Assembly: GCF_019693215.1 (NCBI RefSeq) | Contig: NZ_CP081183.1 | Location: 2,483,226 to 2,547,225 of the forward strand | Reading direction: 5' to 3' | DNA: 64,000 nucleotides | Source: Salinarchaeum sp. IM2453 | Lineage (GTDB): Archaea > Halobacteriota > Halobacteria > Halobacteriales > Salinarchaeaceae | Part shown: piece by piece, positions 1 through 64,000 of the stretch | Layout of the letters: every line of letters starts with the position of its first letter | Numbering within the stretch: position 1 is the stretch's first letter | Position numbers and translations under genes: made by a program | Notes under the pieces: generated by a model | What the model saw: the letters and a program-made list of their open reading frames with translations, nothing else | Told to the model about the DNA's origin: nothing | Databases searched by the model: none

Positions 1-1467
1 TCGATTTATGTCAATACCGCCGCTGAAATTCTGAATGATTGACTTTCCAGCAACAAAGAGGAATAATCCAACACCAGCGAGTATGGCTGTTTCAGCAATT
101 CCGTCGAACGTGTAAATAGCTACATCGATCGATTCGGCATGTGGCAAGATTGAAAATAGTAGCTCATACCAAATTCCAAAAAGAACACAAATTCCAGCGA
201 TGACAATCATGACACTGGACCGTATGGATGGGATCGATTCGGTTTGCTGTGGTTCGCCGGACAGAAATGCATAATATCCAAATTTGATAAAGGAGAGAAA
301 TGTACCAACAGCTCCGATTGTAAGAAGGAGCCATACACCGGTAAGATCAGCACTTGACGCCGCATCTAACACTAGTTTTTTGCTCACGTATCCGTTGAAG
401 CCAGGAACAGCGGTAATTGATAACGCAGCTATGACGAATGTAGCCAGCAGTATGATCGATTGGGCGCCAAGCGCACCGAATTTATCCAGTTTCTCTTTAC
501 CTGTTTGAAGCACAATCGCACCAGCAACCATGAACAGCAATCCTTTGAACAATACATTGTTCAATAGATGTGCAAACCCACCGGCAATACCAAGACTAGT
601 TCCAATACCAACGCCAGCAAGCATGTACCCAATTTGTGCTTGTATATGGTAAGCGAGGAGACGGCGCATGTCTTTCTGTGCCACAGCATAAGTAGCTCCA
701 AATACAGCCATGATACCGCCAATATATGCAATTAGCACATTACCGTCCGGAAACGCACGATAGGTTGCATACACTGCTGCTTTTGTTGTATATGCGGATA
801 GAAAAACTGAGGTAGCAACGTGTGGGCGCGAATATGCATCCGGTAGCCAAATATGAAATCCAATTATCGCGGCATTAATCAAAATCCCGACTGCGACGAG
901 AATAGTGGCAAAACCTTCTGTAATTCCGTCACCAGTAAAATGGAATGTTTCTGGCGTGATTCCAACAGTAGCTCCGTGGGCAGCCAGTCCAATCAAAAGT
1001 AGCGATCCACCGACTGCATGCACGACAGCGTATCGAAACCCAGATCGTACAGCATCTCCTTTAGATAGCCAGATAAGAACGGTGCTGGCGATTGCCATCA
1101 TTTCCCAGCCAATCGCTAGAGAAACCCAGTCGCCAGACAGAACCGTAAATAGACTGCCACTGACATAACACAGTGCAACGAGTAAGTGTGTTCTCCCAAC
1201 ATCAGTTGACATTGCATATCCAACCGCTGCGACGCCAAATCCAGCGAATGTTACGCCCATCAGTCGTGTGACATCGTTAATTTCGACGACAAGCTCAAAC
1301 CCGACAAACGAAACGAGTTCATACATACCAGATGGAACAACCGCAATATACAGAAACACTCCAGTGAGTCCGGCCAAGCCAACAACATAGCTAAGCCGTC
1401 GAGGTAACCGCCACGCAAAAAATCCAAGCGCAACAATAACGAAGGCCGGGTGGATCAGCTCAATCAT
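1..1467 (-). CDS. Mrp-type Na+/H+ antiporter subunit D-like, partial
   Basis: A continuous minus-strand reading frame of 489 codons runs from an ATG at 1467 through the left window edge, so the C-terminus is missing. It encodes a very hydrophobic protein of the proton-pumping MrpD/NuoN/NuoL family. Visible family features are the region around GFHIWLPDAYSRPH and the segment DMRRLLAYHIQAQIGYMLAG, which match the conserved transmembrane core that carries protons. It overlaps the upstream gene by ATGA (1464-1467), which implies translational coupling in one operon. It probably forms a membrane complex with the next two gene products and exchanges Na+ for H+. Ascription to MrpD rather than a complex I subunit rests on operon context. 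Confidence 0.85.
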   Translation of the reverse strand, partial: MIELIHPAFVIVALGFFAWRLPRRLSYVVGLAGLTGVFLYIAVVPSGMYELVSFVGFELVVEINDVTRLMGVTFAGFGVAAVGYAMSTDVGRTHLLVALCYVSGSLFTVLSGDWVSLAIGWEMMAIASTVLIWLSKGDAVRSGFRYAVVHAVGGSLLLIGLAAHGATVGITPETFHFTGDGITEGFATILVAVGILINAAIIGFHIWLPDAYSRPHVATSVFLSAYTTKAAVYATYRAFPDGNVLIAYIGGIMAVFGATYAVAQKDMRRLLAYHIQAQIGYMLAGVGIGTSLGIAGGFAHLLNNVLFKGLLFMVAGAIVLQTGKEKLDKFGALGAQSIILLATFVIAALSITAVPGFNGYVSKKLVLDAASSADLTGVWLLLTIGAVGTFLSFIKFGYYAFLSGEPQQTESIPSIRSSVMIVIAGICVLFGIWYELLFSILPHAESIDVAIYTFDGIAETAILAGVGLFLFVAGKSIIQNFSGGIDINR

Positions 1468-3038
1468 ATTTGTCCCTCCACAGATTGCTCAATCGCCAAC
1501 ACAGCGATCTCATATATTGATGTTGTATCCGCAAGAAGACCAAACGCAATGACCACTGCTGCAGTGATGGCTGTCGGCCACAGTAAAGTTGCTCTTGTTT
1601 GTTCACCAGTCCATTGAACTGCGTCAGATTTGTTATTTGATGCGAGTGAGATCCCTCCAAATGGTCCATCAAGAAGTGGCTTTGTGTCGTGGTGTTCTGG
1701 AGTTTCAAAGAATGCTGTGTAAACAACCGGCCAGAGATATGCGACCGAAAGAACACCAGCTAAAAAGAATACAACGAGAGCAGGGATACTTTCAGTTCCG
1801 CTTCCAAGCATTAGATTCCATTTGCTGACAAAGCCAGCGAATAGGGGGATTCCAGCGAGACTGAAACTACCGATTGCAAATCCTGTCATTACAATCGGCA
1901 TCTCCCGGGCTACACCTGCCATATTATCAATGTCCTCAAGTCCTCGCTCGGCGTACAATGCCCCAGCACAGAAAAATAGCGTCAGCTTAGCTGCTGCATG
2001 CGCAATGATATGTAAAAGTCCGCCCAGCACAGAGAGTGGAGTTAATATTGCAAATCCAAGCACAATGTAAGACAACTGTGCGATTGTCGAGTACGCGAGT
2101 CGACGCTTAAGATTGTTCTGTCGTAATGCGAGGAGTCCAGCTAAGAGAATCGTGATGCCAGCGATGACCGCAAGAGGAGTAAGCAATCCGGTTGCTACCG
2201 CGGCTGCCGGACCAAATACATCAAGAATAACTCTACCAATGCCAAATACACCAGATTTTACCACTGCAACAGCATGTAACAGCCCAGAAACCGGTGTTGG
2301 GGCGACCATCGCACTTGGAAGCCATGAGTGAAGTGGCATAATTGCTGCTTTAACACCAAATCCGAAAATTAAGGATGCAAATGCAACACTAGCAAGAAGA
2401 GATGACTGGGTTACCGCCGCCAGTTCTGGAATACCGCCAGCCACAAATTCAACCGTTCCAGCCAGATAAAAGACGAACACAGTTCCAAGGACAGCTGCTG
2501 TTCCCCCAATCAAAACATATGCAACATATTTGTATCCCACGCGACGGGCCTTCTGTGTCTGGTCATGTGCGACAAGTGGATACGTTCCAATCGTCATGAA
2601 CTCATAAAAGAGCACAAGAATGAGCAAGTTACCAGCGAATGCAACGCCGACAGCAGCTGCCAGACTCAGTGCAAGTGCAGCAAGAAACCGTGGACGTCGT
2701 GTAGAGTGTGTTGCTTCAAGATATCCAACAGCATAGATAACCGTCACGACATAGAGTCCACTGGCAACCAGTGCATAAATCATTCCAAGCGGATCGGCAC
2801 GGAGTACAAAGTCAATATCAGCAACAAGGACACCCAGTGCTGTCTCATATTCTACACCGGAGGCAGCTCCCGGAATCATACTCGCGACAATTAAAAATTG
2901 GCCAATTGCCGCAAGCAGAATACAACCAATGCGAAGTCGTCGTCGCTCAGAAAACACCATGACGAGGATCATTCCGACAAGAGAGATAGTGACAGCAGCC
3001 AGCGGTCGAAACGAGTCAATAACAGTTGGGTCACTCAT
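1464..3038 (-). CDS. Mrp-type Na+/H+ antiporter subunit D paralogue
   Basis: This 524-residue polytopic membrane protein belongs to the proton-conducting antiporter family (MrpD/NuoN). The core motif is clear: GVKAAIMPLHSWLPSAMVAP followed by SGLLHAVAVVKSG and later NLKRRLAYSTIAQLSYI. The conserved Lys and His residues that carry protons in these proteins are therefore present. It overlaps its upstream neighbour by 8 bases and its downstream neighbour by 4, so the three genes are one transcript. Two D-type subunits in tandem are usual in haloarchaeal mrp clusters. Role: antiporter subunit in the cytoplasmic membrane. The exact subunit letter is uncertain. Confidence 0.85.
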   Translation of the reverse strand: MSDPTVIDSFRPLAAVTISLVGMILVMVFSERRRLRIGCILLAAIGQFLIVASMIPGAASGVEYETALGVLVADIDFVLRADPLGMIYALVASGLYVVTVIYAVGYLEATHSTRRPRFLAALALSLAAAVGVAFAGNLLILVLFYEFMTIGTYPLVAHDQTQKARRVGYKYVAYVLIGGTAAVLGTVFVFYLAGTVEFVAGGIPELAAVTQSSLLASVAFASLIFGFGVKAAIMPLHSWLPSAMVAPTPVSGLLHAVAVVKSGVFGIGRVILDVFGPAAAVATGLLTPLAVIAGITILLAGLLALRQNNLKRRLAYSTIAQLSYIVLGFAILTPLSVLGGLLHIIAHAAAKLTLFFCAGALYAERGLEDIDNMAGVAREMPIVMTGFAIGSFSLAGIPLFAGFVSKWNLMLGSGTESIPALVVFFLAGVLSVAYLWPVVYTAFFETPEHHDTKPLLDGPFGGISLASNNKSDAVQWTGEQTRATLLWPTAITAAVVIAFGLLADTTSIYEIAVLAIEQSVEGQI

Positions 3039-3369
3039 CGTCTGCTAGATCACTCCGTATCGCTGCTTCCTCAGTGGTATCGAACGTCGTTGATAACTGT
3101 CGTAGTAGATAGACTGCTGTCCCGATGACCAAAGCAAATACAATGAGTGTAATCAAAAAATAAGATCCAATTAAGGATCCGGGCATTCCAATATCAGCCA
3201 CCTGTGTATCTACGACCGTTGTCGACACAAGCCAGATGATTACTGCGATCTGAATTCCAATCACGCCTAAGATATTCCATTCATACGAGATATTTGCAAT
3301 AACAATTGCTACTGCCAACAAAAACACCAGCACAGTAAACACATCAATCAGGCCAATGGACATGATCAA
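3031..3369 (-). CDS. Small membrane subunit of Mrp-type antiporter (MnhC/NuoK-like)
   Basis: The 112-residue protein has three predicted membrane helices (about residues 5-25, 35-50 and 65-90) and an acidic C-terminal tail. Size, topology and position directly before two D subunits fit MnhC, the NuoK-like small subunit. The sequence match is weaker than for its neighbours: the usual NPLPQALVLTAIVI-type motif is not clear, replaced by a segment around PGSLIGSYFLITLIVF. ATG choices at 3369 and 3363 are both possible. It is the first gene of the operon visible here, with the divergent gene at 3581 leaving a 211-base shared promoter region. Confidence 0.6.
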   Translation of the reverse strand: MIMSIGLIDVFTVLVFLLAVAIVIANISYEWNILGVIGIQIAVIIWLVSTTVVDTQVADIGMPGSLIGSYFLITLIVFALVIGTAVYLLRQLSTTFDTTEEAAIRSDLADDE

Positions 3370-3580
3370 GTCGCCGTGCTTTGATTTATATTTTCCGTGA
3401 GATCCACATAAGTTATTCTGTGTGACACGGTATGATTCCTCAGAGTACTGTCTAATATCATCTTTTATTTATCGTTTTCTGGAGTATTAAGAAGACAAGG
3501 CTTGCTCGACAATTATCAATCACATGGAGAGGGAAAGAGAGTGACGTGTTGGTTAATTTCGCTCACAGAATAGAAGAATT

Positions 3581-4930
3581 ATGTACGTGAATCCGATGTA
3601 TGAACATATGTCACAGCCAGATATCCCCGGTGATGTTGATTTTGTTCGGATGTTTTATGTTGGCAACGATGGGGTAGTTCGTGGATACATTGTCCCTGCA
3701 GACCGGATCAAAAGTGTTGCAGAAAATGGAATGAACCTAGCGAATGCGATGCAGTCGTTTATGTCACTTGATGATTTATCCCCAACAAGTTACTATGGCC
3801 CGGACGGGGCAGTCCGGCTGATGCCGGATATGTCCACATTCAAGTCACTTCCATACGAGCCTCGGACGGGATCAGTGATGTGTAATATCGAGAACCATGA
3901 ACAGGAACCATGGAGTGCAGATCCCCGGTCGACTGCACAGACATTTCTCGCAGAGCTAGACGTTAACGTTAATGCGGCGTTCGAGAGCGAATTTTATTTG
4001 CTTGAGCAGGGCGACGATCCAGATCCAATTGATGACTCTGTTTGCTTTGATCCGGCAGGGATGCAGCATGCCAGCAATGTCGTGTACGAAATTGTCGATG
4101 CGCTTGAAGCACAGGGAATGGATTTCGTAACTTATTATCCAGAATATGGCCCTGGACAACAAGAAGTAGTTGTTAGTCATGATGAGGGAATTACAGCTGC
4201 TGACAACCTTATTCGACTGAAGAATACTGTCAAAGGTGTCGCAATAAATAACGAGTTAGATACAACATTTCTCCCGATTCCATTCGAAGGTGCAGCTGGA
4301 AGCGGTTGTCATATTCATCTCTCACTTTGGGATGACGGGGAAAACCTGTTCCATGATCCACAGGAAGACGAACCATATCAGATTTCTAGAACAGCGCGGC
4401 ATTTTATTGGCGGCATCCTAGAACATGCTCCTGCACTTGTTGCGCTCACTGCCCCGTCAGTAAGCTCATACCGTCGACTTCGACCGCACATGTGGGCTTC
4501 CTCACACACATGCTGGGGCTTTGACAACCGAGAGGCACTTGTTCGGGTTCCATTTGCTGAACATTCCGACCCGGAAGACACGACCAGAATTGAATTCAAA
4601 GCTGGTGACAACACTGCGAATCCATACTTAGCATTACTTGGCGTCGTCGCAGCTGGCATGGATGGCATTGATCGTGAGTTAGATCCCGGAAAGCCGGTTA
4701 AAACAGATCCAATGGAGCTCTCAGAATCGGAGCGAGAAAACCGAGATATCACACGATTGCCTAAAACGCTTGGTGAAGCCGTGAATGAACTTGAATCAAG
4801 CACGTTCTTTGCTGAAGTGTTCGGGGAAGATCTCTTTGAATCCTATGTTGATGTGAAACAGGCACAGTGGAACGAGTTTACGGGCGAAACGACCGAATGG
4901 GAGCTGACAAACTTGCGACGATCATTCTAA
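3581..4930 (+). CDS. Glutamine synthetase-like gamma-glutamyl ligase
   Basis: The 449-residue protein is of the GlnA fold. Residues typical of the active site are visible: the ExE pair in FESEFYLLEQ, the Glu residues in PEYGPGQQEV, the His in GSGCHIHLSL, the Arg in RRLRPHMWAS, and the RIEFKAGDNTANPYL segment. The N-terminal beta-grasp region is short and divergent, as in gamma-glutamyl-polyamine or gamma-glutamyl-amide ligases rather than assimilatory GlnA. It is the first gene of a three-gene operon with a cysteine-hydrolase-like protein (1-base overlap) and an M20 peptidase, which argues for ligation of glutamate to an amine followed by hydrolytic steps. A TATA-like tttatttat lies near 3461. 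The amine substrate cannot be read from the sequence. Confidence 0.85.
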   Translation: MYVNPMYEHMSQPDIPGDVDFVRMFYVGNDGVVRGYIVPADRIKSVAENGMNLANAMQSFMSLDDLSPTSYYGPDGAVRLMPDMSTFKSLPYEPRTGSVMCNIENHEQEPWSADPRSTAQTFLAELDVNVNAAFESEFYLLEQGDDPDPIDDSVCFDPAGMQHASNVVYEIVDALEAQGMDFVTYYPEYGPGQQEVVVSHDEGITAADNLIRLKNTVKGVAINNELDTTFLPIPFEGAAGSGCHIHLSLWDDGENLFHDPQEDEPYQISRTARHFIGGILEHAPALVALTAPSVSSYRRLRPHMWASSHTCWGFDNREALVRVPFAEHSDPEDTTRIEFKAGDNTANPYLALLGVVAAGMDGIDRELDPGKPVKTDPMELSESERENRDITRLPKTLGEAVNELESSTFFAEVFGEDLFESYVDVKQAQWNEFTGETTEWELTNLRRSF

Positions 4931-5868
4931 TGACTGAAAGCATACCACCACAATTTCCGGCTGGAGAATTGTCTGTGACAATCGGACCAGGATTCCCGTC
5001 TATCCATGAGGAATATCGATCTCTCCGGGATCAACGGGACATGGTATGTGGAGCATATACGCTCACGTATTTGCTTCGGGCATATGGAATCACCCATTAT
5101 GATAACAATCAGTTGACGGTTGATGATGTTGCAGCGTTAGCGGGTACCGGCTTAGAGGAACGAAACCAGCGTCGACAGAACGCAATTCGTGACCAGATTG
5201 AAGACGGGAAGATTCCAGCATCGCGAGCAAAGCAATGGTATCCAAGCGAGTATCTTGAACGACGGTTACAGACGGTTGAAACAGGCGGAACAAGTGTAAA
5301 AGGAGTCGTTAAAGCCTGTGAAAGAGCTTCGGATGGATTGGTGTCAGCTATTCCAGTGCCAAGTATCATCGACGGGGAAGTGCAATTAACTCGTGATCGA
5401 TTCGAGACCATTGTGCGAGCGTTTCTTGCTGATAAGATTCCAGGACAGTTGATGGCGAACTATAATATGTCACACACATTTGCTCCAGCATCGTTACTGG
5501 GACATAAATACAATTTCACCAGCCTATTCACACAGTGGGACAATATTGACTATTTCAGGACGATGGACTGGGATATTGGTCACTTTACCTCAATTGCTGG
5601 GATCATCTCTCGAGAAGGATATGAACAGCAGTATCTTGTGATTCGTGACTCATATAAGACATTTGGCTGGAATGGATATCACTTACAACCGCTTTCGTTG
5701 ATTTGTGATGGTGTTGTACGAGAGGAAGATCACCGGGATGGAGGACTTATTATCGTTGTGCCAAATAGTGCAACAGACACCGTCATGGAGTTTCTTGAGG
5801 AGATCAACATGAAAACTGGACTGTGGGATAACGGGAGTCCATACGCACCATTACAAGACAATGAATAA
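4930..5868 (+). CDS. Cysteine hydrolase-like protein (C39-peptidase-like)
   Basis: I choose the ATG at 4930, which shares its A with the stop of the ligase gene; the frame stays open further upstream but those codons lie inside the neighbour. The 312-residue soluble protein has CGAYTLTYLLRAYG, with Cys40 followed by a helix, then a late GHFTSIAGI segment and VIRDSYKTFGWNGYH, the layout of a papain-like C39-type Cys-His-Asp/Asn hydrolase. No signal peptide or membrane helix is seen. The last 8 bases overlap the M20 gene. I infer an amide or peptide hydrolase acting in the same pathway as its neighbours. Assignment to a named family is uncertain (possibly DUF6885). Confidence 0.6.
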   Translation: MTESIPPQFPAGELSVTIGPGFPSIHEEYRSLRDQRDMVCGAYTLTYLLRAYGITHYDNNQLTVDDVAALAGTGLEERNQRRQNAIRDQIEDGKIPASRAKQWYPSEYLERRLQTVETGGTSVKGVVKACERASDGLVSAIPVPSIIDGEVQLTRDRFETIVRAFLADKIPGQLMANYNMSHTFAPASLLGHKYNFTSLFTQWDNIDYFRTMDWDIGHFTSIAGIISREGYEQQYLVIRDSYKTFGWNGYHLQPLSLICDGVVREEDHRDGGLIIVVPNSATDTVMEFLEEINMKTGLWDNGSPYAPLQDNE

Positions 5869-7378
5869 GACAAGCTTGACGCCAGCGGAACAACGATTCA
5901 TCGAAGCAGGAAATAACTGGATTGACCAACACCGCGATGGGATCCTCGAGCTACTGACTGAACTAGTTAATAGGCAGAGTCTCTCTGGCTCTGAAGGAAC
6001 GGCAGACGATCCAACGTCTGTCGTTGGGCATCTCTGGAATCGACTCCAAGCAGAAACAACATACACAGCGCTTGAAAGACAGCAAATTCCGCAGAATGTT
6101 GATTACGCTGAGCACCCCCGAGAGAATATTTATGCCACGATTGAAGGTTCGTCTGATGATACGGTTATTTTGACGACACATACAGATATTGTCGCTGAAG
6201 GGCGGGTCGACGCATGGCCGAATAATACGCCATTTGAGCCAACTGAAGGAATTGCAGAATACGTTGATGACAACGAAATCAGGTTGCAGACAGGATCTGT
6301 AACCAAGCACGGTTCAATTCGAGACCAGATGGACCGTGTCTGGAAGATGCGCGATCAGGACACCAAGCCTGTGCTAATTGGACGTGGTGTATATGACAAC
6401 AAAGCCTCCATCGCATGCTTGTTTGGGATGCTATGCGGCATTGAAGCGGGACTATCCAGCCATGGCCTGCAACTGAATGGGAATGTGGTTCATGGCCACC
6501 TTGTCGATGAGGAGATTGGTCAACTTGGAATCAAAGCGATGGTTGGATGGGATACAATGGATGGCTGGCTTGACACAACGCCGTTTGCTGACACAGTTGG
6601 TGTTGTACTTGAGGGTTCGTATGGATTTGTTCCGGTAATTGCTCATCGAGGGTTAGCATGGATTACGCTACGAGCGGAAGGGGAATCCACTCACGCCGCA
6701 ACTCCGCACCTTGGACATAATCCGGTTGTCGCAATGGGCAAAGCACTGGCAGAGTTGGAATCTAATTCATTCAAACAAGAGTTTAGTACACTATTTTACG
6801 ATGATCCGATCCTTGGCACCCCGACAGTTGCTCCAGGAACAACGATTGCCAGTGAGGGGATTCACTCAGTACAAGGAGATACAATAGATCGATCTGATCT
6901 TAATACAGTTCCAAGTTGGTGCGAAGCAACGCTTGATGTAAGAGTACCACGCTGGAAAGGGTTTCCAGAAGAACGCGCAGACATCTTAACGCAGATGGCA
7001 AACAAAGTAGAAATAGCTGCCAACCGGATGTCAGATGATGTTGAGTTTACTGCAACAGCCGCAACTGAGGACTTTTTTCCACCAATTGCAATTGCAGAAA
7101 CCAATGAAAAAGCACAATCTCACCCTCTGGTCGATGTCGCACGGGAGAGCACTAACCATACACTCGGCTACTCACCAGAAACTGAAATCGCTCCGGGCGT
7201 AACTGATGCGACCTTTTTGTATCACGGGACACGAGCACCGACACTCGTGGAGTATGGACCGGCAGGAGCGTGGTCTCACGAACCATGGGAATTTGTCGAG
7301 ACAGAGCAAGTGATTGATGGTGCCAAAACACTCCTTGAGCTATCAGTTAGACGGCTAGGAGTGACAGCGACAGAATGA
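5861..7378 (+). CDS. M20 family metallopeptidase (ArgE/DapE-like)
   Basis: The 505-residue protein shows the M20 metal-site motifs in order: the HTDIV His-x-Asp segment near residue 103, the bridging Asp in GRGVYDNKAS, the Glu-Glu pair in LVDEEIGQLG, and a late His in GAWSHEPWEF. A central dimerisation domain (about 265-395) begins after RGLAWITLRAEGESTHA. M20 enzymes hydrolyse dipeptides, N-acyl amino acids or amidated amino acids with two zinc ions. It overlaps the upstream gene by 8 bases and closes the operon. With a ligase and a cysteine hydrolase upstream it may remove a gamma-glutamyl or acyl group. The substrate is unknown. Confidence 0.85.
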   Translation: MNKTSLTPAEQRFIEAGNNWIDQHRDGILELLTELVNRQSLSGSEGTADDPTSVVGHLWNRLQAETTYTALERQQIPQNVDYAEHPRENIYATIEGSSDDTVILTTHTDIVAEGRVDAWPNNTPFEPTEGIAEYVDDNEIRLQTGSVTKHGSIRDQMDRVWKMRDQDTKPVLIGRGVYDNKASIACLFGMLCGIEAGLSSHGLQLNGNVVHGHLVDEEIGQLGIKAMVGWDTMDGWLDTTPFADTVGVVLEGSYGFVPVIAHRGLAWITLRAEGESTHAATPHLGHNPVVAMGKALAELESNSFKQEFSTLFYDDPILGTPTVAPGTTIASEGIHSVQGDTIDRSDLNTVPSWCEATLDVRVPRWKGFPEERADILTQMANKVEIAANRMSDDVEFTATAATEDFFPPIAIAETNEKAQSHPLVDVARESTNHTLGYSPETEIAPGVTDATFLYHGTRAPTLVEYGPAGAWSHEPWEFVETEQVIDGAKTLLELSVRRLGVTATE

Positions 7379-7788
7379 AGTGTCCCTGCCTACTCGCCGT
7401 CGTTGACGGATCATTAAGAAAGGGGAACCACTGCCTGCGTTCAGCTAAGGACAAATCAATTAACAGTTCTCAGTAATCCGATTATCTTTACTACAGTCTC
7501 AATTGGACGAACAATGGTCTCGCGCTGAATACATCCTCTGATCCTCTCTATTTTGTATCAACAATACTAACGCAATAGTGAAATTTACCCGCAAAAGCGG
7601 TAGAGAACTCAATAATTATCGAGAGGGTGCTATAATTTCCCACAGCGCCAACCAACGAATACAACCGCAAATTGTCCGACTTAACTTCATTAGACTAATT
7701 AAAAATCATCTTGGATTACCGAGGACTCTTAAATGATACTGTTCAGATCACAGACGAGTGTTATACCTTTGCACACTAACATATGTAT
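7379..7788. other. Intergenic region
   Basis: About 400 AT-rich bases between the M20 gene and the Ntn-hydrolase gene. I see no gene here. A TATA-like ttatac at 7761-7766 lies about 25 bases before the ATG at 7789, which fits a leaderless transcript starting at that codon. Confidence 0.5.
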
Positions 7789-8334
7789 ATGAGTACGGTT
7801 GTAGCGATTCAGACTGATCATGGGGTGGTCATTGCTGGTGATAGCCACGTGACACAGGCTGGAACAATTACCAGCACATCTGCTAATCGAGTGATTGAGT
7901 ATGACCAGATCGGCGCTGGCGTCGTTGGCCAAAGTGGAGCAGTCAATTCGTTTGAACGCAGGTTCGAGTCCGAGCTCAAAAAGTACGAGCTTGAGGCCAG
8001 CGGAGAACTTGCAATTGATGCTGCTAGCCAAATTGCTGTAGCGTGTGCAGAAAACACAGGCATCGAAGCTGTTGTTGGAGGTTACGACGAAAACAAAATT
8101 GCACAACTCCGACAAATCGACGACGATGAGTCCATTTTGCCAGAGCAACAGATAGCGCTTGGAAGTGGCGCACAGCTCGCGCTTGGACAGCTTGGAGCAG
8201 TTAACAATTCACAAAGTATAGCCTCAGCCGAAGAAACAGCTCGATCTATTCTCAAAACCGCTGCACAACGGGATCCAAGCACTGGCGGTGAAATCGATAT
8301 TTGGTCACTTGCCAACAATACAGAAAATCGATAG
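7789..8334 (+). CDS. Proteasome-like Ntn hydrolase with possible N-terminal Ser
   Basis: The 181-residue protein follows the proteasome beta fold: STVVAIQTDHGVVIAGDS at the N-terminus, a GSG turn near residue 128 and QRDPSTGGEID near the end. Aligned by eye with the archaeal beta subunit, the residue after Met1 is Ser in place of catalytic Thr1, Asp17 is kept, and Lys33 becomes Arg. Removal of Met would expose Ser as nucleophile. There is no propeptide. The ATG at 7789 is preferred over 7783 because a TATA-like box sits 25 bases upstream. It stands alone rather than beside proteasome genes. It may be a diverged peptidase or an inactive relative; the assignment to the superfamily is firm, the activity is not. 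Confidence 0.75.
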   Translation: MSTVVAIQTDHGVVIAGDSHVTQAGTITSTSANRVIEYDQIGAGVVGQSGAVNSFERRFESELKKYELEASGELAIDAASQIAVACAENTGIEAVVGGYDENKIAQLRQIDDDESILPEQQIALGSGAQLALGQLGAVNNSQSIASAEETARSILKTAAQRDPSTGGEIDIWSLANNTENR

Positions 8335-8423
8335 CTGTGTGTTCAGAGATGCAGGGTAATACACTTCAAAATTTTAGTGTTTTCCCGAGACTAAACGAGG
8401 CAACAGTAGCGGGTTTATTATTT

Positions 8424-8463
8424 ATCTCATGAGATATATACGTTCTGAATGACTATTCAGTCA
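8424..8463. promoter_or_regulatory. Palindromes before ABC exporter operon, candidate operator
   Basis: ATCTCATGAGAT is a perfect 12-base palindrome at 8424-8435, and TGACT-ATTC-AGTCA is an inverted repeat at 8450-8463, ending 4 bases before the start codon of the ABC ATPase gene. TATA-like sequence (atatata) lies between them. The second repeat resembles operators of TetR-type repressors of drug exporters, but no such regulator is in the window. Confidence 0.4.
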
Positions 8464-8467
8464 ACGA

Positions 8468-9457
8468 ATGGCAGTTATACAAGTTGAGGGACTGCGGAGA
8501 GAGTTTGATGATGTTGTTGCTGTTGAGGACATCTCTTTTAGTGTTGGTGATGGTGAGATATTTGGGTTGCTTGGTCCAAACGGTGCTGGAAAGTCAACGC
8601 TGATCAATTTGCTGGTGACACTGCTGAAGCCAAGCTCTGGTACGGCAACCGTTGCAGGCCATGACATCGTCACTGACCGAAGTGCGGTTCGAGACAATAT
8701 TGGCATTGTATTTCAGGAACCAGCACTGGATGAGGAACTAACTGGTGCTGAGAATCTGGCTTTTCATGCCCGTCTGTACGGAATGAAAAATCCACATCGA
8801 AAGCAGCGTGTTGATGATATTCTTGAGATTGTTGGGCTAGAAAATGAGCGGGATAACCGTGTCTCGACATATTCTGGTGGTATGGCTCGTCGTCTTGAAA
8901 TCGGTCGAGGGCTTCTGCATGAGCCGAAAGTGTTGTTTTTAGATGAGCCTACGGTCGGCCTCGATCCGGGAACCCGACGGGACCTCTGGGAATATATCCA
9001 ACGACTTAACGAAGAGGAAGGAATCTCAATTATCATAACAACGCACTATATTGAAGAGGCAGAGTTTCTCTGTGATCAGGTCGCAATTGTCGATGACGGA
9101 AACGTTGTGGCTGATGATACCCCAGATGCGCTGAAGAAGACCGTCGGGGGCGATGTCGTTCAACTCCGTGTCGATGGTGAGACCGGACACCTTATCGATC
9201 GACTCCGTACACAACCGTGGATCAGTGAAGTGACAATGGATGATTCGACAGTACAGATTGTTCTTGAAGAGAGTGAGGAGCGAATTGCTGATATTGTTCA
9301 TCTTGCAGATGCAGAGGATGTTACAATCAGCGCGATTACACGACAAGAACGCAGTCTTGAGGCTGCATTCTTATCACTTACTGATAGCTCCATGTCAGCT
9401 GAAGATAATAATGTCGTCTCAGACCAAGTTGTTGCAGAACAAGGAGGGCATCAGTAA
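8468..9457 (+). CDS. ABC exporter ATP-binding protein (DrrA/CcmA-like)
   Basis: The 329-residue ATPase has Walker A GPNGAGKS near residue 38, the signature YSGGMARRLEIG, Walker B VLFLDEP, and the switch His in ITTHYIEEAE. The C-terminal 100 residues form the extra domain seen in DrrA-type drug and lipid exporters. The stop overlaps the start of the permease gene by one base, so the two form one exporter. Palindromes just upstream suggest repression by a dedicated regulator. The transported substrate is unknown. Confidence 0.9.
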   Translation: MAVIQVEGLRREFDDVVAVEDISFSVGDGEIFGLLGPNGAGKSTLINLLVTLLKPSSGTATVAGHDIVTDRSAVRDNIGIVFQEPALDEELTGAENLAFHARLYGMKNPHRKQRVDDILEIVGLENERDNRVSTYSGGMARRLEIGRGLLHEPKVLFLDEPTVGLDPGTRRDLWEYIQRLNEEEGISIIITTHYIEEAEFLCDQVAIVDDGNVVADDTPDALKKTVGGDVVQLRVDGETGHLIDRLRTQPWISEVTMDDSTVQIVLEESEERIADIVHLADAEDVTISAITRQERSLEAAFLSLTDSSMSAEDNNVVSDQVVAEQGGHQ

Positions 9458-10227
9458 TGTCTCGCATTAATCCACTTGCCATCTATGCACTCTGGGTCCG
9501 TGATGTTAAGCGATTCACTCGTACACCATCTCGCATTGTCGGGGCAATTGGATTGCCACTTCTATTTCTCTTGTTCTTAGGGACTGGATTCAGTGGAGCC
9601 GCAATTCCTGGTCTTCCAGAGGACGTGAATTATCTTGAGTTTCTCGTCCCGGGAATGATTGGATTCACAATGTTGTTTGGAGCCTCCTTTGCTGGGCTGA
9701 CGATCCTCTCTGATCGCGACACTGGATTTCTGAAAGAGATCCTTGTCGCTCCAGTGAGCCGAACATCAATTGTTCTCGGACGGATCGCCGGGGGATCAAC
9801 AACAGCAATCATTCAGGCAGTGTTGATTCTCGTACTTTCGGTGCCGCTTGGATTCGTTCCCCAGAGCTTGCTTGGTGTGATAGCAGCGGTTGGGTTTATG
9901 TTGCTCATTGCGATCACCTTTGTTGGATTTGGTCTTACATTGGCCTCGCAGTTTCGCGATAGCGAAGGATTCGGCCTTGTCATCAACTTTGTTATTTTCC
10001 CGATATTCTTCCTGTCTGGAGCGTTATTCCCACTATCTGGTCTACCGAGTATCATCGAACCACTGGCATATCTTAATCCATTGACATACGGTGTAGATGG
10101 CCTCCGTGCAGTGCTTGTTGGAGCAAGCGCACACTCGGTCAGTGTAAATGCAGTTGCACTGCTGATTTCATCCATTATCATGGTTAATATTGGGGCTGCC
10201 CTATTTAGCCGTGTGGAGACTGTCTGA
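9457..10227 (+). CDS. ABC-2 type permease
   Basis: The 256-residue protein has about six membrane helices and the ABC-2 layout: a cytosolic N-terminus (RDVKRFTRTPSR), a long second segment LVPGMIGFTMLFGASF, and the helical hairpin FPIFFLSGALFPLSGLP typical of DrrB/NodJ-like permeases. It follows the ATPase with a one-base overlap (TAATG). Together they form a two-gene efflux system for a hydrophobic compound, lipid or polysaccharide. Confidence 0.9.
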   Translation: MSRINPLAIYALWVRDVKRFTRTPSRIVGAIGLPLLFLLFLGTGFSGAAIPGLPEDVNYLEFLVPGMIGFTMLFGASFAGLTILSDRDTGFLKEILVAPVSRTSIVLGRIAGGSTTAIIQAVLILVLSVPLGFVPQSLLGVIAAVGFMLLIAITFVGFGLTLASQFRDSEGFGLVINFVIFPIFFLSGALFPLSGLPSIIEPLAYLNPLTYGVDGLRAVLVGASAHSVSVNAVALLISSIIMVNIGAALFSRVETV

Positions 10228-10313
10228 TCCGAATTGCAGATTTCTTAGATATACTAACCGTGGTGATACACAATCGGTAATAAGTGAACATGAATAGATG
10301 ACAGGGGTGACTA

Positions 10314-11177
10314 CTACAGTTGGTACGTTGATGTCATTCCGCCGTCGAAGAGAAGATCTCCGCCATTAAGATGCGACGCAAGATCAGAAAATCCAATGAC
10401 AAATAGATTTCCAACATCAATTGGATCCATCATATCCGTGTTTCGTGACTGTCCAAGCATTACGTCTTCAACTACCTCTTGTTCGGTTATGTCCCGGCTT
10501 TTTGCCGTGTCTGGTATTTGATCTACAACTAATGGTGTTGAAACATATCCAGTACTGATAGAAAACGACCGAATATCACCATTTCCTTCTGCAGCAATCG
10601 ACTGCGTTAATCCTCGGATTGCAAACTTTGAGGTGTTATATCCAACCTTATCAGATGTTACATAGTGACCGTGCACAGAGGACATGTTCCCAATACATCC
10701 CTTGCCAGTGTCGCTTTCTGCAATGTGTGGAATTACTAACTGGGATAGGTAGAATGGAGCTCTAACCATCACTTGGTACATGAGATCAAACTTTTCGGGA
10801 GGAAACTCATCTATTGGATCAATGTGCTGTAGACCTGCAATGTTAGCCAAGTACTTGATCTGTCCGCTCGAATTAGCTGTTTTAACGATTTCTCTCAGCT
10901 CATCATCGACAGTGAGATCAGCTTGTACAGTTTCGACAGAACCATCGAGATCTAGCTCAGTGGCTTTTTGTTTCATTTCACGAAGGCCGTTCGTATCAAC
11001 ATCCGTCCCGACTACTGTCAATCCGTTTGCTGCTAGTGCAATTGCCGTTGCTCTTCCAATACCGGACGCTGCACCAGTAACGATTGCGCAGTTTTCTTCA
11101 GTAAATGAATTGTCGTTCACCGTCTCAATGTCATCCATCTCAATTTTTGGAACGCGCACATCCGAGCTTTTCATCAA
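10314..11177 (-). CDS. Short-chain dehydrogenase (3-hydroxybutyrate dehydrogenase-like)
   Basis: The 287-residue protein has the SDR cofactor motif TGAASGIG near residue 34, the NIAG structural motif, and the catalytic set Ser (NMSSVHG), Tyr-x-x-x-Lys (YNTSK). An Asp after the second strand (GTDVD) predicts a preference for NAD. Overall pattern resembles bacterial 3-hydroxybutyrate dehydrogenases, but SDR substrates are hard to read. The N-terminal 25 residues are an unusual acidic extension before the Rossmann fold, so a start further downstream is possible. It converges with the ABC permease gene and is not in an obvious operon. Confidence 0.8.
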   Translation of the reverse strand: MMKSSDVRVPKIEMDDIETVNDNSFTEENCAIVTGAASGIGRATAIALAANGLTVVGTDVDTNGLREMKQKATELDLDGSVETVQADLTVDDELREIVKTANSSGQIKYLANIAGLQHIDPIDEFPPEKFDLMYQVMVRAPFYLSQLVIPHIAESDTGKGCIGNMSSVHGHYVTSDKVGYNTSKFAIRGLTQSIAAEGNGDIRSFSISTGYVSTPLVVDQIPDTAKSRDITEQEVVEDVMLGQSRNTDMMDPIDVGNLFVIGFSDLASHLNGGDLLFDGGMTSTYQL

Positions 11178-11305
11178 TAGAAACTACCGACTAAGATCAC
11201 CTAACATCAAGTGTTAATATATAAACTAAGCCATGTGCTGAAATCCTATGTAAATTACTCCATAGTTGAGTGAATGTGACGACTAGGAGAATGACTGCAT
11301 ACAAC

Positions 11306-12091
11306 TCAGTTATTAGAAGGAGTCAGTAAAGTGTCAGATTCCACATTTGCAGGCTCTGGATAAGAGTCATCCTGCTGCATCTCAATTTGCTCTTCTAAAT
11401 CATTCAGAATCGTGACCACCTGTGAGAGCACTTTCCGTTGCCCTCGGCGAAGGTTCTTTGAGGCGCCCGCTTTAGAGATCTCAAATTCTTCAGCAAGATC
11501 CTCAAGCGAGGTATCTCGGGGAGAGGAAAAATATCCGTCTTCAATTGCTGTTTCAAGAGTATCTCGTTCTTTGTCCGTAAGGTTCTGTAGTTCCCTCAGT
11601 AAGCCACTTATTGATTCAATATTCTGCAGGACATCTAGGAAGTCATCAACATGAATTGATGTGTCATCCTTAACCTGATATTCATTATTTCTCTCAAGCT
11701 CGGAAAGAGCATCATCAGAATCAGTCCCCCTGTCAAATCCAATGTTCCAGACCTCACTTCCTCCACGAATGACAAATGGGCCTGTCACATATCCGTTGTG
11801 GCCGCGGATGACGCTCATTGCATTCGTTTCATCAATCCGTGATCGAATGACAGCAGTGTTTTGTTGTTGTGCGAGCAGTTCAAATTCATGGAACATTTCA
11901 TCATTATTCAAACTCTTAAGCCCCTGATGTAGTTCCTGCCGGTCTGCGCCAATTGCCACCATTCGTGTATCGAGTACATTACTAGCATGATTGAAGTCCC
12001 AATGGCGAGCATGAAATGCGATATCGTGTTGGCGCGTCGTCCGAATATATGGACAGTCGTACTGGATCATGTCCAGCTTTAGCGATTCCAT
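11306..12091 (-). CDS. HTH_10 (bacterio-opsin activator-like) transcription regulator
   Basis: The 261-residue protein has an N-terminal sensor-like domain and a C-terminal helix-turn-helix of the HTH_10 family: LTDKERDTLETAIEDGYF, a DTSLEDLAEEFEISK helix pair, then NLRRGQRKVL. These regulators are common in haloarchaea and usually control nearby genes. I prefer the ATG at 12091 over 12106 because a TATA-like taaata (minus strand, near 12119) sits about 27 bases upstream, fitting a leaderless message. It faces away from the symporter operon at 12347 and could control it. Confidence 0.8.
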   Translation of the reverse strand: MESLKLDMIQYDCPYIRTTRQHDIAFHARHWDFNHASNVLDTRMVAIGADRQELHQGLKSLNNDEMFHEFELLAQQQNTAVIRSRIDETNAMSVIRGHNGYVTGPFVIRGGSEVWNIGFDRGTDSDDALSELERNNEYQVKDDTSIHVDDFLDVLQNIESISGLLRELQNLTDKERDTLETAIEDGYFSSPRDTSLEDLAEEFEISKAGASKNLRRGQRKVLSQVVTILNDLEEQIEMQQDDSYPEPANVESDTLLTPSNN

Positions 12092-12346
12092 GGTACTGAT
12101 AATCATACACTCTATTTACTTATGCCTGTGGGAGGCCTCTAACAAGAGATTAAACAGGTCATAGACGAGGGTTAACATATCAACGTCCACTGTTTTAGAG
12201 TAAAGTTACTAAATTATGTTCTATGCTACTTCGTTTGAACAGCAATCTTACGCTAGACATTTCCGGCGGGCAAAGAATATTAAATAAAATCATTCCCAAG
12301 GTGAGTCGGGCTGTAGATTGTCTTTCGCAGGGGGGAGGAGAATAAC

Positions 12347-12850
12347 ATGAAGCGTGGGGTCATGGGCTTGACAGCGATTGCCGCAATATGTGCAATCATA
12401 ACAGCAAGTTTGGGCTGGTTTAGAGTGTTTTCATTTGTGAGTGCCCTGTTGATATTACTCGTTATCGGTATTCCAGTAGCTGGCAATTCTCGTGGAAGCC
12501 TATTTGAACCGTATACAGGGTTAATTGTGATTTTAGGGCTATCATTTGCTGCTGGATTAGGTGGGATTTGGCTAACGTGGGATCCATCCGTTACGGAGTA
12601 TAATTATGTGCTTGGGATTCCAGTACCAACGTTAATCTATTTTGCCTTTATTTGGTTGATTCCCACATTCTCTGCACTATACTATGCATTTGTATTCGAT
12701 AAGGTAGCTAGCGAAGAGATGGTTGATGATATTATCGAAGCTGCACGAGAGCATCAGCGGGAGCAGAATTTCCCTCTGGCCGTTGATCAACCGGAGCAAG
12801 AGACAGTAGCAAAAGGACAATCTATTCCGGGGGGTGATGACGATGACTAA
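12347..12850 (+). CDS. Small membrane protein, partner of the sodium symporter
   Basis: The 167-residue protein has about four membrane helices in the first 120 residues and a charged C-terminal tail ending in GGDDDD. A strong ribosome site, gggaggag, lies 7 bases before the ATG at 12347. Its last codons overlap the symporter gene, as small helper subunits of SSS transporters often do, so I infer it belongs to the transporter. I recognise no named domain. Confidence 0.55.
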   Translation: MKRGVMGLTAIAAICAIITASLGWFRVFSFVSALLILLVIGIPVAGNSRGSLFEPYTGLIVILGLSFAAGLGGIWLTWDPSVTEYNYVLGIPVPTLIYFAFIWLIPTFSALYYAFVFDKVASEEMVDDIIEAAREHQREQNFPLAVDQPEQETVAKGQSIPGGDDDD

Positions 12851-14426
12851 TGTGCGGTTTATACCACTTCAGCAGGAAGGGATACCCGTAGCTGATGATC
12901 CAGTCATTTTAGCTCTTGGTACAATCTATCTCATCTTGGTTTTGCTGATCGGTGTCTGGGGCTGGATTCGCACGGATACGACCGCAGACTTTCTCATCAC
13001 CGGAAAATCAATTGGGACGTGGGTGTTGGCACTTACTGCATTTTCCGTCATTCAATCTGGATTCGGATTTATTGGCGGCCCAGAGCTTGTGTATCTATTC
13101 GGATCGACAGCACTCTGGATCTTTTTCAGTGCTCCACTCGGATTTCTCATTACATGGATCGTATTGGCTAAACGAATGCGTATCTTAGCCGAGATCCGAC
13201 ATGTTCTGACGTTAGGCGACGCAACATTTGTTCGATATAACAGTAACCTTGTTAGAGGATTGACCGGCCTTGCTGTCGTTCTCGGGGTTATTGCATATCT
13301 TGCAGTGAACTTAGCAGCAATTCAATTTGTCATGCGGGCAATTTTTGGAATCCCAGTTATTTGGGGTTTGATCGCAGGCGCAGTTATTTTGCTACTGTAT
13401 AGTGCCTTTGGTGGAATGATTGCCGGGGTATGGACGGACTTTATGCAGGCAATCACGATGGCTGTCGGAGCTGTCTTTGTATTTGTCTATGCAATTTCGT
13501 TTGGTGGAGGCATGGAAAATATTATGCGGAACCTGGCCGAAGCCGATCCAGCACTCGCTTCACCATTCGGAACATTAGGTGGGACTGAAACAGCAATTCT
13601 AGTCGGACTTGCTTGGTGGACGCTGTTTGCAATTGGGGCTGCTGGCCAACCCCACCTGATTACGAAGTTCTACATGAGTCGAGATATGAACGTACTCAAG
13701 TGGGGTGCTCCGATTGCTGCCCTGACATATGCTATTTCAAGCTTAATTGCATTTTCTGCTGGACTTGCCATGCGTGCAATGGTTGAAGCGGGACAAATTG
13801 ATGAAACTTTTGCCGCTTCTGAGGTAGGGCCGGTCTTTGTGCTTGAACATACTGGAAGTGTAGTTGCAGGGTTAATTTTGGCAGCTTTATTGGCAGCAAT
13901 CATGTCAACAAGTGATTCGTTCCTTAATATCGGAGCCGCAGCAATAACTCGCGATATTCCGCGAGCATTAGGTCGGCCAATCAAACGGAACAAAACTGAG
14001 TTGAGACTGACACAGGTTTCGCTGGCAGTGTTGACGGTCCTTGCAACACTGGTTGTCATGTTCTCCGATGCACTTGTTGGAATCCTTGGCGCAATCAGCT
14101 GGGGCTTCTTTGCAGCTTCATTTGTCCCGGTGGTCGTATTAGGGCTCAATTGGACTGGGGCAACAAGGGAGGGAGCGATTGCTGCTCTTGTTGTTGGTAT
14201 GAGCTATAATATCATCTATAACGTAATCCCAGAAACAGCCGGAATTGTCGATCATAGCGCTGTAAGCTGGGTTAATGAAAATATTGTGATGACAACATAT
14301 CCATTTCCAGAAGCGGTTCCCGCTGAAGCAATCTCACTGTTAATAACGATGGCAGTGTTTATTATTGTCTCAATAGCATCACAAGATGACACACCTGCAG
14401 ACATCAAGGCACTTATTGAGCGATAA
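12843..14426 (+). CDS. Sodium:solute symporter (SSS family)
   Basis: The roughly 527-residue protein has about 13 membrane helices in the PutP/PanF pattern: a DFLITGKSIGTWVLALTAFS segment near the start, GFGFIGGPELVY, and the conserved helix around SSLIAFSAGLAMRAM and MSTSDSFLNIGAAAITRDI. These carriers move organic solutes with Na+. Three in-frame starts (GTG 12834, ATG 12837, ATG 12843) are possible; 12843 is best spaced from the ggggggtg ribosome site. The substrate cannot be told from sequence. The gene overlaps its small membrane partner upstream and runs into a hypothetical gene downstream. Confidence 0.85.
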   Translation: MTNVRFIPLQQEGIPVADDPVILALGTIYLILVLLIGVWGWIRTDTTADFLITGKSIGTWVLALTAFSVIQSGFGFIGGPELVYLFGSTALWIFFSAPLGFLITWIVLAKRMRILAEIRHVLTLGDATFVRYNSNLVRGLTGLAVVLGVIAYLAVNLAAIQFVMRAIFGIPVIWGLIAGAVILLLYSAFGGMIAGVWTDFMQAITMAVGAVFVFVYAISFGGGMENIMRNLAEADPALASPFGTLGGTETAILVGLAWWTLFAIGAAGQPHLITKFYMSRDMNVLKWGAPIAALTYAISSLIAFSAGLAMRAMVEAGQIDETFAASEVGPVFVLEHTGSVVAGLILAALLAAIMSTSDSFLNIGAAAITRDIPRALGRPIKRNKTELRLTQVSLAVLTVLATLVVMFSDALVGILGAISWGFFAASFVPVVVLGLNWTGATREGAIAALVVGMSYNIIYNVIPETAGIVDHSAVSWVNENIVMTTYPFPEAVPAEAISLLITMAVFIIVSIASQDDTPADIKALIER

Positions 14427-14428
14427 TT

Positions 14429-14881
14429 ATGGATAAAACAACACAGATTGGACAGTTTACACACTGGATCAACCAACGTCCGAATACAATCGAGTTCTGG
14501 GAAATCAGCGTCACGCCCAAGCATCTTATCTGGTGTTTTGCTGGTGAGTCCTATCGGTCAATGCTTCTGCGAGCGGATACAGCTAAGCAACGACGTAGTA
14601 GGATTAAAGAGGCAACACCAACTGAGTTAATTGATCTTCACGAGAAGAATTTTCAAATTCCTGTCACAGCTATCAAGAAGATCTCGTACGCAAAAGGCAC
14701 CCGGCTGCGGCGTGGAACTCTGGACATTACTTGTCATCAAAATGAAAAACGCTCGGAGTTCTCTTTGGTGAGTACAAGTAAAAACGTCTCACATCACAGC
14801 ACACTGGAAAAATTACGACACCATCCTCAATTCAAACACGTAGAGATTACCACCAACTCGAAAGGAATTCTTAATCGGTGA
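14429..14881 (+). CDS. Hypothetical protein, downstream of the symporter
   Basis: This 150-residue soluble protein begins 2 bases after the symporter stop and so is probably cotranscribed. It is unusually basic for a haloarchaeal protein and mixes beta-rich and charged stretches (for instance HLIWCFAGESYRS and ISYAKGTRLRRGTLDI), reminiscent of a PH-like domain, but I cannot name a family. Its tail overlaps the 3' end of the opposite acyl-CoA synthetase gene by 11 bases. Confidence 0.5.
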   Translation: MDKTTQIGQFTHWINQRPNTIEFWEISVTPKHLIWCFAGESYRSMLLRADTAKQRRSRIKEATPTELIDLHEKNFQIPVTAIKKISYAKGTRLRRGTLDITCHQNEKRSEFSLVSTSKNVSHHSTLEKLRHHPQFKHVEITTNSKGILNR

Positions 14882-16538
14882 GCTCAGACCGGCGTATTTT
14901 TCCAGTGACAGTTTTTGGTAGTTCATCCCGGAACTCAATTTCTCTCGGATATTCATAGTCCGCGAGCTGGGTTCGAACCAGATTACGTATTTCATTTTTA
15001 AGCGTATTACTCGTGTCTGCGTCGTCTGTGAGCTCTACAAAAGCTTTGATAATCTCACCCCGAGTTTTGTCTGAGACCCCCGTAACACCAACCTGTGCAA
15101 CATCATTATGTTGAAGAATTATTTCTTCTACTTCCCGCGGGGCAACTCGATAGCCGCTTGTGATTATCAAATCATCATTACGGGATACAAACCAAATATA
15201 TCCGTCTTCATCACGTCGAGCAATATCTCCTGTTCGGTGCCACTGCTCACCGTTGATCTCAATGGTTGCATCAACTGTCTTCTCCGGAGCATTCCAGTAT
15301 TCTTCAAAGATTACAGGATCATCATCTCGTCGTACAACAATTTCTCCTATTTCGTCAGTCTCAACTAAAGAGCGCGTATCTACGTCTGCAATCTTAACCT
15401 CATGACCCGGAACTGGCTTTCCCATACTTCCCGGCTTGGGTTGGAACCAATGGCTGCAGTTTGCGACTAGTAAGTTGGCCTCTGTTTGTCCGTATAATTC
15501 ATTTACATTTACATTATTAAGTGCCGTATCTGCCCAGTTTAGAATGTCTTGGGTGAGAGGCTCGCCACCGGAGCAGATTGCCTGTAGAGCAAGATCATAT
15601 TTGTTGGTTGGTTGATCTACCGACATGAGCATCCGGACCGCCGTGGGGGGAAGAAATGTGTGCGTTACCGCAAACTCTTCCATTAGTTCGAACGCCGTGT
15701 GCGGATTAAACCCTTCCATCGGGTGACCAACAACGGGTCGACCATAATGCCATGCAGGGAAGACTAAATCGCCAAGTGCGCCAATCCATGCCCAATCTGC
15801 GGGTGTCCAGAAAATTCCATCTTCAATGTTATGTTCAAAATACATCTGAAATGCCGGGCAGTGTCCAAGCCAGACATCATGTGTATGTAATACACCCTTG
15901 GGATCGCCGGTACTTCCACTGGTGTAAATAATAACAGCAGGAGTGTCTTGATCTGTATCTGCAATGTTTACAGAGTCTTGTTCCCACCGAATAGCGGTAT
16001 CAAACCACTGGTATACTGTATTTTCATCTTCTGGGAGAGTAGCTTTCGATTGATCTCCGACGACGAGTATATATTTAAGATTGGGACAATCTGAAGCAAT
16101 CTGCTGGACTGTATCTAGTTGCTTCACATCAATCACAGCGAGCTTTGCTCCACTATCTTGCAGTCGATATTTTACAGCCTCAGTACCAAACAAAATCGAG
16201 AGAGGCATTGAGATAGCTCCAATTTTCCAAGACGCTAAGTGAGCTAAGATATTCTCTGGTTTTTGCGGCAGCATCACTGCAACTCGGTCACCGAACTGAA
16301 CGCCAACATTACGCCAAGAGTTCCCAACAGCACTTGATTTGCGGTCTATCTCACCAAACGTATAATTTGAGGTAGCTCCATTCTCATCCAAATAATATAG
16401 TGCCGAGTCTGACCTTGAGTTATGCTTTCCAACAAGGTCATACGCAGCATTGTACCCCTCTGGAATATCCCAGCTAAAGTCTTCGCGAGTTTCTGTGTAT
16501 GAATCTGAGTTAACTCTGAGTGTGTATGTCACAGGCAT
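14871..16538 (-). CDS. Acyl-CoA synthetase (AMP-forming, medium-chain/acetyl-like)
   Basis: The 555-residue enzyme has the AMP-binding P-loop YTSGSTGDPKGV, the NELYGQTEA motif, the hinge WHRTGDIARRDEDGYIWFVSR, and the C-terminal catalytic Lys in LPKTVTGKIRRSEL. It activates a carboxylic acid with ATP and joins it to coenzyme A. The overall pattern (WTPADWAWIGALGD, VGHPMEGFNPH) resembles the ACSM/medium-chain and acetyl-like group. It is a single gene with its own upstream region and no operon partner. Confidence 0.85.
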   Translation of the reverse strand: MPVTYTLRVNSDSYTETREDFSWDIPEGYNAAYDLVGKHNSRSDSALYYLDENGATSNYTFGEIDRKSSAVGNSWRNVGVQFGDRVAVMLPQKPENILAHLASWKIGAISMPLSILFGTEAVKYRLQDSGAKLAVIDVKQLDTVQQIASDCPNLKYILVVGDQSKATLPEDENTVYQWFDTAIRWEQDSVNIADTDQDTPAVIIYTSGSTGDPKGVLHTHDVWLGHCPAFQMYFEHNIEDGIFWTPADWAWIGALGDLVFPAWHYGRPVVGHPMEGFNPHTAFELMEEFAVTHTFLPPTAVRMLMSVDQPTNKYDLALQAICSGGEPLTQDILNWADTALNNVNVNELYGQTEANLLVANCSHWFQPKPGSMGKPVPGHEVKIADVDTRSLVETDEIGEIVVRRDDDPVIFEEYWNAPEKTVDATIEINGEQWHRTGDIARRDEDGYIWFVSRNDDLIITSGYRVAPREVEEIILQHNDVAQVGVTGVSDKTRGEIIKAFVELTDDADTSNTLKNEIRNLVRTQLADYEYPREIEFRDELPKTVTGKIRRSELTD

Positions 16539-16635
16539 ACGTGATTAGCTTGTGAAGCATAAATCATTCTCTTATTTTGGCGTCTGCTACAATGACTGGT
16601 CTTTTTAAGGTTATACTTGAAATGAGCAAGACAGA

Positions 16636-17433
16636 TTAGCTTACGTCTGATTTTTCAAACGCAACATATCCGAGCAGAAGCGGCACGCCAGCCCAGAGGA
16701 TGAATAATGGTATTGCAAGCCACTCCTGTAGGTATAGTGGAACGTCAGAGATTCCAGAACCGTACAGCAGATCGACCGTCGTTTCTGCTGCTGTCTTTGG
16801 AGAAAGACTTTCATAGAATTGATACCAGTTAGCCTCGGTATCTGGCAACTCACGAAATAAAACCAGATACCCGGCAGTGGGGACTAATGACCAGACAGAT
16901 TCTGCTGTAATGATGTAAACAAGAATAGCCATGATAACTGCCTGCGTGGAGTTTCGGACACTAGCCGATAAGCCTAGACCGATGGCAATATAGGGCAACG
17001 CAAGTGCGATACTCAGTGTTACTGCCTGTAATGTATCCGTCCCAGCGATATCTCCAAACCAGTACCAGGAAAGCGGAACACTGACAGCAAACGCGATAAT
17101 GATCGGTAGCAATAATACAGCAATGCGGCCGATGAACTTTCCAGCAAGGACTTCCCATCGTAGAATTGGAAGCGACAAAAGCATCCGTAGGCTTCCGGTT
17201 TCACGTTCTGCAACAATGGATTTATAGCTAATTATGAGTCCCAGAATCGGGATAATAAGTAAGATTGGATCATTGAATGCAGAGATTGCCTGGCTTGCAT
17301 CTGCCTCAGGGAGTGTAGTTGCGCCGTACAGGCCAAGAACTGCCAATCCAACCATGAAAAATGACAGAAACCACAGTGCCTTTGACCGAATTGCATCATT
17401 AATATCCTTTCGTAAAACAGGCATGACTCTCAT
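16636..17433 (-). CDS. ABC-2 type permease
   Basis: The 265-residue protein has about six membrane helices. The segment SYKSIVAERETGSLRMLLSL is the conserved cytosolic stretch of ABC-2 permeases of the NosY/ABC-2 family 4 type. It follows the ATPase gene on the same strand with a 4-base overlap, so the pair forms one exporter. The substrate is not evident. Confidence 0.85.
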   Translation of the reverse strand: MRVMPVLRKDINDAIRSKALWFLSFFMVGLAVLGLYGATTLPEADASQAISAFNDPILLIIPILGLIISYKSIVAERETGSLRMLLSLPILRWEVLAGKFIGRIAVLLLPIIIAFAVSVPLSWYWFGDIAGTDTLQAVTLSIALALPYIAIGLGLSASVRNSTQAVIMAILVYIITAESVWSLVPTAGYLVLFRELPDTEANWYQFYESLSPKTAAETTVDLLYGSGISDVPLYLQEWLAIPLFILWAGVPLLLGYVAFEKSDVS

Positions 17434-18350
17434 GCCTCAACACCCCCGGTCGTGTATTCCGCAAATACGTCCTCAAGACTAGTCTCACGGAACGAGAAGT
17501 CGATTGGGTCAACACCTGATTCTACCAGATGATGGATAACGTCTGCCTTTCCAGTAGTGTTTGATAACGTTACAACAATTGCTTCCTCGTTCTCAGCAGT
17601 AGCCTCAATAACAGCGTCAATTGTCTCAAGTTGATCAATTGTTGTATCTGGCACCTCATCAACAATAACCTCCATGCGAATTGTTGCGGAAGCTGCTTTT
17701 CGAAGCGATCCAACATCATCCTCAGCAACGAGTTCACCCTGTCGTAGAATGCCAACGCGATCACAGACAGCTTCAACCTGCTCCATGATGTGACTTGAGA
17801 AGAATACGGTTGCGCCACGCTCGTTCTCTTCAAGGATGATGCGGCGAACTTCTCTGGCGGCATTTGGATCCAATCCGGCCGTTGGCTCATCTAAAATAAT
17901 CAAATCAGGGTTATCAACAAGTGCCATTGCAAGTCTAAGCCGCTGGGCCATTCCGGTCGAAAACCCGCCAGCTGGTCGATCAGCAACTTCGGTCAGTCCA
18001 ACTCGATCAAGTAACACATCCGGGTCGTCATCTGCTTCTTTTGTCTCAATGACAAATTCAAGATGATCTCTTGGAGAGAGTCGATCCCACAGACTTGTTT
18101 GATCGGGCAACACCCCGACGTTGTCATGGATTGATCGAATGTCGTCAGCAATATCATAACCAAGAACAGTGGCTGATCCAGCAGTTGGTTGAACCAGCGA
18201 CAGAAGCATATTGATTGTTGTCGATTTGCCAGCTCCATTCGGGCCTAGGAATCCGTATATTTCGCCTTCTTGTACTGTAAGATTAAGATTATCCACGGCG
18301 CGTAAGCTACCAAATCGCTTAGTCAACCCATTTGTCTCAATCGCTGCCAT
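17430..18350 (-). CDS. ABC exporter ATP-binding protein
   Basis: The 306-residue ATPase has Walker A GPNGAGKS, signature FSTGMAQRLRLA, Walker B LIILDEP and switch His in FFSSHIMEQV. The C-terminal 80 residues form an acidic regulatory extension. It is the first gene of a two-gene unit with the ABC-2 permease (ATGA-type overlap). This type of system exports unknown compounds or supports membrane protein assembly; no neighbour indicates which. Confidence 0.9.
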   Translation of the reverse strand: MAAIETNGLTKRFGSLRAVDNLNLTVQEGEIYGFLGPNGAGKSTTINMLLSLVQPTAGSATVLGYDIADDIRSIHDNVGVLPDQTSLWDRLSPRDHLEFVIETKEADDDPDVLLDRVGLTEVADRPAGGFSTGMAQRLRLAMALVDNPDLIILDEPTAGLDPNAAREVRRIILEENERGATVFFSSHIMEQVEAVCDRVGILRQGELVAEDDVGSLRKAASATIRMEVIVDEVPDTTIDQLETIDAVIEATAENEEAIVVTLSNTTGKADVIHHLVESGVDPIDFSFRETSLEDVFAEYTTGGVEA

Positions 18351-18509
18351 GTCTTTTGTTACAGGCCCGGGTTTATTTGAACCTTTGATCAGTAAAATTT
18401 CATTTTAACCAGCCGTCATGCGAATGTACTCGGGGGGCAGGCACAATAACTACAATTTTGGCTGAACATACCTGTAGCTTTATCTGTCCGATTACTATAC
18501 ACTCAACGT

Positions 18510-19328
18510 ATGCCGGCATGTCCCGAATGCAATGCAGACGTTAGCGATGAGCGGCGGTTTTGTCCTCGATGTGGTACTGAACTCTCGGTGTACGCTACTA
18601 ATACATCGGATGAACAGGGTGATCGAGAGTACATGGATCTTAACGACCCACAATCTGAAAACAACGATGATTACGCTGGCTCTGATCCAGACCCAGAACC
18701 ACAATTACAGCGGCAATCGGAGGGCGGATTAATTGCCTTCCCAATTGAGTATCCATCTAGAGCTGGGTGGTTTACGATCGTCGGCGGGGGGATCTTGTTT
18801 TTACTGTCATTCTTGATTATTCCGCTGTTTATGATACTGGGTTATCTCGTTCGTGTCGCCAATGCCGCTGCACAAGGGCGTCCAGAACCGCCAACGCTTG
18901 ATGATTGGCTCGGACTGATTAAAGATGGAATTGTCGTCACAGCAGTTCTTATTCCACCGGGAATAGTTTACTCGCTCCTTGTTGTTATTGGGATGGAAAT
19001 AAACATCATACTCTATGTAATATTAGCAGTCGTAGGAGCATACGCTCTGCCTGCAATCTTTGTAAGCTACGCAGCCGAGAAAGATTGGCGCGCTGCGTAT
19101 GACATATCATCACTTGTTGAGTTGATGAGTACGCGAACGTATCTTTTTGGATATTTGATCTACCTGTTCATATTCCAGTTGATCGGCTCTGTTGTTGTTG
19201 GGATATTAGCAATCCTGTCCCTGCTGACAATTGTTGGATGGATCATCATTATTCCGATGCTGTACTTTTACTGGGTTGCCATTGATGCAGCACTCTGGGG
19301 ACAAGTGTACAATAAGGTCAACACCTAA
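18510..19328 (+). CDS. Zinc-ribbon DUF4013 membrane protein
   Basis: The N-terminus carries a rubredoxin-like zinc ribbon with two CxxC pairs (CPEC at 4-7, CPRC at 18-21). An acidic linker to about residue 70 is followed by five or six membrane helices. The membrane part, with GYLVRVANAAAQGRPEPPTL near its first third, matches haloarchaeal DUF4013 proteins. The function of the family is unknown to me. It is transcribed alone, divergent from the ABC exporter. Confidence 0.75.
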   Translation: MPACPECNADVSDERRFCPRCGTELSVYATNTSDEQGDREYMDLNDPQSENNDDYAGSDPDPEPQLQRQSEGGLIAFPIEYPSRAGWFTIVGGGILFLLSFLIIPLFMILGYLVRVANAAAQGRPEPPTLDDWLGLIKDGIVVTAVLIPPGIVYSLLVVIGMEINIILYVILAVVGAYALPAIFVSYAAEKDWRAAYDISSLVELMSTRTYLFGYLIYLFIFQLIGSVVVGILAILSLLTIVGWIIIIPMLYFYWVAIDAALWGQVYNKVNT

Positions 19329-19513
19329 GGTCAGTATATACGGCTAATCTCTTCTTCATTTTGCTCACAGATATATCCGTAACAACCGTCAACTGACTCC
19401 GGGACTATGCCCCGTGGCATCCGCCCCGATTATTCTGTGAATCTGACTGTCTGACTCAAAGCTTAGTTTGAGTATTCAGAAGGATAAATAATATACAAAA
19501 CAACAATTCAACC

Positions 19514-20071
19514 ATGAGCACAAACCTTTCCGGACAAAATGGCCCATCTCGACGACAGGTTCTAGTTGGAGGATCTGCCGTGCTTGGTACTGCATCCCTG
19601 AGTGGATGTTCAGAGCTATTTGAACTAATTGAAGACTTCGTTCTGGATGACGTGCATATCTTTAATGAGACTGATGATCAGCGCTCTGGCGAGATCATGA
19701 TTAAGGATGCCGATGGTGAAGAAATTATTGATGAACCACTGACATTTGACCTAGAGGAGCAGGATGATGACGATGATGATAATGGTGAGGCATTCGGTGA
19801 AGTCTACGAGGACATTTGGGAAGAAGATGGAGAGTACACAGTGACTGTTACGCTTGATGAGGAATCAGCAATCAATGGTACAACGGAAGTTGAGGAGGAG
19901 ATTGAACTGACTGACATCGAAGAAGAGCATCTGATGATTTACTTGTTCGATCAAGAGACTGTTGATGAAGAAGACCAGCTTGACTCAGTTATTGAAATGC
20001 TCGTTGTCGAAGGATTTGCGGGTGTTGAAGATGAGCTGGGCGACGTTGCGCAACCGGAGGAAGACGAATGA
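19514..20071 (+). CDS. Tat-exported lipoprotein, unknown function
   Basis: The 185-residue protein starts with a twin-arginine signal (SRRQVLVGGSAVLG) that ends in the lipobox LSGC near residue 33. The mature part is very acidic, with runs of Asp and Glu and a beta-rich pattern. Folded export through the Tat pathway and anchoring by a lipid-modified Cys on the outer face of the membrane are predicted. The mature domain has no family I can name; a possible small Ig-like fold is only a guess. Confidence 0.7.
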   Translation: MSTNLSGQNGPSRRQVLVGGSAVLGTASLSGCSELFELIEDFVLDDVHIFNETDDQRSGEIMIKDADGEEIIDEPLTFDLEEQDDDDDDNGEAFGEVYEDIWEEDGEYTVTVTLDEESAINGTTEVEEEIELTDIEEEHLMIYLFDQETVDEEDQLDSVIEMLVVEGFAGVEDELGDVAQPEEDE

Positions 20072-20161
20072 CCTCGGATCAACACAACGGTTGAACGGAC
20101 TGTCCTTTAGAAGGGTGCCGATGACGAGATGAAATTGAGTAGGCTAGTACGTTGAGACTCA

Positions 20162-21793
20162 CTATGCTGTATTTCGCAACCTGCTCGCAACAGAGCGTAA
20201 TGAGTTGACTGTTTCAGCAGGATGCGGTAATCCGAGCCGGTATCGGATTTGATCCTGTTTTTTGAACGGCTCGAAAACACGAGGCTCTTCAAGACTCCAG
20301 ATACTGGCTGTGGCATCGTGTCCATGTCGCTTAAGTATTGCATTGGCTGCTCGTCGTCCAGCCTCATTTGCTGATTCCATCGAAGCCAAATCCGAATTTG
20401 TGTGTACGTAGTCGCTGGCAAGAGTGAGATTTGCAATATCTGGGTTAGCTGGTGGCCGGTGTTTAAGTGACCCGACTGTGTTAATCAACAGTGGGGCATT
20501 GTTTTTGACACCTGTCTCTGTTTCATGAAGCTCGGGATCAAGGAACCAGTCAACAAGAATATCATCAGTAAGTTGTGGCTCAACGTCATCGAGGTGTGCC
20601 TTCAATTGTGCCCACACTTCTTCGACGATCTCCTCTCTAGTGCAGTCTCTGGCTGGCTTATCATGAATCATACCCGGCGTTTCCCAGTCTGATGCAATGA
20701 CTGAAAGTACCCCGGTGGCTGCTTCGGGGACTGCCGCATCAATGTCGTATGATGACCAGAACTGTCGCTGAGAAATTGATGTCAGTGCCCACGGAGAATC
20801 GGCATACACCTGGTGGCCTTTGGTGATTGAAACATCCTCACTAAGATAGAACTGTATGCCGTTCATCCAGGCTGTATCTAACTGGTCGACACCGTCAAGT
20901 TCTGGAGCAGCTGCTGTCATCTCTGGAGTGAGTAATTGTGGTGTTCCTTCTACCGGAGTAGCCAGAACATATTCGTCGGCTGTGACTGTCTCGCCGTTGG
21001 CAAGTTCAATTCCAGTAATTGTCTCAGTTTGTGTATCAAATAGAATATCCGAAACGGTCGTGTTAAGCGACAGTGTCACACCTTGATCTTGCAGGTATTC
21101 TGTCCATGGATCGATCCATGTGATGTTTGTTGGGCCAGAAAGGATGCGTTCTGCTGGCTTGGTTGGGTTAAGCTGTCCAAAAAGTAATTGTAGGTATATC
21201 GTGCCAACAGTTCGGGCGCTACCGCGCTGTGGTTGTAGTGCAACGAGCGACTGAACGGCGAAGGCAAGGCGGTCCTGAAACTCCTGTGATCGATTATCTG
21301 CGTCAATAAAATCCCACCACGAGATGTTATCAAGCTGTTCCTCCCGGCGGCGATCACAGGAAGTGAGCAAGTACAGCAGCCGTTCGATCAAAAACCGAAC
21401 ATCCCGTCGCGGCAGGTCCTCCGCAAACGCAGGCTGCAATGTATCGACCCAGTCCTGTAATGTCTGAGGCTGGGTTGTTTCAACGACCCGTCCAGGCGTA
21501 TCAATCTCGGCAATCAGCGTTGCCTCTGTTTCCACGAGATTGTCTGCCACCGTTCCATTGCTATCTGGAATTCGATTCATCGTGTCCAGCACGTGCTGAT
21601 AATAGGCTGGAAAAAACCGAAATCCGTGTTCACCGTGGACGGCATCTGGATCATCCATAATTGGCATCGAGCGGGCTTTCCCACCAAATCGATCATTTCG
21701 TTCAAATACTGTAACATCAATACCCCGTTCTGTCAGTTCTTGAGCTGCCGTTAGCCCTCCAACACCACCGCCAATAACGACTGTGTTGACCAT
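20162..21793 (-). CDS. FAD-dependent amine oxidase/phytoene desaturase-like (HpnE-like)
   Basis: From the ATG at 21793 the 543-residue protein opens with the FAD-binding motif VVIGGGVGGLTAAQEL and VFERNDRFGGKARS, the mark of the amine oxidase/carotenoid desaturase superfamily. HGEHGFRFFPAYYQH and the C-terminal NLTLASDYVHTNSDLASMESA fit hydroxysqualene dehydroxylase-like and 15-cis-phytoene desaturase-like enzymes of haloarchaea. I prefer this start over 21805 because it brings the Rossmann motif to residue 4. A role in isoprenoid or carotenoid metabolism is likely. No other carotenoid gene is near. Confidence 0.75.
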   Translation of the reverse strand: MVNTVVIGGGVGGLTAAQELTERGIDVTVFERNDRFGGKARSMPIMDDPDAVHGEHGFRFFPAYYQHVLDTMNRIPDSNGTVADNLVETEATLIAEIDTPGRVVETTQPQTLQDWVDTLQPAFAEDLPRRDVRFLIERLLYLLTSCDRRREEQLDNISWWDFIDADNRSQEFQDRLAFAVQSLVALQPQRGSARTVGTIYLQLLFGQLNPTKPAERILSGPTNITWIDPWTEYLQDQGVTLSLNTTVSDILFDTQTETITGIELANGETVTADEYVLATPVEGTPQLLTPEMTAAAPELDGVDQLDTAWMNGIQFYLSEDVSITKGHQVYADSPWALTSISQRQFWSSYDIDAAVPEAATGVLSVIASDWETPGMIHDKPARDCTREEIVEEVWAQLKAHLDDVEPQLTDDILVDWFLDPELHETETGVKNNAPLLINTVGSLKHRPPANPDIANLTLASDYVHTNSDLASMESANEAGRRAANAILKRHGHDATASIWSLEEPRVFEPFKKQDQIRYRLGLPHPAETVNSLRSVASRLRNTA

Positions 21794-21993
21794 TACCACA
21801 ATCAATAGGGCTTGGGGTGCTAAGACTTGTTGGCTCCGTACACTCTTGCAGGGACTATGAAGGTGTCAGAAGATGGATCGAACTAATCAATAGGAGCAAG
21901 TCTCAGGAAAGTTGTGTCAGATCAGCAGGTTGTTCTCGGGTTGACTAGCTGGGGTCAAGCCCTGTGGTCTCCGCCTCAATATTTCTGTGAAGC

Positions 21994-22161
21994 TTATTTG
22001 TATTTTCGGAAGCCAATATCTCGGGCTTTTTCACGAAATGATTGGCGACAAAGCCAGATGTCGTATTTTCCAATCAGACCTTGCTTTCGGCCAGTATCAC
22101 GACAGACACGCTGGATTTGGGTGCGATCACTGTCGTTATCCTCGGCAGGTTTTTCAGTCAT
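21994..22161 (-). CDS. Ribosomal protein S14-type protein (uS14)
   Basis: This 55-residue gene gives [20 protein letters not shown] followed by [13 protein letters not shown], the conserved core of archaeal S14 (zinc-binding type), a small-subunit protein near the decoding head. The zinc site is incomplete: each CxxC pair has one Cys replaced (C20 with T23, C38 with S41). The start lies 2 bases after the stop of the upstream small gene, so it depends on translational coupling and has no ribosome site of its own. In archaea uS14 is normally in the spc operon; here the neighbours are not ribosomal. It could be a second copy or a relocated single copy. Confidence 0.75.
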
Positions 22162-22163
22162 TA

Positions 22164-22418
22164 TTATACGGACTGCTTGGCGCGCTTTCGTAGCAGAGGT
22201 TCAACTGATGAATCTGTGCTAATGTCATCAAGCTCATCTGTTGCATTACAGTCGACTAAACCTCGCAGGGCGTGGTGGCAAAATTCACCGCGGAGGTTCA
22301 TTCTGACCAATACCGCTAAGTTTGTCGTATCTCGCGAGCGTATCAATTCGTCAATTGCTTCATGTCGTTTCTCTTCTGAAACGTTCTTTTTGAGTACTGT
22401 TTGCATATTTTGTGACAT
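22164..22418 (-). CDS. Small helical protein, coupled to S14
   Basis: The start at 22418 is supported by a ggagg ribosome site 7 bases upstream; the longer open frame to 22586 has an un-haloarchaeal N-terminus. The 84-residue product is helical ([20 protein letters not shown], then [17 protein letters not shown]), with the look of two or three HEAT-like helices. It begins a two-gene unit with the S14-type gene. I know no function; a role in ribosome assembly or regulation is only suggested by linkage. Confidence 0.6.
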
Positions 22419-22586
22419 CGATTTGCCTCCGGTTGCACAATCATACTGAAATTGTTGGAGGCACGGGAAAGTCGCAGGGCAGCTGAGAGGGGAAGTCTCA
22501 GCAATACTAATTAATAGTCCAAAAGTATTAATTCTTATTACTTGATTTTGTTTTTTATTAATATTCTTCGGCTTTGGTTCGGTCAT

Positions 22587-23124
22587 GCCGACAGCGATCC
22601 GTTACTTCAGCGATCCAGATCTCGGGAACAGTTGACGGTGGCCCACTTGATGGAAGAGAATCGGTCCTTGGCCTCAACGGCGGCCCGTACGCCCTTTATA
22701 GCTATCTGAATCCTACATCAAGCTACCCATTCCGATGGCTTCCTGAACAGTGTTGAACTCCTTCATTCCCTACTCGCTCGCCTATGGTTCACTCCCGAGG
22801 AAGACGACTCCACCTCGAAGATGTTGGACTAAGTTGATCCAATGTTCTGTCTGAGTACAGTTATCGACCCGAGAATCACACAACGAGCCTATACCTGCTA
22901 CCACCATTGCAAATCCAATCAACTCAGGCGACGGAATGGACGCACTGTAGTCTAACTTATACAGAATCTATAACAGTAGTTGGCAATATGACTATAGTTT
23001 ATATTCGAATTCGCACTAATCGGGACTGGAACAACAACTTGCATGTTCCAACTCGAATACAGTAAATCTCATTGCCAACAACTGGTAAAGAATGGCGTAC
23101 AAGATACAGAGGATCTATGAAACC
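22587..23124. other. Intergenic region with repeat fragment
   Basis: I see no convincing gene. The stretch near 23080-23110 (ggcgtacaagatacagagga) resembles the inner end of the terminal-repeat elements at 26585, 49992 and 54937, so a decayed copy of that element probably lies here. Some GC-richer stretches near 22610-22700 have no recognisable product. Confidence 0.4.
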
Positions 23125-23505
23125 TCATAGAAACATAGTCCGGACGCGATGGATCCCGTCAAAGCTTTTGAGTCGATAAACGAGATTACGAACGGAGGCT
23201 GCCGGGCCGTCTACAAACAGTGTTTCGAGGCACCATTCTCCATGGTGGGCATGTGATGTGGAGATAATTGTGTCCGCATGCTCGTGCTGAACAGTGTGTA
23301 GTTCAGTAACGACATGCTCATACTCATAGTCAAATACAATCACGCCGGTAATGTCTCCAGTTACTGATTCTAACCGCTGGTGGCGCTCAATGTACTCTGC
23401 CATTGCTTCTCGAATGGCCCGAGATCGAGACTCGATTCCTTCCTTCTCTCTGACTGCATCAAACTCATCGAGCATTTCCTCAGATACCGCCAAACTTGTG
23501 CGCAT
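23125..23505 (-). CDS. nikR: NikR-like nickel-responsive regulator
   Basis: The 126-residue protein has an N-terminal ribbon-helix-helix (MRTSLAVSEEMLDEFD, then ESRSRAIREAM) and a C-terminal ACT-like metal domain with the nickel ligands: His in the TVQHEHADTI region, SHAHHGEW with two His, and Cys in WCLETLFVDG. This is the NikR layout, a nickel-dependent repressor of nickel uptake. It is divergent from the broken NicO-type transporter gene at 23723, with an inverted repeat between them that may be its operator. The genome encodes urease, a nickel enzyme, a few kilobases away. Confidence 0.85.
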   Translation of the reverse strand: MRTSLAVSEEMLDEFDAVREKEGIESRSRAIREAMAEYIERHQRLESVTGDITGVIVFDYEYEHVVTELHTVQHEHADTIISTSHAHHGEWCLETLFVDGPAASVRNLVYRLKSFDGIHRVRTMFL

Positions 23506-23657
23506 ATTGTAACCTATCTGCCTGATAGCTTTATCCGTGATTGTTAGATTATAGTTAAGTACTTATTCTGATATTAACTGCGAGTTAAAAATATTATTTA
23601 TTCACTTCTATCCGGTCATAAACATTAATAATTCTATCATAGACTACTATTTTTGGG

Positions 23658-23689
23658 TATTATTACAAATTTTGATTTTTGTAGTAATA
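23658..23689. promoter_or_regulatory. Inverted repeat, candidate NikR operator
   Basis: TATTATTACAAA at 23658-23669 and TTTGTAGTAATA at 23678-23689 are inverted copies matching at 11 of 12 positions, separated by 8 bases. The site lies between nikR and the transporter gene, 34 bases before the transporter ATG. NikR binds dyads with widely spaced half-sites, so position and symmetry fit, but the motif has not been tested. Confidence 0.45.
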
Positions 23690-23722
23690 AACTGCTTATT
23701 ATCGCAGGCCTCAGGTTTGAGC

Positions 23723-23941
23723 ATGGATTTGTGGCTTATTGGTGGTGTGATCGCACTTGGTGTTGTGCATGGTGTGTTGCCAGATCATGGTTGGCCGATT
23801 GCAGCAACGTATGCACTTGAGCGGCCACGTAAGCTTATTTCGGGATCAATCGCAGCGCTGGTCATTGGGATTGGGCACTTGTTCAGTAGTATTGTACTGG
23901 TCATTGCCTACTATCTATCTTCATACAGCGAGAGAATCCCG
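23723..23941 (+). pseudogene. NicO-type nickel transporter, 5' fragment
   Basis: From ATG 23723 the frame reads about 70 residues of a NicO/UreH-like nickel or cobalt permease, with the metal-binding helix motif HGVLPDHGWPIAATYAL and a second helix (GIGHLFSSIVLVIAYYLSS). The reading is cut at about 23940 by GC-rich insertion-element DNA. The rest of the gene resumes near 25760. The gene is divergent from nikR and probably was its target. Confidence 0.75.
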
Positions 23942-23944
23942 CCC

Positions 23945-24229
23945 TTCCCGTGAGTGGCGAGTGTTCCGACACCAGTCGGAACCGAGGAACGAACAGGGCG
24001 GGAGTGACTCGATGGAAACGCTGCTACTCCCCGAGAGCGTGAAACAAGATGTGGGGCGCAAGAGACCGAACGCGATTCCGTGCCTCAGAGCACGTGGGAG
24101 TGACTGGTCCGTGTGCGAAAGAAGCCGAGTCATGGGCGTTACAGCCCGGATGCCGCGCGGCGCGGCATCCGGGAAAGCCCGAATAGGTGAATCTCTGCTT
24201 CACGCACTGGCGTCCCAGGTGAACAAACC
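23945..24229 (+). ncRNA. Candidate IS110 bridge RNA region
   Basis: IS110-family elements carry a structured non-coding RNA (bridge RNA) in the leader before the recombinase gene. Here that leader is about 280 bases and GC-rich, with several stem candidates: ccgac/gtcgg near 23967-23983 and a long perfect stem gatgccgcg / cgcggcatc at 24147-24171. The position and structure fit, but this is inferred from the family; no RNA boundary can be read. Confidence 0.4.
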
Positions 24230-25225
24230 ATGTACCTCGGAATCGACGTCCACAAACGGTACGCACAGGTGGCAGTAATGGATGAGTCTGGAGAAATCGT
24301 CGAAGAGGTTCGCGTCGAGAACGCGAACCTCGATGACCTTGCACAGCGGTACGCTGGCGCACAAGCCGCGATAGAGGCGACCAGCAATTACTACCACATC
24401 CACGATACGCTGTCGGAGCATTTGGATGTGACTGTTGCTCACCCGAAGGAACTGAACCAGATCGCTGATACTGATAAGAAAACTGATCGTGTTGACGCCA
24501 AAGAACTCGCGCGGATGGTTCGGTTGAACTCCGTGCCTGAGAGTTATGTTCCGACCGACGAAATCAGGACGCCCGCGCACTCGTGCGCGGGCGACAGTCG
24601 TTAGTCGAACACAGGACAGAGTATGCCAACAAGGTTCACGGCCTCCTCTCTGATCACGGCATCAGCGAAGATGTGAAGCCGTTGACCCAAGAGGGACGAG
24701 AGTTCCTGCGGGAACTCTCGCTCCCGACGCCATGGAAATCGGTGTTGGAGTCATACCTCGAAGTGATTGAGACGCTCACTGATGAGATACAGAATCTCGA
24801 AGACAATCGAAGAACGCGCTGGGTCTCTGGAGGAGACCCAGCTGCTGATGACGATTCCTGGTGTGAGTTACTATACGGCGTTGACGATCTACGCTGAATT
24901 AGGCGAGATTGATCGGTTTGACGGTGACAAAGAAGTCATCAGCTACGTCGGGTTGAACCCGGTGATCCGCGAGTCCGGCGACTCGCGGATCGAAGGTGAA
25001 CTCTCGAAACGTGGTTCAGGGAGAGTCCGGTGGCTGCTCGTTCAGGCCGCTCATACTGCTGTCCACACCTGTAACGACGAGTATCTGAGTCGGTTCTACG
25101 AGCGGTTAGCTAGTCGGAAGAACTCACAGAAAGCAATCGTGGCAACAGCTCGAAAGATGCTGGTGTCGATGTACCACATGCTTGACCGAGGCGAAGTGTA
25201 CGACCCACCTGGTGTAAGCGCGTAG
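24230..25225 (+). pseudogene. IS110-family transposase, frameshifted
   Basis: The start MYLGIDVHKRYAQVAVMDE carries the RuvC-like DEDD domain, and the C-terminal part MTIPGVSYYTALTIYAELGE then VGLNPVIRESG carries the Tnp20-type domain of IS110. Two frameshifts break the frame: near 24569, where one G seems lost in the aggacgcc stretch, and near 24808, where the frame moves again before IEERAGSLEETQ. The product cannot be made as one chain, so the element is inactive unless supplied in trans. Confidence 0.8.
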
Positions 25226-25240
25226 ACGAGGGATCTGAGG

Positions 25241-25760
25241 GCCGCCGGTCGGGCGGCCCTCAGTGGCTGGTCGAGGCCCTTCGTGAGCGACTGCTATCGC
25301 CAGACAGCGACCGCACCGCATCACGATTGGGACCGCATATCGACTGGGAGAGCAGCAGCCTCCGAGACGGCGTAACTATTTTATCGAAAACGGTGGTTTG
25401 TGTAGGTAGCAGCGTTTCCATAGGTGAATCGCGTCCGTTCTGGGGGAACACCTGACAGCGATGCTGCAATCCCGAGATTTAATATTCTGTGACCCGTTAC
25501 ATGGATACACCGAGGCGGTTCGCCGCCGTCGTAAACGGATAATATCGGATTCGGGACTCTACGTCTGAAGGAATCCCCTTCAGGCCGCTGGATTCCCGCA
25601 ACCACGGTAACTCCGAATCCCACACGGGATAGGAGTAACGGCGGCATGGCCCCGCCAGGGGACTCGTCATGCCGACGGGTCTGCAAACCAGTAAATCTCC
25701 CACCGCTGCGGTACGGGAAGCCGCGTCCTTCAGGACGCGGAGGAGGTCACTTAGCAGTTT
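25241..25760 (+). mobile_element. IS200/IS605-type right-end region (TnpB-associated)
   Basis: No intact gene. The end has the hairpin ccgcgtcc-ttca-ggacgcgg at about 25722-25742 followed by aggaggtcac, the right-end signature of haloarchaeal IS200/IS605 elements; in TnpB elements this end also encodes the guide RNA scaffold. A 16-base sequence, gtagcagcgtttccat at 25406-25421, is an exact inverted copy of 24012-24027 in the IS110 leader. After the last bases the nickel transporter frame resumes, so this DNA and the IS110 DNA form one nested insertion. Confidence 0.5.
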
Positions 25761-26391
25761 TGCGGGGTTTGCTGAGGGACCGTGGATGGGTGTTGTAGCT
25801 GGAGGGTTGTTCATCCTTCTGGGAGTATACGAGTATTATCAATTCCATCAACACAAATCAACCAGCAGTAAGCCAGTCCATCAAGAGGAAACTGATCATG
25901 CCAATTACAGTCAACAATCACCGATTAACCCGGAAGCGACTGCCGCAGATGAAGTAACACCACACAGAGTGGAAGACGGAGCAGCCAAGATAAGTCAGCC
26001 TAGAGGAGATCGTCACGCTGGACATACACATGATCATAAGCACCATCACGACGGCAGCGGCCATGACCACGGTCATCAACACTTGACTGAAGAACACGCT
26101 CGACAGGGACTTCAGTCATTGGGCGTGACGGCACTAGTTCTGGGATTTGCACACGAGGAGCCAATCCAGATATTGGCGATCTGTGCGGGCACTAACGCCT
26201 GTTTTGAGCTCATGCTGTTATATTCGTTTGCTGTAATTATCGCAATCTTAATTCCTACTTTGTTGTTGATTGTCGGATACAAGCGGCATCGGGAACGTAT
26301 CGAACAGTATACGCCATACCTACCGCTGGTTACAGCATTGGTACTTGTCACCGTCGGAGCAGGATTTATTCTTGGATCAGCCGGGATTTGA
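25761..26391 (+). pseudogene. NicO-type nickel transporter, 3' fragment
   Basis: The frame resumes at about FAGFAEGPWMGVVAGGLFIL and continues to the stop at 26391. It includes a His-rich loop typical of nickel transporters (HAGHTHDHKHHHDGSGHDHG), the second metal motif GFAHEEPIQILAICAGTN, and three more membrane helices. The open frame can begin at ATG 25669 but those codons are insertion DNA. Joined to the 5' fragment, it would give a complete NicO-like permease with little or nothing missing. Confidence 0.75.
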
Positions 26392-26423
26392 ACTCAGTAG
26401 ATATTCTAATGTGGTGGTGATGA

Positions 26424-26510
26424 TTGTATTCTGCTGTGAAGTACCTCGGGGTTGAGCCCCGAGGCACTCTGCCTGCTATCTCTGTAGAAGCGGACGTTCC
26501 GAGGCAAACC
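26424..26510. repeat. IS200/IS605-like left-end palindrome
   Basis: tgaagtacctcggggttgag followed by ccccgaggcactctgcctgc contains the hairpin cctcgggg / ccccgagg at 26443-26463. The same sequence type recurs inside the element at 26755-27190 and, diverged, at 62950. It is the left-end type hairpin of haloarchaeal IS200/IS605 elements. No transposase is attached. Confidence 0.5.
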
Positions 26511-26702
26511 ACATGAGGAGTATTATCAAACACCTTATTCAGCATACACGATTCGTCACATAGTGACACTTAATTATAGATACAAGGTGTCATAGAGCGG
26601 TTACCATTCCCCCACCAATCGCTCAATACAGAGAACTCACATACTAGCGAGGGCGACGATCTGACCGAAATCTGCCAAGAACGGCGTGCAAGATACAGAG
26701 AT

Positions 26703-27306
26703 TTATTCAGCATTGTAGACTTCTACCCAGAGATAAGCGATTCCGGATAGCAGGTGAAGTACCTCGGTGTCAAGCCCCGAGGCTTCACCGTCTTGGGGCC
26801 GCACCGCACCCGCAGGCAAATTTAATTCCTCCCGACCTTCTCCATGAGGAGTCAGCTGGAATTAACACCCGAACACTCGTTGTGTCCGTGGGAGTCGGCG
26901 GCTCCACCACCGCCCGACAACTCCCGTCTCACGCCCACTGGACGGTGTTGAGAGGAGTCGCATTTCCAAACTATCCAACGACCAGCAAAGGAAATGAGGT
27001 CTTCATTTCCATACTTTGAGAGGTCGTTTTCTGGTTGTTGTCAGTGTATTATAGCTTGAAAATCTTAAATTTGTATAATATTTCGACGGCATTCACCCTC
27101 GGGGGCAAGTGGTTCGAGACGCAAAGCGTCTCGTCATCATGGAAATCTCCGATTTCCAAACGACCCCGAGACACTCTGCCTGCTTCTCTGTAGATTGCGC
27201 CCAAAGAGGTAGGAATCCATTCAGTCTGCACGGCGTAGAGAGTGACCTGTATTAACCCGATCCCCACCATTATCACCCCAATAATAGTCTTTAGTCGTCC
27301 AGACAT
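26703..27306 (-). pseudogene. Small membrane protein gene split by a palindromic element
   Basis: From ATG 27306 the minus strand reads SGRLKTIIGVIMVGIGLIQV and on to WIPTSLGAI, one membrane helix and a loop. Insertion DNA then intervenes (about 27190 down to 26755), and the frame resumes as LLSGIAYLWVEVYNAE with a stop at 26703-26705. The two parts join into a two-helix protein of about 55 residues of a type common in haloarchaea. Function unknown. Confidence 0.55.
26755..27190. repeat. Palindrome-associated non-coding element (IS200/IS605-like)
   Basis: GC-rich non-coding DNA opens with tgaagtacctcggtgtcaag then ccccgaggcttc, and closes with gaccccgagacactctgcct. Internal hairpins include gagacgc-aaa-gcgtctc near 27115 and ggaaatc-tccg-atttcc near 27139. 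The motif aatttaattcc is shared with the element at 62950. It matches the description of palindrome-associated transposable elements of haloarchaea: non-autonomous IS200/IS605 relatives. It disrupts the small membrane gene. Confidence 0.5.
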
Positions 27307-27512
27307 CGTAGTACGTACATTTCGAACGCCACCTAATTATCCTCTGCTTCCAGTGCGAGTGCAAAAACGCGGTTTGGCCGATATGCGCCTTCTGTCCTAC
27401 ATACCATTCGTATTTGTTACTTTTTCACCGCACAGTTCGTAGACTAACTGACTGGGTGATTCATTAGGGAGTTCTGAAACCAACCACTTTGTGGACTGTT
27501 CTATGACACCCT

Positions 27513-27911
27513 AATAGATAACGTTTATCGCAGGCAGACGTCTCGCGATTGATGGGCTACCAGTCGAATGCCCCCAGGTCAGGGACGGTGAATGCGACTG
27601 GTCAGGCCAGACCCCCCGTGTTCAATGGGGAAAACAGGGGTCCGCTGGCAAGCATCGAAGGGCCCCAAGCAGTTGACGCAGAACATCCACGTGTCAATGA
27701 TAGCAGATCGTGTATAATTACCTTATATTGTAATTGTACATTTGCATACCTATGAAAGTCTGAATATATATCCACAAAAGCATTTTATACCATAAGTCAG
27801 ACTAACTGATGTCGTCAATGAATGGACAAACGGTATCTGTTAATAGTTTAGTTTGTACAAATGGTCAAAAGTTTTCTGTAGTCGTAGCTTCTGCTGGGGG
27901 TGTCTCCTCTT
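27513..27911. promoter_or_regulatory. Region upstream of urtA with an inverted repeat
   Basis: 27530-27700 is GC-rich and looks like old transposable-element DNA, with no readable gene. TATAATTAC at 27713-27721 and GTAATTGTA at 27730-27738 form an inverted repeat with 8 of 9 pairs and an 8-base spacer, in the AT-rich upstream region of urtA. The half-sites resemble those of the candidate NikR operator but the spacing differs. A regulator for urea uptake may bind here. Confidence 0.35.
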
Positions 27912-29162
27912 ATGTCTGATTTTACTCGACGTTCGTTCGTTGCAGGAGTTGGGGGCGCAAGTATTGCAGGCGCGAGTGGGTGTCTTGGTGTTCTCGGAGG
28001 CGATGACGGCCCAACGGTTGGAGTTCTTGAGGATCGAACTGGTGAATTCCAACTCAATGGAACGCCAAAATGGCAGGCAACGTTATTGGCAATTGAAGAG
28101 ATTAACGAGAACGGTGGCATATTAGGTGAGGAAATCAATGTTGAAGACCCAGATCCACAGTCAGATAACAATCGATACCGAGATTTGACTGAACGGCTCA
28201 TCTACCAAGATGAAGTTGATGCGCTGTGGGCAGGATACTCAAGTGCAAGTCGAGAGGCAATTCGGGATATCATCAACGATGAAGATCAACTGTATTTCTA
28301 CACGACTCAATATGAAGGCGGAGTAGCGGACGATACCATCTTTCCTGTCGGAGCTACAGCTCGTCAACAACTTGGAGCCGTGACGCCGTATATGGCAGAC
28401 GAGTTCGGTGATGATATTTACATCATCGCTGCTGACTACAACTTCGGTCAGCTTTCCGGAGATTGGGTAAACGTCTACGCCAAGGAAAATGGCTACAATA
28501 TTGTCGGTGAGGAATACATCCCACTCGGTGAAACTGAGTTTTCATCTGTGATTAATAATATTCAGGATGCTGATCCAGACTTCATCATGTCGATGCTGGT
28601 GGGGAACAACCATGAATCATTCTACGAACAGCGAGACGAAGCAGGACTTGACATTCCAATTGGCAGCTCTACGACGCTCGCTCAGGGGCATGAGCACCTT
28701 CGATATGATCCAACTGCGCTGACAGATGTATACGTTGGAGTGAATTACATGGAAGAACTCCCATCAGATCGAAATGAAGACTTCGTCGATCGGTTCTACG
28801 ATGAGTATCCAGATGCAGATTACTTGAACCAAGAGGCACAGAACAATTACTTCTCGGTGTACATGTGGAAAGAGGCAGTCGAAGAAGCCGGCACATTTGA
28901 TCAAGACGATGTAATCGAAGTGCTTGAGGATGGTATGGAGGTTGAAGCGCCGGAAGGCGACATTGAACTTGATGGTGCAACCCACCACATGACCCATCGC
29001 ATGCGGGTAGCACATTGCGATGAGAATCATGACATCTCATTTGACGCAGAACAGCTAATTGAGCCAACCTTCCTCCGCGAAGAGATTGGTGTTGACCTGC
29101 GTGAAGAGTCGCTAACAACCCAGTACGAACCAACTGATGTGTACGACATAGACGATGTGTAA
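27912..29162 (+). CDS. urtA: Urea ABC transporter substrate-binding protein UrtA
   Basis: I take ATG 27912 rather than GTG 27900 because it gives the Tat lipoprotein signal directly: TRRSFVAGVGGASIAGASGC with lipobox ASGC. The mature part is a type I periplasmic-binding fold of the branched-amino-acid/amide family: VGVLEDRTGEFQLNGTPKWQ, YYTTQYEGG-like segments, and YIIAADYNFGQLSGDWV. The closeness to UrtA/FmdD-type amide receptors, and the urease operon downstream, support urea as ligand. It sits on the outer face of the membrane and feeds UrtBCDE. Confidence 0.88.
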   Translation: MSDFTRRSFVAGVGGASIAGASGCLGVLGGDDGPTVGVLEDRTGEFQLNGTPKWQATLLAIEEINENGGILGEEINVEDPDPQSDNNRYRDLTERLIYQDEVDALWAGYSSASREAIRDIINDEDQLYFYTTQYEGGVADDTIFPVGATARQQLGAVTPYMADEFGDDIYIIAADYNFGQLSGDWVNVYAKENGYNIVGEEYIPLGETEFSSVINNIQDADPDFIMSMLVGNNHESFYEQRDEAGLDIPIGSSTTLAQGHEHLRYDPTALTDVYVGVNYMEELPSDRNEDFVDRFYDEYPDADYLNQEAQNNYFSVYMWKEAVEEAGTFDQDDVIEVLEDGMEVEAPEGDIELDGATHHMTHRMRVAHCDENHDISFDAEQLIEPTFLREEIGVDLREESLTTQYEPTDVYDIDDV

Positions 29163-29195
29163 CAGTAATATTCGACATAATAGAGGTGAAAAACA

Positions 29196-30113
29196 ATGTA
29201 TGGGTCAACAATACTTGTAATCGACGGGGTTTCAGAACTCGTCGCTTTCGTATTCCAATATCTCAACCGATTTGCCTTTATTGCACTTGCAGCAGTTGGA
29301 CTCGCCATTATTTTTGGTATGATGGGTGTGATTAATCTTGCACATGGCGAGTTCATTATAATTGGTATGTATGGAACGGCTCTTACCTATCACTCTGGAG
29401 TACCCTTACCGCTGGCAATGGTTGCTGGTGTGATTGTAACTGCTGTCTTTGGAGTTATTATTGAACGAACTGTAATTCGGCACCTATATGACCGACTGCT
29501 TGATTCCATGGTTGCGACATGGGGTCTTGGACTGGTGATCAGTCAGTTACTGTTGATTATCTTTGGATCAAGTCTATCGAGTATTTCAATGCCAATGGGT
29601 GGAATCTCATACGGTGGTTATTCCGCAACCACCTATGAGACTGTATTTCTGCCAGCGATGGTCATTGCGATTCTGATCGTGCTGTATGTCATATTCACGC
29701 GAACAGAGTTTGGCGTCAAGGCCAGAGCGACAATCGACGACCCTGAGACAGCCCGGGCGATGGGTGTCGATACTGATCGAATGTATGCTATTACATTCGG
29801 AATTGGAGCTGGGCTTGCCGGAGCGGCTGGGGCACTTGCTGCCCCAACACTGTCAATTACGCCAGATCAAGGGAGTGTGTTCCTGCTTGAGGCGTTCGTT
29901 GCTGTAGTTGTTGGAGGGCCGTCTGTGATCATTGGAACCCTGTCTGCCGCAGGTGTGCTCGGATTCTTCCATGCTCTGTTCACCAATATGTATGGGACCT
30001 TCATAGGACAGATGGCAATGCTCATTGTTGCGATTATCGCCCTGCGAGTACTTCCTGACGGAATCACTGGATACGTCGAAAAACTACGTGAGCGACGGAG
30101 TGAATCATCATGA
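29196..30113 (+). CDS. urtB: Urea ABC transporter permease UrtB
   Basis: The 305-residue protein has about eight membrane helices of the LivH type: AAVGLAIIFGMMGVINLAHG near the start and KARATIDDPETARAMGVDTD before the cytosolic coupling helix. It starts 33 bases after urtA and overlaps urtC by 4 bases. With UrtC it forms the membrane channel for urea. In some organisms UrtB has a long N-terminal domain; here it is the short form. Confidence 0.88.
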   Translation: MYGSTILVIDGVSELVAFVFQYLNRFAFIALAAVGLAIIFGMMGVINLAHGEFIIIGMYGTALTYHSGVPLPLAMVAGVIVTAVFGVIIERTVIRHLYDRLLDSMVATWGLGLVISQLLLIIFGSSLSSISMPMGGISYGGYSATTYETVFLPAMVIAILIVLYVIFTRTEFGVKARATIDDPETARAMGVDTDRMYAITFGIGAGLAGAAGALAAPTLSITPDQGSVFLLEAFVAVVVGGPSVIIGTLSAAGVLGFFHALFTNMYGTFIGQMAMLIVAIIALRVLPDGITGYVEKLRERRSESS

Positions 30114-31225
30114 CCAAGACACAATCGATCACAGGCAAAATCAAACACGCACTGTCGTTGATTACCGGCCCCAATACCTACGGGAATACGAAGTTGTTCT
30201 GGGGAGCATTTGCCATTGCAGTAGCAATGTTGCTGCTGTACCCACAGTTTACAAACCCATGGGCAGTCAACAACATGGCCCGGTACTTTACGCTCGCATT
30301 TCTGGCATTGAGCCTTGCTGTTATCTGGGGATTCAGCGGAATTTTGAGTTTCGGACAGGTAGCGTTCTTTGGGATTGCGGGATACGCGTTTGGCGTTGTC
30401 ACGTTCAATTATGGATCTGCGACGGGAATTACGGCTGCAATATTTGTTGCTGTCTTCGTCGGAACGCTGTTCTCGTTAATTCTTGGATATTTCATGTTCT
30501 ACGGCGGTGTTCGCGATGTGTACGTAACGATTATCACACTCGTTGTTGCAATAGTGCTGTACACATTCATGTCACAGACGGCCGGCAGTGAGTGGGCTAT
30601 CGGTGATGCCAGACTCGGAGGATACAATGGAATGCCAGGAATTACAGATATTACACTTGGCATCGGCGAAGCCGGCTTTGTACTTGAGGGTAACCGGTTC
30701 TACTATGCGACACTGTTGACGTTAATCGGAGTGTATCTCTTGCTCCGTATCCTTGTGAATAGTTCATACGGGATGACAATGGTTGCAATTCGAGAGGATG
30801 AGCAACGAACAGCAACATTTGGATACAATGTCACGTTCATCAAGCTCATGGTATTTACTCTCGGAGGTGCAATTGCATCACTTGGCGGTGTTTTCTATGT
30901 TAGCTGGGGGAACTACATCGATCCCAGTGTGTTCTCGATAACATTTGCTGCCTTACCTGTTGTATGGGTCACAGTTGGTGGACGAGATTCACTCATCGGA
31001 GCCATTGCAGCAACGATTATTATTGAGCGCATCTCAACCGAGTTGGCAGCAACAGGGACGGAGTGGGCACTAGTGCTTGTTGGTGGACTGATGATGTTCG
31101 TGATTCTGGTGATGCCAGCTGGTGCTGCACAATATGTCGATCGTGCTGTTGGGTATATCACACGTTCAATATCAGACGATTCCGGCTCAATTCGAAATAT
31201 TCGAGAGGAGATCAATGATGACTAA
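30110..31225 (+). CDS. urtC: Urea ABC transporter permease UrtC
   Basis: The 371-residue LivM-type permease has GFSGILSFGQVAFFGIAGYA and VAIREDEQRTATFGYNVTFI, the conserved pore and coupling segments. It overlaps urtB by ATGA. It is the second channel subunit. Its last codons overlap the small reading frame at 31215 that links it to urtD. Confidence 0.88.
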   Translation: MTKTQSITGKIKHALSLITGPNTYGNTKLFWGAFAIAVAMLLLYPQFTNPWAVNNMARYFTLAFLALSLAVIWGFSGILSFGQVAFFGIAGYAFGVVTFNYGSATGITAAIFVAVFVGTLFSLILGYFMFYGGVRDVYVTIITLVVAIVLYTFMSQTAGSEWAIGDARLGGYNGMPGITDITLGIGEAGFVLEGNRFYYATLLTLIGVYLLLRILVNSSYGMTMVAIREDEQRTATFGYNVTFIKLMVFTLGGAIASLGGVFYVSWGNYIDPSVFSITFAALPVVWVTVGGRDSLIGAIAATIIIERISTELAATGTEWALVLVGGLMMFVILVMPAGAAQYVDRAVGYITRSISDDSGSIRNIREEINDD

Positions 31226-31298
31226 CAGCAATTCAGTACAACAAAATGTAGCACCGGGTTATCAACCGCATGCCATCTTAGGAGGTGTTATCCGATGA
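31215..31298 (+). CDS. Small overlapping reading frame between urtC and urtD
   Basis: ATG-ATG at 31215-31220, inside the last codons of urtC, opens a 27-residue frame (TNSNSVQQNVAPGYQPHAIL and a few more) whose TGA overlaps the urtD ATG (ATGA, 31295-31298). It contains the urtD ribosome site ggaggtg. It bridges a 69-base gap with start-stop overlaps at both ends, as expected for translational coupling. Whether the peptide has a function is unknown; it may only carry ribosomes to urtD. Confidence 0.3.
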   Translation: MMTNSNSVQQNVAPGYQPHAILGGVIR

Positions 31299-32068
31299 GT
31301 TCCGCTAGCGACATCTCTGTCAAGAAGAAACCAGCCGTTGCAGCGACTGGTGAATCTCGTGATACATTATTAGCAACCGATGGGCTGACAAAACATTTTG
31401 GAGGACTAACAGCCGTTGATGATGTTGATTTTACGATTGATGAAGGTGAGCTTCGGTGCTTGATCGGGCCGAACGGTGCTGGTAAAAGCACATTCATGAA
31501 TCTGATTGTCGGAGAGCTCACACCGAGTGATGGACGAATATTCTTTGACGGCCGGGATTTAACCGACCAGTCAACCCACGAGCGCATTGACGCTGGCATT
31601 AGTGTCAAGTTTCAGTCTCCACACGTGTACTCTGACCTTACGGTAAAACAGAATTTACAGATCCCGCTGCAGCGACTTGATCGTGATACTTCAACAACGA
31701 TAGAACAAACGCTTGATCAGATTGATCTCGCTGATGTAGCTGATACAGCTGCAGGAGATCTCTCACATGGACAACAACAGCGACTGGAGATTGGAATGGC
31801 CACAACGCTTGATCCAAAGCTGCTTTTACTTGACGAACCAGTTGCTGGAATGTCAATTGAAGAAACACAACAGGTTGGGGATTTACTACTGACACTGAAC
31901 GAACAGGGAATTGCACTCCTCGTTATCGAGCATGACATGGAGTTTGTGAGTCAAGTATCAGATAAGGTCACGGTATTAAATGAGGGTGCAATCTTCCGAC
32001 AAGGGCCGATCGAAGAAATTGAATCTGATCCCGATGTGCAACGCATTTATCTGGGTGATGACGCATGA
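31295..32068 (+). CDS. urtD: Urea ABC transporter ATP-binding protein UrtD
   Basis: The 257-residue LivG-type ATPase has Walker A GPNGAGKS, signature LSHGQQQRLEIG, Walker B LLLLDEP, and LLVIEHDMEFV. A 30-residue N-terminal extension precedes the ATPase core. The ribosome site ggaggtg lies 7 bases before ATG. It overlaps urtE by 4 bases. It drives urea import with UrtE. Confidence 0.88.
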   Translation: MSSASDISVKKKPAVAATGESRDTLLATDGLTKHFGGLTAVDDVDFTIDEGELRCLIGPNGAGKSTFMNLIVGELTPSDGRIFFDGRDLTDQSTHERIDAGISVKFQSPHVYSDLTVKQNLQIPLQRLDRDTSTTIEQTLDQIDLADVADTAAGDLSHGQQQRLEIGMATTLDPKLLLLDEPVAGMSIEETQQVGDLLLTLNEQGIALLVIEHDMEFVSQVSDKVTVLNEGAIFRQGPIEEIESDPDVQRIYLGDDA

Positions 32069-32763
32069 GCCTTGCTGTCTCAAATCTTGCTGCAGGCTAC
32101 GGAGAAACCCCGATTATTCGGGAGGTGAATTGTACAATTGAGTCGGGAGAAATCGTCGGTATTATCGGGAAAAACGGTGTCGGAAAAACCACGCTGCTGA
32201 AGACGATTATGGGACTTCTGTCACCAGACCAAGGATCTGTTTTGCTCCATGACGAGGAGATAACCAGTATGTCGGCAGATGATATTGCCAAACGAGGCGT
32301 AGGATATGTCCCACAAGGCAGAGATGTTTTTTCTGGGCTATCTGTTGAAGAAAACCTCCTGATTGGAACTTCGGTCGGGGCTGGTGATACGACGCTCTAT
32401 GATCGGGTGTACGAATACTTCCCGATCCTCGAGGAACGCGCGGATCAAGACGCTGAAACGCTCAGTGGTGGACAACAACAGATGCTCGCGATTGGTCGAG
32501 CGCTCGTTGGCAATCCTGACATTATGATTGTTGATGAACCATCTGAAGGTGTCCAGCCGTCGATTGTTCAATCTATCAGTGATAACCTTCGGCAGATCAA
32601 TACTGAGATCGACACGACCATCTTGTTTGTCGAACAAAACTTGTCTGTCATTCAGACACTCGCAGATCGATGTTACGCGATGGAGAAGGGAACAATTGTA
32701 GAAGAGATTCCACGAGCTGAGCTTGATAATACTGATCGGCTTAGGCAGCACCTTGTTGTCTAA
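32065..32763 (+). CDS. urtE: Urea ABC transporter ATP-binding protein UrtE
   Basis: The 232-residue LivF-type ATPase has Walker A GKNGVGKTT, signature LSGGQQQMLAIG, Walker B IMIVDEPSEG, and LFVEQNLSVI. The Q-loop lies in VGYVPQGRDVF. It ends the transporter operon; 303 bases separate it from urease, long enough for a separate promoter. Confidence 0.88.
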   Translation: MSLAVSNLAAGYGETPIIREVNCTIESGEIVGIIGKNGVGKTTLLKTIMGLLSPDQGSVLLHDEEITSMSADDIAKRGVGYVPQGRDVFSGLSVEENLLIGTSVGAGDTTLYDRVYEYFPILEERADQDAETLSGGQQQMLAIGRALVGNPDIMIVDEPSEGVQPSIVQSISDNLRQINTEIDTTILFVEQNLSVIQTLADRCYAMEKGTIVEEIPRAELDNTDRLRQHLVV

Positions 32764-33066
32764 GTTCGCTTAGTCTGTCAGGCTCTTTTTTATCTGATTG
32801 TTGACGGAGAGAATCAATTGAGCTCTGCGTAACACTGCTTATGCATCTCTCAATTTTGCTCGATCTTGACATATGTGTATCAATTACAACATACAATATA
32901 TTTTGCTTGCATTCGAGCAGAACCCAATGAGAAAATACGACAAGTATCCGGTTTTATTCCCGCACCAAACAAAATTTTCGTGCAACTTTACCCTTATTTC
33001 TGGACCAGCGAATTAACTCAACATGTATCGAAATTCCATGACTGTAGTTTCTTGTGGTGATCTTCT
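32764..33066. other. Intergenic region between urtE and urease
   Basis: A T-rich run gctcttttttatc follows the urtE stop (about 32780-32792) and could end transcription. The rest is AT-rich with TATA-like tracts near 32890-32900 (acatacaatatat), probably the urease promoter area. No gene is visible. Confidence 0.4.
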
Positions 33067-33468
33067 GTGACTAATTTTATACCTGGTGAAGTGATCCTTG
33101 CAGATGATCCTATAGAGATCAATGCAGGGAGAAAAACAATTACACTGACTGTTGAGAATACCGGTGACCGCCCTATTCAGGTCGGGTCACACTTTCATTT
33201 CTTTGAGGTCAATCCTGCACTAGCGTTTGATCGTACGAAGGCACTGGGATATCGACTTAATATACCGGCAGGCACAGCAGTTCGGTTTGAGCCGGGACAA
33301 CAGCAAGACGTGACACTGGTTTCTATTGGCGGAAATCGGATAATCAGAGGCATGGCAGGGCTGGTCGACGGACCGGTTGATGACCCAGATGTTCGAGAAC
33401 AAGCAATTGAACGGGCACGTGAACAGGGCTATTTTGCACACCATCGTGATCAGGAGGCTGAGAAATGA
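33067..33468 (+). CDS. ureB: Urease beta subunit UreB
   Basis: The protein of 133 residues starts at GTG 33067, which is supported by ggtgat 8 bases upstream; the next in-frame ATG would remove most of the fold. It shows the beta-subunit core [36 protein letters not shown] and [17 protein letters not shown]. It packs against UreC in the urease complex. The stop overlaps ureC by 4 bases. Confidence 0.9.
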
Positions 33469-35165
33469 GTCGTCGTCTCAATCGATCAGAATACACGGAC
33501 TTGTATGGAGCAACAGTTGGCGACCAAATCCGTCTTGGTGACACAGCACTGCTCGCTGAGATTGAAGCAGACCACACTGTACCAGGTGAGGAAGCTGTCT
33601 TTGGCGGAGGGAAGACAATGCGCGACGGGATGGGTATGCAACCGACGACAACACAGAGTGATGGCGCGCTTGACTGGGTATTTACCAATGTTGTCGTGAT
33701 TGATCCAGTGCTGGGCATCGAAAAGGGAGACCTAGGTGTTCGTGATGGACAGATTGTCGGATTTGGAAAGGCAGGCAATCCTGACACAATGGATGACGTC
33801 GACATGGTTATCGGGCCCAGCACAGACACCGTACCTGCTGATGGATTAATTGCAACAGCCGGTGCCCTCGACATCCATGTGCATTTTAATAGTCCACAAT
33901 TGGTCGATCATGCACTATCCAGTGGTATTACAACGATGTTTGGTGGTGGCTTTGGTGGCGGAGCAACAACCTGTACGCCAGGGCCGCGGAATATCCGTCG
34001 GTTTTACCAGGCAACAGATGACTGGCCAGTCAACGTTGGATTCTATGGTAAGGGCAACTCCAGCGCAAAACCAGCGATCACTGAACAAATTGAGGCGGGC
34101 GTTGTCGGACTGAAATTGCATGAGGACTGGGGATCAACACCAGCCGCGATTGATACCTGTCTTGAGGTTGCCGACGAGATGGACGTGCAAGTAGCAATTC
34201 ATACTGATACACTGAACGAGTCCGGGTTTGTTGAAGAAACATTTGACGCAATTGACGGCCGGACAATTCACACGTTCCATATCGAAGGGGCTGGTGGGGG
34301 ACATGCTCCAGATGTAATGGAACTAATCAAGTATGACCACATGCTGCCATCCTCGACAAACCCATCGATGCCGTATACCACAAACACGTTTGATGAGCAT
34401 CTTGACATGGTGATGGTCTGTCATCACCTTGATCCAAATATTCCTGAAGATGTTGCGTTTGCTGAATCACGAATTCGATCTGAGACGATTGCAGCAGAAG
34501 ATGTTCTCCATGATATGGGCGCAATTTCGATGATGACTTCAGACTCCCAAGCAATGGGACGGCAGGGCGAAGTAATCAGTCGGACTTGGCAGACAGCAAG
34601 CAAAATGAAACAACAGCGTGGTGAACTCGATTCCGATGGAGCTGGTGATAATCACCGAATTAAGCGGTATGTTGCAAAGTACACGATTAATCCAGCTCGC
34701 GTTGCTGGAATTGACACATACGTTGGCTCGCTTGAACCCGGAAAGCTTGCAGACATCGTACTCTGGGATCCGGGATTTTTCGGTATTAAACCAGACACAG
34801 TGTTCAAAGGTGGATTCCCAGTCCATAGCGAGATGGGTGAAGCAAACGGATCACTAATGACATGCGAACCAATCATGCAACGAAAACGTGCTGGTGCATA
34901 TGGGCGTGCACGCAATGCCCTCTCGATGGCGTTTGTCAGCCAGCGCGCGCACGACCGAGGAATTGGAGATGTATATCAATTAGAATCGATGGTGATGCCG
35001 GTCAACGGGACTCGAGACGTGTCCAAAGACGACATGGCGTACAATGACTTCCAGCCAGAAAACATCGATATTGATCCACAGACGTTTGAAGTTGCGGTAG
35101 ATGGAGAACCAGTGACGTGTGAGCCAGCCGATGATATTCCGCTTGCACAACGATATTTCCTCTGA
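33465..35165 (+). CDS. ureC: Urease alpha (catalytic) subunit UreC
   Basis: The 566-residue subunit has all nickel-site elements: His-x-His in [11 protein letters not shown], the Lys to be carbamylated in [12 protein letters not shown], His residues in [12 protein letters not shown] and [15 protein letters not shown], the flap VCHHLD with the catalytic His, and the Asp ligand in [10 protein letters not shown]. It hydrolyses urea to ammonia and carbamate. Length is normal. It is the second gene of the operon. Confidence 0.95.
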
Positions 35166-35177
35166 GGTGATTACTAC

Positions 35178-35549
35178 ATGAAACTTACTCCAAAAGATCA
35201 GGAACGACTCACGATATTTACTGCAGCAGAGATGGCACGACGACGAAAAGCACGAGGGGTTCCGTTAAACCATCCTGAGGCAGTCGCATACATCTCTGAC
35301 TGGGTATGTGAAGGCGCACGAGAAGGAAAGTCAGTTGCCACACTCCGGGAAGAAGCAACGCAGTTGTTGTCGCGTGAAGATGTCATGGATGGTGTTCCAG
35401 AGATGATCAACACAGTGCAGGTTGAGCCAGTGTTTCCGGATGGAACAAAGCTTGTGACAGTACACGATCCAATTCGGGCTGAGAACCCCGACCAGCTTGA
35501 TGATGTTCCGACATACGACGTAACAGAACGTGGAGGTATTCAGTCATGA
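35178..35549 (+). CDS. ureA: Urease gamma subunit UreA
   Basis: The 123-residue protein has [35 protein letters not shown] and [20 protein letters not shown], the gamma-subunit signature. The ribosome site gaggtgat lies 6 bases upstream. Length is longer than the usual 100 residues by an acidic tail. It overlaps ureG by 4 bases. Confidence 0.92.
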
Positions 35550-36193
35550 GCCCCGACCACCGGGACGTTGCGACAATCGGTATTGGCGGTCCTGTCGGAT
35601 CGGGTAAGACCGCGCTTGTACAGGAACTTGTGCCAATTCTTGATCAACGGGGATACGATGTAGGTGTAATTGCCAACGATATTATGACACAGGAGGATGC
35701 TGATCGGCTACAGGAGTCATTTTCTGATCTCCTTCCCGAGGAACTCATTTCTGGGGTCGAAACCGGTGCATGTCCACACACAGGAATTCGGGAGGATCCA
35801 TCGATGAATATTGCTGCAGTGAATGACTTTGTCGATCACGCCCCTGATCTTGATGCTGTAATCATCGAGTCCGGTGGCGATAACTTAGCCGCAACGTTTG
35901 ATCCGGAACTGGCTGATTACTTTATATTTGTAATCTCGGTTGCCGAAGGAGACGACATCCCAAGAAAACGTGGGCCAGGTGTTGTTGAAGGAGACTTGCT
36001 TGTAATCAACAAAGTGGATCTTGCGGAGTATGTCGATGCGGATGTCGACCAAATGCTTGCTGATGCTGAAACAGTTCGAGATGGACCAACAGTCCTAACA
36101 AATTGTCGTGCCAGCGACGGAATCACAGCTGTAGCCGATCACATTGAAGAGTCTGCACTCTTTGGCCTTACTGGAACACAGGAGACGATTTAG
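35546..36193 (+). CDS. ureG: Urease accessory GTPase UreG
   Basis: The 215-residue SIMIBI GTPase has the P-loop [15 protein letters not shown], the metal site CPH in [13 protein letters not shown], and the NKVDLAEYV guanine motif. It delivers nickel to UreC in the UreDFG complex. It overlaps ureA by ATGA, and ureD follows after 8 bases. Confidence 0.92.
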
Positions 36194-36201
36194 CGCAAAA
36201 G

Positions 36202-37203
36202 ATGTCATCGCCACATCAGTCTGAGATTGATCCTGAACTCGAAGATGAGGATACAGACGCAAGCATTCCAGCAGCATTTGAGGCGTACGCTGAAGAATCG
36301 CTGCCGAACGCGACCCCTCGCGGGCACGGGAAAGATGGAACACTCTTTGCGCGGTTTGCACGAACCGGATCCAAGACAAGACTTGTTCGTGATCGGTTTT
36401 CAGTTCCATTACACCTGACAGGCACACTGAGCCACGATCCGCTCGGACCAACGGCCTGCATTCAGGAACCAACCGGTGGCGTCACACATGGAGACCGACA
36501 CGAGATTACAATCGATGCGATCGACGGGGCAACTGCTGTGGTCACAACACAATCAGCAACAAAAATCCACAGCATGCACAGCGATTATGCACACCTTGAT
36601 ACGACGATCACGGTTGATGAATCGTCATATCTTGAGTATTTACCCGGTGCAGTAATAGTGAACGAGGATGCCCGCTTACTACAGACAACAGAAATCAATT
36701 TGGCATCGACAAGTGTGTTGCTGACAACGGACATTTTCGCTCCAGATGGACTGTCAGCACATACACCATTTAGCTTCGAGCATTACCGGTCACAGATTGA
36801 TGTTTATCAGGAGAACGCGCTTACATACACAGACGTTACGAATATTGAGCCTGACACAGCATCTGAGAATAACTACCCGCCTGCCCAATTTACTGCGGAT
36901 AACCGGATTGGTACACTCTATATCTTTGCTCCAGATCCACTATCGGCAGCTCCAGTTGTTTCGGATCGGTGTAATTGCACGCTTGCTGATCTTGTCGAGC
37001 AAATTAGATCCTGTATACAGGATGGTAGTGATGATAACCCGGGGCTGACTGCTGGTGTTACGCGACTGCCAGCTGATGCTGGCATATGTGTGCGAGCCAT
37101 TGGGGAGACAACTGATATGCTTCAGGGACTGTTCAGCGAAGTTCGGGAGTCATTCCGGCAGATAGCATTTGACATTTCGACGCCTACAGATCGGTGGTAC
37201 TAA
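36202..37203 (+). CDS. ureD: Urease accessory protein UreD
   Basis: The 333-residue protein carries the UreD/UreH-type scaffold: FSVPLHLTGTLSHDPLGPTA, GGVTHGDRHEITIDAI, TQSATKIHSM and LEYLPGAVIVNEDARLLQTT. It scaffolds UreF and UreG on the apo-urease. The N-terminal 55 residues are an acidic extension. Its stop shares its last base with the ureE start. Confidence 0.9.
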   Translation: MSSPHQSEIDPELEDEDTDASIPAAFEAYAEESLPNATPRGHGKDGTLFARFARTGSKTRLVRDRFSVPLHLTGTLSHDPLGPTACIQEPTGGVTHGDRHEITIDAIDGATAVVTTQSATKIHSMHSDYAHLDTTITVDESSYLEYLPGAVIVNEDARLLQTTEINLASTSVLLTTDIFAPDGLSAHTPFSFEHYRSQIDVYQENALTYTDVTNIEPDTASENNYPPAQFTADNRIGTLYIFAPDPLSAAPVVSDRCNCTLADLVEQIRSCIQDGSDDNPGLTAGVTRLPADAGICVRAIGETTDMLQGLFSEVRESFRQIAFDISTPTDRWY

Positions 37204-37790
37204 TGCAAATCATCGAATCAATTAAAGGCAATATCCACGACGACCCAGAGCTTGCATCGACGTATGAACAACACCAGGAGGCTGGAACGGTTGACTATGC
37301 TGTCATTGACCCAGACGACCGCGTCAAATCACGACTTCGCGTAACGACGGCTGCTGGGATCGATCTCGGGATTGTTCCCGGGTCAAGAGAACTTCAGGAT
37401 GGAGATGTGCTCTTACACGAGGATAGCCGAATGATTATCCTTCAGTTTGCTGAAGAGGAAGCGTTCGTTATTGACCTCCCCGAGGCGATATCGACTGACA
37501 CAGCGATCAAGCTTGGCCATCGTATCGGGAATCAACACTGGGACCTTGCGGTCGAGGGCAACGCAGTGTACTTCCCAATGGAGGCTGATCGTGCGATCAT
37601 CGAAGACGTGCTTGCAGAGGTAATACCCACAGCTGCTGAGACAAGAACTACGACGGTTGATCCATCAACATTTATCGATACGACGACAGCCAATCACGAG
37701 CATACAGACGATACACATAATCACAGCCACGATACCAGTGATCACCACCACAAACATGATCACGACCACACGAAAGACCATGACCACTGA
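37203..37790 (+). CDS. ureE: Urease nickel chaperone UreE
   Basis: I choose ATG 37203, sharing an A with the ureD stop, over GTG 37194. The 195-residue protein has the UreE peptide-binding N-domain (VKSRLRVTTAAGIDLG) and the metal domain (LGHRIGNQHWDLAVEGNAVYF). The tail is a long His-Asp-rich run from about residue 163 (HEHTDDTHNHSHD and on), a nickel reservoir. It passes nickel to UreG. It overlaps ureF by 11 bases. Confidence 0.92.
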   Translation: MQIIESIKGNIHDDPELASTYEQHQEAGTVDYAVIDPDDRVKSRLRVTTAAGIDLGIVPGSRELQDGDVLLHEDSRMIILQFAEEEAFVIDLPEAISTDTAIKLGHRIGNQHWDLAVEGNAVYFPMEADRAIIEDVLAEVIPTAAETRTTTVDPSTFIDTTTANHEHTDDTHNHSHDTSDHHHKHDHDHTKDHDH

Positions 37791-38484
37791 TACACACAAT
37801 TTTCCGTCGTTACTTGTTGCATTTCGCCTCGCCGATTCGTTTCTCCCGCTCGGATCACATACCGCCTCGTATGGTATCGAGCAGTACCTCAATGAAGATC
37901 GAGTGGAAACAACAACTGATCTAACGTCGTTGATTGCTGATTATCTGCAATCAATGATCGGACCAACTGAGACGGTCGCACTGGCCTGCGCTCATCGGAC
38001 AGTGAAAGATGATGTGCCATCTGAATTGCTCACAATTGATCAGCGGCTTCATGCAACTATTCTCCCGGCAGAGTTTCGAAAAAGTTCAGTGACGATTGGT
38101 GATCGACTGCTTTCCGTCTTCGCAACAACTGATAGCCTACCACCGGTTCTTGCCGAATTTTACCGTCGTGTCGACGATGAAAAAACACATGGACACTTTC
38201 CCGTTGTACTCGGAGCACTAACTGCGGCCAGTGGCATTGATCGGCAGATAGCGTGTCAGCTACATGGCTATATGTTTGTCACAGATGTTCTTGGCGCGGC
38301 ACAACGCATTGGGCGGTTTGGACATACAGCAATTCAGCAAACGCTGGTTGATCTATTTCCGGATATTGCCGGGCTCAAACAGTACGCTGGTGCTGAGTTG
38401 TCTGATCTACACTCGTTTGCACCAATGGCCGAGATCATGGGTATGCGGCATGAAAATGCTGAACGACGACTGTTTATGAGCTAA
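37780..38484 (+). CDS. ureF: Urease accessory protein UreF
   Basis: The start ATG 37780 lies in the last codons of ureE, giving 234 residues that begin directly with the UreF core: LLVAFRLADSFLPLGSHTAS and YGIEQYL. Helices further on include HFPVVLGALTAASGI and the conserved tail near SDLHSFAPMAEIMGMRHE. It acts with UreD and UreG to load nickel. It ends the operon; a palindromic hairpin follows at 38514. Confidence 0.9.
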   Translation: MTTDTHNFPSLLVAFRLADSFLPLGSHTASYGIEQYLNEDRVETTTDLTSLIADYLQSMIGPTETVALACAHRTVKDDVPSELLTIDQRLHATILPAEFRKSSVTIGDRLLSVFATTDSLPPVLAEFYRRVDDEKTHGHFPVVLGALTAASGIDRQIACQLHGYMFVTDVLGAAQRIGRFGHTAIQQTLVDLFPDIAGLKQYAGAELSDLHSFAPMAEIMGMRHENAERRLFMS

Positions 38485-38513
38485 CAGCTGATCCATGTTG
38501 AGCTTACTACAAA

Positions 38514-38560
38514 TTGACCTCCTCTAACCCCTAAAGGGGTGAGTTTTCGCCTCACCCTAT
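38514..38560. repeat. Hairpins with IS200/IS605-like right-end motif
   Basis: ttgacctcctctaacccc and the hairpins acccc-taaa-ggggt and gggtgag-ttttcgc-ctcaccc follow the ureF stop. On the minus strand the end reads gaggaggtcaa, the motif also found at 25745 and 56427. It is probably a solo IS200/IS605 end, now perhaps acting as transcription terminator for the urease operon. Confidence 0.45.
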
Positions 38561-38689
38561 CTATAATACAGCAATGGATGATAATCACACGTTGCTGCGG
38601 TTTTAGCTTGCAAAATAGATACTGTGCCGGTATAAACCGAGTTGTACCCGACACCCAACGAGATGAAATCTAACTGTTCTGTATGGCTT

Positions 38690-39262
38690 TTATTCTTCAT
38701 CTGGCGGATTACCATCTGAGCCGATTTTCATCTGCTTTGAGAAGTAGGTGTGTGCAACAGAAGAGACAGCGAACGCAATGACGATGAAGAGCATGACGCC
38801 CACTTCAGGAATCACCGCAATTGGCCATGCACCAATCCAGTGAGCAGTCACCAGTGCTGCCGAGACAGCTGTGAGTCCGAGATAGTACTCGCTCCATGGT
38901 ATCTCTCGGCCACGAACAACATCCAAGTAGATCTCGACATCTTCCATGGCTGGTGTTGGCTCGATGGTGCCTCGATCCTTGTTAAAATCGACAACGCCCG
39001 CATCGTCCATCTTTGGCAGATGAGACTGCTGTAAGGATGTATAGACACGCTTTCGTTGATCATATGAGATGTCTTCTACGGTTGTGTCGTTCTCAATAGC
39101 AGCAATCTCTTCGGCAAGGTCACCAATTTCAATTTGATCAGTTTCCGTCTGTCGAAGCGTGTGGACAGCGTGGCGGCGGCGTTGGTTGGAAAGAACATCA
39201 AAGATGTCCTCATCTGTAAGTTCTGGACTTGTACCCCCTGGTTGTACTTCCCCTGCCGACAT
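38690..39262 (-). CDS. DUF7344-like winged-helix regulator with membrane helices
   Basis: The N-terminal 110 residues contain a winged-helix of the haloarchaeal DUF7344 type: DIFDVLSNQRRRHAVHTLRQ, then KRVYTSLQQSHLPKMDDAGV and a wing. Two membrane helices follow (about 133-175). I take ATG 39262 (SAGEVQPGG) over 39271. It may be a membrane-tethered regulator of the surface genes upstream of 39634. No ligand is evident. Confidence 0.65.
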   Translation of the reverse strand: MSAGEVQPGGTSPELTDEDIFDVLSNQRRRHAVHTLRQTETDQIEIGDLAEEIAAIENDTTVEDISYDQRKRVYTSLQQSHLPKMDDAGVVDFNKDRGTIEPTPAMEDVEIYLDVVRGREIPWSEYYLGLTAVSAALVTAHWIGAWPIAVIPEVGVMLFIVIAFAVSSVAHTYFSKQMKIGSDGNPPDEE

Positions 39263-39271
39263 TACTATCAA

Positions 39272-39633
39272 TTGTATAACTCATGTATAATAAAATTGCG
39301 GGATTAACATATCTCTCTAAGTATATGACATATATAAAACGTTAACAGAACTATAATATCGATTATTATTCTTTAGAGATATTACTCGGTAGTCAATAAA
39401 CGGCGAGGGTATAAGCTCTGATTAACGATAGCAAAATCCAGAAATTGGGTTCAAGTAGTGATTTCCATCCAGTAATTGCCCGGTAATATCCTGATAGTGA
39501 TATTATCGAGCGTGTTATCGTAATAACACGAAAACCACCACCGTGAGTTGATATATAGTTCTTTGTTAAATATTAACCAGTCGCTACTCAGTATTCAATG
39601 AGTGCATAACTATGATATCGTACCGTATAAGCA
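39272..39633. other. Intergenic region
   Basis: An AT-rich 360-base stretch between divergent genes. Near 39520-39530 taataacacg faces the opposite arm cgtgttatc at 39510, a short palindrome around cgtgttatcgtaataacacg (39510-39529). This could be a regulator site. I see no gene. Confidence 0.35.
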
Positions 39634-39645
39634 ATGGATAGAGCC

Positions 39646-39825
39646 ATGAGTAACCAACCCGTTGATGCTGAAATCCCCGACTGTGCAACTGGCAATTCCG
39701 ATACTGATGAGATCACAATCGCGTATCAGTATCTTGGAAAGGCTGCACAGGCGACAGACGAAGAAACAATTAAATTTTACGTGCGACAGGCCGGTCAATA
39801 TCTCGTTGAATATGCTGACGAGTAA
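39646..39825 (+). CDS. Small conserved-looking haloarchaeal protein
   Basis: A 59-residue acidic protein (ATG 39634 upstream is also possible) with the core TIAYQYLGKAAQATDEETIK followed by FYVRQAGQYLVEYA. The helical pattern looks like small haloarchaeal proteins I have seen, but I cannot assign a function. A TATA-like gtataag lies about 25 bases before ATG 39646. Confidence 0.5.
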   Translation: MSNQPVDAEIPDCATGNSDTDEITIAYQYLGKAAQATDEETIKFYVRQAGQYLVEYADE

Positions 39826-40778
39826 CTGATGAATATTATACTATATTTGTACGGTCAAGGCCGGCAGTATTTTCAATCCATTATTTCTATATACCTGAAC
39901 ATGTTCTATTGTCATGTAACACTCCTGATGGAAGGGGGGAATTGAAATGGGTTGGGGTCGCAAGATTGGCTTCGGCATTCAGTTGTTTGTCCTATTTTTA
40001 CTGGTATTATTATTCATTGGTAGCTATGTTGGCCAACCCATCCTCGTTAGTTATGTTGAGACGGATAGTATGGCCAACCCCCAGACAAGTGAGTTTGAGC
40101 CATATGAGATGGATGTCGGTGATGGATTCGTTGCTGTCCCGTCAGAATTAACCGGTGAGCCTGAACCGGGTGACGTTGTGGTATTCGAAGCTGAAGAGAT
40201 TCAAGGTGGGGGACTGACGACACACTTGATCGTTGATGAGACCGATGCAGGCTATGTAACCCGGGGGATTAGCAACCCGTTTACTGATCAAGACGGGGGA
40301 GAACCCCACGTCCGTGAGCCGCAAATTAAAGCCGAAGCATTGCAGGTTGGTGGATCTGTGACAACGATTCCGCATCTCGGCACAGCAGTGATGGGCATCC
40401 AGAGTGGCATTGACTCATTCCAGCAGTGGCTTGCAGTGACGTTTGATACGCGGATGTTCTATGAGACACAGGGCCTCGCAATGGTTATTTTTGCCCTGTC
40501 GATTATGCTATACATTGCTGACCTAATTTTGTCAAGCAGGTCCGGACCTGATAAAGACCGAGATCGCCAAAAGTCTCGTGAAAGTGGTATCCAGTATACG
40601 TGGATTATTCTCGCATGTGCAGCGATTATCATGATTGCTGCCACAGCTGCAATGATTGTTCCGGGCGGAACTGATGAAATGGAGATCCTGAGTGCCGAGT
40701 TTGATTCAGATGATCCAGAGATCATCCAACAGGGCGAGACAGGTGACGTTCCCCGGTTTGCAACCAATGATGGGTATA

Positions 40779-41848
40779 TACTCACCGACAGAGAAGCTAA
40801 TAGTTTCGAGTCCAAAAGATGTGCATGACCAAACACGGCAACAAGATCCCGGGGGTGACTGTCGAACAAGTACGCGAGCAACTTGCTGAAGAGACTGACC
40901 CGAAAGCAATCAAACGATTAACTGTCGCACGAGAGTACCTTGACGGTCTTTCTCCTGCAGAAATTGAAACAAAGTACGGCTGGCACGAACGGACTGTCTA
41001 CGGCTGGTTGAACCGCTTCGAAGAGCGCGGCTTCGAGGCCGCGCTCTACGATGCCAATCGGCCCGGACAAGATCCAGAATTAGCTGAAGACCAGTTCGAA
41101 GAGTTTGCTAAAACACTCCACCAACCGCCTGAAAAAGCAGGATACGATGAACCAGCATGGACTTCGAAACTGGCCCGTCAGTACCTCATCGAAGAGTACG
41201 ACGTAGCGTACTCACTCCGTCATGTACAACGACTCATGAAGAAGGCCGAGGTTTCTTGGAAGAAACCACGGCCGGAGCCGTCTTCTGCTGATGAGGAAGA
41301 ACTCGAACAGTACGACGAAGACCTCAAAAAAAGTCGGGAGACGTGACGAAGATACAACGGTCATCACGATTGATCAGTTTCGGAAAGCAGTTGGCGCAGA
41401 TCTCACGTACGCGTGGTTTCCAGTTGGCGAGAGGCCGACCGTGGACGTGTCGGCCTCTCAAGATGGACTCAATTTTCTGGGAGCACTCACAGAGAACGGC
41501 GAGACCATGTTTTTGGAGTGTACTGGCTCGTTCACCAAGGAAGTCACCGTGCGGTTTTTCGAAGCGCTCCAGGCCAAGTTTGGTGAGAAACTCTTGATTG
41601 TGTTGGACAAAGGATCGTACTTCACAGCGAACAAAGTCAAGGAATTCGCGGAAGAAACGAAGATAGAACTTCTCTATCTTCCAACTGGAATGGCGAAGCT
41701 CAACCCAACAGAGGAGTGCTGGCGACAACTGAGATCAGCACTCGGCAACAGATACTTCGGAACGGTTGATGAGCTTCGTACTGGAATTCGATCAGCACTG
41801 GACACAATCAATCCGCCGGGAATCTATCAATATCTCTGTCGGTGAGTA
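40779..41848 (+). mobile_element. IS630-type insertion sequence
   Basis: Perfect 16-base terminal inverted repeats, tactcaccgacagaga (40779-40794) and tctctgtcggtgagta (41833-41848), are flanked by TA on each side (40777-40778 and 41849-41850), the target duplication of the IS630/Tc1 group. Length is 1070 bases. The perfect ends point to a recent insertion. Confidence 0.88.
40825..41845 (+). CDS. IS630-family transposase in two overlapping frames
   Basis: The first frame (40825-41346) has the helix-turn-helix and linker: SPAEIETKYGWHERTVYGWL and YSLRHVQRLMKKAEVSWKK. The second (to 41845) has the DDE catalytic domain: Asp in TVITIDQF, Asp in LIVLDKGSYF and Glu in LNPTEECW. They overlap at a run of seven A near 41326-41333; the catalytic frame is reached by a +1 shift. 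This could be programmed slippage at the A run or a real frameshift that inactivated the gene. All three DDE residues are kept. Confidence 0.75.
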
Positions 41849-42267
41849 TATTCCTGCAGTTTCGTATCTCGAAGCTGAGACAGATGGTATGAACGTCTCG
41901 ACTGATCGGATGACACTGGGACCACAGTCATTCGAGGAGTATAATGTGTCAATTACCGCTCCAGAAGAGACTGGACATAGCCGATATTATCTAACTGAAC
42001 ACCGGTATTTACACGTTCTACCGTTGCCGCTGATTGAGGCATTGCATGATCTGCATCCGTGGTTACCGATTATTGCAATTAATCTGTTCCTTGGTGGTGG
42101 CATCTATGCGCTTGGTCGGTTGATTTTGCCTTCTGGCCGAGCGCGGTTCCGTACCCGTTCAAAAACCCGAGCACCTGAATAACAATGATTCAGACACACT
42201 CTATACCTTGTTTCCGGCTGCCGGTTGTATCGAACAATAATCAGACACAGACAATTGTTGTAAGACC

Positions 42268-43491
42268 ATGAGTGAAGAGGCACCCCCGATGTGGAAGCTT
42301 CGGATGAAGTCGGTTATTGATCAGTGGTTTTTGCCAATTGTTGTTATTTGTTTATTGTTGGTCGCTGCTGGTGGTTTTCTGGTGTATACGGGCGTCGCTG
42401 ATCCGGGTGAAAGTGAAGAGCAGGAAGTTGTTGCCAGTGCGCAGTATGATTCCTCATTCGATTATTCGGTAGTCGTGGATGAGGACGTAGAAATTGAAGG
42501 TGAGACAGTATTCAGAGCTGGCGAGCGACAACCGTCAGGGCAGAGTTTTTATCTCAGAGATGTTGGAACAACCGTTGAGGGATCACTTGATATTAACACC
42601 GATGCAAACGAATTCGAAAACTTCTCGCTTGCTCAGGATCCGGAGGTTGTAGTTTCGCTTGAAGGAACCAGCGATGGCCAGCAGATATGGGATGTCAAGT
42701 CTGAAATAGAGGACCACACGACAGAAGTTGGAGATGATGAAGCTTCAATAGAATTCGAATTTGATGTTACAGACATTGAAGACCGGATTAGCGATGCTGA
42801 GGGTGCAGTCGGTGGTGCTGTCGATGTAGAAGCCGAAGTGCTGGTATCGACAACAGTTGCTGGATCGCTTGATGGAGAAGAGCGGTTCGTTGAAGAGACA
42901 GGATCAATTGATGTTGATATTGGTACGACAACGTTTGAGCTTGACGCAGATCATGAAGTAAGCCCTGAACCGGGTGTGACAGCCAATCCGGGTCAAATAC
43001 AGATTGTGGAGCTAACGACAACGACGGAGTCACCGTCATACATTCAGGGAATGCTCGGGGTATTACTCATTGTTGGTGGTCTTGGCGGAATTGGTATTGC
43101 TGGGATTTCATTCCGGACAATGGATCTGCCACCATCCAAGGAAGAACAGTCTTGGCTCGAGTATCAGAGTGATCGGGATGAGTTCGATGAGTGGATCACA
43201 CAGATTGAGCTATCCGAAACTGATAGGGAACACCCAACTGCGGAGGCTGAGACACTTGCTGATCTTGTTGATTTTGCGATTGATACGAACAACAGTGTCA
43301 TGTATGATCCAGCAGATGAGACGTATTCGGTTGTTCATGATGAAACACGGTACGTGTTCACGCCACCAGAGCCGCCAGAGGATCCTGCATTGTTTGGTCA
43401 GTTTGCTGTTTCAGCTCCGGGTTCGGAAAATGGAGATTCTGAAAGTGAAGAAGAGGTGGAATCAAAATCTTCGGAAGACCCGGGGTCATAG
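42268..43491 (+). CDS. DUF5305 membrane-anchored protein
   Basis: The 407-residue protein has an N-terminal membrane helix (about 17-38), a large acidic beta-rich outer domain, a second helix (about 255-275), and a cytosolic tail that ends in a low-complexity acidic stretch. This matches DUF5305 proteins, which in haloarchaea sit beside S26 signal peptidases and exported DUF1102-type proteins. It follows the split signal-peptidase gene on the same strand. A role in assembly or processing of surface proteins is inferred from linkage only. Confidence 0.7.
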   Translation: MSEEAPPMWKLRMKSVIDQWFLPIVVICLLLVAAGGFLVYTGVADPGESEEQEVVASAQYDSSFDYSVVVDEDVEIEGETVFRAGERQPSGQSFYLRDVGTTVEGSLDINTDANEFENFSLAQDPEVVVSLEGTSDGQQIWDVKSEIEDHTTEVGDDEASIEFEFDVTDIEDRISDAEGAVGGAVDVEAEVLVSTTVAGSLDGEERFVEETGSIDVDIGTTTFELDADHEVSPEPGVTANPGQIQIVELTTTTESPSYIQGMLGVLLIVGGLGGIGIAGISFRTMDLPPSKEEQSWLEYQSDRDEFDEWITQIELSETDREHPTAEAETLADLVDFAIDTNNSVMYDPADETYSVVHDETRYVFTPPEPPEDPALFGQFAVSAPGSENGDSESEEEVESKSSEDPGS

Positions 43492-43550
43492 TGGGATTTG
43501 GTTTCCACATTAGTTGCTTATCTGGGAATAAATGGTCGATTCCTGTGAAG

Positions 43551-45117
43551 GTAGTTGGATAGCGGAAATGAGAATCGGCCGGTAGAGATGTCTCTCACGG
43601 TGATTCTACTTCTCTACCACCAAGCACCGACTGCAACTGCGATGGCGGATCAAGCCCACGTCTCTGCCACGTCGCTAACATCGTCGTGATTGTCTCGTGA
43701 ATTCGGACGCCGTCAGCTGATCGGAGGCTTCGGAATATCTTCCGCAGGACAACCTGTTCGCGCAGAGCGCGCTCTGCGCGATTATTCGTTGAATCCACCT
43801 CTGGCTCTGTCACAAACGTCAGCCAGTGGCCGAGCCCGTTTCTGATTTTCTCGATCAGATCTGTAACCTCTTCGTTGGCGTATTCCTGCCGAGTAAGCCC
43901 CTCTAAGTGCAACATAGCCTCCGCCCGCTTCTCTTGGCGGGCGGAGGCAGATGGATCTCTCTCGGTAAACGTGGTCAGATCGTCGTGAAGCTCATGCAAC
44001 TCTTCAGACAGCTGCTGTGCCTCATCGTACCGGTCAGCAACGAACTCAACCTCTCGCAACAGATGGGCCCAACATCGCTGTAACTTCGGATGATACGCTG
44101 GATACGCCGACCAGCCGTCACAACTGAGTGTCGAGTCCTCGGCGAATTCCTCGCCGAGGACGGCCTCTAACACCTGACTGCCTCGGCTCTGCTCCACCGT
44201 GTACAGCACCTCATCCTCGGTTACGAACGTCCAGACCCAATACTGCTCGCCATCCACGGAAAATCCTGTCTCGTCAACGTAAACCACTTCGCTCTCGGCC
44301 ACACTCTCTTTGACTTCCTTGTATGCGGGTCGCAGCCGGTCTGCGACCCGCTCGGTCAGATTGTAGATCGTCCGGTGGGAGATTGGTTCGTCGAGCTTCC
44401 AGTCGAAGAGTTCAGCTTGTTTGCGATTTGGGAGCCGTTCGTGGAACCGGCCAAGAGCGGTTTGGGCCATGATATTTGGCCCAAAACGCCCGGTCTGTGG
44501 GCAATCCGGATGTTCAGCGACTACTTCGTTTCCGCAGGAGCACTCGTGTTTCCCAAGCTTGTACTCAACGACGGTTGTTGGGATAGGGAGCGGCGTGTCA
44601 ATGACAATTTGAGACGTGTAGCTGTCTGGATCGGTGAGAACGTGCTCACAATCGGGACAAAAGCCGTTGTCAACGATGCGTGTTTCTTCTGGCTCTGGCG
44701 GTGTTCTGGTTGTTCCCTCGTGGCCTTCGTCACGTCCGGGCGAAGAGTCGCTGGCGGCATCATCGCCGCCAGCTGACTCTTCTTCATCGGCTGTCTCGTT
44801 ATCACCGGAGCCATTGCGGCCACCACCTCTTCCAGCACCACCCTTCTTGCTGGATGGCGTGTGGGCATTTTCGTATTGCTTGAGCTTTGCTTCAAGTTCG
44901 TCGATACGACTGCTCATTTCAGCAATTTGGTGACGAAGGTGCTGATTTTCTGCGCGAAGTCTAATGACTTCCCGACGGAGGGCTGTCTTGCTATCGGTTC
45001 GGATCGCCGAATCTATCGAGTTCGGCGATCCGTCTGTCCCGAGAGACACTCTTGGCTCGGCAGATGTTCGCCAGCAACGAATCAGCTACGAATTCGACTG
45101 GGCTGCTATCCAACTAC
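43551..45117 (-). mobile_element. IS66-family insertion sequence with 8-bp target duplication
   Basis: The ends gtagttggatagc (43551-43563) and gctatccaactac (45105-45117) are inverted repeats. They are flanked by ctgtgaag at 43543-43550 and again at 45118-45125, an exact 8-base target duplication as expected for IS66. Length is 1567 bases. The insertion is intergenic, so it breaks no visible gene. Confidence 0.9.
43595..45049 (-). CDS. IS66-family transposase
   Basis: The 484-residue protein has an N-terminal coiled-coil (LRREVIRLRAENQHLRHQ), a zinc-finger (CPDC near residue 136 and ECSCG), and a catalytic domain with the DDE residues: Asp in VVYVDETGF, Asp in TLSCDGWSAY, and Glu in DSTNNRAERALR. 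No TnpA or TnpB partner is present, as in haloarchaeal ISH10-like elements. The frame is intact and probably active. Confidence 0.9.
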   Translation of the reverse strand: MSLGTDGSPNSIDSAIRTDSKTALRREVIRLRAENQHLRHQIAEMSSRIDELEAKLKQYENAHTPSSKKGGAGRGGGRNGSGDNETADEEESAGGDDAASDSSPGRDEGHEGTTRTPPEPEETRIVDNGFCPDCEHVLTDPDSYTSQIVIDTPLPIPTTVVEYKLGKHECSCGNEVVAEHPDCPQTGRFGPNIMAQTALGRFHERLPNRKQAELFDWKLDEPISHRTIYNLTERVADRLRPAYKEVKESVAESEVVYVDETGFSVDGEQYWVWTFVTEDEVLYTVEQSRGSQVLEAVLGEEFAEDSTLSCDGWSAYPAYHPKLQRCWAHLLREVEFVADRYDEAQQLSEELHELHDDLTTFTERDPSASARQEKRAEAMLHLEGLTRQEYANEEVTDLIEKIRNGLGHWLTFVTEPEVDSTNNRAERALREQVVLRKIFRSLRSADGVRIHETITTMLATWQRRGLDPPSQLQSVLGGREVESP

Positions 45118-45299
45118 CTGTGAAGTATTTCGGAAACAAGTCTTAAGACACCCAGCTCAATTTTTCTGTAGAATTTTGCTATTAGGGTGGGCGATCTTCT
45201 CAATAGTCTCTCTCTGTCTGACTGTCCGAAAAGAATGACAGTGGAGTCTTTATTGCTGAGTTCTGCAGCGATCACTGGCAAGAATTCGAGGTTGTCACC

Positions 45300-46561
45300 C
45301 CCGCCGTGTGAATGGTCATAATCATACGCGAGGGTTCTTACTCGGTTCTTGTAGTTCGGGGCCTTCCGTCAGCCAAGAGTTGCCGGCCTGCTGGAGAACC
45401 GATGGTCATTCCAGAGTTTTGTGGCTGTCGCGAGGTGTCCAAATCAATCTACGTCAATGTTGCCGAGTCCAGTGATGTCACCCTGATCCACATCAGGGAT
45501 ATCGAGGAAGAATATTGTCACACCAGTGCCGAAAGCATGCACAAACGCGAAGGCGTCTTCAGTGGTGGTCCTTTCATTGACCACAGGTATCCGGAGTGAG
45601 GACATTGGTCAGAAAGCTATGTCGAAGGCACCGATAAGGATGCTATCAAGTATAAGAACTATGGGGACAGCGCCTTATTGTTCGGGTTTGAGTTTGTATC
45701 TGCTGCCGTCTTCGACGATAATTGGTAGGTTGACATGTTCGTCGACGAAAACTGCCCTGAGTGGCTAGCCCAGCAGGTTTAGAGGCAATGGCAATTCCCA
45801 CGAACTCCCGCTGGCATCCCACCTCGCTGTACAAGCCCGATCAGATGTCCGTCGCCGTCGGCTACCAATGCCCCTTTGTGGGCAATGTCGCCACCACGCC
45901 CATCCGGACGTTTTTGGATTCGCATAACGCCGGTAATTTCGGGCAGTTGTTGATCGGTGCTGATAACGAGTACGGCCTCGATGACGAGTCGGAACTGGCC
46001 GACCGGACCGACAGCCATATGGACTCGAATGAAGTCAGGCCGGGAGCGACGTTGATCTGTCCGGCAGAGATTAAGAGAGTTAAACTGTACATCAGTGGTC
46101 TACACGCAAACCAGGGTGATGGTGAGCTACCTCTACATACGACCGATGTCAGTGGCAAAACCGAGCTAACTGTCGAGGTCGTTGACGCTCTCGAACTTGA
46201 TGGACCAATCTTATTGCCAAACGGGCCCGATCTCCACGACATTGATCAGCCCTATACCTACGAGGAGTCCATCGCCGCAGAAGGACTTGTAAATGAATAC
46301 GATGTTGATACGCTCCATGATATGGTACCTATGTAGTTTATCGGCTCTGTGGCAACAATCAACGATGCCACTGGGAATGCCTTTGATCGGGCGGGATCAC
46401 TGCTTGGGATGACCGAAGGGGAGATCCGCGCCCGATCGACGTTTACTGGCGGTGTTGAGATTGCCCGCCAGCCCGGTGTGGTGCAGTTGTCAATGCTGGT
46501 GCCTGAAGCTGAGATTGGTCATGAGGAGCTGTTTGGCTTTGTAACAAAACATTATAAATGA
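45300..46561 (+). pseudogene. Decayed acetamidase/formamidase-like gene
   Basis: Pieces of one gene lie in several frames. Near 45440 the frame reads SKSIYVNVAESSDVTLIHIR, like the N-terminal part of acetamidase. From 45830 it reads GNVATTPIRTF, then HMDSNEVRPGATLICP and GLHANQGDGELPLHTTDV, matching the family core GGNMD - G-x-L-x-P - GD-x-HAxQGDGE. After an in-frame TAG at 46334, the same frame continues as NDATGNAFDRAGSLLGMTEG to the stop at 46561. Frameshifts and the stop make it non-functional. The family releases ammonia from short amides. Confidence 0.55.
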
Positions 46562-46666
46562 ATATACTATAGGTAATGAGTCCCTACGCGGTACGTTTTG
46601 CAAATTAATGGAGGATATTTCTGCACAATCAGGAAAAATATAAAAATTATATTGAAGGAAATTTCG

Positions 46667-47254
46667 CTAATCGTTCTCAACTATGTTAACATCGTCTGAA
46701 GGTTCTTCCGCTGTTGTGATAATCTTGGCGTCGATGTCATCAGTTTCGGATGTTTCTGTATCTAATATAAACTTCACATCTATTCCAGAAGTGTCGATCT
46801 TAATACCAATCGGCACCTCTCCTTCTCCAATTTCTATCTTCCCAACAGCTTCCTCCCCGTCCAACGGCTCATTACGGTTGTCTCCAAGAATAAAGTCAAT
46901 ACCGTCTATGTCGACATTATCGAAGTCTCCCTCAAGGTAGACTGTCTGAGTGCCTTGGTTCTCAACGAAAAAAACGTCCTCAAGAACGTATACGGAGTTT
47001 GATCCCGGTCCACGGGAGTCAGCTGGATCTCCTATGACATCGTTTATATCGAACTGGATTTTCCCATCGCTAATCGACGAATAAGCAGGCCCTTCGTCCT
47101 CATTGGGTACGAGACGCAAGAGCGCATCTCTGTCACCAGCAACTTCAACTGTGAGTTGACGCTCCGCCTCAACACTCGTGAATGCACCTGTGCCTGCGGC
47201 CACGCCACCAACAGCGGCGATACCGAGAGTTCCAAGTAGTCGTCGTCGCTTCAT
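46667..47254 (-). CDS. DUF1102-like exported protein A
   Basis: The 195-residue protein starts with a Tat-like signal (MKRRRLLGTLGIAAVGGVAA) and the family motif GAFTSVEAERQLTVEVAGDR. The mature part is an acidic beta-sandwich that contains NQGTQTVYLEGDFDNVD, a typical strand pattern of the family. It is the third gene of a run (47851-48525, 47257-47823, 46667-47254), starting 2 bases after the stop of the second. It likely forms part of a secreted or surface structure. Confidence 0.7.
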   Translation of the reverse strand: MKRRRLLGTLGIAAVGGVAAGTGAFTSVEAERQLTVEVAGDRDALLRLVPNEDEGPAYSSISDGKIQFDINDVIGDPADSRGPGSNSVYVLEDVFFVENQGTQTVYLEGDFDNVDIDGIDFILGDNRNEPLDGEEAVGKIEIGEGEVPIGIKIDTSGIDVKFILDTETSETDDIDAKIITTAEEPSDDVNIVEND

Positions 47255-47256
47255 AA

Positions 47257-47823
47257 TTAACTGGCCACCTCCTGATCTGCGTTAAGCGTGATAGTGTCGA
47301 TAATTTCGTCGTCTGGTCCAACTCCGGAAGTATCAAACTCAATGTCGACATCCACTGATTCTCCTACGGTGAGATCAACAGCATTCTCTGACCCGTCGTT
47401 TAGTTCATTACCGTCTTGATCAGTGAATGTGACCACATCTGGCGAGCTGCCGCTTACTTCAAACCAGAGTCCTACTTCATCATCTCCTTCATTAGTAACC
47501 CGGAACACCTGGCTGATTCGGGTAGTTGCTTCTGAGTTGAGGGCGCCAAATGTGAGTATCAATCGCCCCGTATCGTTGTCAATCTGTGCATAAGGTTCGT
47601 CTTGTGCTCCTGGCACCCGAAGCTGGTCGTTGTCTGAGGGATCGTCTGGGACTTCCCCATTGTCATCAAGTGGCACCGGCGATAAGTATGCATCTGTGTC
47701 GTCGACGACTTCAACTGAAACTTCCCGATCTGCTTCTACGCTAGTGAATGCCCCAGACCCAATCGTTACTACCGCCCCTGCAGTGCTTGCGCCGAGCCCG
47801 AGAATGAAGTTGCGCCGGTTCAT
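47257..47823 (-). CDS. DUF1102-like exported protein B
   Basis: The 188-residue protein has a Tat-like signal (MNRRNFILGLGASTAGAVVT), the motif GAFTSVEADREVSVEVVDDT, and acidic strands around FRVTNEGDDEVGLWFEVSGS. It lies 27 bases after protein C and 2 bases before A. The pattern is the same as for its neighbours, so the three are recent or co-evolved paralogues. Confidence 0.7.
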   Translation of the reverse strand: MNRRNFILGLGASTAGAVVTIGSGAFTSVEADREVSVEVVDDTDAYLSPVPLDDNGEVPDDPSDNDQLRVPGAQDEPYAQIDNDTGRLILTFGALNSEATTRISQVFRVTNEGDDEVGLWFEVSGSSPDVVTFTDQDGNELNDGSENAVDLTVGESVDVDIEFDTSGVGPDDEIIDTITLNADQEVAS

Positions 47824-47850
47824 ATCTTTACTCTCTTATTACCCGGAAGT

Positions 47851-48525
47851 TCAATCGCGCCAATCGACGTTTGTAAGATCATCAACGCTGAAATCGGGAT
47901 CATCATCGGGACTGTCATACTGGTCGACATCATCATATTCTCCAAGATCTCTAAAGTAGACTTCATCTGGAGTGGCCGCTTGGATGGTAATTGATTCATC
48001 GACATCGCTTTCCCCATCCCCAAAGAATCCAACGTCGGTCAGCTTCTCTCCGGGCTTGAGGTACAGCAAGTCATCTCGCGGACCACCAAGTGGTGGGTTC
48101 CCTGACTGGTCACCGACACCGAGACCGGTATCTGGTCTATAAGTCTCGGAGTTATCTGCGAAAAAGCCCCAGTCGTCAGGCTGATCTTCAATCCACACAA
48201 GAACCGCTTGTGTACCCTGATTTGTGATGTTGAAGAGACTCCGAATAATTGTTGTGGCGTCTTCGTTAACACCGCTTGGGTCCTGATCAAGGTTACCATT
48301 GTTATCAGACACATCAATCCCGACCACATCGTCTTCGACAGTAACGTAGTCAGCATTTGGTGAATCGTCTGTCTCACTAAACGCCAGCAGAGCATCTGAA
48401 TCATCAGCCACGTCTACAGTAATATCTCGGTCTGCTTCCACACTTGTGAACGCACCAGTACTTACAGCGGCTGCACTTCCAGCGGACAATGCGCCCAGTC
48501 CAATTAGGAATTTGCGTCGTTCCAT
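47851..48525 (-). CDS. DUF1102-like exported protein C
   Basis: The 224-residue protein begins with MERRKFLIGLGALSAGSAAA (twin arginines followed by a hydrophobic core), then GAFTSVEADRDITVDVADDS. The mature part is acidic and beta-rich with NITNQGTQAVLVWIEDQPDD. It is the first gene of the three, and a TATA-like tatatatg (minus strand, near 48610) lies about 85 bases upstream, so a leadered transcript is likely. The inverted repeat caccctc / gagggtg near 48551 and 48590 could fold in that leader. Confidence 0.7.
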   Translation of the reverse strand: MERRKFLIGLGALSAGSAAAVSTGAFTSVEADRDITVDVADDSDALLAFSETDDSPNADYVTVEDDVVGIDVSDNNGNLDQDPSGVNEDATTIIRSLFNITNQGTQAVLVWIEDQPDDWGFFADNSETYRPDTGLGVGDQSGNPPLGGPRDDLLYLKPGEKLTDVGFFGDGESDVDESITIQAATPDEVYFRDLGEYDDVDQYDSPDDDPDFSVDDLTNVDWRD

Positions 48526-49212
48526 TGTTGATCACTTTTGTTTGGTAACACCCTCATCCGACTGTTCTTCCCTGACCGTTCGCCCCTGCGAGGGTGCTTA
48601 TCTGCACATATATACCCCCACTTATATTGTAATAAGCCGCCAGAAAGCACCGAAGGTAATTGGTGAATAGTAGAGAGTTGTCGAATCAGATACCTTCCAA
48701 GACAACAACAGTTGCTTGTGTCTGTTTGAATTCATTCATGATTTACAATCATTCCGGAAAGAATGGGCTGATATCCGTATCAATGTGCGCTTTCGGCTGT
48801 TCGCGAGACAAAAATAACTGTATACATTTTATAGAACAAGTATATCTTCCAAGAATACCCCAATAATAGACCACACCAGTTTGATCTCCGATCCGGGAGT
48901 AGAGTGATACTATTGCCGTACAGTCATACCATCAAAGCTCTCTTTCGACAATACTGGGAAAGTATCGCTGTATGTCTCGACAATAACAGACCAAGCAGTA
49001 TGCTAAAGCACTCCAGCTGATCTCTTGCTGTACATAGAAGAACAATGTACACAGACGGATCACAAGCGAAGCCGGATAATAATGGGTTCGTATGAAGCGA
49101 TATATAGAGAAGCTATAATCTGCATCAAACGGGAACTGCGAACTAATCTGCGAATTGTACTGTATAGAAATCGAGGAAAGGAGTTCACAATCCGGGTAAT
49201 CCCCCGGTTCCA
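48526..49212. other. Intergenic region
   Basis: 687 AT-rich bases between exported proteins C and D. The end near 48526-48620 holds the promoter and leader of the three-gene run. Between 48660 and 49200 I find no credible gene; open frames there have non-haloarchaeal composition. Confidence 0.45.
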
Positions 49213-49596
49213 CTACCCAATCTCTGTACTGACTTCAATTGATACCCCCTTCCCCTCTGCATGTATGATAACTTCATTTGCGTCAGTCGGCAGATCATAC
49301 AGTGCAGTCTCTTGTGTTCCCGGCCCCACGACCCATTCAGTGTCATATTGAGACTCGGGTGGATCACCAGCCTCGACCTGGGTAATAGTTATTTCATTTG
49401 CGAATCGATTGACGATGGTTACGTTCACATCCCCAGCTTCTTGTTCGGCTGTAACACCTAAATAGGCATCTTCATCATCAACGACAGACACATCCACCGG
49501 TCGGTCAGCTTCCATAGCTGAAAACCCGCCAGCACCAAGGACCAACATTCCAACGGCAAGCACCAACAACGCAAAGCTGGCCTGGCGGAGTGACAT
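49213..49596 (-). CDS. DUF1102-like exported protein D, short form
   Basis: The 127-residue protein has a Sec-like rather than Tat-like signal (one Arg, LVLAVGMLVLGAGGF), then the same motif as its neighbours, FSAMEADRPVDVSVVDDEDA, and a short beta domain. It lacks the extra strands of A-C. It may be a cap or minor subunit of the same structure; this is inferred. Confidence 0.6.
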   Translation of the reverse strand: MSLRQASFALLVLAVGMLVLGAGGFSAMEADRPVDVSVVDDEDAYLGVTAEQEAGDVNVTIVNRFANEITITQVEAGDPPESQYDTEWVVGPGTQETALYDLPTDANEVIIHAEGKGVSIEVSTEIG

Positions 49597-50235
49597 TATT
49601 GATAGCCCCGGAGAAACGGTGTTGGTGTATTGACGGTGGAGTCAGACTGTATGATCGAACCAACAGGGCTAGCGTCACTGGCCCCCCGATGGTATGGTAA
49701 CACAGCCCCCCGGCGATGCATGCTCCCGGTCCGCAATTGGGATCTACTGTCGCCAGTGGAACACACAAATTGCCCTCTTGATTCGATCATACGCATGTAT
49801 ATATTAGATACACCACAATTGTATCAAGTTGCCTGAGATACATCTTGGAGAGCTTTCTGTGGTGCTAATCGAGAATTATGCGGCATCAACAGGTCCTTTC
49901 AGTTGTTCAGATCAGCGCTCCGTCTGCGATTTTGATTTAGACAGGGATAATCTTCATAGCTTCCGGTTATCTTGATTGATTTGTCATCATAAGGTGTTAT
50001 AGAATGGTTGTCACACTCCGCTTCTGCCCTCCCGAATCGCTCGATACAGGTAGTTCTCCAAGCAGGGTAGCGACCGTCTTCTCCGAACCTTGTCAGAATC
50101 ACCGTGCAAGATGTAGAGGTTCTATGCAGTATACCGGAGAGATGCCGATTTACTCGTATGTTATTGGTTCCCGATGACGAGATGACTTAAATGCATTTGC
50201 CTTATAAATCTTCCATAACCAGAAGATCCTGGGCG
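49597..50235. other. Intergenic region holding the left end of a terminal-repeat element
   Basis: The left repeat of the element at 49992 lies here, followed by DNA shared with the other copies (caccgtgcaagatgtagagg at about 50100). A short inverted pair, acgccacc-type, is not seen. No gene is evident between 49600 and 50235. Confidence 0.4.
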
Positions 50236-50630
50236 ATGAACGAAGACAGCAACCAATCATCAAACGAAAACCGCCCCCGAGGAATTCTCTCGGAAGCAGA
50301 TAGAGAATATTTACAGGGGGAAAAGGACTTGTCAGAAGGTGCAGAGAGAAACGCCCGTCAAAGAATACGAGAGCGGGTGACGGAGGGCTTACGAGATTTC
50401 GAACTGCTATGGATGTGCCTCTCCGACCGTGACTTGGAATTGATATTCTATCCTGAGGAAGATGATGAACGTCGCAGACTCAGGTCGTGGTCTCACCACG
50501 CAATCGCATTCATTCGTCTCGGTCTTTGGACCAACCGTGATCCCCACGCCGACAGAATTACAGACGCCATTGAACAGGCAGCATTCGCAGCAGGCTGGGC
50601 TACTAATCTTGAGATTAATTTATCGAAGGA
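50236..50630 (+). pseudogene. Haloarchaeal domain protein, 3'-truncated
   Basis: ATG 50236 opens an acidic protein: PRGILSEADREYLQGEKDLS and RNARQRIRERVTEGLRDFEL, a pattern common in haloarchaeal accessory regions, often near integrases. After about residue 130 (near 50630) the frame enters sequence belonging to an integrase in another frame, so the C-terminus is lost. Function unknown. Confidence 0.5.
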
Positions 50631-50639
50631 ACGTTTACC

Positions 50640-51007
50640 AGAAGGGAGGGAAGCCACGCGACGCGTATCTTCCTGCGTCAGTCGAACGAGATCTCCAGCA
50701 GTTCCAAAACTCACAGAACATCGCCCCGAAAGACCCATTTGTTGACCTCGAACCCCGGGGTGTGCGTGCTGACATCAAACGCGTTGCTCAGCGGACGGCC
50801 GAAGAAACAGGGACCAGCGACTTCAACCACGTGAGCTCTCACGATCTTCGCCGCCGGTTTGCTCAGCGCCTGTTGGTTGATGAAAACATGAATCCACGCG
50901 TTGTGATGGCCGTTGGCGGCTGGGATTCCTTCCAAGCGATAGAGCCGTATCTGAATGCTCCCAGTCCTGATGTTGTCGACGATGCGTTCGACGCTGCTGA
51001 GCTTTGA
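50640..51007 (+). pseudogene. Tyrosine recombinase/integrase, C-terminal fragment
   Basis: The frame ending at 51007 reads KPRDAYLPASVERDLQQFQN, then VSSHDLRRRFAQRLLVDENM and GGWDSFQAIEPYLNAPSPDV. HDLRRRF carries the conserved His and Arg, and the EPYLN segment the nucleophilic Tyr of phage-type integrases. The N-terminal half is missing, replaced by the truncated gene at 50236. It cannot be active. Confidence 0.7.
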
Positions 51008-51275
51008 ACCAGCCAACATCTAACTGCCGCAACAGTGCCTACGCGACAGAGCTACTAACGAAGGCTCTGATAAAGAGTGACGACAGTACCAACTGAGATT
51101 CTGTTCAGAAGTCGCGCGCGTTACTGGTCTGCATCGTCCACCTCCGGCGTCGCTTCCATTCATCTGCACGTCGAACGGTGAGCGACGCGACCGGACTGTC
51201 TGCCTCGTTCTTTTGTGGGACAGATAATCAATCTTTGGGAAAAGCTCTTTATTTGTGCCACACAAATGGGCGACT

Positions 51276-51551
51276 ATGTCAGTCGAAACGGATTCGCACG
51301 GGCGACTGTACCTGTCCTCAGAACTGAGGCAGAAGTACGGTGAGAAGTTCCATGTGGTCGAATACGAGGACCGTCTCGAACTCATCCCCATCGACGATGA
51401 CCCGCTTCAGGCGATTCGTGAAGCAGCTGGCGACGCATTCGAAGGGGAGTCGATAGAAGAACTCCGTGAAGAAGCGAGAGAGCAGGCACAAAGAGATGCC
51501 GAAGAGGGGTTCGAACGCGGGAAACGCGCGGCGGGGGATAACGACGAATGA
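51276..51551 (+). CDS. AbrB-type antitoxin
   Basis: The 91-residue protein starts at ATG 51276 with the swapped-hairpin AbrB fold (MSVETDSHGRLYLSSELRQK, then YGEKFHVVEYEDRLELIPID) and ends in a charged helix that would wrap the toxin. It overlaps the PIN gene by ATGA. It is expected to bind its own promoter and neutralise the toxin. Confidence 0.8.
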   Translation: MSVETDSHGRLYLSSELRQKYGEKFHVVEYEDRLELIPIDDDPLQAIREAAGDAFEGESIEELREEAREQAQRDAEEGFERGKRAAGDNDE

Positions 51552-51934
51552 CGGCGTACGTAGAGACAGACTTTCTCCTTGCCCTCGCCAAAGACTCTGA
51601 CTGGCTCAAAGACCGAGCAGAAGAAAAACTGGAAGAACGCGACGTCGTCACGTCCACGTATTCGTATCTGGAGATTCTGCTCATCAGAGAACGCCACGAG
51701 TTCGACTACATCAAACTGTTTTCGAATATGCTCGATGTTGTTCCCGTCGAGACCGAGGAAGAACGCCAGATCGTGCTCAAGGCTGTGAATTACTTCGAGG
51801 ACGGAATGACCGCATTCGATGCCTTCCACGCTGCTACTGCCGAAACCCGCGGCCATTCTATCCTAAGCTCTGACAAAGCGTACGAGAACGTCGATCCCGA
51901 GCGTCTCCCGTTGGAACCGGACACCGACGATTGA
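51548..51934 (+). CDS. PIN-domain toxin (VapC-like)
   Basis: The 128-residue protein has the PIN acidic residues in order: Asp8 in VETDFLLALA, Glu in YSYLEILLI, Asp in MTAFDAFHAA and Asp in SILSSDKAYENV. PIN toxins cut RNA, often tRNA or rRNA. With the AbrB-type antitoxin it makes a complete type II module, here amid mobile-element remains. GC content seems higher than the host genes. Confidence 0.8.
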   Translation: MTAYVETDFLLALAKDSDWLKDRAEEKLEERDVVTSTYSYLEILLIRERHEFDYIKLFSNMLDVVPVETEEERQIVLKAVNYFEDGMTAFDAFHAATAETRGHSILSSDKAYENVDPERLPLEPDTDD

Positions 51935-52371
51935 CATCTTCCCCGCCCTGAACAGTAGTTGCCGAATCAGACTTTCGTCGAGGCAACTACGACGGAGTTG
52001 GCTCCGGGATCGCAGCGAGTGTGACTTTTCTCCCAGTGCTGGGTGACCGAAGGATACGAGGGAACGCCGTCGGGCGGCGTTCCCGAGCAATACCTCTCAA
52101 GAAACCACTCACTAACCGGGTTTCCGGTCGAAACAAGAGGCTATACTAACCGTAGTCAGTCACAACAAGTCGTCGAAAGATTCGCGTCGAAATCGGCGGT
52201 CTCTTCGGCTGGTACTCACCACCGACGAGGACGTTTACCAGAACCCACAGATTGTACAGTCCGACCGCGAACAAAAAGTAAAATAATCGAACCGAGAACG
52301 TCTCGCCGACGTTCTCGGCAAAAAGTCACCAATCTGCCGATATGAGGTTTTGATGCCCCAGCGGCGGCGGA
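51935..52371 (-). pseudogene. Transposase C-terminal remnant
   Basis: Translated on the minus strand from about 52330 to a stop at 52146-52148 the frame reads ETFSVRLFYFLFAVGLYNLW and on to RPPISTRIFRRLVVTDYG. The SVRLFYFLFAVGLYNLWVL stretch is typical of the last helix of haloarchaeal DDE transposases (ISH-type). The rest of the element is not recognisable; the 51935-52140 part is GC-rich with a palindrome ggaacgccgtc-ggg-cggcgttcc at about 52061-52084. Confidence 0.5.
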
Positions 52372-52839
52372 ATGCAGCCGCGTACGCTTTCGCTGTTGAA
52401 TTTTATTGTCAATCTTGATGGCCCAACAGAGGAACTTCTAGTTAACGAGATTGGATCGACATCCGGCGTAGCTGCAGTACCAACTGAATTCGGAGATTAT
52501 GTGTTCGATATTGATGCCGATGGCCCTTGGAGCATCACCGTTGGTCAGCCATTCGCACCCCCCGAAGAAGTCCGCACTGTCCCAAATGAAGCCAGTGGAC
52601 AGGGGCCGGCTGTTGTTGGTCCACTCGAGATTGAAGACCAAGTGACAGTCAGTGGAGAACATAGTGGTGAGAGTAACTTTATCGTAAACGCATACGATGA
52701 AGGCGATAGTGGAACGTTCGACGGAGAGTTGATTTTTAATGATATAGGAGAAGTTGACGATGCAACACTGGTTGACTATCCCGGGATCATCTGGTTCGAT
52801 ATTGAGGCTGATGGTGAATGGTCCCTGTCTATTGAATAA
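52372..52839 (+). pseudogene. Beta-domain surface protein, N-terminally truncated
   Basis: The 155-residue frame holds two related domains of about 70 residues: NFIVNLDGPTEELLVNEIGS...DIDADGPWSITVGQP and NFIVNAYDEGDSGTFDGELI...DIEADGEWSLSIE. Such repeats occur in haloarchaeal exported proteins. No signal peptide is present and the start lies at the edge of transposase-derived DNA, so I read it as the C-terminal end of a longer gene. Confidence 0.5.
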
Positions 52840-52997
52840 AGTGCTCGGTTGAATAGTGGTGATTGAGTAAGCAGGTGGGATGTGAATCGGGTTGTGAGTT
52901 GGTAACTCGCGTAATCACAAAACTCGAACTGCTTCTGTCATATTCAGAGAATACTATTCAACAGAGCACTATAAACGAAAATTGATATTGTCTGTCG

Positions 52998-53228
52998 TTA
53001 CTCGTCGAGGAAGTCCCTGATGTCTTCGCCGGGCTTTCCTTCAATCCGGTGGTGCTCCATCCCAAAGTCCTCGTTGTACTCGATGACGTCCATATGGTCA
53101 TCATCGTTTGAAACGCTTATTACGTCACCACCGGAGCGACCGAGCTGGTCAAGGTCGAACTCCTCGTCGTACCGGAAGCCACCCAGGTCGTCCCCATGCC
53201 GTTCGAAGGTGGGGTTATCGTCCATCAT
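52998..53228 (-). CDS. Small acidic hypothetical protein
   Basis: The 76-residue protein (DNPTFERHGDDLGGFRYDEE, LDQLGRSGGDVISV and so on) is strongly acidic with the composition of a haloarchaeal soluble protein. I know no homologue by name. Its reading frame has few rare features and it fits between two gaps without overlap. Confidence 0.45.
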   Translation of the reverse strand: MMDDNPTFERHGDDLGGFRYDEEFDLDQLGRSGGDVISVSNDDDHMDVIEYNEDFGMEHHRIEGKPGEDIRDFLDE

Positions 53229-53768
53229 AGTGATTCACCGTGGGCAATACCACATTCCTTATTATTAATCTATTTATATTAAACTTTACTCCGAGGGATA
53301 CACAGGTTTAGTACTGAACCTGTGCAATCAATACTCTGTGGAGTGTTCTACAACACCCTCATACTATGACTGTTGAGTTAATGTCAGGGGGGTGTTTCAA
53401 AGCGTTCAGAGGAATGATAAATACACTGTTATGCCAGTCAAAAGCACTGTAACTCTCTTCCATCATATATGTTACGAGTTCACAGTGGTTTGAGTCAGAC
53501 GGTTCTTGATTACGTAGTTGAGAAAATCCCTGAGAAACAAAAATAACTCCAGTGATTTGAGCAAAATCCAACTTGCTTGTCATCGTTACAGTAAGTGACT
53601 CGGCCAACACGACTGCCACCAACCCTTGAAAAATCAGGAGTCCGTCACAATGTGAAAGACACAGAGGTTTAGTCAACTCCTGTTGATTTCACGCAGGTTG
53701 TTCTGTTGAGAATTCTCACGGCCGACCAGTTACGATTTAACTGTCATTCTCTTACTCTCAGATGGTCC
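53229..53768. other. Intergenic region
   Basis: 540 bases with the right terminal repeat of the element at 49992 (53343-53360). The remainder is AT-rich and lacks a convincing gene; the longest frame, on the minus strand, has a non-haloarchaeal composition. Confidence 0.4.
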
Positions 53769-54176
53769 ATGACTGAGTCTCCGTGCGAGCTTTTTGAGCA
53801 ACGAGGTGGGCTTGAAATTTACATTGAGCGGGTGGAAGGCGATCAGCCCCGGTATCATGTTGAGGGGCAAGTTGATCGGTTGCAGTCTTTTTGGAGTCTT
53901 GAGAAGGCTCGGTTATACTGCGATGTCTATGCATATGTTGGGGGGTTTCGCGAAGAGAAGACTGGAGAGCGAGGGGCTCCGCCAACCATTGCGATGGCCA
54001 GAGAAGATGTACTCATGGCGTATTATGCCGCCCAGCCGACCATGTCGATCGATTGGGTTGCGGGCTTTTTTGATGAGGATCCGGCCGTGATTCGACGGTA
54101 TATCAACAACCTCCGACAGGGAACCACGAACCTTCCAGGCTATACTGGTGACTCAACGGACTCAACAGATCGTTAA
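53769..54176 (+). CDS. Hypothetical protein
   Basis: From ATG 53769 the 135-residue protein reads TESPCELFEQRGGLEIYIER and continues to a helix-rich C-terminal half (MSIDWVAGFFDEDPAVIRRY), which may be a small helix-turn-helix. The middle holds a Tyr-rich segment (ARLYCDVYAYVGGF). I recognise no family. A regulatory role is a guess. Confidence 0.45.
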   Translation: MTESPCELFEQRGGLEIYIERVEGDQPRYHVEGQVDRLQSFWSLEKARLYCDVYAYVGGFREEKTGERGAPPTIAMAREDVLMAYYAAQPTMSIDWVAGFFDEDPAVIRRYINNLRQGTTNLPGYTGDSTDSTDR

Positions 54177-54936
54177 CACCGGTTTAGTTTCTCCCTGTTT
54201 GCTGGGCTCACGTTGGACTCATCGTTTGAATTTCTTTTTTGCTAGTTATTGCTGTGCTTGGCCTGTTTTGACAGATCGGCATTGTTGAGTTTTCTCCCCA
54301 ATGTGTCGCTTAGTTCTGCATAGATCTGAAGATAGTAGCCTTATGTATCATAATGGACGTAAGTAGCCGTCTTGTAACATAAGGGGAGTTCATATTCCTA
54401 CAGCGTGGGTGCACATGCCTTTGAAAATCTCCGGTGGTAACCTTCGGTAAGGGTGGTATACAGTGGTTCTCTACGTGCTAGTATAACCGCGAACCAGTCA
54501 ATTGGAATTGATCAGCCGATTAATAGGTACGTGCGTAGTGAACTTACCCCGCCCTACTCCGCTCGGGCTGTACCCTCGCTTCGTTGAGGACGGGGCTTCC
54601 TGCCTTTCGGCGTGGATTTTCTGTTTCAGCGACGGAACTTGCATCCATCGTGGACACAGCGATGCCAGTCTCCGCAGGCGTTGCTTTGGATTGTCTCAAC
54701 CCTACTCGATGATGACGGCGATGGTAGAGCCCGACCGTGGGTATGATCCCACTCGAAGCCAGCCTCACGAGTGAATCCCGTCACAATTCAGTGCTTGGTA
54801 GCAATTGACTTGAATGCTTTTGCTGTGGATGAGTGACAGCTGTGTCCCCGACCTACTCGCTTCCCGTTGGTCGCTCCTTAAGGACGGAAACGTAGCCTGT
54901 AAGAGTTAAATAGTGGAGGTCTGATTGATTATAACT
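54177..54936. other. Gap with transposon remains
   Basis: 760 bases. 54544-54768 holds the TnpB remnant described separately. 54230-54500 has no clear feature, and 54780-54900 is GC-mixed with fragments typical of decayed IS200/IS605 DNA (a run tcgctccttaaggacgga at about 54870). Confidence 0.4.
54544..54768 (-). pseudogene. IS200/IS605 TnpB C-terminal remnant
   Basis: The minus strand reads KATPAETGIAVSTMDASSVA, then RKAGSPVLNEARVQPERSRA before a stop at 54544. The VETxxxV - VSA - AGSPxLNE-type tail is characteristic of haloarchaeal TnpB (IS1341-type) proteins. Next to it, cgtcctcaacgaagcgaggg on the minus strand is the usual right-end hairpin. The nuclease domain is missing. Confidence 0.55.
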
Positions 54937-55853
54937 GGGCTGTCATAGAACGGTTAGTATACCAGCGAGGGCGACAATCTTACTGAAATCTGCCAAGAAC
55001 GGCGTGCAAGATATAGAGGATAAGTGTGCCTCGGCGCGTTCTGCCACGACATCTATTTTGTAGATGCCTATAGGCGGAGTTGTACCTCGTCAATACCCAT
55101 GCGTACAGGTGACCTGTCTCCACAACAAATACTTTGTCGATCCGCCACAAATCGTCGCCATGGGAACAACGGCTGGGACAGCCCCGCCTCGGGTCATGCG
55201 GGGCATGGCGATGCTCGTTGGCTCGTACGCAATGTATGTTGTTGTCTTTGGTATTCTCTCGGGGTGGTTGACACTGCTTGCTGGTACCCTTGTTGGAACC
55301 GTTGAGGTGGCGCCAGGTGCCCACTGGTTCTTCGCACTGCTTGGTGGAGCAATTCTATTTGTCGGGGTTGGCGGAGTTGTAATTGCATACGGGCTCTGGC
55401 AGGCACGTTCTTGGGCGTGGGTTGGCGGGTTCGGGCTTGCAGGAATAGAAACTGTTGTTACGATATTCAGGGTCGTGGGTGATGAGTCCCTTCAGGACCT
55501 CGGCTACGCCGAAGCAGCAGGCGGTTGGGTTGGACTGATGATTTTTTGGGCGCTTGCTGGGCTCCTCTGGAGGCATCGGCGGTATTATCTCAGTGAACAA
55601 ACGCTCACCCGGCTGCCGGGGTCAGTTCCTGACGCCGACTAACAACAGTCAGAGTACCACTCAGTTACTCAAATACTATCAGTATCTCCTGTGAGGCAGT
55701 ATACAACACTTGCGCCCTACATCTTGCAGGCCACTCAGAATATCACTTGGAACTGGTAGGATTCTCGCCGTTCGATAAGCAGACTAACTGGCTAAATGAT
55801 TCATCACCGGCAGTTCTGAAATCAACCCTCCTGTGAACTCTTCTATGACACCC
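54937..55853. mobile_element. Terminal-repeat element 2 carrying a membrane-protein gene
   Basis: gggctgtcatagaacggtt (54937-54955) and aactcttctatgacaccc (55836-55853) are inverted copies with 15 or so matching pairs. The interior has no transposase but carries the membrane-protein gene at 55160. The inner left side is almost identical to that of element 1 (26585). So the same ends carry different cargo. Confidence 0.5.
55160..55642 (+). CDS. Four-helix membrane protein inside a terminal-repeat element
   Basis: From ATG 55160 the 160-residue protein has four membrane helices (for instance VGSYAMYVVVFGILSGWLTL and LLGGAILFVGVGGVVIAYGL) and an arginine-rich C-terminal end. The layout is like DUF2127-type proteins, but the match is loose. 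The frame is open from 55064, but the upstream part is repeat-derived. Confidence 0.55.
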   Translation: MGTTAGTAPPRVMRGMAMLVGSYAMYVVVFGILSGWLTLLAGTLVGTVEVAPGAHWFFALLGGAILFVGVGGVVIAYGLWQARSWAWVGGFGLAGIETVVTIFRVVGDESLQDLGYAEAAGGWVGLMIFWALAGLLWRHRRYYLSEQTLTRLPGSVPDAD

Positions 55854-56129
55854 TCTTGTCATCACGTAGTACTGTCCTACGAGCAGTCATTACTGGGATA
55901 CTGCACATGAACACACTGTGACGGCAACATAGTAGATGATCCGGCTGGGTGTAATGTATGCTATTAGGTTTTAGATCATAGGTGGGTCGAAAAGAGGTAC
56001 AGTGAGATAACACTGCATCTCAGCAATTGGTTTATGATTATACGCTAACCGCAGGTCAGTGTAACGTTAATATCCACAGACATTTGCTGGCAGCAAGACA
56101 CTCAAGTGTGTCACTGAGTATGTAATTGT
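55854..56129. other. Intergenic region
   Basis: 276 bases of AT-rich sequence before the small membrane gene. No clear gene; only weak TATA-like tracts. Confidence 0.35.
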
Positions 56130-56306
56130 ATGTCAGGAAGTGACGCAAAAGCCGCAGGCATGACTGCAGCAATGATTAGCGTGGCAGTAACAATGGTCGT
56201 AACCCTGCTTGTGACGCCACCGTGGAGCCGTCTAACGATTCTACTTGGTGTTGCACTTGCAGCATACTTCAGTGCATCAGCAGCTGTGGCAGAGTACAAG
56301 CGCTAA
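56130..56306 (+). CDS. Small two-helix membrane protein
   Basis: ATG 56130 to TAA 56306 gives 58 residues: SGSDAKAAGMTAAMISVAVT with a helix to about 28, a short loop PPWSRL, and a second helix (TILLGVALAAYFSASAA), ending in EYKR. The composition is that of a true haloarchaeal small membrane protein. It is alone, so no function can be inferred. Confidence 0.5.
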   Translation: MSGSDAKAAGMTAAMISVAVTMVVTLLVTPPWSRLTILLGVALAAYFSASAAVAEYKR

Positions 56307-56425
56307 ACTGAAATCGAGGAAAAGTTGGCAGCGCGTTATGACGACTTCGCATAATTCCCAGAAATCGAACTCAATCACCGGGAACGTCATTGAACAGGCC
56401 ATAATTAATCCGGTAACAGATAACT

Positions 56426-56790
56426 TGACCTCCTCCCACGGTTGACCCCTTGGGATTCCTCTCGCGTGGGCAATCCAGCCCGGTGCTGGTTCTCACCGGA
56501 GGCAAAATTCCCCTTCGCGGGTACTCTGGTTTGTGCGTTCCGTTTCAGCCCTCACAAAGAGGGTCTGTTGGGGATCCGATCACGGCACGCCGCTTCGTGT
56601 TGTCGCGAAGCGTGCGTCCACCGTCGTGTTCTCTCAGGTGGGCACAGGCCGGGCCATCGGCCTCACCGCCGTTCCAGTCTGGTGTAGCAGTGGCAAATAC
56701 GGGGCAGGTCGCTTTTTAGTTGTAGCGGAGACACCAATCCAACTCCACGTTTCCCCCAACTTGCCTATTGTATTATATGTTCTCAGGTGA
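56426..56790 (-). repeat. IS200/IS605-like non-coding element, reverse orientation
   Basis: tgacctcctcccacg at 56426 is the reversed right-end motif seen at 25745 and 38516, with stem cccacg / cgtggg (56435-56440 and about 56464-56469). GC-rich non-coding DNA follows to about 56720. No transposase frame is present. It is probably a decayed palindrome-associated element. Confidence 0.45.
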
Positions 56791-58287
56791 GTAAAGGGGA
56801 AGGATTGCAGTCGACTGTACAGCAGTGGGTTGTTTCATCGTGTTGTCGCTCACACCCACCGCCAAAGCGGATGGGCTTCCGCTTGATACGTGTTAAGTGA
56901 AAGTCCGTACGTGGTACTACGTGACGAAGTCGTGTTAACATGTGCAATTGTGATCTCAGGAGCTGAACTAGTCGTGGATGATATTATTTGTCGACTTTAG
57001 CGCAGCAGAGACCAGCGATATTATTATCATACAGGTTCGGCTAAGTGCAGCACTAATCATGCTGATAAAAGCCGTCTTGGTTAATTGCTGCGAGATCAAC
57101 AAAGCTATCGGGCATCCAATAACTGAGTAGAACGGTTCAGCATCGGTATGATGTCACTGTACATTCTGGGCTTATGTCATCTTAGTTATCATAGTTGCTT
57201 GCTTTCTCAAGATATTATTCTGACTATTAGGAAGCCATCTACATAACACGGGATTATGAAATACATATGACGCTGTGAACCCAAACAGCCACAAGCGGCC
57301 AAGTGGCCTATGTATTGATCGGCCAAATAAGAATGCTTGCGCTGGTATGCAGCATACAAACCGCGTATGTTGCACAGTAGATCACGGCTAAAACTATTAC
57401 TTTCCTGTTCCTTCAGCTAATTCTGTCATTTGACCACCTGCTCCGAAACGCCATTTTGGTAGCATCGATGAATTCATCGGTTTCACCGGTCGAATTCCTG
57501 CTGTAAAAGATCTCTATCTCCGGTGAGCACAGATCTCAGAGGGCCCCAGTTATTTTTTGAGGGACGATTCGTCTTCGTACACTGCCTCGATCCAATTGTC
57601 CCAGTTACTATTGACCGATGCAGACCTATAAACCAAATTATATTTATTATGCAGCTTAACGTTATCAGAATCAGCTGGTATTGAGGCATGAGGAGCGAAG
57701 GTTCTGGTTTCACAAAGCATAGCTTGCCGGTAAGTCCTCTCTTTTATCGATCTCCTTAGGCGTCTTATTTTCAGAGAAAATATCGTAATGTCGCATGTCT
57801 TCGTAGGTAGTTGGTGCCTATTTCTCCCATCAGCTGTGTTGTCGAGGCTACCGTGTAATCTCCGTTTTGAGTGAAGAAACAGAGGCAGCGGTGATCTTGA
57901 TAGAAGCGTGGTTTTAGGATTCTTAAATACCGAACCAGATTTTTCTCTATCAATTTTCATTCCATAGACCGCTATTTCAATCAGATCACGGCTCACAGCT
58001 TTCGCTACCCTGCATAATGTCACCCTCTAACTTTGACACTCCCCTGTTCAATCACAAAAACGTATGAGGGCCAAACCAGCAGTATTCACCAGTATAGCAA
58101 TACCGACACTAGCTTAATATCAAAATATCGTTTGGTAATCGGTATTTGCTCTATCTCAATGTCTGTTATCGCCGCTTCAGGACTTGACTGATCTTTCAGT
58201 GTACGATCAGCTTGTTGCTCAGGCAGCACATATTAAAGATAGTTTGCGTAGAATACGACCGTAGCTTTGCACGTGCTGTGAGCACTC
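56791..58287. other. Long gap
   Basis: About 1.5 kb of AT-rich sequence without a gene I can support. Open frames at 57550-58023 (minus) and 57172-57375 (minus) have basic, Cys-rich, non-haloarchaeal products. A short minus-strand stretch ending at 57483 (RSVLTGDRDLLQQEF) resembles the tail of small haloarchaeal proteins and may be a remnant. The last 100 bases before 58288 probably hold the promoter of the surface operon. Confidence 0.4.
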
Positions 58288-59208
58288 ATGGACGACAGTA
58301 CAAGAAAAACAATCGCAACATTAGGAGGACTCTCGGCTATCGCTGGGGCAGCTGCGGGCACAGGCGCATTCTCTCGGACAGAAGCAACCCGTGGTGTTAA
58401 CGTTCAGGTTGCAGGCGACGCTGATGCGTATTTAGGATTAGAACCAGCTCCGGACAGCCCTAACTCAAGTTACGCTTCCATCGATGACGATGGGCACCTT
58501 CAAATCAAAATGTCGGAAGGAAATGATGACACAATCGGAGACGGGGTTAATCCGAACGCAATTACGAATTTTGAGTCGGTATTTCAGATCACTAACCAAG
58601 GCACTCAGAGGATTAACGTCTGGATTGAGCATGACTCCGAGTATGTTGATTTTGAGATCAACGGACAGGTGATTGAATCTCCTGAGGAGTCGGTTTCAGT
58701 TGATGTCGGGGAGTCAGAGATAGTGGATATCGTGGTAGACACTCGGGAAGAGCCGGTGCCATCCGACGGCGACATGCTGCTCGAGGAGATAGTCATCTAC
58801 GCGGATACCGATGCTGGAGCTGAGCCACCCGCGGTGGATGCAACACGGATCGTTAGCGATGATGAAGTTTCACAGGGCGACTCAACAACGGTGACGATCA
58901 CCGTTGATCTGGATACGGTTTCTGATGTGGATGTATTCGAACGGTTTGACCCTGACCTCGGAACAGCCTCGTTCGAGTCCGCCAGCGTTGAAGGATCGAT
59001 TGTTTCACCATCGTTCGTTGATCTGGACACGGGAGGAGGAGTCGTGCTGTTCGACGGAATCGGTACTGGCGAGTTAATAGTTGAGTATACGCTGCGGGTG
59101 GCATCGGACGCCGATACGGGAGAATATCAATTTGATCCGAACTCCATCGGCATCAATACGAGCGAACAACCAGTTGAAGGTGTGGATACAATTGAGGTAG
59201 TTACATGA
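58288..59208 (+). CDS. DUF1102-type exported protein with cohesin-like domain
   Basis: The N-terminus (KTIATLGGLSAIAGAAAGTG, then GAFSRTEATRGVNVQVAGDA) is the signal and motif shared with proteins A-D; here the signal has RK rather than twin Arg. A DUF1102-like beta domain runs to about 170, with QITNQGTQRINVWIEHD. From about 180 to 300 a second domain (DDEVSQGDSTTVTITVDLDT, VASDADTGEYQF) has the beta pattern of cohesin-like domains. It overlaps the next gene by 4 bases. Confidence 0.65.
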   Translation: MDDSTRKTIATLGGLSAIAGAAAGTGAFSRTEATRGVNVQVAGDADAYLGLEPAPDSPNSSYASIDDDGHLQIKMSEGNDDTIGDGVNPNAITNFESVFQITNQGTQRINVWIEHDSEYVDFEINGQVIESPEESVSVDVGESEIVDIVVDTREEPVPSDGDMLLEEIVIYADTDAGAEPPAVDATRIVSDDEVSQGDSTTVTITVDLDTVSDVDVFERFDPDLGTASFESASVEGSIVSPSFVDLDTGGGVVLFDGIGTGELIVEYTLRVASDADTGEYQFDPNSIGINTSEQPVEGVDTIEVVT

Positions 59209-62200
59209 GTAGGAAGGACTCCGACAAGCCAGTACACCAAAGATTGGTAAGTTTGTCTAGGAGAAAAGCCATTCAATTATCAGGAACGCTACCAATCGTC
59301 AAACTACCGTCAGTAGCGAGTGCCGACAAAGATGGTGATCTCGAACGCAAAGGCGAGAAGCGCAGCGGGAGTGATGTTGCCCCTTTGGACCTCTCATCAA
59401 ATGCCGCTAATGTAATTTCAACGGAAAAATTTGAAGAAAAAATTGAGGAGACAGCATTCAGAGGAGTCAACGAGCAATTAAAAATATTCTCGGAAGAACT
59501 TCAGGGATTCCCACATGAGGGAGATGAGTTTGTGGTAATAAGTAGCGGGGATGCAGGCGAAGCGTCGAATCATCCAGAATTCTTTGCAAGTACGTGGTGG
59601 GAGAATGATCGCCATATATCTGACTATTCGCCAGATGGATACGATGCTTTCTGTGTGGCGGAACTTGACGTCACTTTCCGTGTCCCAGAGGGCGCGGAGG
59701 GAATCGCGTTTGACTATAAATTTGGAACCGAGGAGAACCCAACGTTTCTTGGAAGTATATATCAAGATTTCTTCGAAGCGCTTCTGTACGAACCAGACGA
59801 TGTTACAAATATTGCACAGATTGACGGGAACCCGGTCACAGTCGATAGCGCTGCCGGAGTATCGAATGCGCCGAACGGTAGCTCTGTTGATCCTGAACCG
59901 CCGTTTCCAGAGCCGTCAGATGTCGCATACAACGCTGTTACCGAATTACAAACGGTAACACATGACATCTCGAACCACCAAGGTGAGACACTCACGCTCC
60001 GGTTTCGGATTGCCGACGCGAGTGATGGTTTGTACGACAGCGCCGTGTTTCTTGATAATCTCCGATTCACAGATGAAGTTGAGAGGGATTTGTTACCGCT
60101 TGAGCAGGAGCTTGAATCGTTCGAGTCAGCGTTCAAAGGTCTTCTTAATGGACATATGGAAGCTCAGGCTCACTATACAGCTTTATTGTACGAAGAGTTC
60201 AGATCTGACTATGCCGATCTGGTTACTGATTATTGGGGATACAAAGCTGGTGAAATTCCCGGGAATGAGCTTGATGAGGAGCCTCGTGATATCGCCGATG
60301 CAAGTCTCAACAGCTACAAAGATGAAAGTGATTACGAAATTACCGATGGACAAGCCATGGATTTCTATCGGTTCTATGATGAACTCTTTGATAATCTTGA
60401 AGATAAGGATGAAATAGAGGTCATCAAAGAGATCACATACCAACATTACGTTGGAGAATATCCTGGGCAAGAATATCCGTTCAGTTTTGATGAGGGAGAA
60501 AGATTTATTGATATTATGGAGGACGACTGGGAAATTGTGGGTGCAGCGGTCGATCAAATAATGTCTAATCACGATCCGACACAAAGTGAAATTCAATCCT
60601 TAGCCACAATTATTCAAGATCTAACTAATCGTCTCTCCGCAAGAAAACAGGAGCTTATTGAGGCAAAAGAACACGAGGCAGAGGCACTAATCTCAGCTGG
60701 CGATGAGGATGAACTTGAAGTCAGCGGGCAAGTCTTTGAAGATTCCACGGACCTCGCGGGTGATGAGGTTGGAGTTCAGATTGGGCCTGCGAAGTTCGCG
60801 CTTATAATTTTAGGTCTCGGGATTCTGGGAAAGGGAGCTGGATACTTAACAACTCGGTGTAGTGGAACCTTCGTACTGTCTCGTCATGACGCAGTTGAAC
60901 ATTCTACAGTATCAGTTTCACGTCCAGATAGGGCTTTCCTCAGTCAAGTTAATTCGGGCATAAATATGATAACCCACTTAAGCTCCTTTGCTGATGTGAT
61001 GGAAGAAGACGGACTTGAGACTGAATTCGCTGGATCTGTGTTTGTAGGGGGGTTCAAGAAGGGAAGCGTAACTGCTGGTAAGAGTCTTGTCATCGAAACT
61101 TTAGAACTATCTCTTCAATGGGCACTCGCTCAGGATGCTGATGCAGAAATCAGATTTGATAAACTTCCTGACGTGACGGAGAAGGCCGAGCTGGGTCTAT
61201 GGGATCGATTTATACATTGGGGGAAGAGTTTTTGGGACTGGTTCTGGCCATGGTACAGCTATAGCCGACCCGAGATAGGGGAAGCAGAAGGGAAAATTAC
61301 GATCGAGAACACCGGCAATACGATATTCACCCCCGTAATTGGTTCGGATTACAGACTTTTTGATGGGGAGAAAATAAGTGGTGCTGGATTTGCTGTGGAT
61401 TTTGATGGAGATAATAGTCCAATGTATACTGGCGATACTCGGTCATTTGATGTAACATATCAAGCACCCTTAGACGAAGGAATACGCGCAGGAGAAATCG
61501 ACATTGAAATCGGTATGAAACCTGAAGCTGATGCATGGGACCCACCAACTGATATTGGAGACTTCTTGCCGATTAGCCTTTGTGAGACTGACTATATTGA
61601 AACAGGAGATAGAGTGGTTGAATCATTTGGCGTTGGTAACAACACCTCGGTAGAGACTATTAATGAGAACGATCTTGCTGAAGGGGAAACCGACGAGTTT
61701 TCGTATATCCCAGAAGAGGACTCAGAATCGGTATTCTTAAGCCTCCACTATACAGATCACTATGCAGATTTCCTTCTAATCGATGAGGACGGCAATCGAA
61801 CGGGACGTGACGACGGCGAAACCGTGACAGAAATCCCCGATTCCATTTACTCCGGACGTGACACGGGTGAGCGCAATCGCGAGTGGATCTTACTCGAAGA
61901 CGTACACAATGAGGAATACACTGTTCGTGTGCATGCCCCCGTAGTTGGAACAGTACCCGGAAACAACGAAGGAGACGAGGGATCTGGAGAAGAAATCAAA
62001 GCTTCATCCCTTCAGATCGCCAGTAATTTGTCTAGCCTCTCAGTACCATACAAGATTACGTCGACGGCTGTTCCCACGCTGCCGCCATTCCTTGATATCT
62101 CCCCATCAAACATCACGTTCGACGAACCGGTGGCCCGCGGGGATTCACCTGAATTTGCTATTGTCCTCAGTGAAACGAACGAAGACACAGCTATCAATCA

Positions 62201-62591
62201 AGTAGAACTGGTTGCAGGCGATCTTGAACATGTTGATAATGAGCAGTCAATCTCGGGGGATCACATCAAGTTCGAGTCAACATCGGTGTCGCTTGATGCT
62301 GGGGAAAGAAAGACCGTCGAGACAACAATTAACATACCAAGGGACGCGTCTAGTGGCATGTATACCGGAAATATCGAGGTGACTGGGAGCGACGAAACGG
62401 CAGGAGGAGATTCCATGATAGAGTTAACTATTAACGTTCAATTAGCGGCTGAAGATTATGCCGATCCCGATGGAGTTATTCGGTTCAATGGGCTCCGTGA
62501 CGCAATCGCTGACTGGCGTAATGGTGTGATCACGAAAGCATTGTTGGAGGATGTCATTGATGCGTGGCGAACACGGCGGGAGATAGACTAA
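59205..62591 (+). CDS. Large adhesin-like exported protein with dockerin-like C-terminus
   Basis: The 1128-residue protein has a Tat-like start (SRRKAIQLSGTLPIVKLPSV). A choice-of-anchor-type beta domain spans about 80-295 (AFDYKFGTEENPTFLGSIYQ, DNLRF). A helical region (about 300-520) with coiled-coil character follows, then a hydrophobic segment near 525-550 (FALIILGLGILGKGAGYL). Two beta-sandwich regions occupy about 690-1080. The last 45 residues (YADPDGVIRFNGLRDAIADW, LLEDVIDAWRTRR) are a dockerin-like calcium segment. It is likely a surface adhesin bound to the cohesin-like partner encoded upstream. Confidence 0.65.
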   Translation: MSRKDSDKPVHQRLVSLSRRKAIQLSGTLPIVKLPSVASADKDGDLERKGEKRSGSDVAPLDLSSNAANVISTEKFEEKIEETAFRGVNEQLKIFSEELQGFPHEGDEFVVISSGDAGEASNHPEFFASTWWENDRHISDYSPDGYDAFCVAELDVTFRVPEGAEGIAFDYKFGTEENPTFLGSIYQDFFEALLYEPDDVTNIAQIDGNPVTVDSAAGVSNAPNGSSVDPEPPFPEPSDVAYNAVTELQTVTHDISNHQGETLTLRFRIADASDGLYDSAVFLDNLRFTDEVERDLLPLEQELESFESAFKGLLNGHMEAQAHYTALLYEEFRSDYADLVTDYWGYKAGEIPGNELDEEPRDIADASLNSYKDESDYEITDGQAMDFYRFYDELFDNLEDKDEIEVIKEITYQHYVGEYPGQEYPFSFDEGERFIDIMEDDWEIVGAAVDQIMSNHDPTQSEIQSLATIIQDLTNRLSARKQELIEAKEHEAEALISAGDEDELEVSGQVFEDSTDLAGDEVGVQIGPAKFALIILGLGILGKGAGYLTTRCSGTFVLSRHDAVEHSTVSVSRPDRAFLSQVNSGINMITHLSSFADVMEEDGLETEFAGSVFVGGFKKGSVTAGKSLVIETLELSLQWALAQDADAEIRFDKLPDVTEKAELGLWDRFIHWGKSFWDWFWPWYSYSRPEIGEAEGKITIENTGNTIFTPVIGSDYRLFDGEKISGAGFAVDFDGDNSPMYTGDTRSFDVTYQAPLDEGIRAGEIDIEIGMKPEADAWDPPTDIGDFLPISLCETDYIETGDRVVESFGVGNNTSVETINENDLAEGETDEFSYIPEEDSESVFLSLHYTDHYADFLLIDEDGNRTGRDDGETVTEIPDSIYSGRDTGERNREWILLEDVHNEEYTVRVHAPVVGTVPGNNEGDEGSGEEIKASSLQIASNLSSLSVPYKITSTAVPTLPPFLDISPSNITFDEPVARGDSPEFAIVLSETNEDTAINQVELVAGDLEHVDNEQSISGDHIKFESTSVSLDAGERKTVETTINIPRDASSGMYTGNIEVTGSDETAGGDSMIELTINVQLAAEDYADPDGVIRFNGLRDAIADWRNGVITKALLEDVIDAWRTRREID

Positions 62592-62621
62592 GCATCTGCT
62601 TCACATCTTCTATTTCGACAA

Positions 62622-62830
62622 TGCACATCGACGACTTAGGCAGCTACATTCGTGTTCTCGTCTTCGAGAATTACGGAGTCAAGACCTCTTGTGACAAGAC
62701 GAACCGTGCGAAGCTCGACGGTGTCGAAAAGATTCAAAGCTACCTCTTAGAACGATTTGACGACATTTCCACTGTTGAGCGTGTCGATAATCTGCTATTG
62801 ATCCCCTCATGCTCTGGAGACGTGAGTTAA
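62622..62830 (+). CDS. Short hypothetical reading frame
   Basis: A 69-residue frame beginning at ATG 62622, 30 bases after the adhesin stop: DDLGSYIRVLVFENYGVKTS and KIQSYLLERFDDISTVERVD. Composition is plausible for a haloarchaeal protein, but the end is abrupt and a palindromic element follows 120 bases later, so it may be the start of a truncated gene. I recognise no family. Confidence 0.35.
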
Positions 62831-62949
62831 CGAACCTAGTGATCAATAGTCCCACATCAGGGATCTCAAAGACAGTATCCACAACAAGATTTAGGCCCAC
62901 GTCTGACGTTCAGATACTTTCTATGATGCGACAGACGAACAGTCGCCGA

Positions 62950-63420
62950 AGTGAAGTACCACGGGCGCGGTGGTCCGTGGCTTCGCCGTGGTCTCTAGCG
63001 TGGAGCCAGCGAAACGACCGGTGGCGAATTTAATTCCGCCCGCGCTCGTCCCTGTGGGGACTCGCGTGGAACCGGTAACACCCAAACACACCGGGAGTGC
63101 CACCGCAACAGAGGTCGTCTGTTGCAGCCGTGGCGGGTGTGTCCGTGGGCGTCCGCCCCTTCACGAGGGCGCGACACAGGCCCGGCGTCGTTCGAAAATC
63201 TCTGATTTTCATGATCACGAAAGACGGAGTCTTTCGGACGACACCGCGTCTTACCCCGAAGTGGGTGCGCGGGTTTTGCGAGGCCGATAACGTGGGTTCC
63301 ATACTGTAGTAGGGCGTCCCGATACTTAAAAACAGGGACGCAGCCGAGCGGACGCGCTTCACCCCCGCCCACGGTGGGGCGGGGAACTCGCGCTGCTTTT
63401 CGTTTAGACAAGGAGAAGAC
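62950..63420. repeat. Palindrome-associated non-coding element
   Basis: tgaagtaccacgggcgcggt then ggtccgtggcttcgccgtgg opens a GC-rich non-coding block that shares the aatttaattcc motif with 26755-27190. Internal stems include cgaaaatc-tctg-attttc at about 63203-63222. The right side ends near ccccgcccacggtggggcgg (63363-63382). It has no transposase and is like a non-autonomous IS200/IS605 element. Confidence 0.5.
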
Positions 63421-63516
63421 GCGTGGACTTGACATGGAAATCCTCTCGAAGTTCGCTATATTCGAAGCAAAAAGGCTTGGAAACGACAAAATTACAGACT
63501 TCACGTCACGGCATCG

Positions 63517-63718
63517 ATGACCCTCAAACACACCGATTCTAAAGAGAAGACGGTCGCAGTAGAGATTCAGGCTATTGGCGATATAGTAGACAATGTAGAA
63601 ATCGACACGACCTTGCTGAGGAAGCACTTGAGCGCATGGTGTTCGGTAAGGCGATGGTTAACCTGACGTTGGAGGCTTTGGCCGGCATTACCCTAGTCGA
63701 CCTTGTAGGGTATAATTG
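63517..63718 (+). pseudogene. Frameshifted gene remnant
   Basis: ATG 63517 reads TLKHTDSKEKTVAVEIQAIG then VDNVEIDTTL, after which another frame continues as DDLAEEALERMVFGKAMVNL and LEALAGITLVDLVGYN to a stop near 63718. The two parts look like one protein interrupted by a one-base change near 63605. The family is unknown. Confidence 0.4.
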
Positions 63719-64000
63719 ATCACAAAGGCCAGTCATCCTCGACACCGAGGTGCCATTAACTTAAAACCCGTCTGAGATGATGGGTGTTCGAACTATATTA
63801 GGATAAACTTAAGCTTATTTATTAGTGAGCACAGCTATCGGCCGGTTGATTTATCCAAAGTAGCGGAAACCAGGCTTATTTGACTAATAAATACAAACTC
63901 TGTATCTTTGTACTGTTTACTCTGACAATCTCCATTTCAACACTTCGTAACTCCGGTATACCGAAATAAAATGGCTATGAAAGTTTTATAGCACGCTACA
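63719..64000. other. Intergenic, right edge
   Basis: About 280 AT-rich bases. I see no gene, no repeat and no RNA signature; the sequence may hold the promoter of a gene outside the window. Confidence 0.35.

Follow-up and report, generated by a model that had tools for sequence, protein, structure and literature searches.

The window analysed here (the whole stretch of 64,000 nt of Salinarchaeum sp. IM2453, NZ_CP081183.1 positions 2,483,226 to 2,547,225) carries at 3581-7378 a trio of genes, encoding a glutamine-synthetase-like ligase, a DUF6885 protein and an M20 metallohydrolase, that is real and recurs in other genomes. We judge the chances to be even that this trio specifies a variant of the catabolic pathway for gamma-glutamylated, putrescine-type amines, equipped with new hydrolases. 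The three features are as follows.

3581..4930, + strand: gamma-glutamyl amine ligase by residue pattern, glutamine-synthetase fold, 449 aa (PF00120, NF045547, residue pattern)
4930..5868, + strand: DUF6885 cysteine enzyme, papain-clan predicted fold, 312 aa (PF21819, six-member alignment, AF2 models)
5861..7378, + strand: M20 metallohydrolase of a rare archaeal branch, 505 aa, proposed gamma-glutamyl deacylase (PF01546/PF07687)

All three reading frames are open on this strand; the ligase and DUF6885 genes overlap by 1 base and the DUF6885 and M20 genes by 8 bases, the DUF6885 start being taken as the ATG at 4930 (the mechanical ORF list begins the same frame at GTG 4867). An earlier note had described these overlaps from the sequence and had called the products a glutamine-synthetase-like ligase, a C39-like cysteine hydrolase devoid of a signal peptide and an M20 metallopeptidase; the ORF coordinates confirm the overlaps, and the family assignments given below agree with the ligase and M20 labels. 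All three proteins score above their Pfam cut-offs, and the window contains no Rfam matches.

DUF6885 is rare, exceeding the cut-off in 4 of 392 genomes of the order, and all four fall within the 6 of 322 genomes of the order sample that carry this M20 branch. At the six DUF6885 loci, M20 lies downstream in every case and the ligase upstream in five; the 1- and 8-base overlaps are identical in four haloarchaea, namely the window, Haladaptatus caseinilyticus, Haladaptatus halobius and Saliphagus infecundisoli. The earlier note had asked whether the trio recurs beyond close relatives, and it does: one locus, from another class of the phylum, presents permease, class III aminotransferase, ligase, DUF6885 and M20 as a five-gene run. 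Genome G222 has a ligase-M20 pair without DUF6885, and of the nine intact M20 loci two, in G062 and Natronorubrum bangense, lack a ligase of this kind in their vicinity. The DUF6885 counts leave out G113 and G286, whose matches are short and below the cut-off, and G006 (E 2.2e-4, 28% over 89 residues). G597 has a permease, an aminotransferase and a ligase that is truncated by one contig edge, and its M20 is truncated by another. No relatives were detected on viral contigs, and plasmid searches for DUF6885 returned Haladaptatus only, plus a Streptomyces plasmid match (E 0.06) taken as chance, the ORFs of that region reading as ketosynthase-type proteins.

The window ligase matches PF00120 with 340 bits and PF16952 with 39.8 bits. 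Gamma-glutamylputrescine synthetase, NF045547, is the best NCBIfam model for all six ligases scanned; the window ligase reaches 605.5 bits, below the curated cut-off of 650, as do those of G521 (458.9) and the second Haladaptatus ligase (633.9), and the ligases of the Haladaptatus caseinilyticus trio (702.2), G222 (708.2) and Halorussus (684.9) exceed it. Residues E304 and D53 (4LNN numbering) are the acidic ammonia-handling residues of glutamine synthetase (PMC6478659). Their counterparts in the window ligase are W305 and A54, with the metal, glutamate and ATP positions of glutamine synthetase kept, and all eight cluster and related ligases share the tryptophan and the non-acidic replacement of D53, whereas the genome's own glutamine synthetase has E and D. 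Judged by their sequences, the window ligase and the others fit the pattern expected of gamma-glutamyl amine ligases (GGL), in which catalytic residues are kept and E304 and D53 replaced. Assignment as a true glutamine synthetase was rejected on account of W305 and A54, and because the canonical motif is carried by two further proteins of this kind in the genome.

The second protein matches PF21819 (DUF6885) with 141 bits, and Q35, C40, H218 and D240 are invariant in all six aligned members. Two AF2 models, of moderate confidence (mean pLDDT 67 and 66), place phytochelatin synthase first by VIA with Z scores of 14.4 and 14.8, near those of the next family (22oc; 12.7 and 14.0), and the chains listed with high VIA Z for both models are mostly papain-clan. 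Foldseek pairs the first model with phytochelatin synthase at 8.9e-4; among the 50 matches listed for the second, phytochelatin synthase is absent. Membership of the phytochelatin synthase family by sequence was rejected, since none of the six members matches PF05023 at E 10 and hhalign against five phytochelatin synthases gives a non-significant probability of 1%. Searches of solved-structure sequences with DUF6885 profiles yielded chance matches only. With Gln, Cys, His and Asp in order and a papain-like (C39/phytochelatin-synthase-like) predicted fold, DUF6885 looks like a papain-clan (CA) cysteine enzyme, as the earlier C39-like label anticipated. A secreted protease was rejected, the DUF6885 N-terminus being without signal-like sequence.

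The third protein exceeds the cut-offs of PF01546 and PF07687, and catalytic-type residues are retained in all nine aligned members, one position being Glu or Asp. Having both Pfam domains, and keeping the metal ligands of the M20 motif, it belongs on sequence grounds to peptidase family M20. Against the DapE-ArgE model TIGR01910 it scores 113.7 bits, below the cut-off of 217.6; LysK and other named M20 enzymes were rejected because, among the families listed for this protein, no model of such an enzyme rises above its cut-off. A literature search found no biochemistry for DUF6885 or for this M20 branch.

Most haloarchaeal loci also hold an aminotransferase, permease or amidohydrolase, and the neighbours across loci comprise an aminotransferase, an APC permease, a PotD-like binding protein, an amidohydrolase_2 (in four of seven genomes searched) and an aldehyde:ferredoxin oxidoreductase. 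This company fits a role in amine catabolism. A search of the window genome at 1e-5 turns up nothing matching the cluster amidohydrolase, which G521 lacks as well; the closest that the window genome offers to the cluster aminotransferase and permease are relatives of 30-32% and 25-27%, respectively, with no orthologue of either. None of the ten proteins scanned at 3.6-14.4 kb of the window is a PuuB oxidase, PuuC dehydrogenase or PuuD hydrolase.

Alongside the observed gene content, coupling, conservation and residue patterns, and the predicted fold, we infer a course of reaction. The ligase, to judge from its residues, family and neighbours, would spend ATP on linking an amine, most likely a di- or polyamine such as putrescine, to the gamma-carboxyl group of glutamate. 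Where the clusters are fuller, the class III aminotransferase, followed by an enzyme that oxidises aldehydes, would turn the free end of the glutamylated amine into an omega-amino acid; no orthologue of that aminotransferase was found in the window genome, where either a different enzyme must do this or the substrate is another. M20 would hydrolyse the gamma-glutamyl amide to glutamate and the amino acid, and DUF6885, as a Cys-His-Asp acyl-enzyme of papain-clan fold, would cut or transfer a further such amide within the pathway. The earlier proposal that a gamma-glutamyl group is added and later removed is supported in part, by the distant recurrence of the trio, the ligase residues, the invariant Cys-His-Asp set with its predicted fold and the amine-type neighbours; M20 and DUF6885 are the candidates for the removal.

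The amine-pathway reading draws on the ligase-DUF6885-M20 order, the co-occurrence of DUF6885 and M20, the ligase residues, the neighbours and the first rank of phytochelatin synthase by VIA for both models, as well as on the G222 pair and a Streptomyces precedent described below. It is weakened by the accessory genes that the window genome lacks or holds only as distant relatives, by the window and G521 ligases missing the NF045547 cut-off, by the M20 loci without ligase and the G222 locus without DUF6885, by an aminotransferase that also fits racemase models and a permease that passes no cut-off, and by the pLDDT values of DUF6885 and its non-significant profile comparison. We hold it possible, though short of probable, that DUF6885 is a new papain-clan class of cysteine enzymes that hydrolyses or transfers gamma-glutamyl amides of small amines. 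Its partner would be an M20 deglutamylase, likewise new, in an amine pathway common to haloarchaea and a second class of the phylum, and the step that PuuD takes in E. coli would have one more solution, unrelated to it.

Several alternatives were weighed. There is a modest chance that the trio acts on a non-polyamine substrate, such as an amino acid, a monoamine, or a gamma-glutamyl dipeptide or osmolyte: the APC permease fits the general amino-acid transporter model TIGR00909 best, the aminotransferase fits amino-acid aminotransferase and racemase models, and the window is without amine-type accessory genes. Against this stand the preference of all six ligases for NF045547 and the PotD-like protein and PotA-like ATPase of Halorussus. 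Rather unlikely is an arrangement in which DUF6885 stands in for PuuD and hydrolyses the gamma-glutamyl amide, while M20, ahead of the ligase, works as a deacylase that releases the amine from an N-acylated compound such as an N-acetyl or N-succinyl diamine. The best models of M20 are indeed ArgE/DapE N-acyl deacylases, AstE/AspA-type deacylase genes occur close to M20 in both Halorussus and G062, and DUF6885 in its predicted fold resembles phytochelatin synthase, a binder of gamma-glutamyl substrates; however, the G222 pair of ligase and M20 does without DUF6885, so that M20 may be enough in that genome unless its place is taken by some other hydrolase, for example the amidohydrolase. Improbable, too, is a transpeptidase role, in which DUF6885, by way of a Cys acyl-enzyme, would pass the glutamyl group from finished product to a new amine and so spare ATP, with M20 as final hydrolase. 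Phytochelatin synthase cuts the bond that follows Cys and not the gamma-glutamyl bond, and fold similarity does not give the reaction type; still, a coupled unit with two amide-cutting enzymes that differ in chemistry suggests that their roles differ too, and phytochelatin synthase works as a transpeptidase as well as a peptidase (PMC3561135). Finally, the reading that the three genes lie together by chance, or as no more than a regional grouping, and have no function in common, which the rarity of DUF6885 favours in that few loci bear the case, was rejected as very improbable, since order and overlaps are kept in distant genomes, another class included, and two rare families co-occur.

The amine-pathway reading would give DUF6885, a family for which we found no function in the literature, its first testable role, and it suggests a way in which archaea may strip the glutamate from glutamylated amines; the Haloferax work, as far as the available text shows, leaves that step open (PMC8394153). 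Likewise testable is the apparent pairing of a thiol hydrolase with a metal-dependent one within a single coupled unit.

Among solved folds, VIA places the cyanobacterial type of phytochelatin synthase, Alr0975 (PF05023), closest to both DUF6885 models, with which it has the Cys-His-Asp set in common, but no Pfam match, significant profile match or glutathione link was seen for DUF6885. Phytochelatin synthase acts on gamma-glutamyl peptides. LysK, the LysW-gamma-lysine hydrolase, cleaves an amide on the glutamate gamma-carboxyl and is of family M20 like the window protein, although no LysK model is among the 25 families listed for the latter. In the E. coli Puu pathway, PuuA-PuuB-PuuC-PuuD, a diamine is gamma-glutamylated at the expense of ATP and oxidised, and the glutamate is removed, a sequence that we propose for the trio as well; the trio locus differs in having no oxidase or PuuD-type hydrolase, with M20 and DUF6885 as the hydrolase candidates, and the fuller archaeal clusters have an aminotransferase in place of the oxidase. 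Streptomyces glnA3 adjoins an amidohydrolase_2 gene, both being polyamine-inducible (PMC5403932). This pairing of a gamma-glutamyl ligase beside or fused to amidohydrolase_2, seen in Streptomyces coelicolor GlnA3/SCO6961 and fungal FluG, occurs at five archaeal loci but not in the window genome or G521, and the available texts on GlnA3, SCO6961 and FluG carry no mention of DUF6885 or M20. The earlier note knew of no described pathway for the set, yet its ligase step has already been reported, in the glutamate-putrescine ligase GlnA-2 (HFX_1688) of Haloferax mediterranei (PMC8394153). The glnA-2 gene lies between MATE and ABC transporter genes near glnA-3 rather than with DUF6885 and M20, and the available text of that work assigns no archaeal hydrolase (PMC8394153). 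Like the window ligase, GlnA-2 is a haloarchaeal glutamine-synthetase-like protein without the ammonia residues, and a Puu-like pathway has been proposed for it (PMC8394153).

The gene unit near the start of the window, which spans 2483226-2547225 of a 2.66 Mb archaeal genome, encodes a putative gamma-glutamyl amine ligase followed by two unlike candidate hydrolases, and the presence of both hydrolases in one unit is the puzzle of the trio. Its members were assigned with Pfam as follows.

3581-4930, forward strand: glutamine synthetase, catalytic and N-terminal domains
4930-5868, forward strand: DUF6885
5861-7378, forward strand: peptidase M20 with dimerisation domain

The GC content of the trio (47.7%) is nearly equal to that of the window (48.1%). 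The literature searched, to which these statements are limited, yielded no description of the ligase-DUF6885-M20 trio, no mention of DUF6885 and no paper on a haloarchaeal gene cluster joining gamma-glutamyl chemistry, an aminotransferase and glutamine synthetase.

DUF6885 is a rare family. In three overlapping genome samples, scores above the Pfam cut-off came from 4 of 392 genomes for the order, 2 of 392 for the phylum (the window genome being one of the two) and 1 of 59 for the class to which the distant G521 belongs. A scan of genome contigs returned the loci of Halorussus litoreus, Saliphagus infecundisoli and Haladaptatus halobius; together with the window, Haladaptatus caseinilyticus and G521, six distinct loci were compared. 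The earlier note had asked whether the trio recurs, and it does: M20 follows DUF6885 at all six loci, and the ligase lies immediately 5' of DUF6885 at five, including that of G521, in another class of the phylum, possibly Archaeoglobi. The exception is Halorussus, in which a PotD-like binding protein takes the place before DUF6885 and a related ligase lies beyond M20. The overlaps of 1 base (ligase-DUF6885) and 8 bases (DUF6885-M20) are identical at four loci, those of the window, Saliphagus and the two Haladaptatus species; in G521 the ligase and DUF6885 genes are 5 bases apart, and DUF6885 overlaps M20 by 23 bases.

The M20 enzymes define a branch (threshold E 1e-60) found in six genomes among 322 sampled from the order, namely G062, G222 and the four that bear DUF6885. 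The naive chance that all four DUF6885 bearers would be among these six is about 3e-8, but two of the four belong to one genus. In G222 the ligase and M20 are adjacent and accompanied by an amidohydrolase, without DUF6885; G062 and a Natronorubrum bangense plasmid carry M20 with no such ligase nearby. Across nine intact M20 loci (G597, its genes cut by contig edges, was left out), the ligase is in the same run at six, near at one and absent from two. All nine aligned members keep the residues that we take to bind the metal and to act as general base, one of these positions varying between Glu and Asp. Small AstE/AspA-like deacylase genes also occur near M20 in Halorussus litoreus (L015 2517-3326, assigned from its sequence start alone, and 5773-6549) and in G062 (L049 12793-13581).

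In G521 the genes run from a permease through a class III aminotransferase to the ligase, DUF6885 and M20; an aldehyde:ferredoxin oxidoreductase is encoded two genes further on. A class III-type aminotransferase, a permease and an amidohydrolase_2 each lie at four of the six DUF6885 loci, family scans having covered some of these loci and homology searches the relatives across genomes. Downstream of the G521 operon, and reading in its direction, the segment L022 3947-8149 contains the oxidoreductase gene together with one for a PAS-domain sensor-like protein. In Natronorubrum bangense, the annotation places an aldehyde ferredoxin oxidoreductase C-terminal domain protein roughly 10 kb away from M20. 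The window genome has no orthologue-level cluster aminotransferase (best relative 32% identity) or permease (27%), and the cluster amidohydrolase was not found there at 1e-5; either general enzymes substitute in this organism or its substrate differs.

Downstream of the window trio lie a divergent proteasome-type protein, ABC transporter genes, a short-chain dehydrogenase, a regulator and a sodium:solute symporter, among which a Pfam/NCBIfam scan revealed no evident functional partner. Other features of the window are these.

7783-8334, forward strand: 183-residue proteasome-beta-like protein directly 3' of the trio (PF00227, 81 bits), considered a divergent relative because its score against the archaeal proteasome model TIGR03634 (78 bits) falls below the cut-off of 224
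27900-37790, forward strand: periplasmic-binding-protein ABC transporter set, then urease genes (two by family scan, the rest by ORF reading)
46667-49596, reverse strand, and 58288-59208, forward strand: small exported-looking proteins with a common EADR...DAYL-type start (of three scanned, two match no Pfam family and one matches DUF1102 weakly)
24230-24897, 41291-41845 and 43595-45049: transposase genes of types IS110, DDE_3 and IS66, the first two apparently split

Q35, C40, H218 and D240 of DUF6885 (window numbering) are invariant in all six members, including that of G521 at 33% identity. Two AlphaFold models built from four sequences had mean pLDDT values of 66.9 and 66.4 and pTM values of 0.71 and 0.73. 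Foldseek placed phytochelatin synthase 6th5 first for model 1 (8.9e-4); for model 2 no match passed 1e-3, with phytochelatin synthase absent among the matches listed. VIA ranked phytochelatin synthase first for both (2bu3_B; Z 14.4, rmsd 3.3, 182 aligned, and Z 14.8, rmsd 3.1, 180 aligned), followed by family 22oc (Z 12.7 and 14.0), which ties with it in model 2 given 14.0 versus 14.8; the pseudomurein endoisopeptidase PeiR (11.9 and 12.1) and the C39 domain of PCAT1 (10.2 and 11.6) also matched. An hhalign comparison with an alignment of five phytochelatin synthases, two archaeal and three plasmid-borne, gave a probability of 1% (E 0.052) over 37 columns, in which the Cys regions fall in register. 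From these model comparisons and the weak hhalign result, we assign DUF6885 a papain-clan fold with moderate confidence and regard its closeness to phytochelatin synthase as no more than a lead. Visual comparison suggests that the two families share a GH motif ahead of the catalytic-type Asp and, in most members, a Tyr-Lys shortly past it.

M20 enzymes take acyl groups off amino acids, and the M20 family member LysK cuts an amide on the glutamate gamma-carboxyl; M20 as the deglutamylase would thus be chemically natural by analogy, and G222 offers a precedent for the ligase with M20 alone. DUF6885 might then act on a second amide, such as the one at the opposite terminus of a polyamine glutamylated at both ends, or serve in glutamyl transfer. 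A serious rival gives the two enzymes each other's roles. The ligase step is the best supported part of the mechanism. The gamma-glutamylputrescine synthetase model is the best NCBIfam model for all six ligases scanned, three scoring above its cut-off of 650 (702.2, 708.2 and 684.9) and three below (633.9, the window ligase at 605.5, and 458.9). Haloferax mediterranei GlnA-2 is reported, from assays, to be a glutamate-putrescine ligase (PMC8394153). Relative to a glutamine synthetase of the window genome, ten metal-, glutamate- or ATP-binding positions are retained in the cluster ligases and their relatives, and in all eight the ammonia-handling residues (4LNN numbering) are changed, E304 to Trp and D53 to Ala, Ser, Thr or Val. 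The FluG paper (PMC6478659) describes comparable replacements, E304 to Trp and D53 to Val or Ser, in a Pseudomonas gamma-glutamyl amine ligase and in FluG.

Follow-up and report, generated by a model that had tools for sequence, protein, structure and literature searches.

The Tat pathway exports folded proteins. In the bacterial SipW-TasA-TapA system, a dedicated S26 signal peptidase is encoded beside the fibre genes, and the N-terminal arm lies right after the cut site. Among archaea, the bundling pili of Pyrobaculum calidifontis and the threads of Sulfolobus are built from donor-strand beta pilins, and the Sulfolobus thread subunit carries a Sec signal (PMC9715654). Tat-fimbriae (tafi), thin surface fibres of haloarchaea, were first described in 2025 (Galeva et al. 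2025, iScience 28:111793, as cited in PMC12687288).

We analysed a stretch of 64,000 nucleotides from Salinarchaeum sp. IM2453 (NZ_CP081183.1, positions 2,483,226–2,547,225 of the forward strand; assembly GCF_019693215.1), hereafter the window. With a probability of roughly 85%, we read it as carrying a haloarchaeal tafi locus, the first of two neighbouring ones, in which pilins are accompanied by a dedicated S26 peptidase, a DUF5305 membrane protein and a probable DUF7344 regulator, and which works by the mechanism proposed below. The first-pass annotation had recorded an S26 gene, a DUF5305 gene and five exported paralogues that share a signal and post-signal motif; these genes are real and lie where it placed them, although it overlooked the DUF7344 gene, the second locus and eight further paralogues in the genome. 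The system already has its name, and this species adds one more carrier; what is new here is the recognition of S26, DUF5305 and DUF7344 as conserved genes of tafi loci (they may already carry taf names), together with the partial decay of the copy in the window.

Four of the paralogues lie on the minus strand: A (46667–47254; 195 aa), B (47257–47823; 188 aa), C (47851–48525; 224 aa) and D (49213–49596; 127 aa). The fifth, E (58288–59208, plus strand; 306 aa), joins an N-terminal tafi domain to a second beta-rich region. All five have the motif that was ascribed to them, and our family profile detects each one (E = 3.6e-22 to 1.1e-43); the genome holds 13 subunit paralogues, eight of them besides A–E. 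C is the first gene of a C-B-A run with gaps of 27 and 2 bp. The NCBIfam TafE, TafA and TafC profiles also match all five: for TafE (NF052522), the E-values are 8.6e-12 (A), 1.5e-22 (B), 1.2e-22 (C) and 6.5e-17 (E), and for TafC (NF052521) that of D is 3.3e-11. Every one of these scores is below the equivalog cut-off, so we treat A–E as relatives and not as equivalogs. The DUF1102 label given to the paralogues earlier holds for E (24.6 bits, E = 3.2e-5, against a Pfam gathering cut-off of 22.2), but A (13.6) and C (15.7) are weak matches and B and D are not listed; with a single paralogue over the cut-off, we rejected DUF1102 as the defining family.

The signals of A, B and C contain twin arginines and that of E a single R-K pair. 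D has a signal lacking twin arginine (motif GAGGFSAMEADR), and hence looks Sec-type and TafC-like; its phmmer match to L062:2337-2978 has an E-value of 1.5e-19. The idea that D is a truncated pseudogene found no support: the conserved domain at its N-terminus lacks nothing, and tails vary among its homologues. We class A, B, C and E as beta-sandwich pilin paralogues and D as a TafC-like component. A further gene (59205–62591, plus strand) begins within the last 4 bp of E; it encodes an exported protein of 1128 aa with an RR-type signal and a choice-of-anchor L domain (NF038133, E = 3.4e-21), which is a candidate tip adhesin or cargo.

A profile made from the aligned paralogues matches PDB entry 9p0a, the Tafi pilus of Natrinema J7-2, with E = 3.6e-34, and B alone matches it with E = 3.1e-10 (phmmer). 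The AlphaFold model of B (pLDDT 79.9) likewise resembles solved donor-strand pili: the top three PDB entries returned by Foldseek are 9p0a, the bundling pilus 7ueg and the thread 7pnb, followed by FimF-type pilins. The match to 9p0a (E = 2.9e-4, probability 1.00) has a TM-score of only 0.48 and a large rmsd, possibly from a flexible or swapped arm. Although 7ueg and 7pnb rank second and third by fold, they share 10–11% identity with B, give no match at the level of sequence and come from another archaeal phylum. With the Tat-fimbriae, the window shares the subunit family, the twin-arginine signal, the GxGAF motif and the fold, and reference-type loci have the same S26 and DUF5305 genes; it differs in its scores below the equivalog cut-offs, in an S26 gene broken by an insertion sequence, in subunit genes inverted relative to S26-DUF5305, and in the 13 paralogues and two loci of its genome.

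The resemblance to SipW-TasA proposed in the first-pass annotation stands as one of logic: a dedicated S26 peptidase is linked to the genes for a beta-rich fibre subunit, whose Phe-bearing arm comes right after the signal. One tafi-locus S26 matches the SipW model (E = 2.3e-9; the S26 of L157 scores 37.1 bits against NF046067, for which the cut-off is 190). Nevertheless, it is highly improbable that haloarchaea took over a genuine TasA/SipW system from bacteria. The best models are those of archaeal signal peptidase I and Taf, TIGR02228 being the sole NCBIfam match of the window S26; A–C bear signals for Tat and not for Sec; the locus has DUF5305 and DUF7344 genes; and neither a TapA nor homology of the subunits was detected. 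In NCBIfam and Pfam scans of the window proteins no TasA/camelysin model matched, and neither the matches listed for the PDB sequence search nor the 50 listed for the fold search included a TasA chain; on these grounds we reject TasA membership. The S26 protein itself also departs from SipW in its additional membrane helices and in the beta domain at its C-terminus.

Linkage was surveyed in 146 genomes of the order, with relatives' genes located by searching all six reading frames with profiles; S26 served as the query for a scan of genome contigs. DUF5305 occurs in 90 of the 146 genomes, S26 in 89 and matches to the TafE profile in 86, with all three in 81; S26 and DUF5305 are found together in 88. 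At 111 of 121 DUF5305 places an S26 gene is within 10 kb, and in 78 of those 111 cases it immediately precedes DUF5305 on the same strand. The full set of S26, DUF5305 and Taf genes is present in 60 of 65 named loci longer than 15 kb, and a cluster with TafA and TafE over the NCBIfam cut-offs is flanked by DUF5305 and S26. In Natrinema pallidum (L157), a pilin, a 398-aa beta-domain protein, S26 and DUF5305 form one run; this pilin is an orthologue of the solved one (90% identity to 9p0a over 167 residues). In the two relatives from the same family, G010 and G026, the S26 and DUF5305 genes lie apart from each other and no Taf genes are close by; it may therefore be that neither protein is exclusive to tafi. 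The fold match and the linkage, both positive, support the earlier proposal that a dedicated signal peptidase serves a surface-fibre system. They also speak against A–E being ordinary secreted DUF1102-type Tat proteins that have no part in fibres and are clustered by duplication. DUF1102 has no assigned function and some paralogues carry extra domains, as that reading would allow, but with a sequence and fold match to a solved pilus subunit, and with S26 and DUF5305 linked in haloarchaea of many families, we consider it very unlikely.

The S26 gene was rightly described as broken. Its frame starts at 39947 (plus strand) and is split by an IS630-type element of 1076 bp (40776–41851, plus strand) with a 19-bp perfect terminal inverted repeat, a TA target and a transposase (HTH_32/33, DDE_3) divided between overlapping frames at 40819–41346 and 41291–41845. 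This is the sole copy at 100% in the genome, the next best being 69%, and we therefore rejected a recent burst of the element. When the flanks are joined without the insertion, the gene can be read through in frame to a lone stop at its end: the 5' part (39947–40775) encodes the whole of the catalytic domain plus the initial membrane segments (family profile E = 2.6e-106, positions 2–258 of 359), and the 3' part (41852–42182, plus strand) the remaining extracytoplasmic beta domain and the last membrane segment (E = 1.8e-35, positions 235–359 of 359). The catalytic domain is of the Ser-His-Asp type found in archaeal/ER-type signal peptidase I (TIGR02228; SEC11A, 7p2p), from which the protein differs in its long C-terminal extension and its genomic link to pilins.

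Of the Ser-His-Asp set assigned earlier, both Ser and His are present along with one Asp, but comparison with 110 relatives shows the active-site motifs to diverge at three places: 8–9 residues are inserted after the catalytic SM, THR has become THL, and GD[A/N]N has become GISN. Each of these motifs is conserved in nearly all of the 111 sequences (107 to 110). The window copy has none of SMxP, THR and GD[A/N]NxxxD intact, its match to TIGR02228 (E = 1.1e-5) is below the cut-off that the S26 of L157 passes, and it sits on a very long branch of the S26 tree. An intact paralogue, with all three motifs, lies about 33 kb away (G000:C1:2557912-2559111; L014) in the second tafi locus, beyond the right edge of the window. 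We found no support for the two S26 genes having arisen by duplication on the spot: the tree puts them in separate regions, although each is on a long branch. Since the window peptidase is both interrupted and diverged at its active site, processing is most likely carried out in trans by the intact S26; the first-pass caveat that another enzyme may process the subunits was thus right, and the paralogue sharpens it. The ordinary archaeal signal peptidase may cut them instead. On another reading the truncated enzyme is still active, the insertion having cost it no more than the beta domain at the C-terminus and the final membrane helix. Its entire catalytic domain, including Ser, His and one Asp, is indeed encoded upstream of the element, but it bears the insert after Ser-Met and has lost the Arg of THR and the first Asp of GD[A/N]N, and we think this reading unlikely.

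The same damage bears on the possibility that the whole window locus is a decaying remnant, A–D no longer being made into fibres and the neighbouring locus alone being the active tafi system. Beyond the interrupted, diverged and long-branched S26, the locus is without the ~500-aa partner gene seen in many relatives, and contains a formamidase gene fragment and an IS66-family transposase gene (43595–45049, minus strand; PF03050, E = 6.3e-43) that separates the S26-DUF5305 pair from the subunit genes. However, A–E and DUF5305 are intact frames with conserved motifs, C, B and A are tightly packed, the insertion sits after the catalytic domain, and the window DUF5305 is the only one in the genome; we regard a defunct locus as possible but doubtful.

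DUF5305 (42268–43491, plus strand; PF17231, E = 3e-39) consists of a membrane helix, an Ig-like beta ectodomain, a second membrane helix and a cytoplasmic alpha/beta tail (AlphaFold pLDDT 83.1). It matches no PDB sequence, its structural search returned only generic Ig-like matches with low TM-scores, and its name was not found in the literature searched. In view of these uninformative matches, its role is a guess: it is a candidate membrane assembly or anchor factor. The DUF7344 gene (38690–39271, minus strand; PF24035, E = 3.5e-31) encodes a winged-helix protein with C-terminal hydrophobic segments. All three DUF7344 genes of this genome are at its two tafi loci, and across haloarchaea the family is present in 86 of 99 tafi loci longer than 15 kb, whereas the four control loci from the closest relatives have none. 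Its probable role at tafi loci is that of a regulator.

For the tafi reading, we hypothesize that the pilins fold in the cytosol, are exported by Tat and stay tethered by an uncut signal helix until S26 cleaves them on the C-terminal side of the conserved Ala in GxGA|F[T/S]xVxAxR. The site is predicted in B at GSGA25|F26; among 219 RR-type subunits, Ala is found at −1 in 198, Phe at +1 in 198 and Arg at +8 in 196. Pilus entry 9p0a has 215 residues in sequence and 188 in structure, the number that remain if its start is at the conserved Phe. The cut would free an N-terminal arm beginning with Phe. As a donor strand, this arm would fill the groove of the neighbouring subunit, which would let the fibre grow without a separate energy source. 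In Salinarchaeum sp. IM2453, the intact S26 would serve the window locus in trans, and the window would supply the genome's only DUF5305. We put forward, tentatively, that DUF5305 and the pilin-dedicated S26 form an unrecognised archaeal assembly machine, in which polymerisation by donor strands is triggered by cleavage on a DUF5305 platform under a membrane-bound DUF7344 switch, while in this genome a single peptidase and a single DUF5305 serve both loci in trans.

Although Tat delivers its substrates folded, a donor-strand pilin has to be kept open or self-complemented, a conflict that the release of the arm by cleavage would solve. Three candidate genes, S26, DUF5305 and DUF7344, stand beside the tafi subunits in most haloarchaeal loci examined, with a sharp prediction of the cleavage site, and the naturally broken peptidase of Salinarchaeum sp. 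IM2453 offers a ready test of rescue in trans.

Five exported subunit paralogues (A–D, minus strand, 46667–49596; E, plus strand, 58288–59208) place this locus among the haloarchaeal Tat-fimbriae (tafi): NCBIfam models assign A, B, C and E to TafE and D to TafC, all below the equivalog cut-offs. In an alignment of 38 rows headed by B, five residues are invariant (R3, R4, A25, R33 and D42), and the profile built from it finds one strong match among PDB sequences, 9p0a_C 'Pilin' (E=3.6e-34); B as a single query matches 9p0a at E=3.1e-10. The AlphaFold model of B is a beta sandwich (pLDDT 79.9) with a low-confidence N-terminal arm. Foldseek ranked its PDB relatives in the order 9p0a ('Structure of Natrinema sp. 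J7-2 Tafi pilus'), a Pyrobaculum bundling pilus (7ueg), a Sulfolobus thread (7pnb) and type 1 pilus subunits; only the first three matched at E≤0.001, with modest TM-scores (0.48, 0.36 and 0.36). The first-pass annotation, whose named elements we all recovered in place, had proposed comparing the subunits with TasA and bundling-pilus folds, and had likened the locus to bacterial SipW-TasA fibres. By analogy the locus would indeed work as those do, through donor-strand fibres and a dedicated signal peptidase, but it fails as a member of TasA and SipW when tested with NCBIfam models and fold search; being Tat-fimbriae, it shows that proposal to have been sound in its logic but wrong about the family.

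The genome (2.66 Mb, a single haloarchaeal contig, of which the window spans 2483226–2547225) groups by sequence kinship with Salinarchaeum. It has 13 TafE-like places; counted by eye and by profile, they divide into five paralogues inside the window, six up to about 30 kb beyond its right edge and two elsewhere. A second tafi locus lies to the right (L008 7290–19868, window coordinates 64065–76643), with six Tat paralogues, two DUF7344 genes and an intact S26 signal peptidase gene; DUF5305 is absent from it. Within the window, an IS66 transposase is accompanied by a fragment of an acetamidase/formamidase gene (45761–46336; PF03069, E=2.3e-12), which points to rearrangement in the stretch that separates DUF5305 from the subunit genes. 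Overlapping the 3' end of E by 4 bp is the start of a gene for a 1128-aa exported protein (59205–62591); this protein, a possible tip adhesin, combines a choice-of-anchor L domain with a signal of RR type. Elsewhere, L064 9932–11539 fuses a tafi-type N-terminal domain to a right-handed beta-helix (PF13229), which suggests that this arm is also employed by large proteins of the tip or cargo kind.

The window S26 gene (start 39947) is, as first described, broken: an IS630-type element (40776–41851; 19-bp perfect inverted repeats, HTH and DDE_3 transposase frames, TA target) splits it, and with the element removed the rejoined flanks read as one frame whose only stop is terminal. The element's transposase is encoded in two frames, and where these overlap there is a run of A (41320–41350), suggesting programmed frameshifting. 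The S26 halves cover positions 2–258 and 235–359 of the family profile; the break therefore leaves the catalytic domain whole and severs the last helix together with most of the C-terminal beta domain. This S26 is the sole sequence among 111 to fail all three active-site motifs (SMxP is retained in 107, THR in 110, GDxNxxxD in 109), and its branch in the S26 tree is long (0.96). The intact second copy, with all motifs kept, lies about 33 kb further on (2557912–2559111 of the contig), and no third S26 of this type was found in the genome at E≤0.01. If both loci are active, the second-locus S26 and the window DUF5305 would have to serve both.

We propose that the pilin is exported folded by Tat, that its uncut signal helix would keep it tethered, that S26 would then cut it, and that the freed arm may pair with the next subunit. 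At the proposed cut, GxGA|F, 219 twin-arginine subunits have Ala at −1 in 198, Phe at +1 in 198 and Arg at +8 in 196; because the selecting pattern already demanded that −1 be small and +1 hydrophobic, only the within-pattern preference and the Arg carry information. For the 9p0a chain, the sequence counts 215 residues and the structure 188, a number that would fit a model starting at the Phe of this site.

Linkage of the peptidase to DUF5305 (window 42268–43491, plus strand) and Taf genes, a co-occurrence put forward for checking at first pass, holds widely. Across the order (146 genomes), DUF5305 occurs in 90 genomes, this type of S26 in 89 and the two together in 88; 86 carry TafE-like genes and 81 carry all three (Fisher p 1e-36 to 5e-26, for related genomes whose counts are not independent). 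S26 lies within 10 kb at 111 of 121 DUF5305 places, directly upstream on the same strand at 78 of those 111, and the S26-DUF5305-Taf set recurs among 40 loci taken from the same genomes. S26 was also used to retrieve 65 named loci longer than 15 kb: DUF5305 is present in 62, Taf genes are present in 62, and both in 60. Two same-family genomes (G010 and G026) are among the exceptions: S26 and DUF5305 are unlinked, with no Taf gene nearby. In the S26 tree, the G026 sequence and that of Salinarchaeum laminariae R26, which carries the label Natronoarchaeaceae, are identical, and this is the tie to Salinarchaeum noted above.

Two loci tie S26 and DUF5305 to tafi itself. L076 encodes TafE (224.6 bits, cut-off 155) and TafA (250.6, cut-off 190), both over NCBIfam curated thresholds, in the order DUF5305 (forward), a 404-aa gene and TafE (both reverse), TafA, a DUF7344-type gene and a 379-aa Taf-domain gene in the TafC position (all forward), then S26 (reverse). 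L157 (Natrinema pallidum) has a pilin that shares 90% identity with 9p0a across 167 residues; after it, on its own strand, come genes for a 398-aa beta-domain protein, S26 and DUF5305. At both loci tafi pilins have as neighbours membrane proteins with a beta domain, roughly 400 aa long (L076 9200–10414, L157 8558–9754); a gene of this sort was not seen in the cluster of the window. The Taf models with matches skip the letters B and D, suggesting that the discoverers (iScience 2025, 28:111793, as cited in PMC12687288) named neighbour genes too. S26 is perhaps among these, and the novelty of its link, with DUF5305, to tafi is uncertain.

Outside the interval first delimited lies a DUF7344 gene (38690–39271) encoding a winged helix and a C-terminal hydrophobic part. 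The three copies in the genome are confined to its two tafi loci, and a relative is present in 86/99 loci versus 0/4 control loci. DUF5305 is modelled as a helix, an Ig-like ectodomain, a second helix and a cytoplasmic domain (pLDDT 83.1), and may be the fibre base or assembly platform; PDB sequence and fold searches found no structural relative supporting or excluding that role. The locus is a further member of the known Tat-fimbriae kind, with an informative broken part in S26, and from it emerge three candidate assembly or control genes for tafi: S26, DUF5305 and DUF7344.
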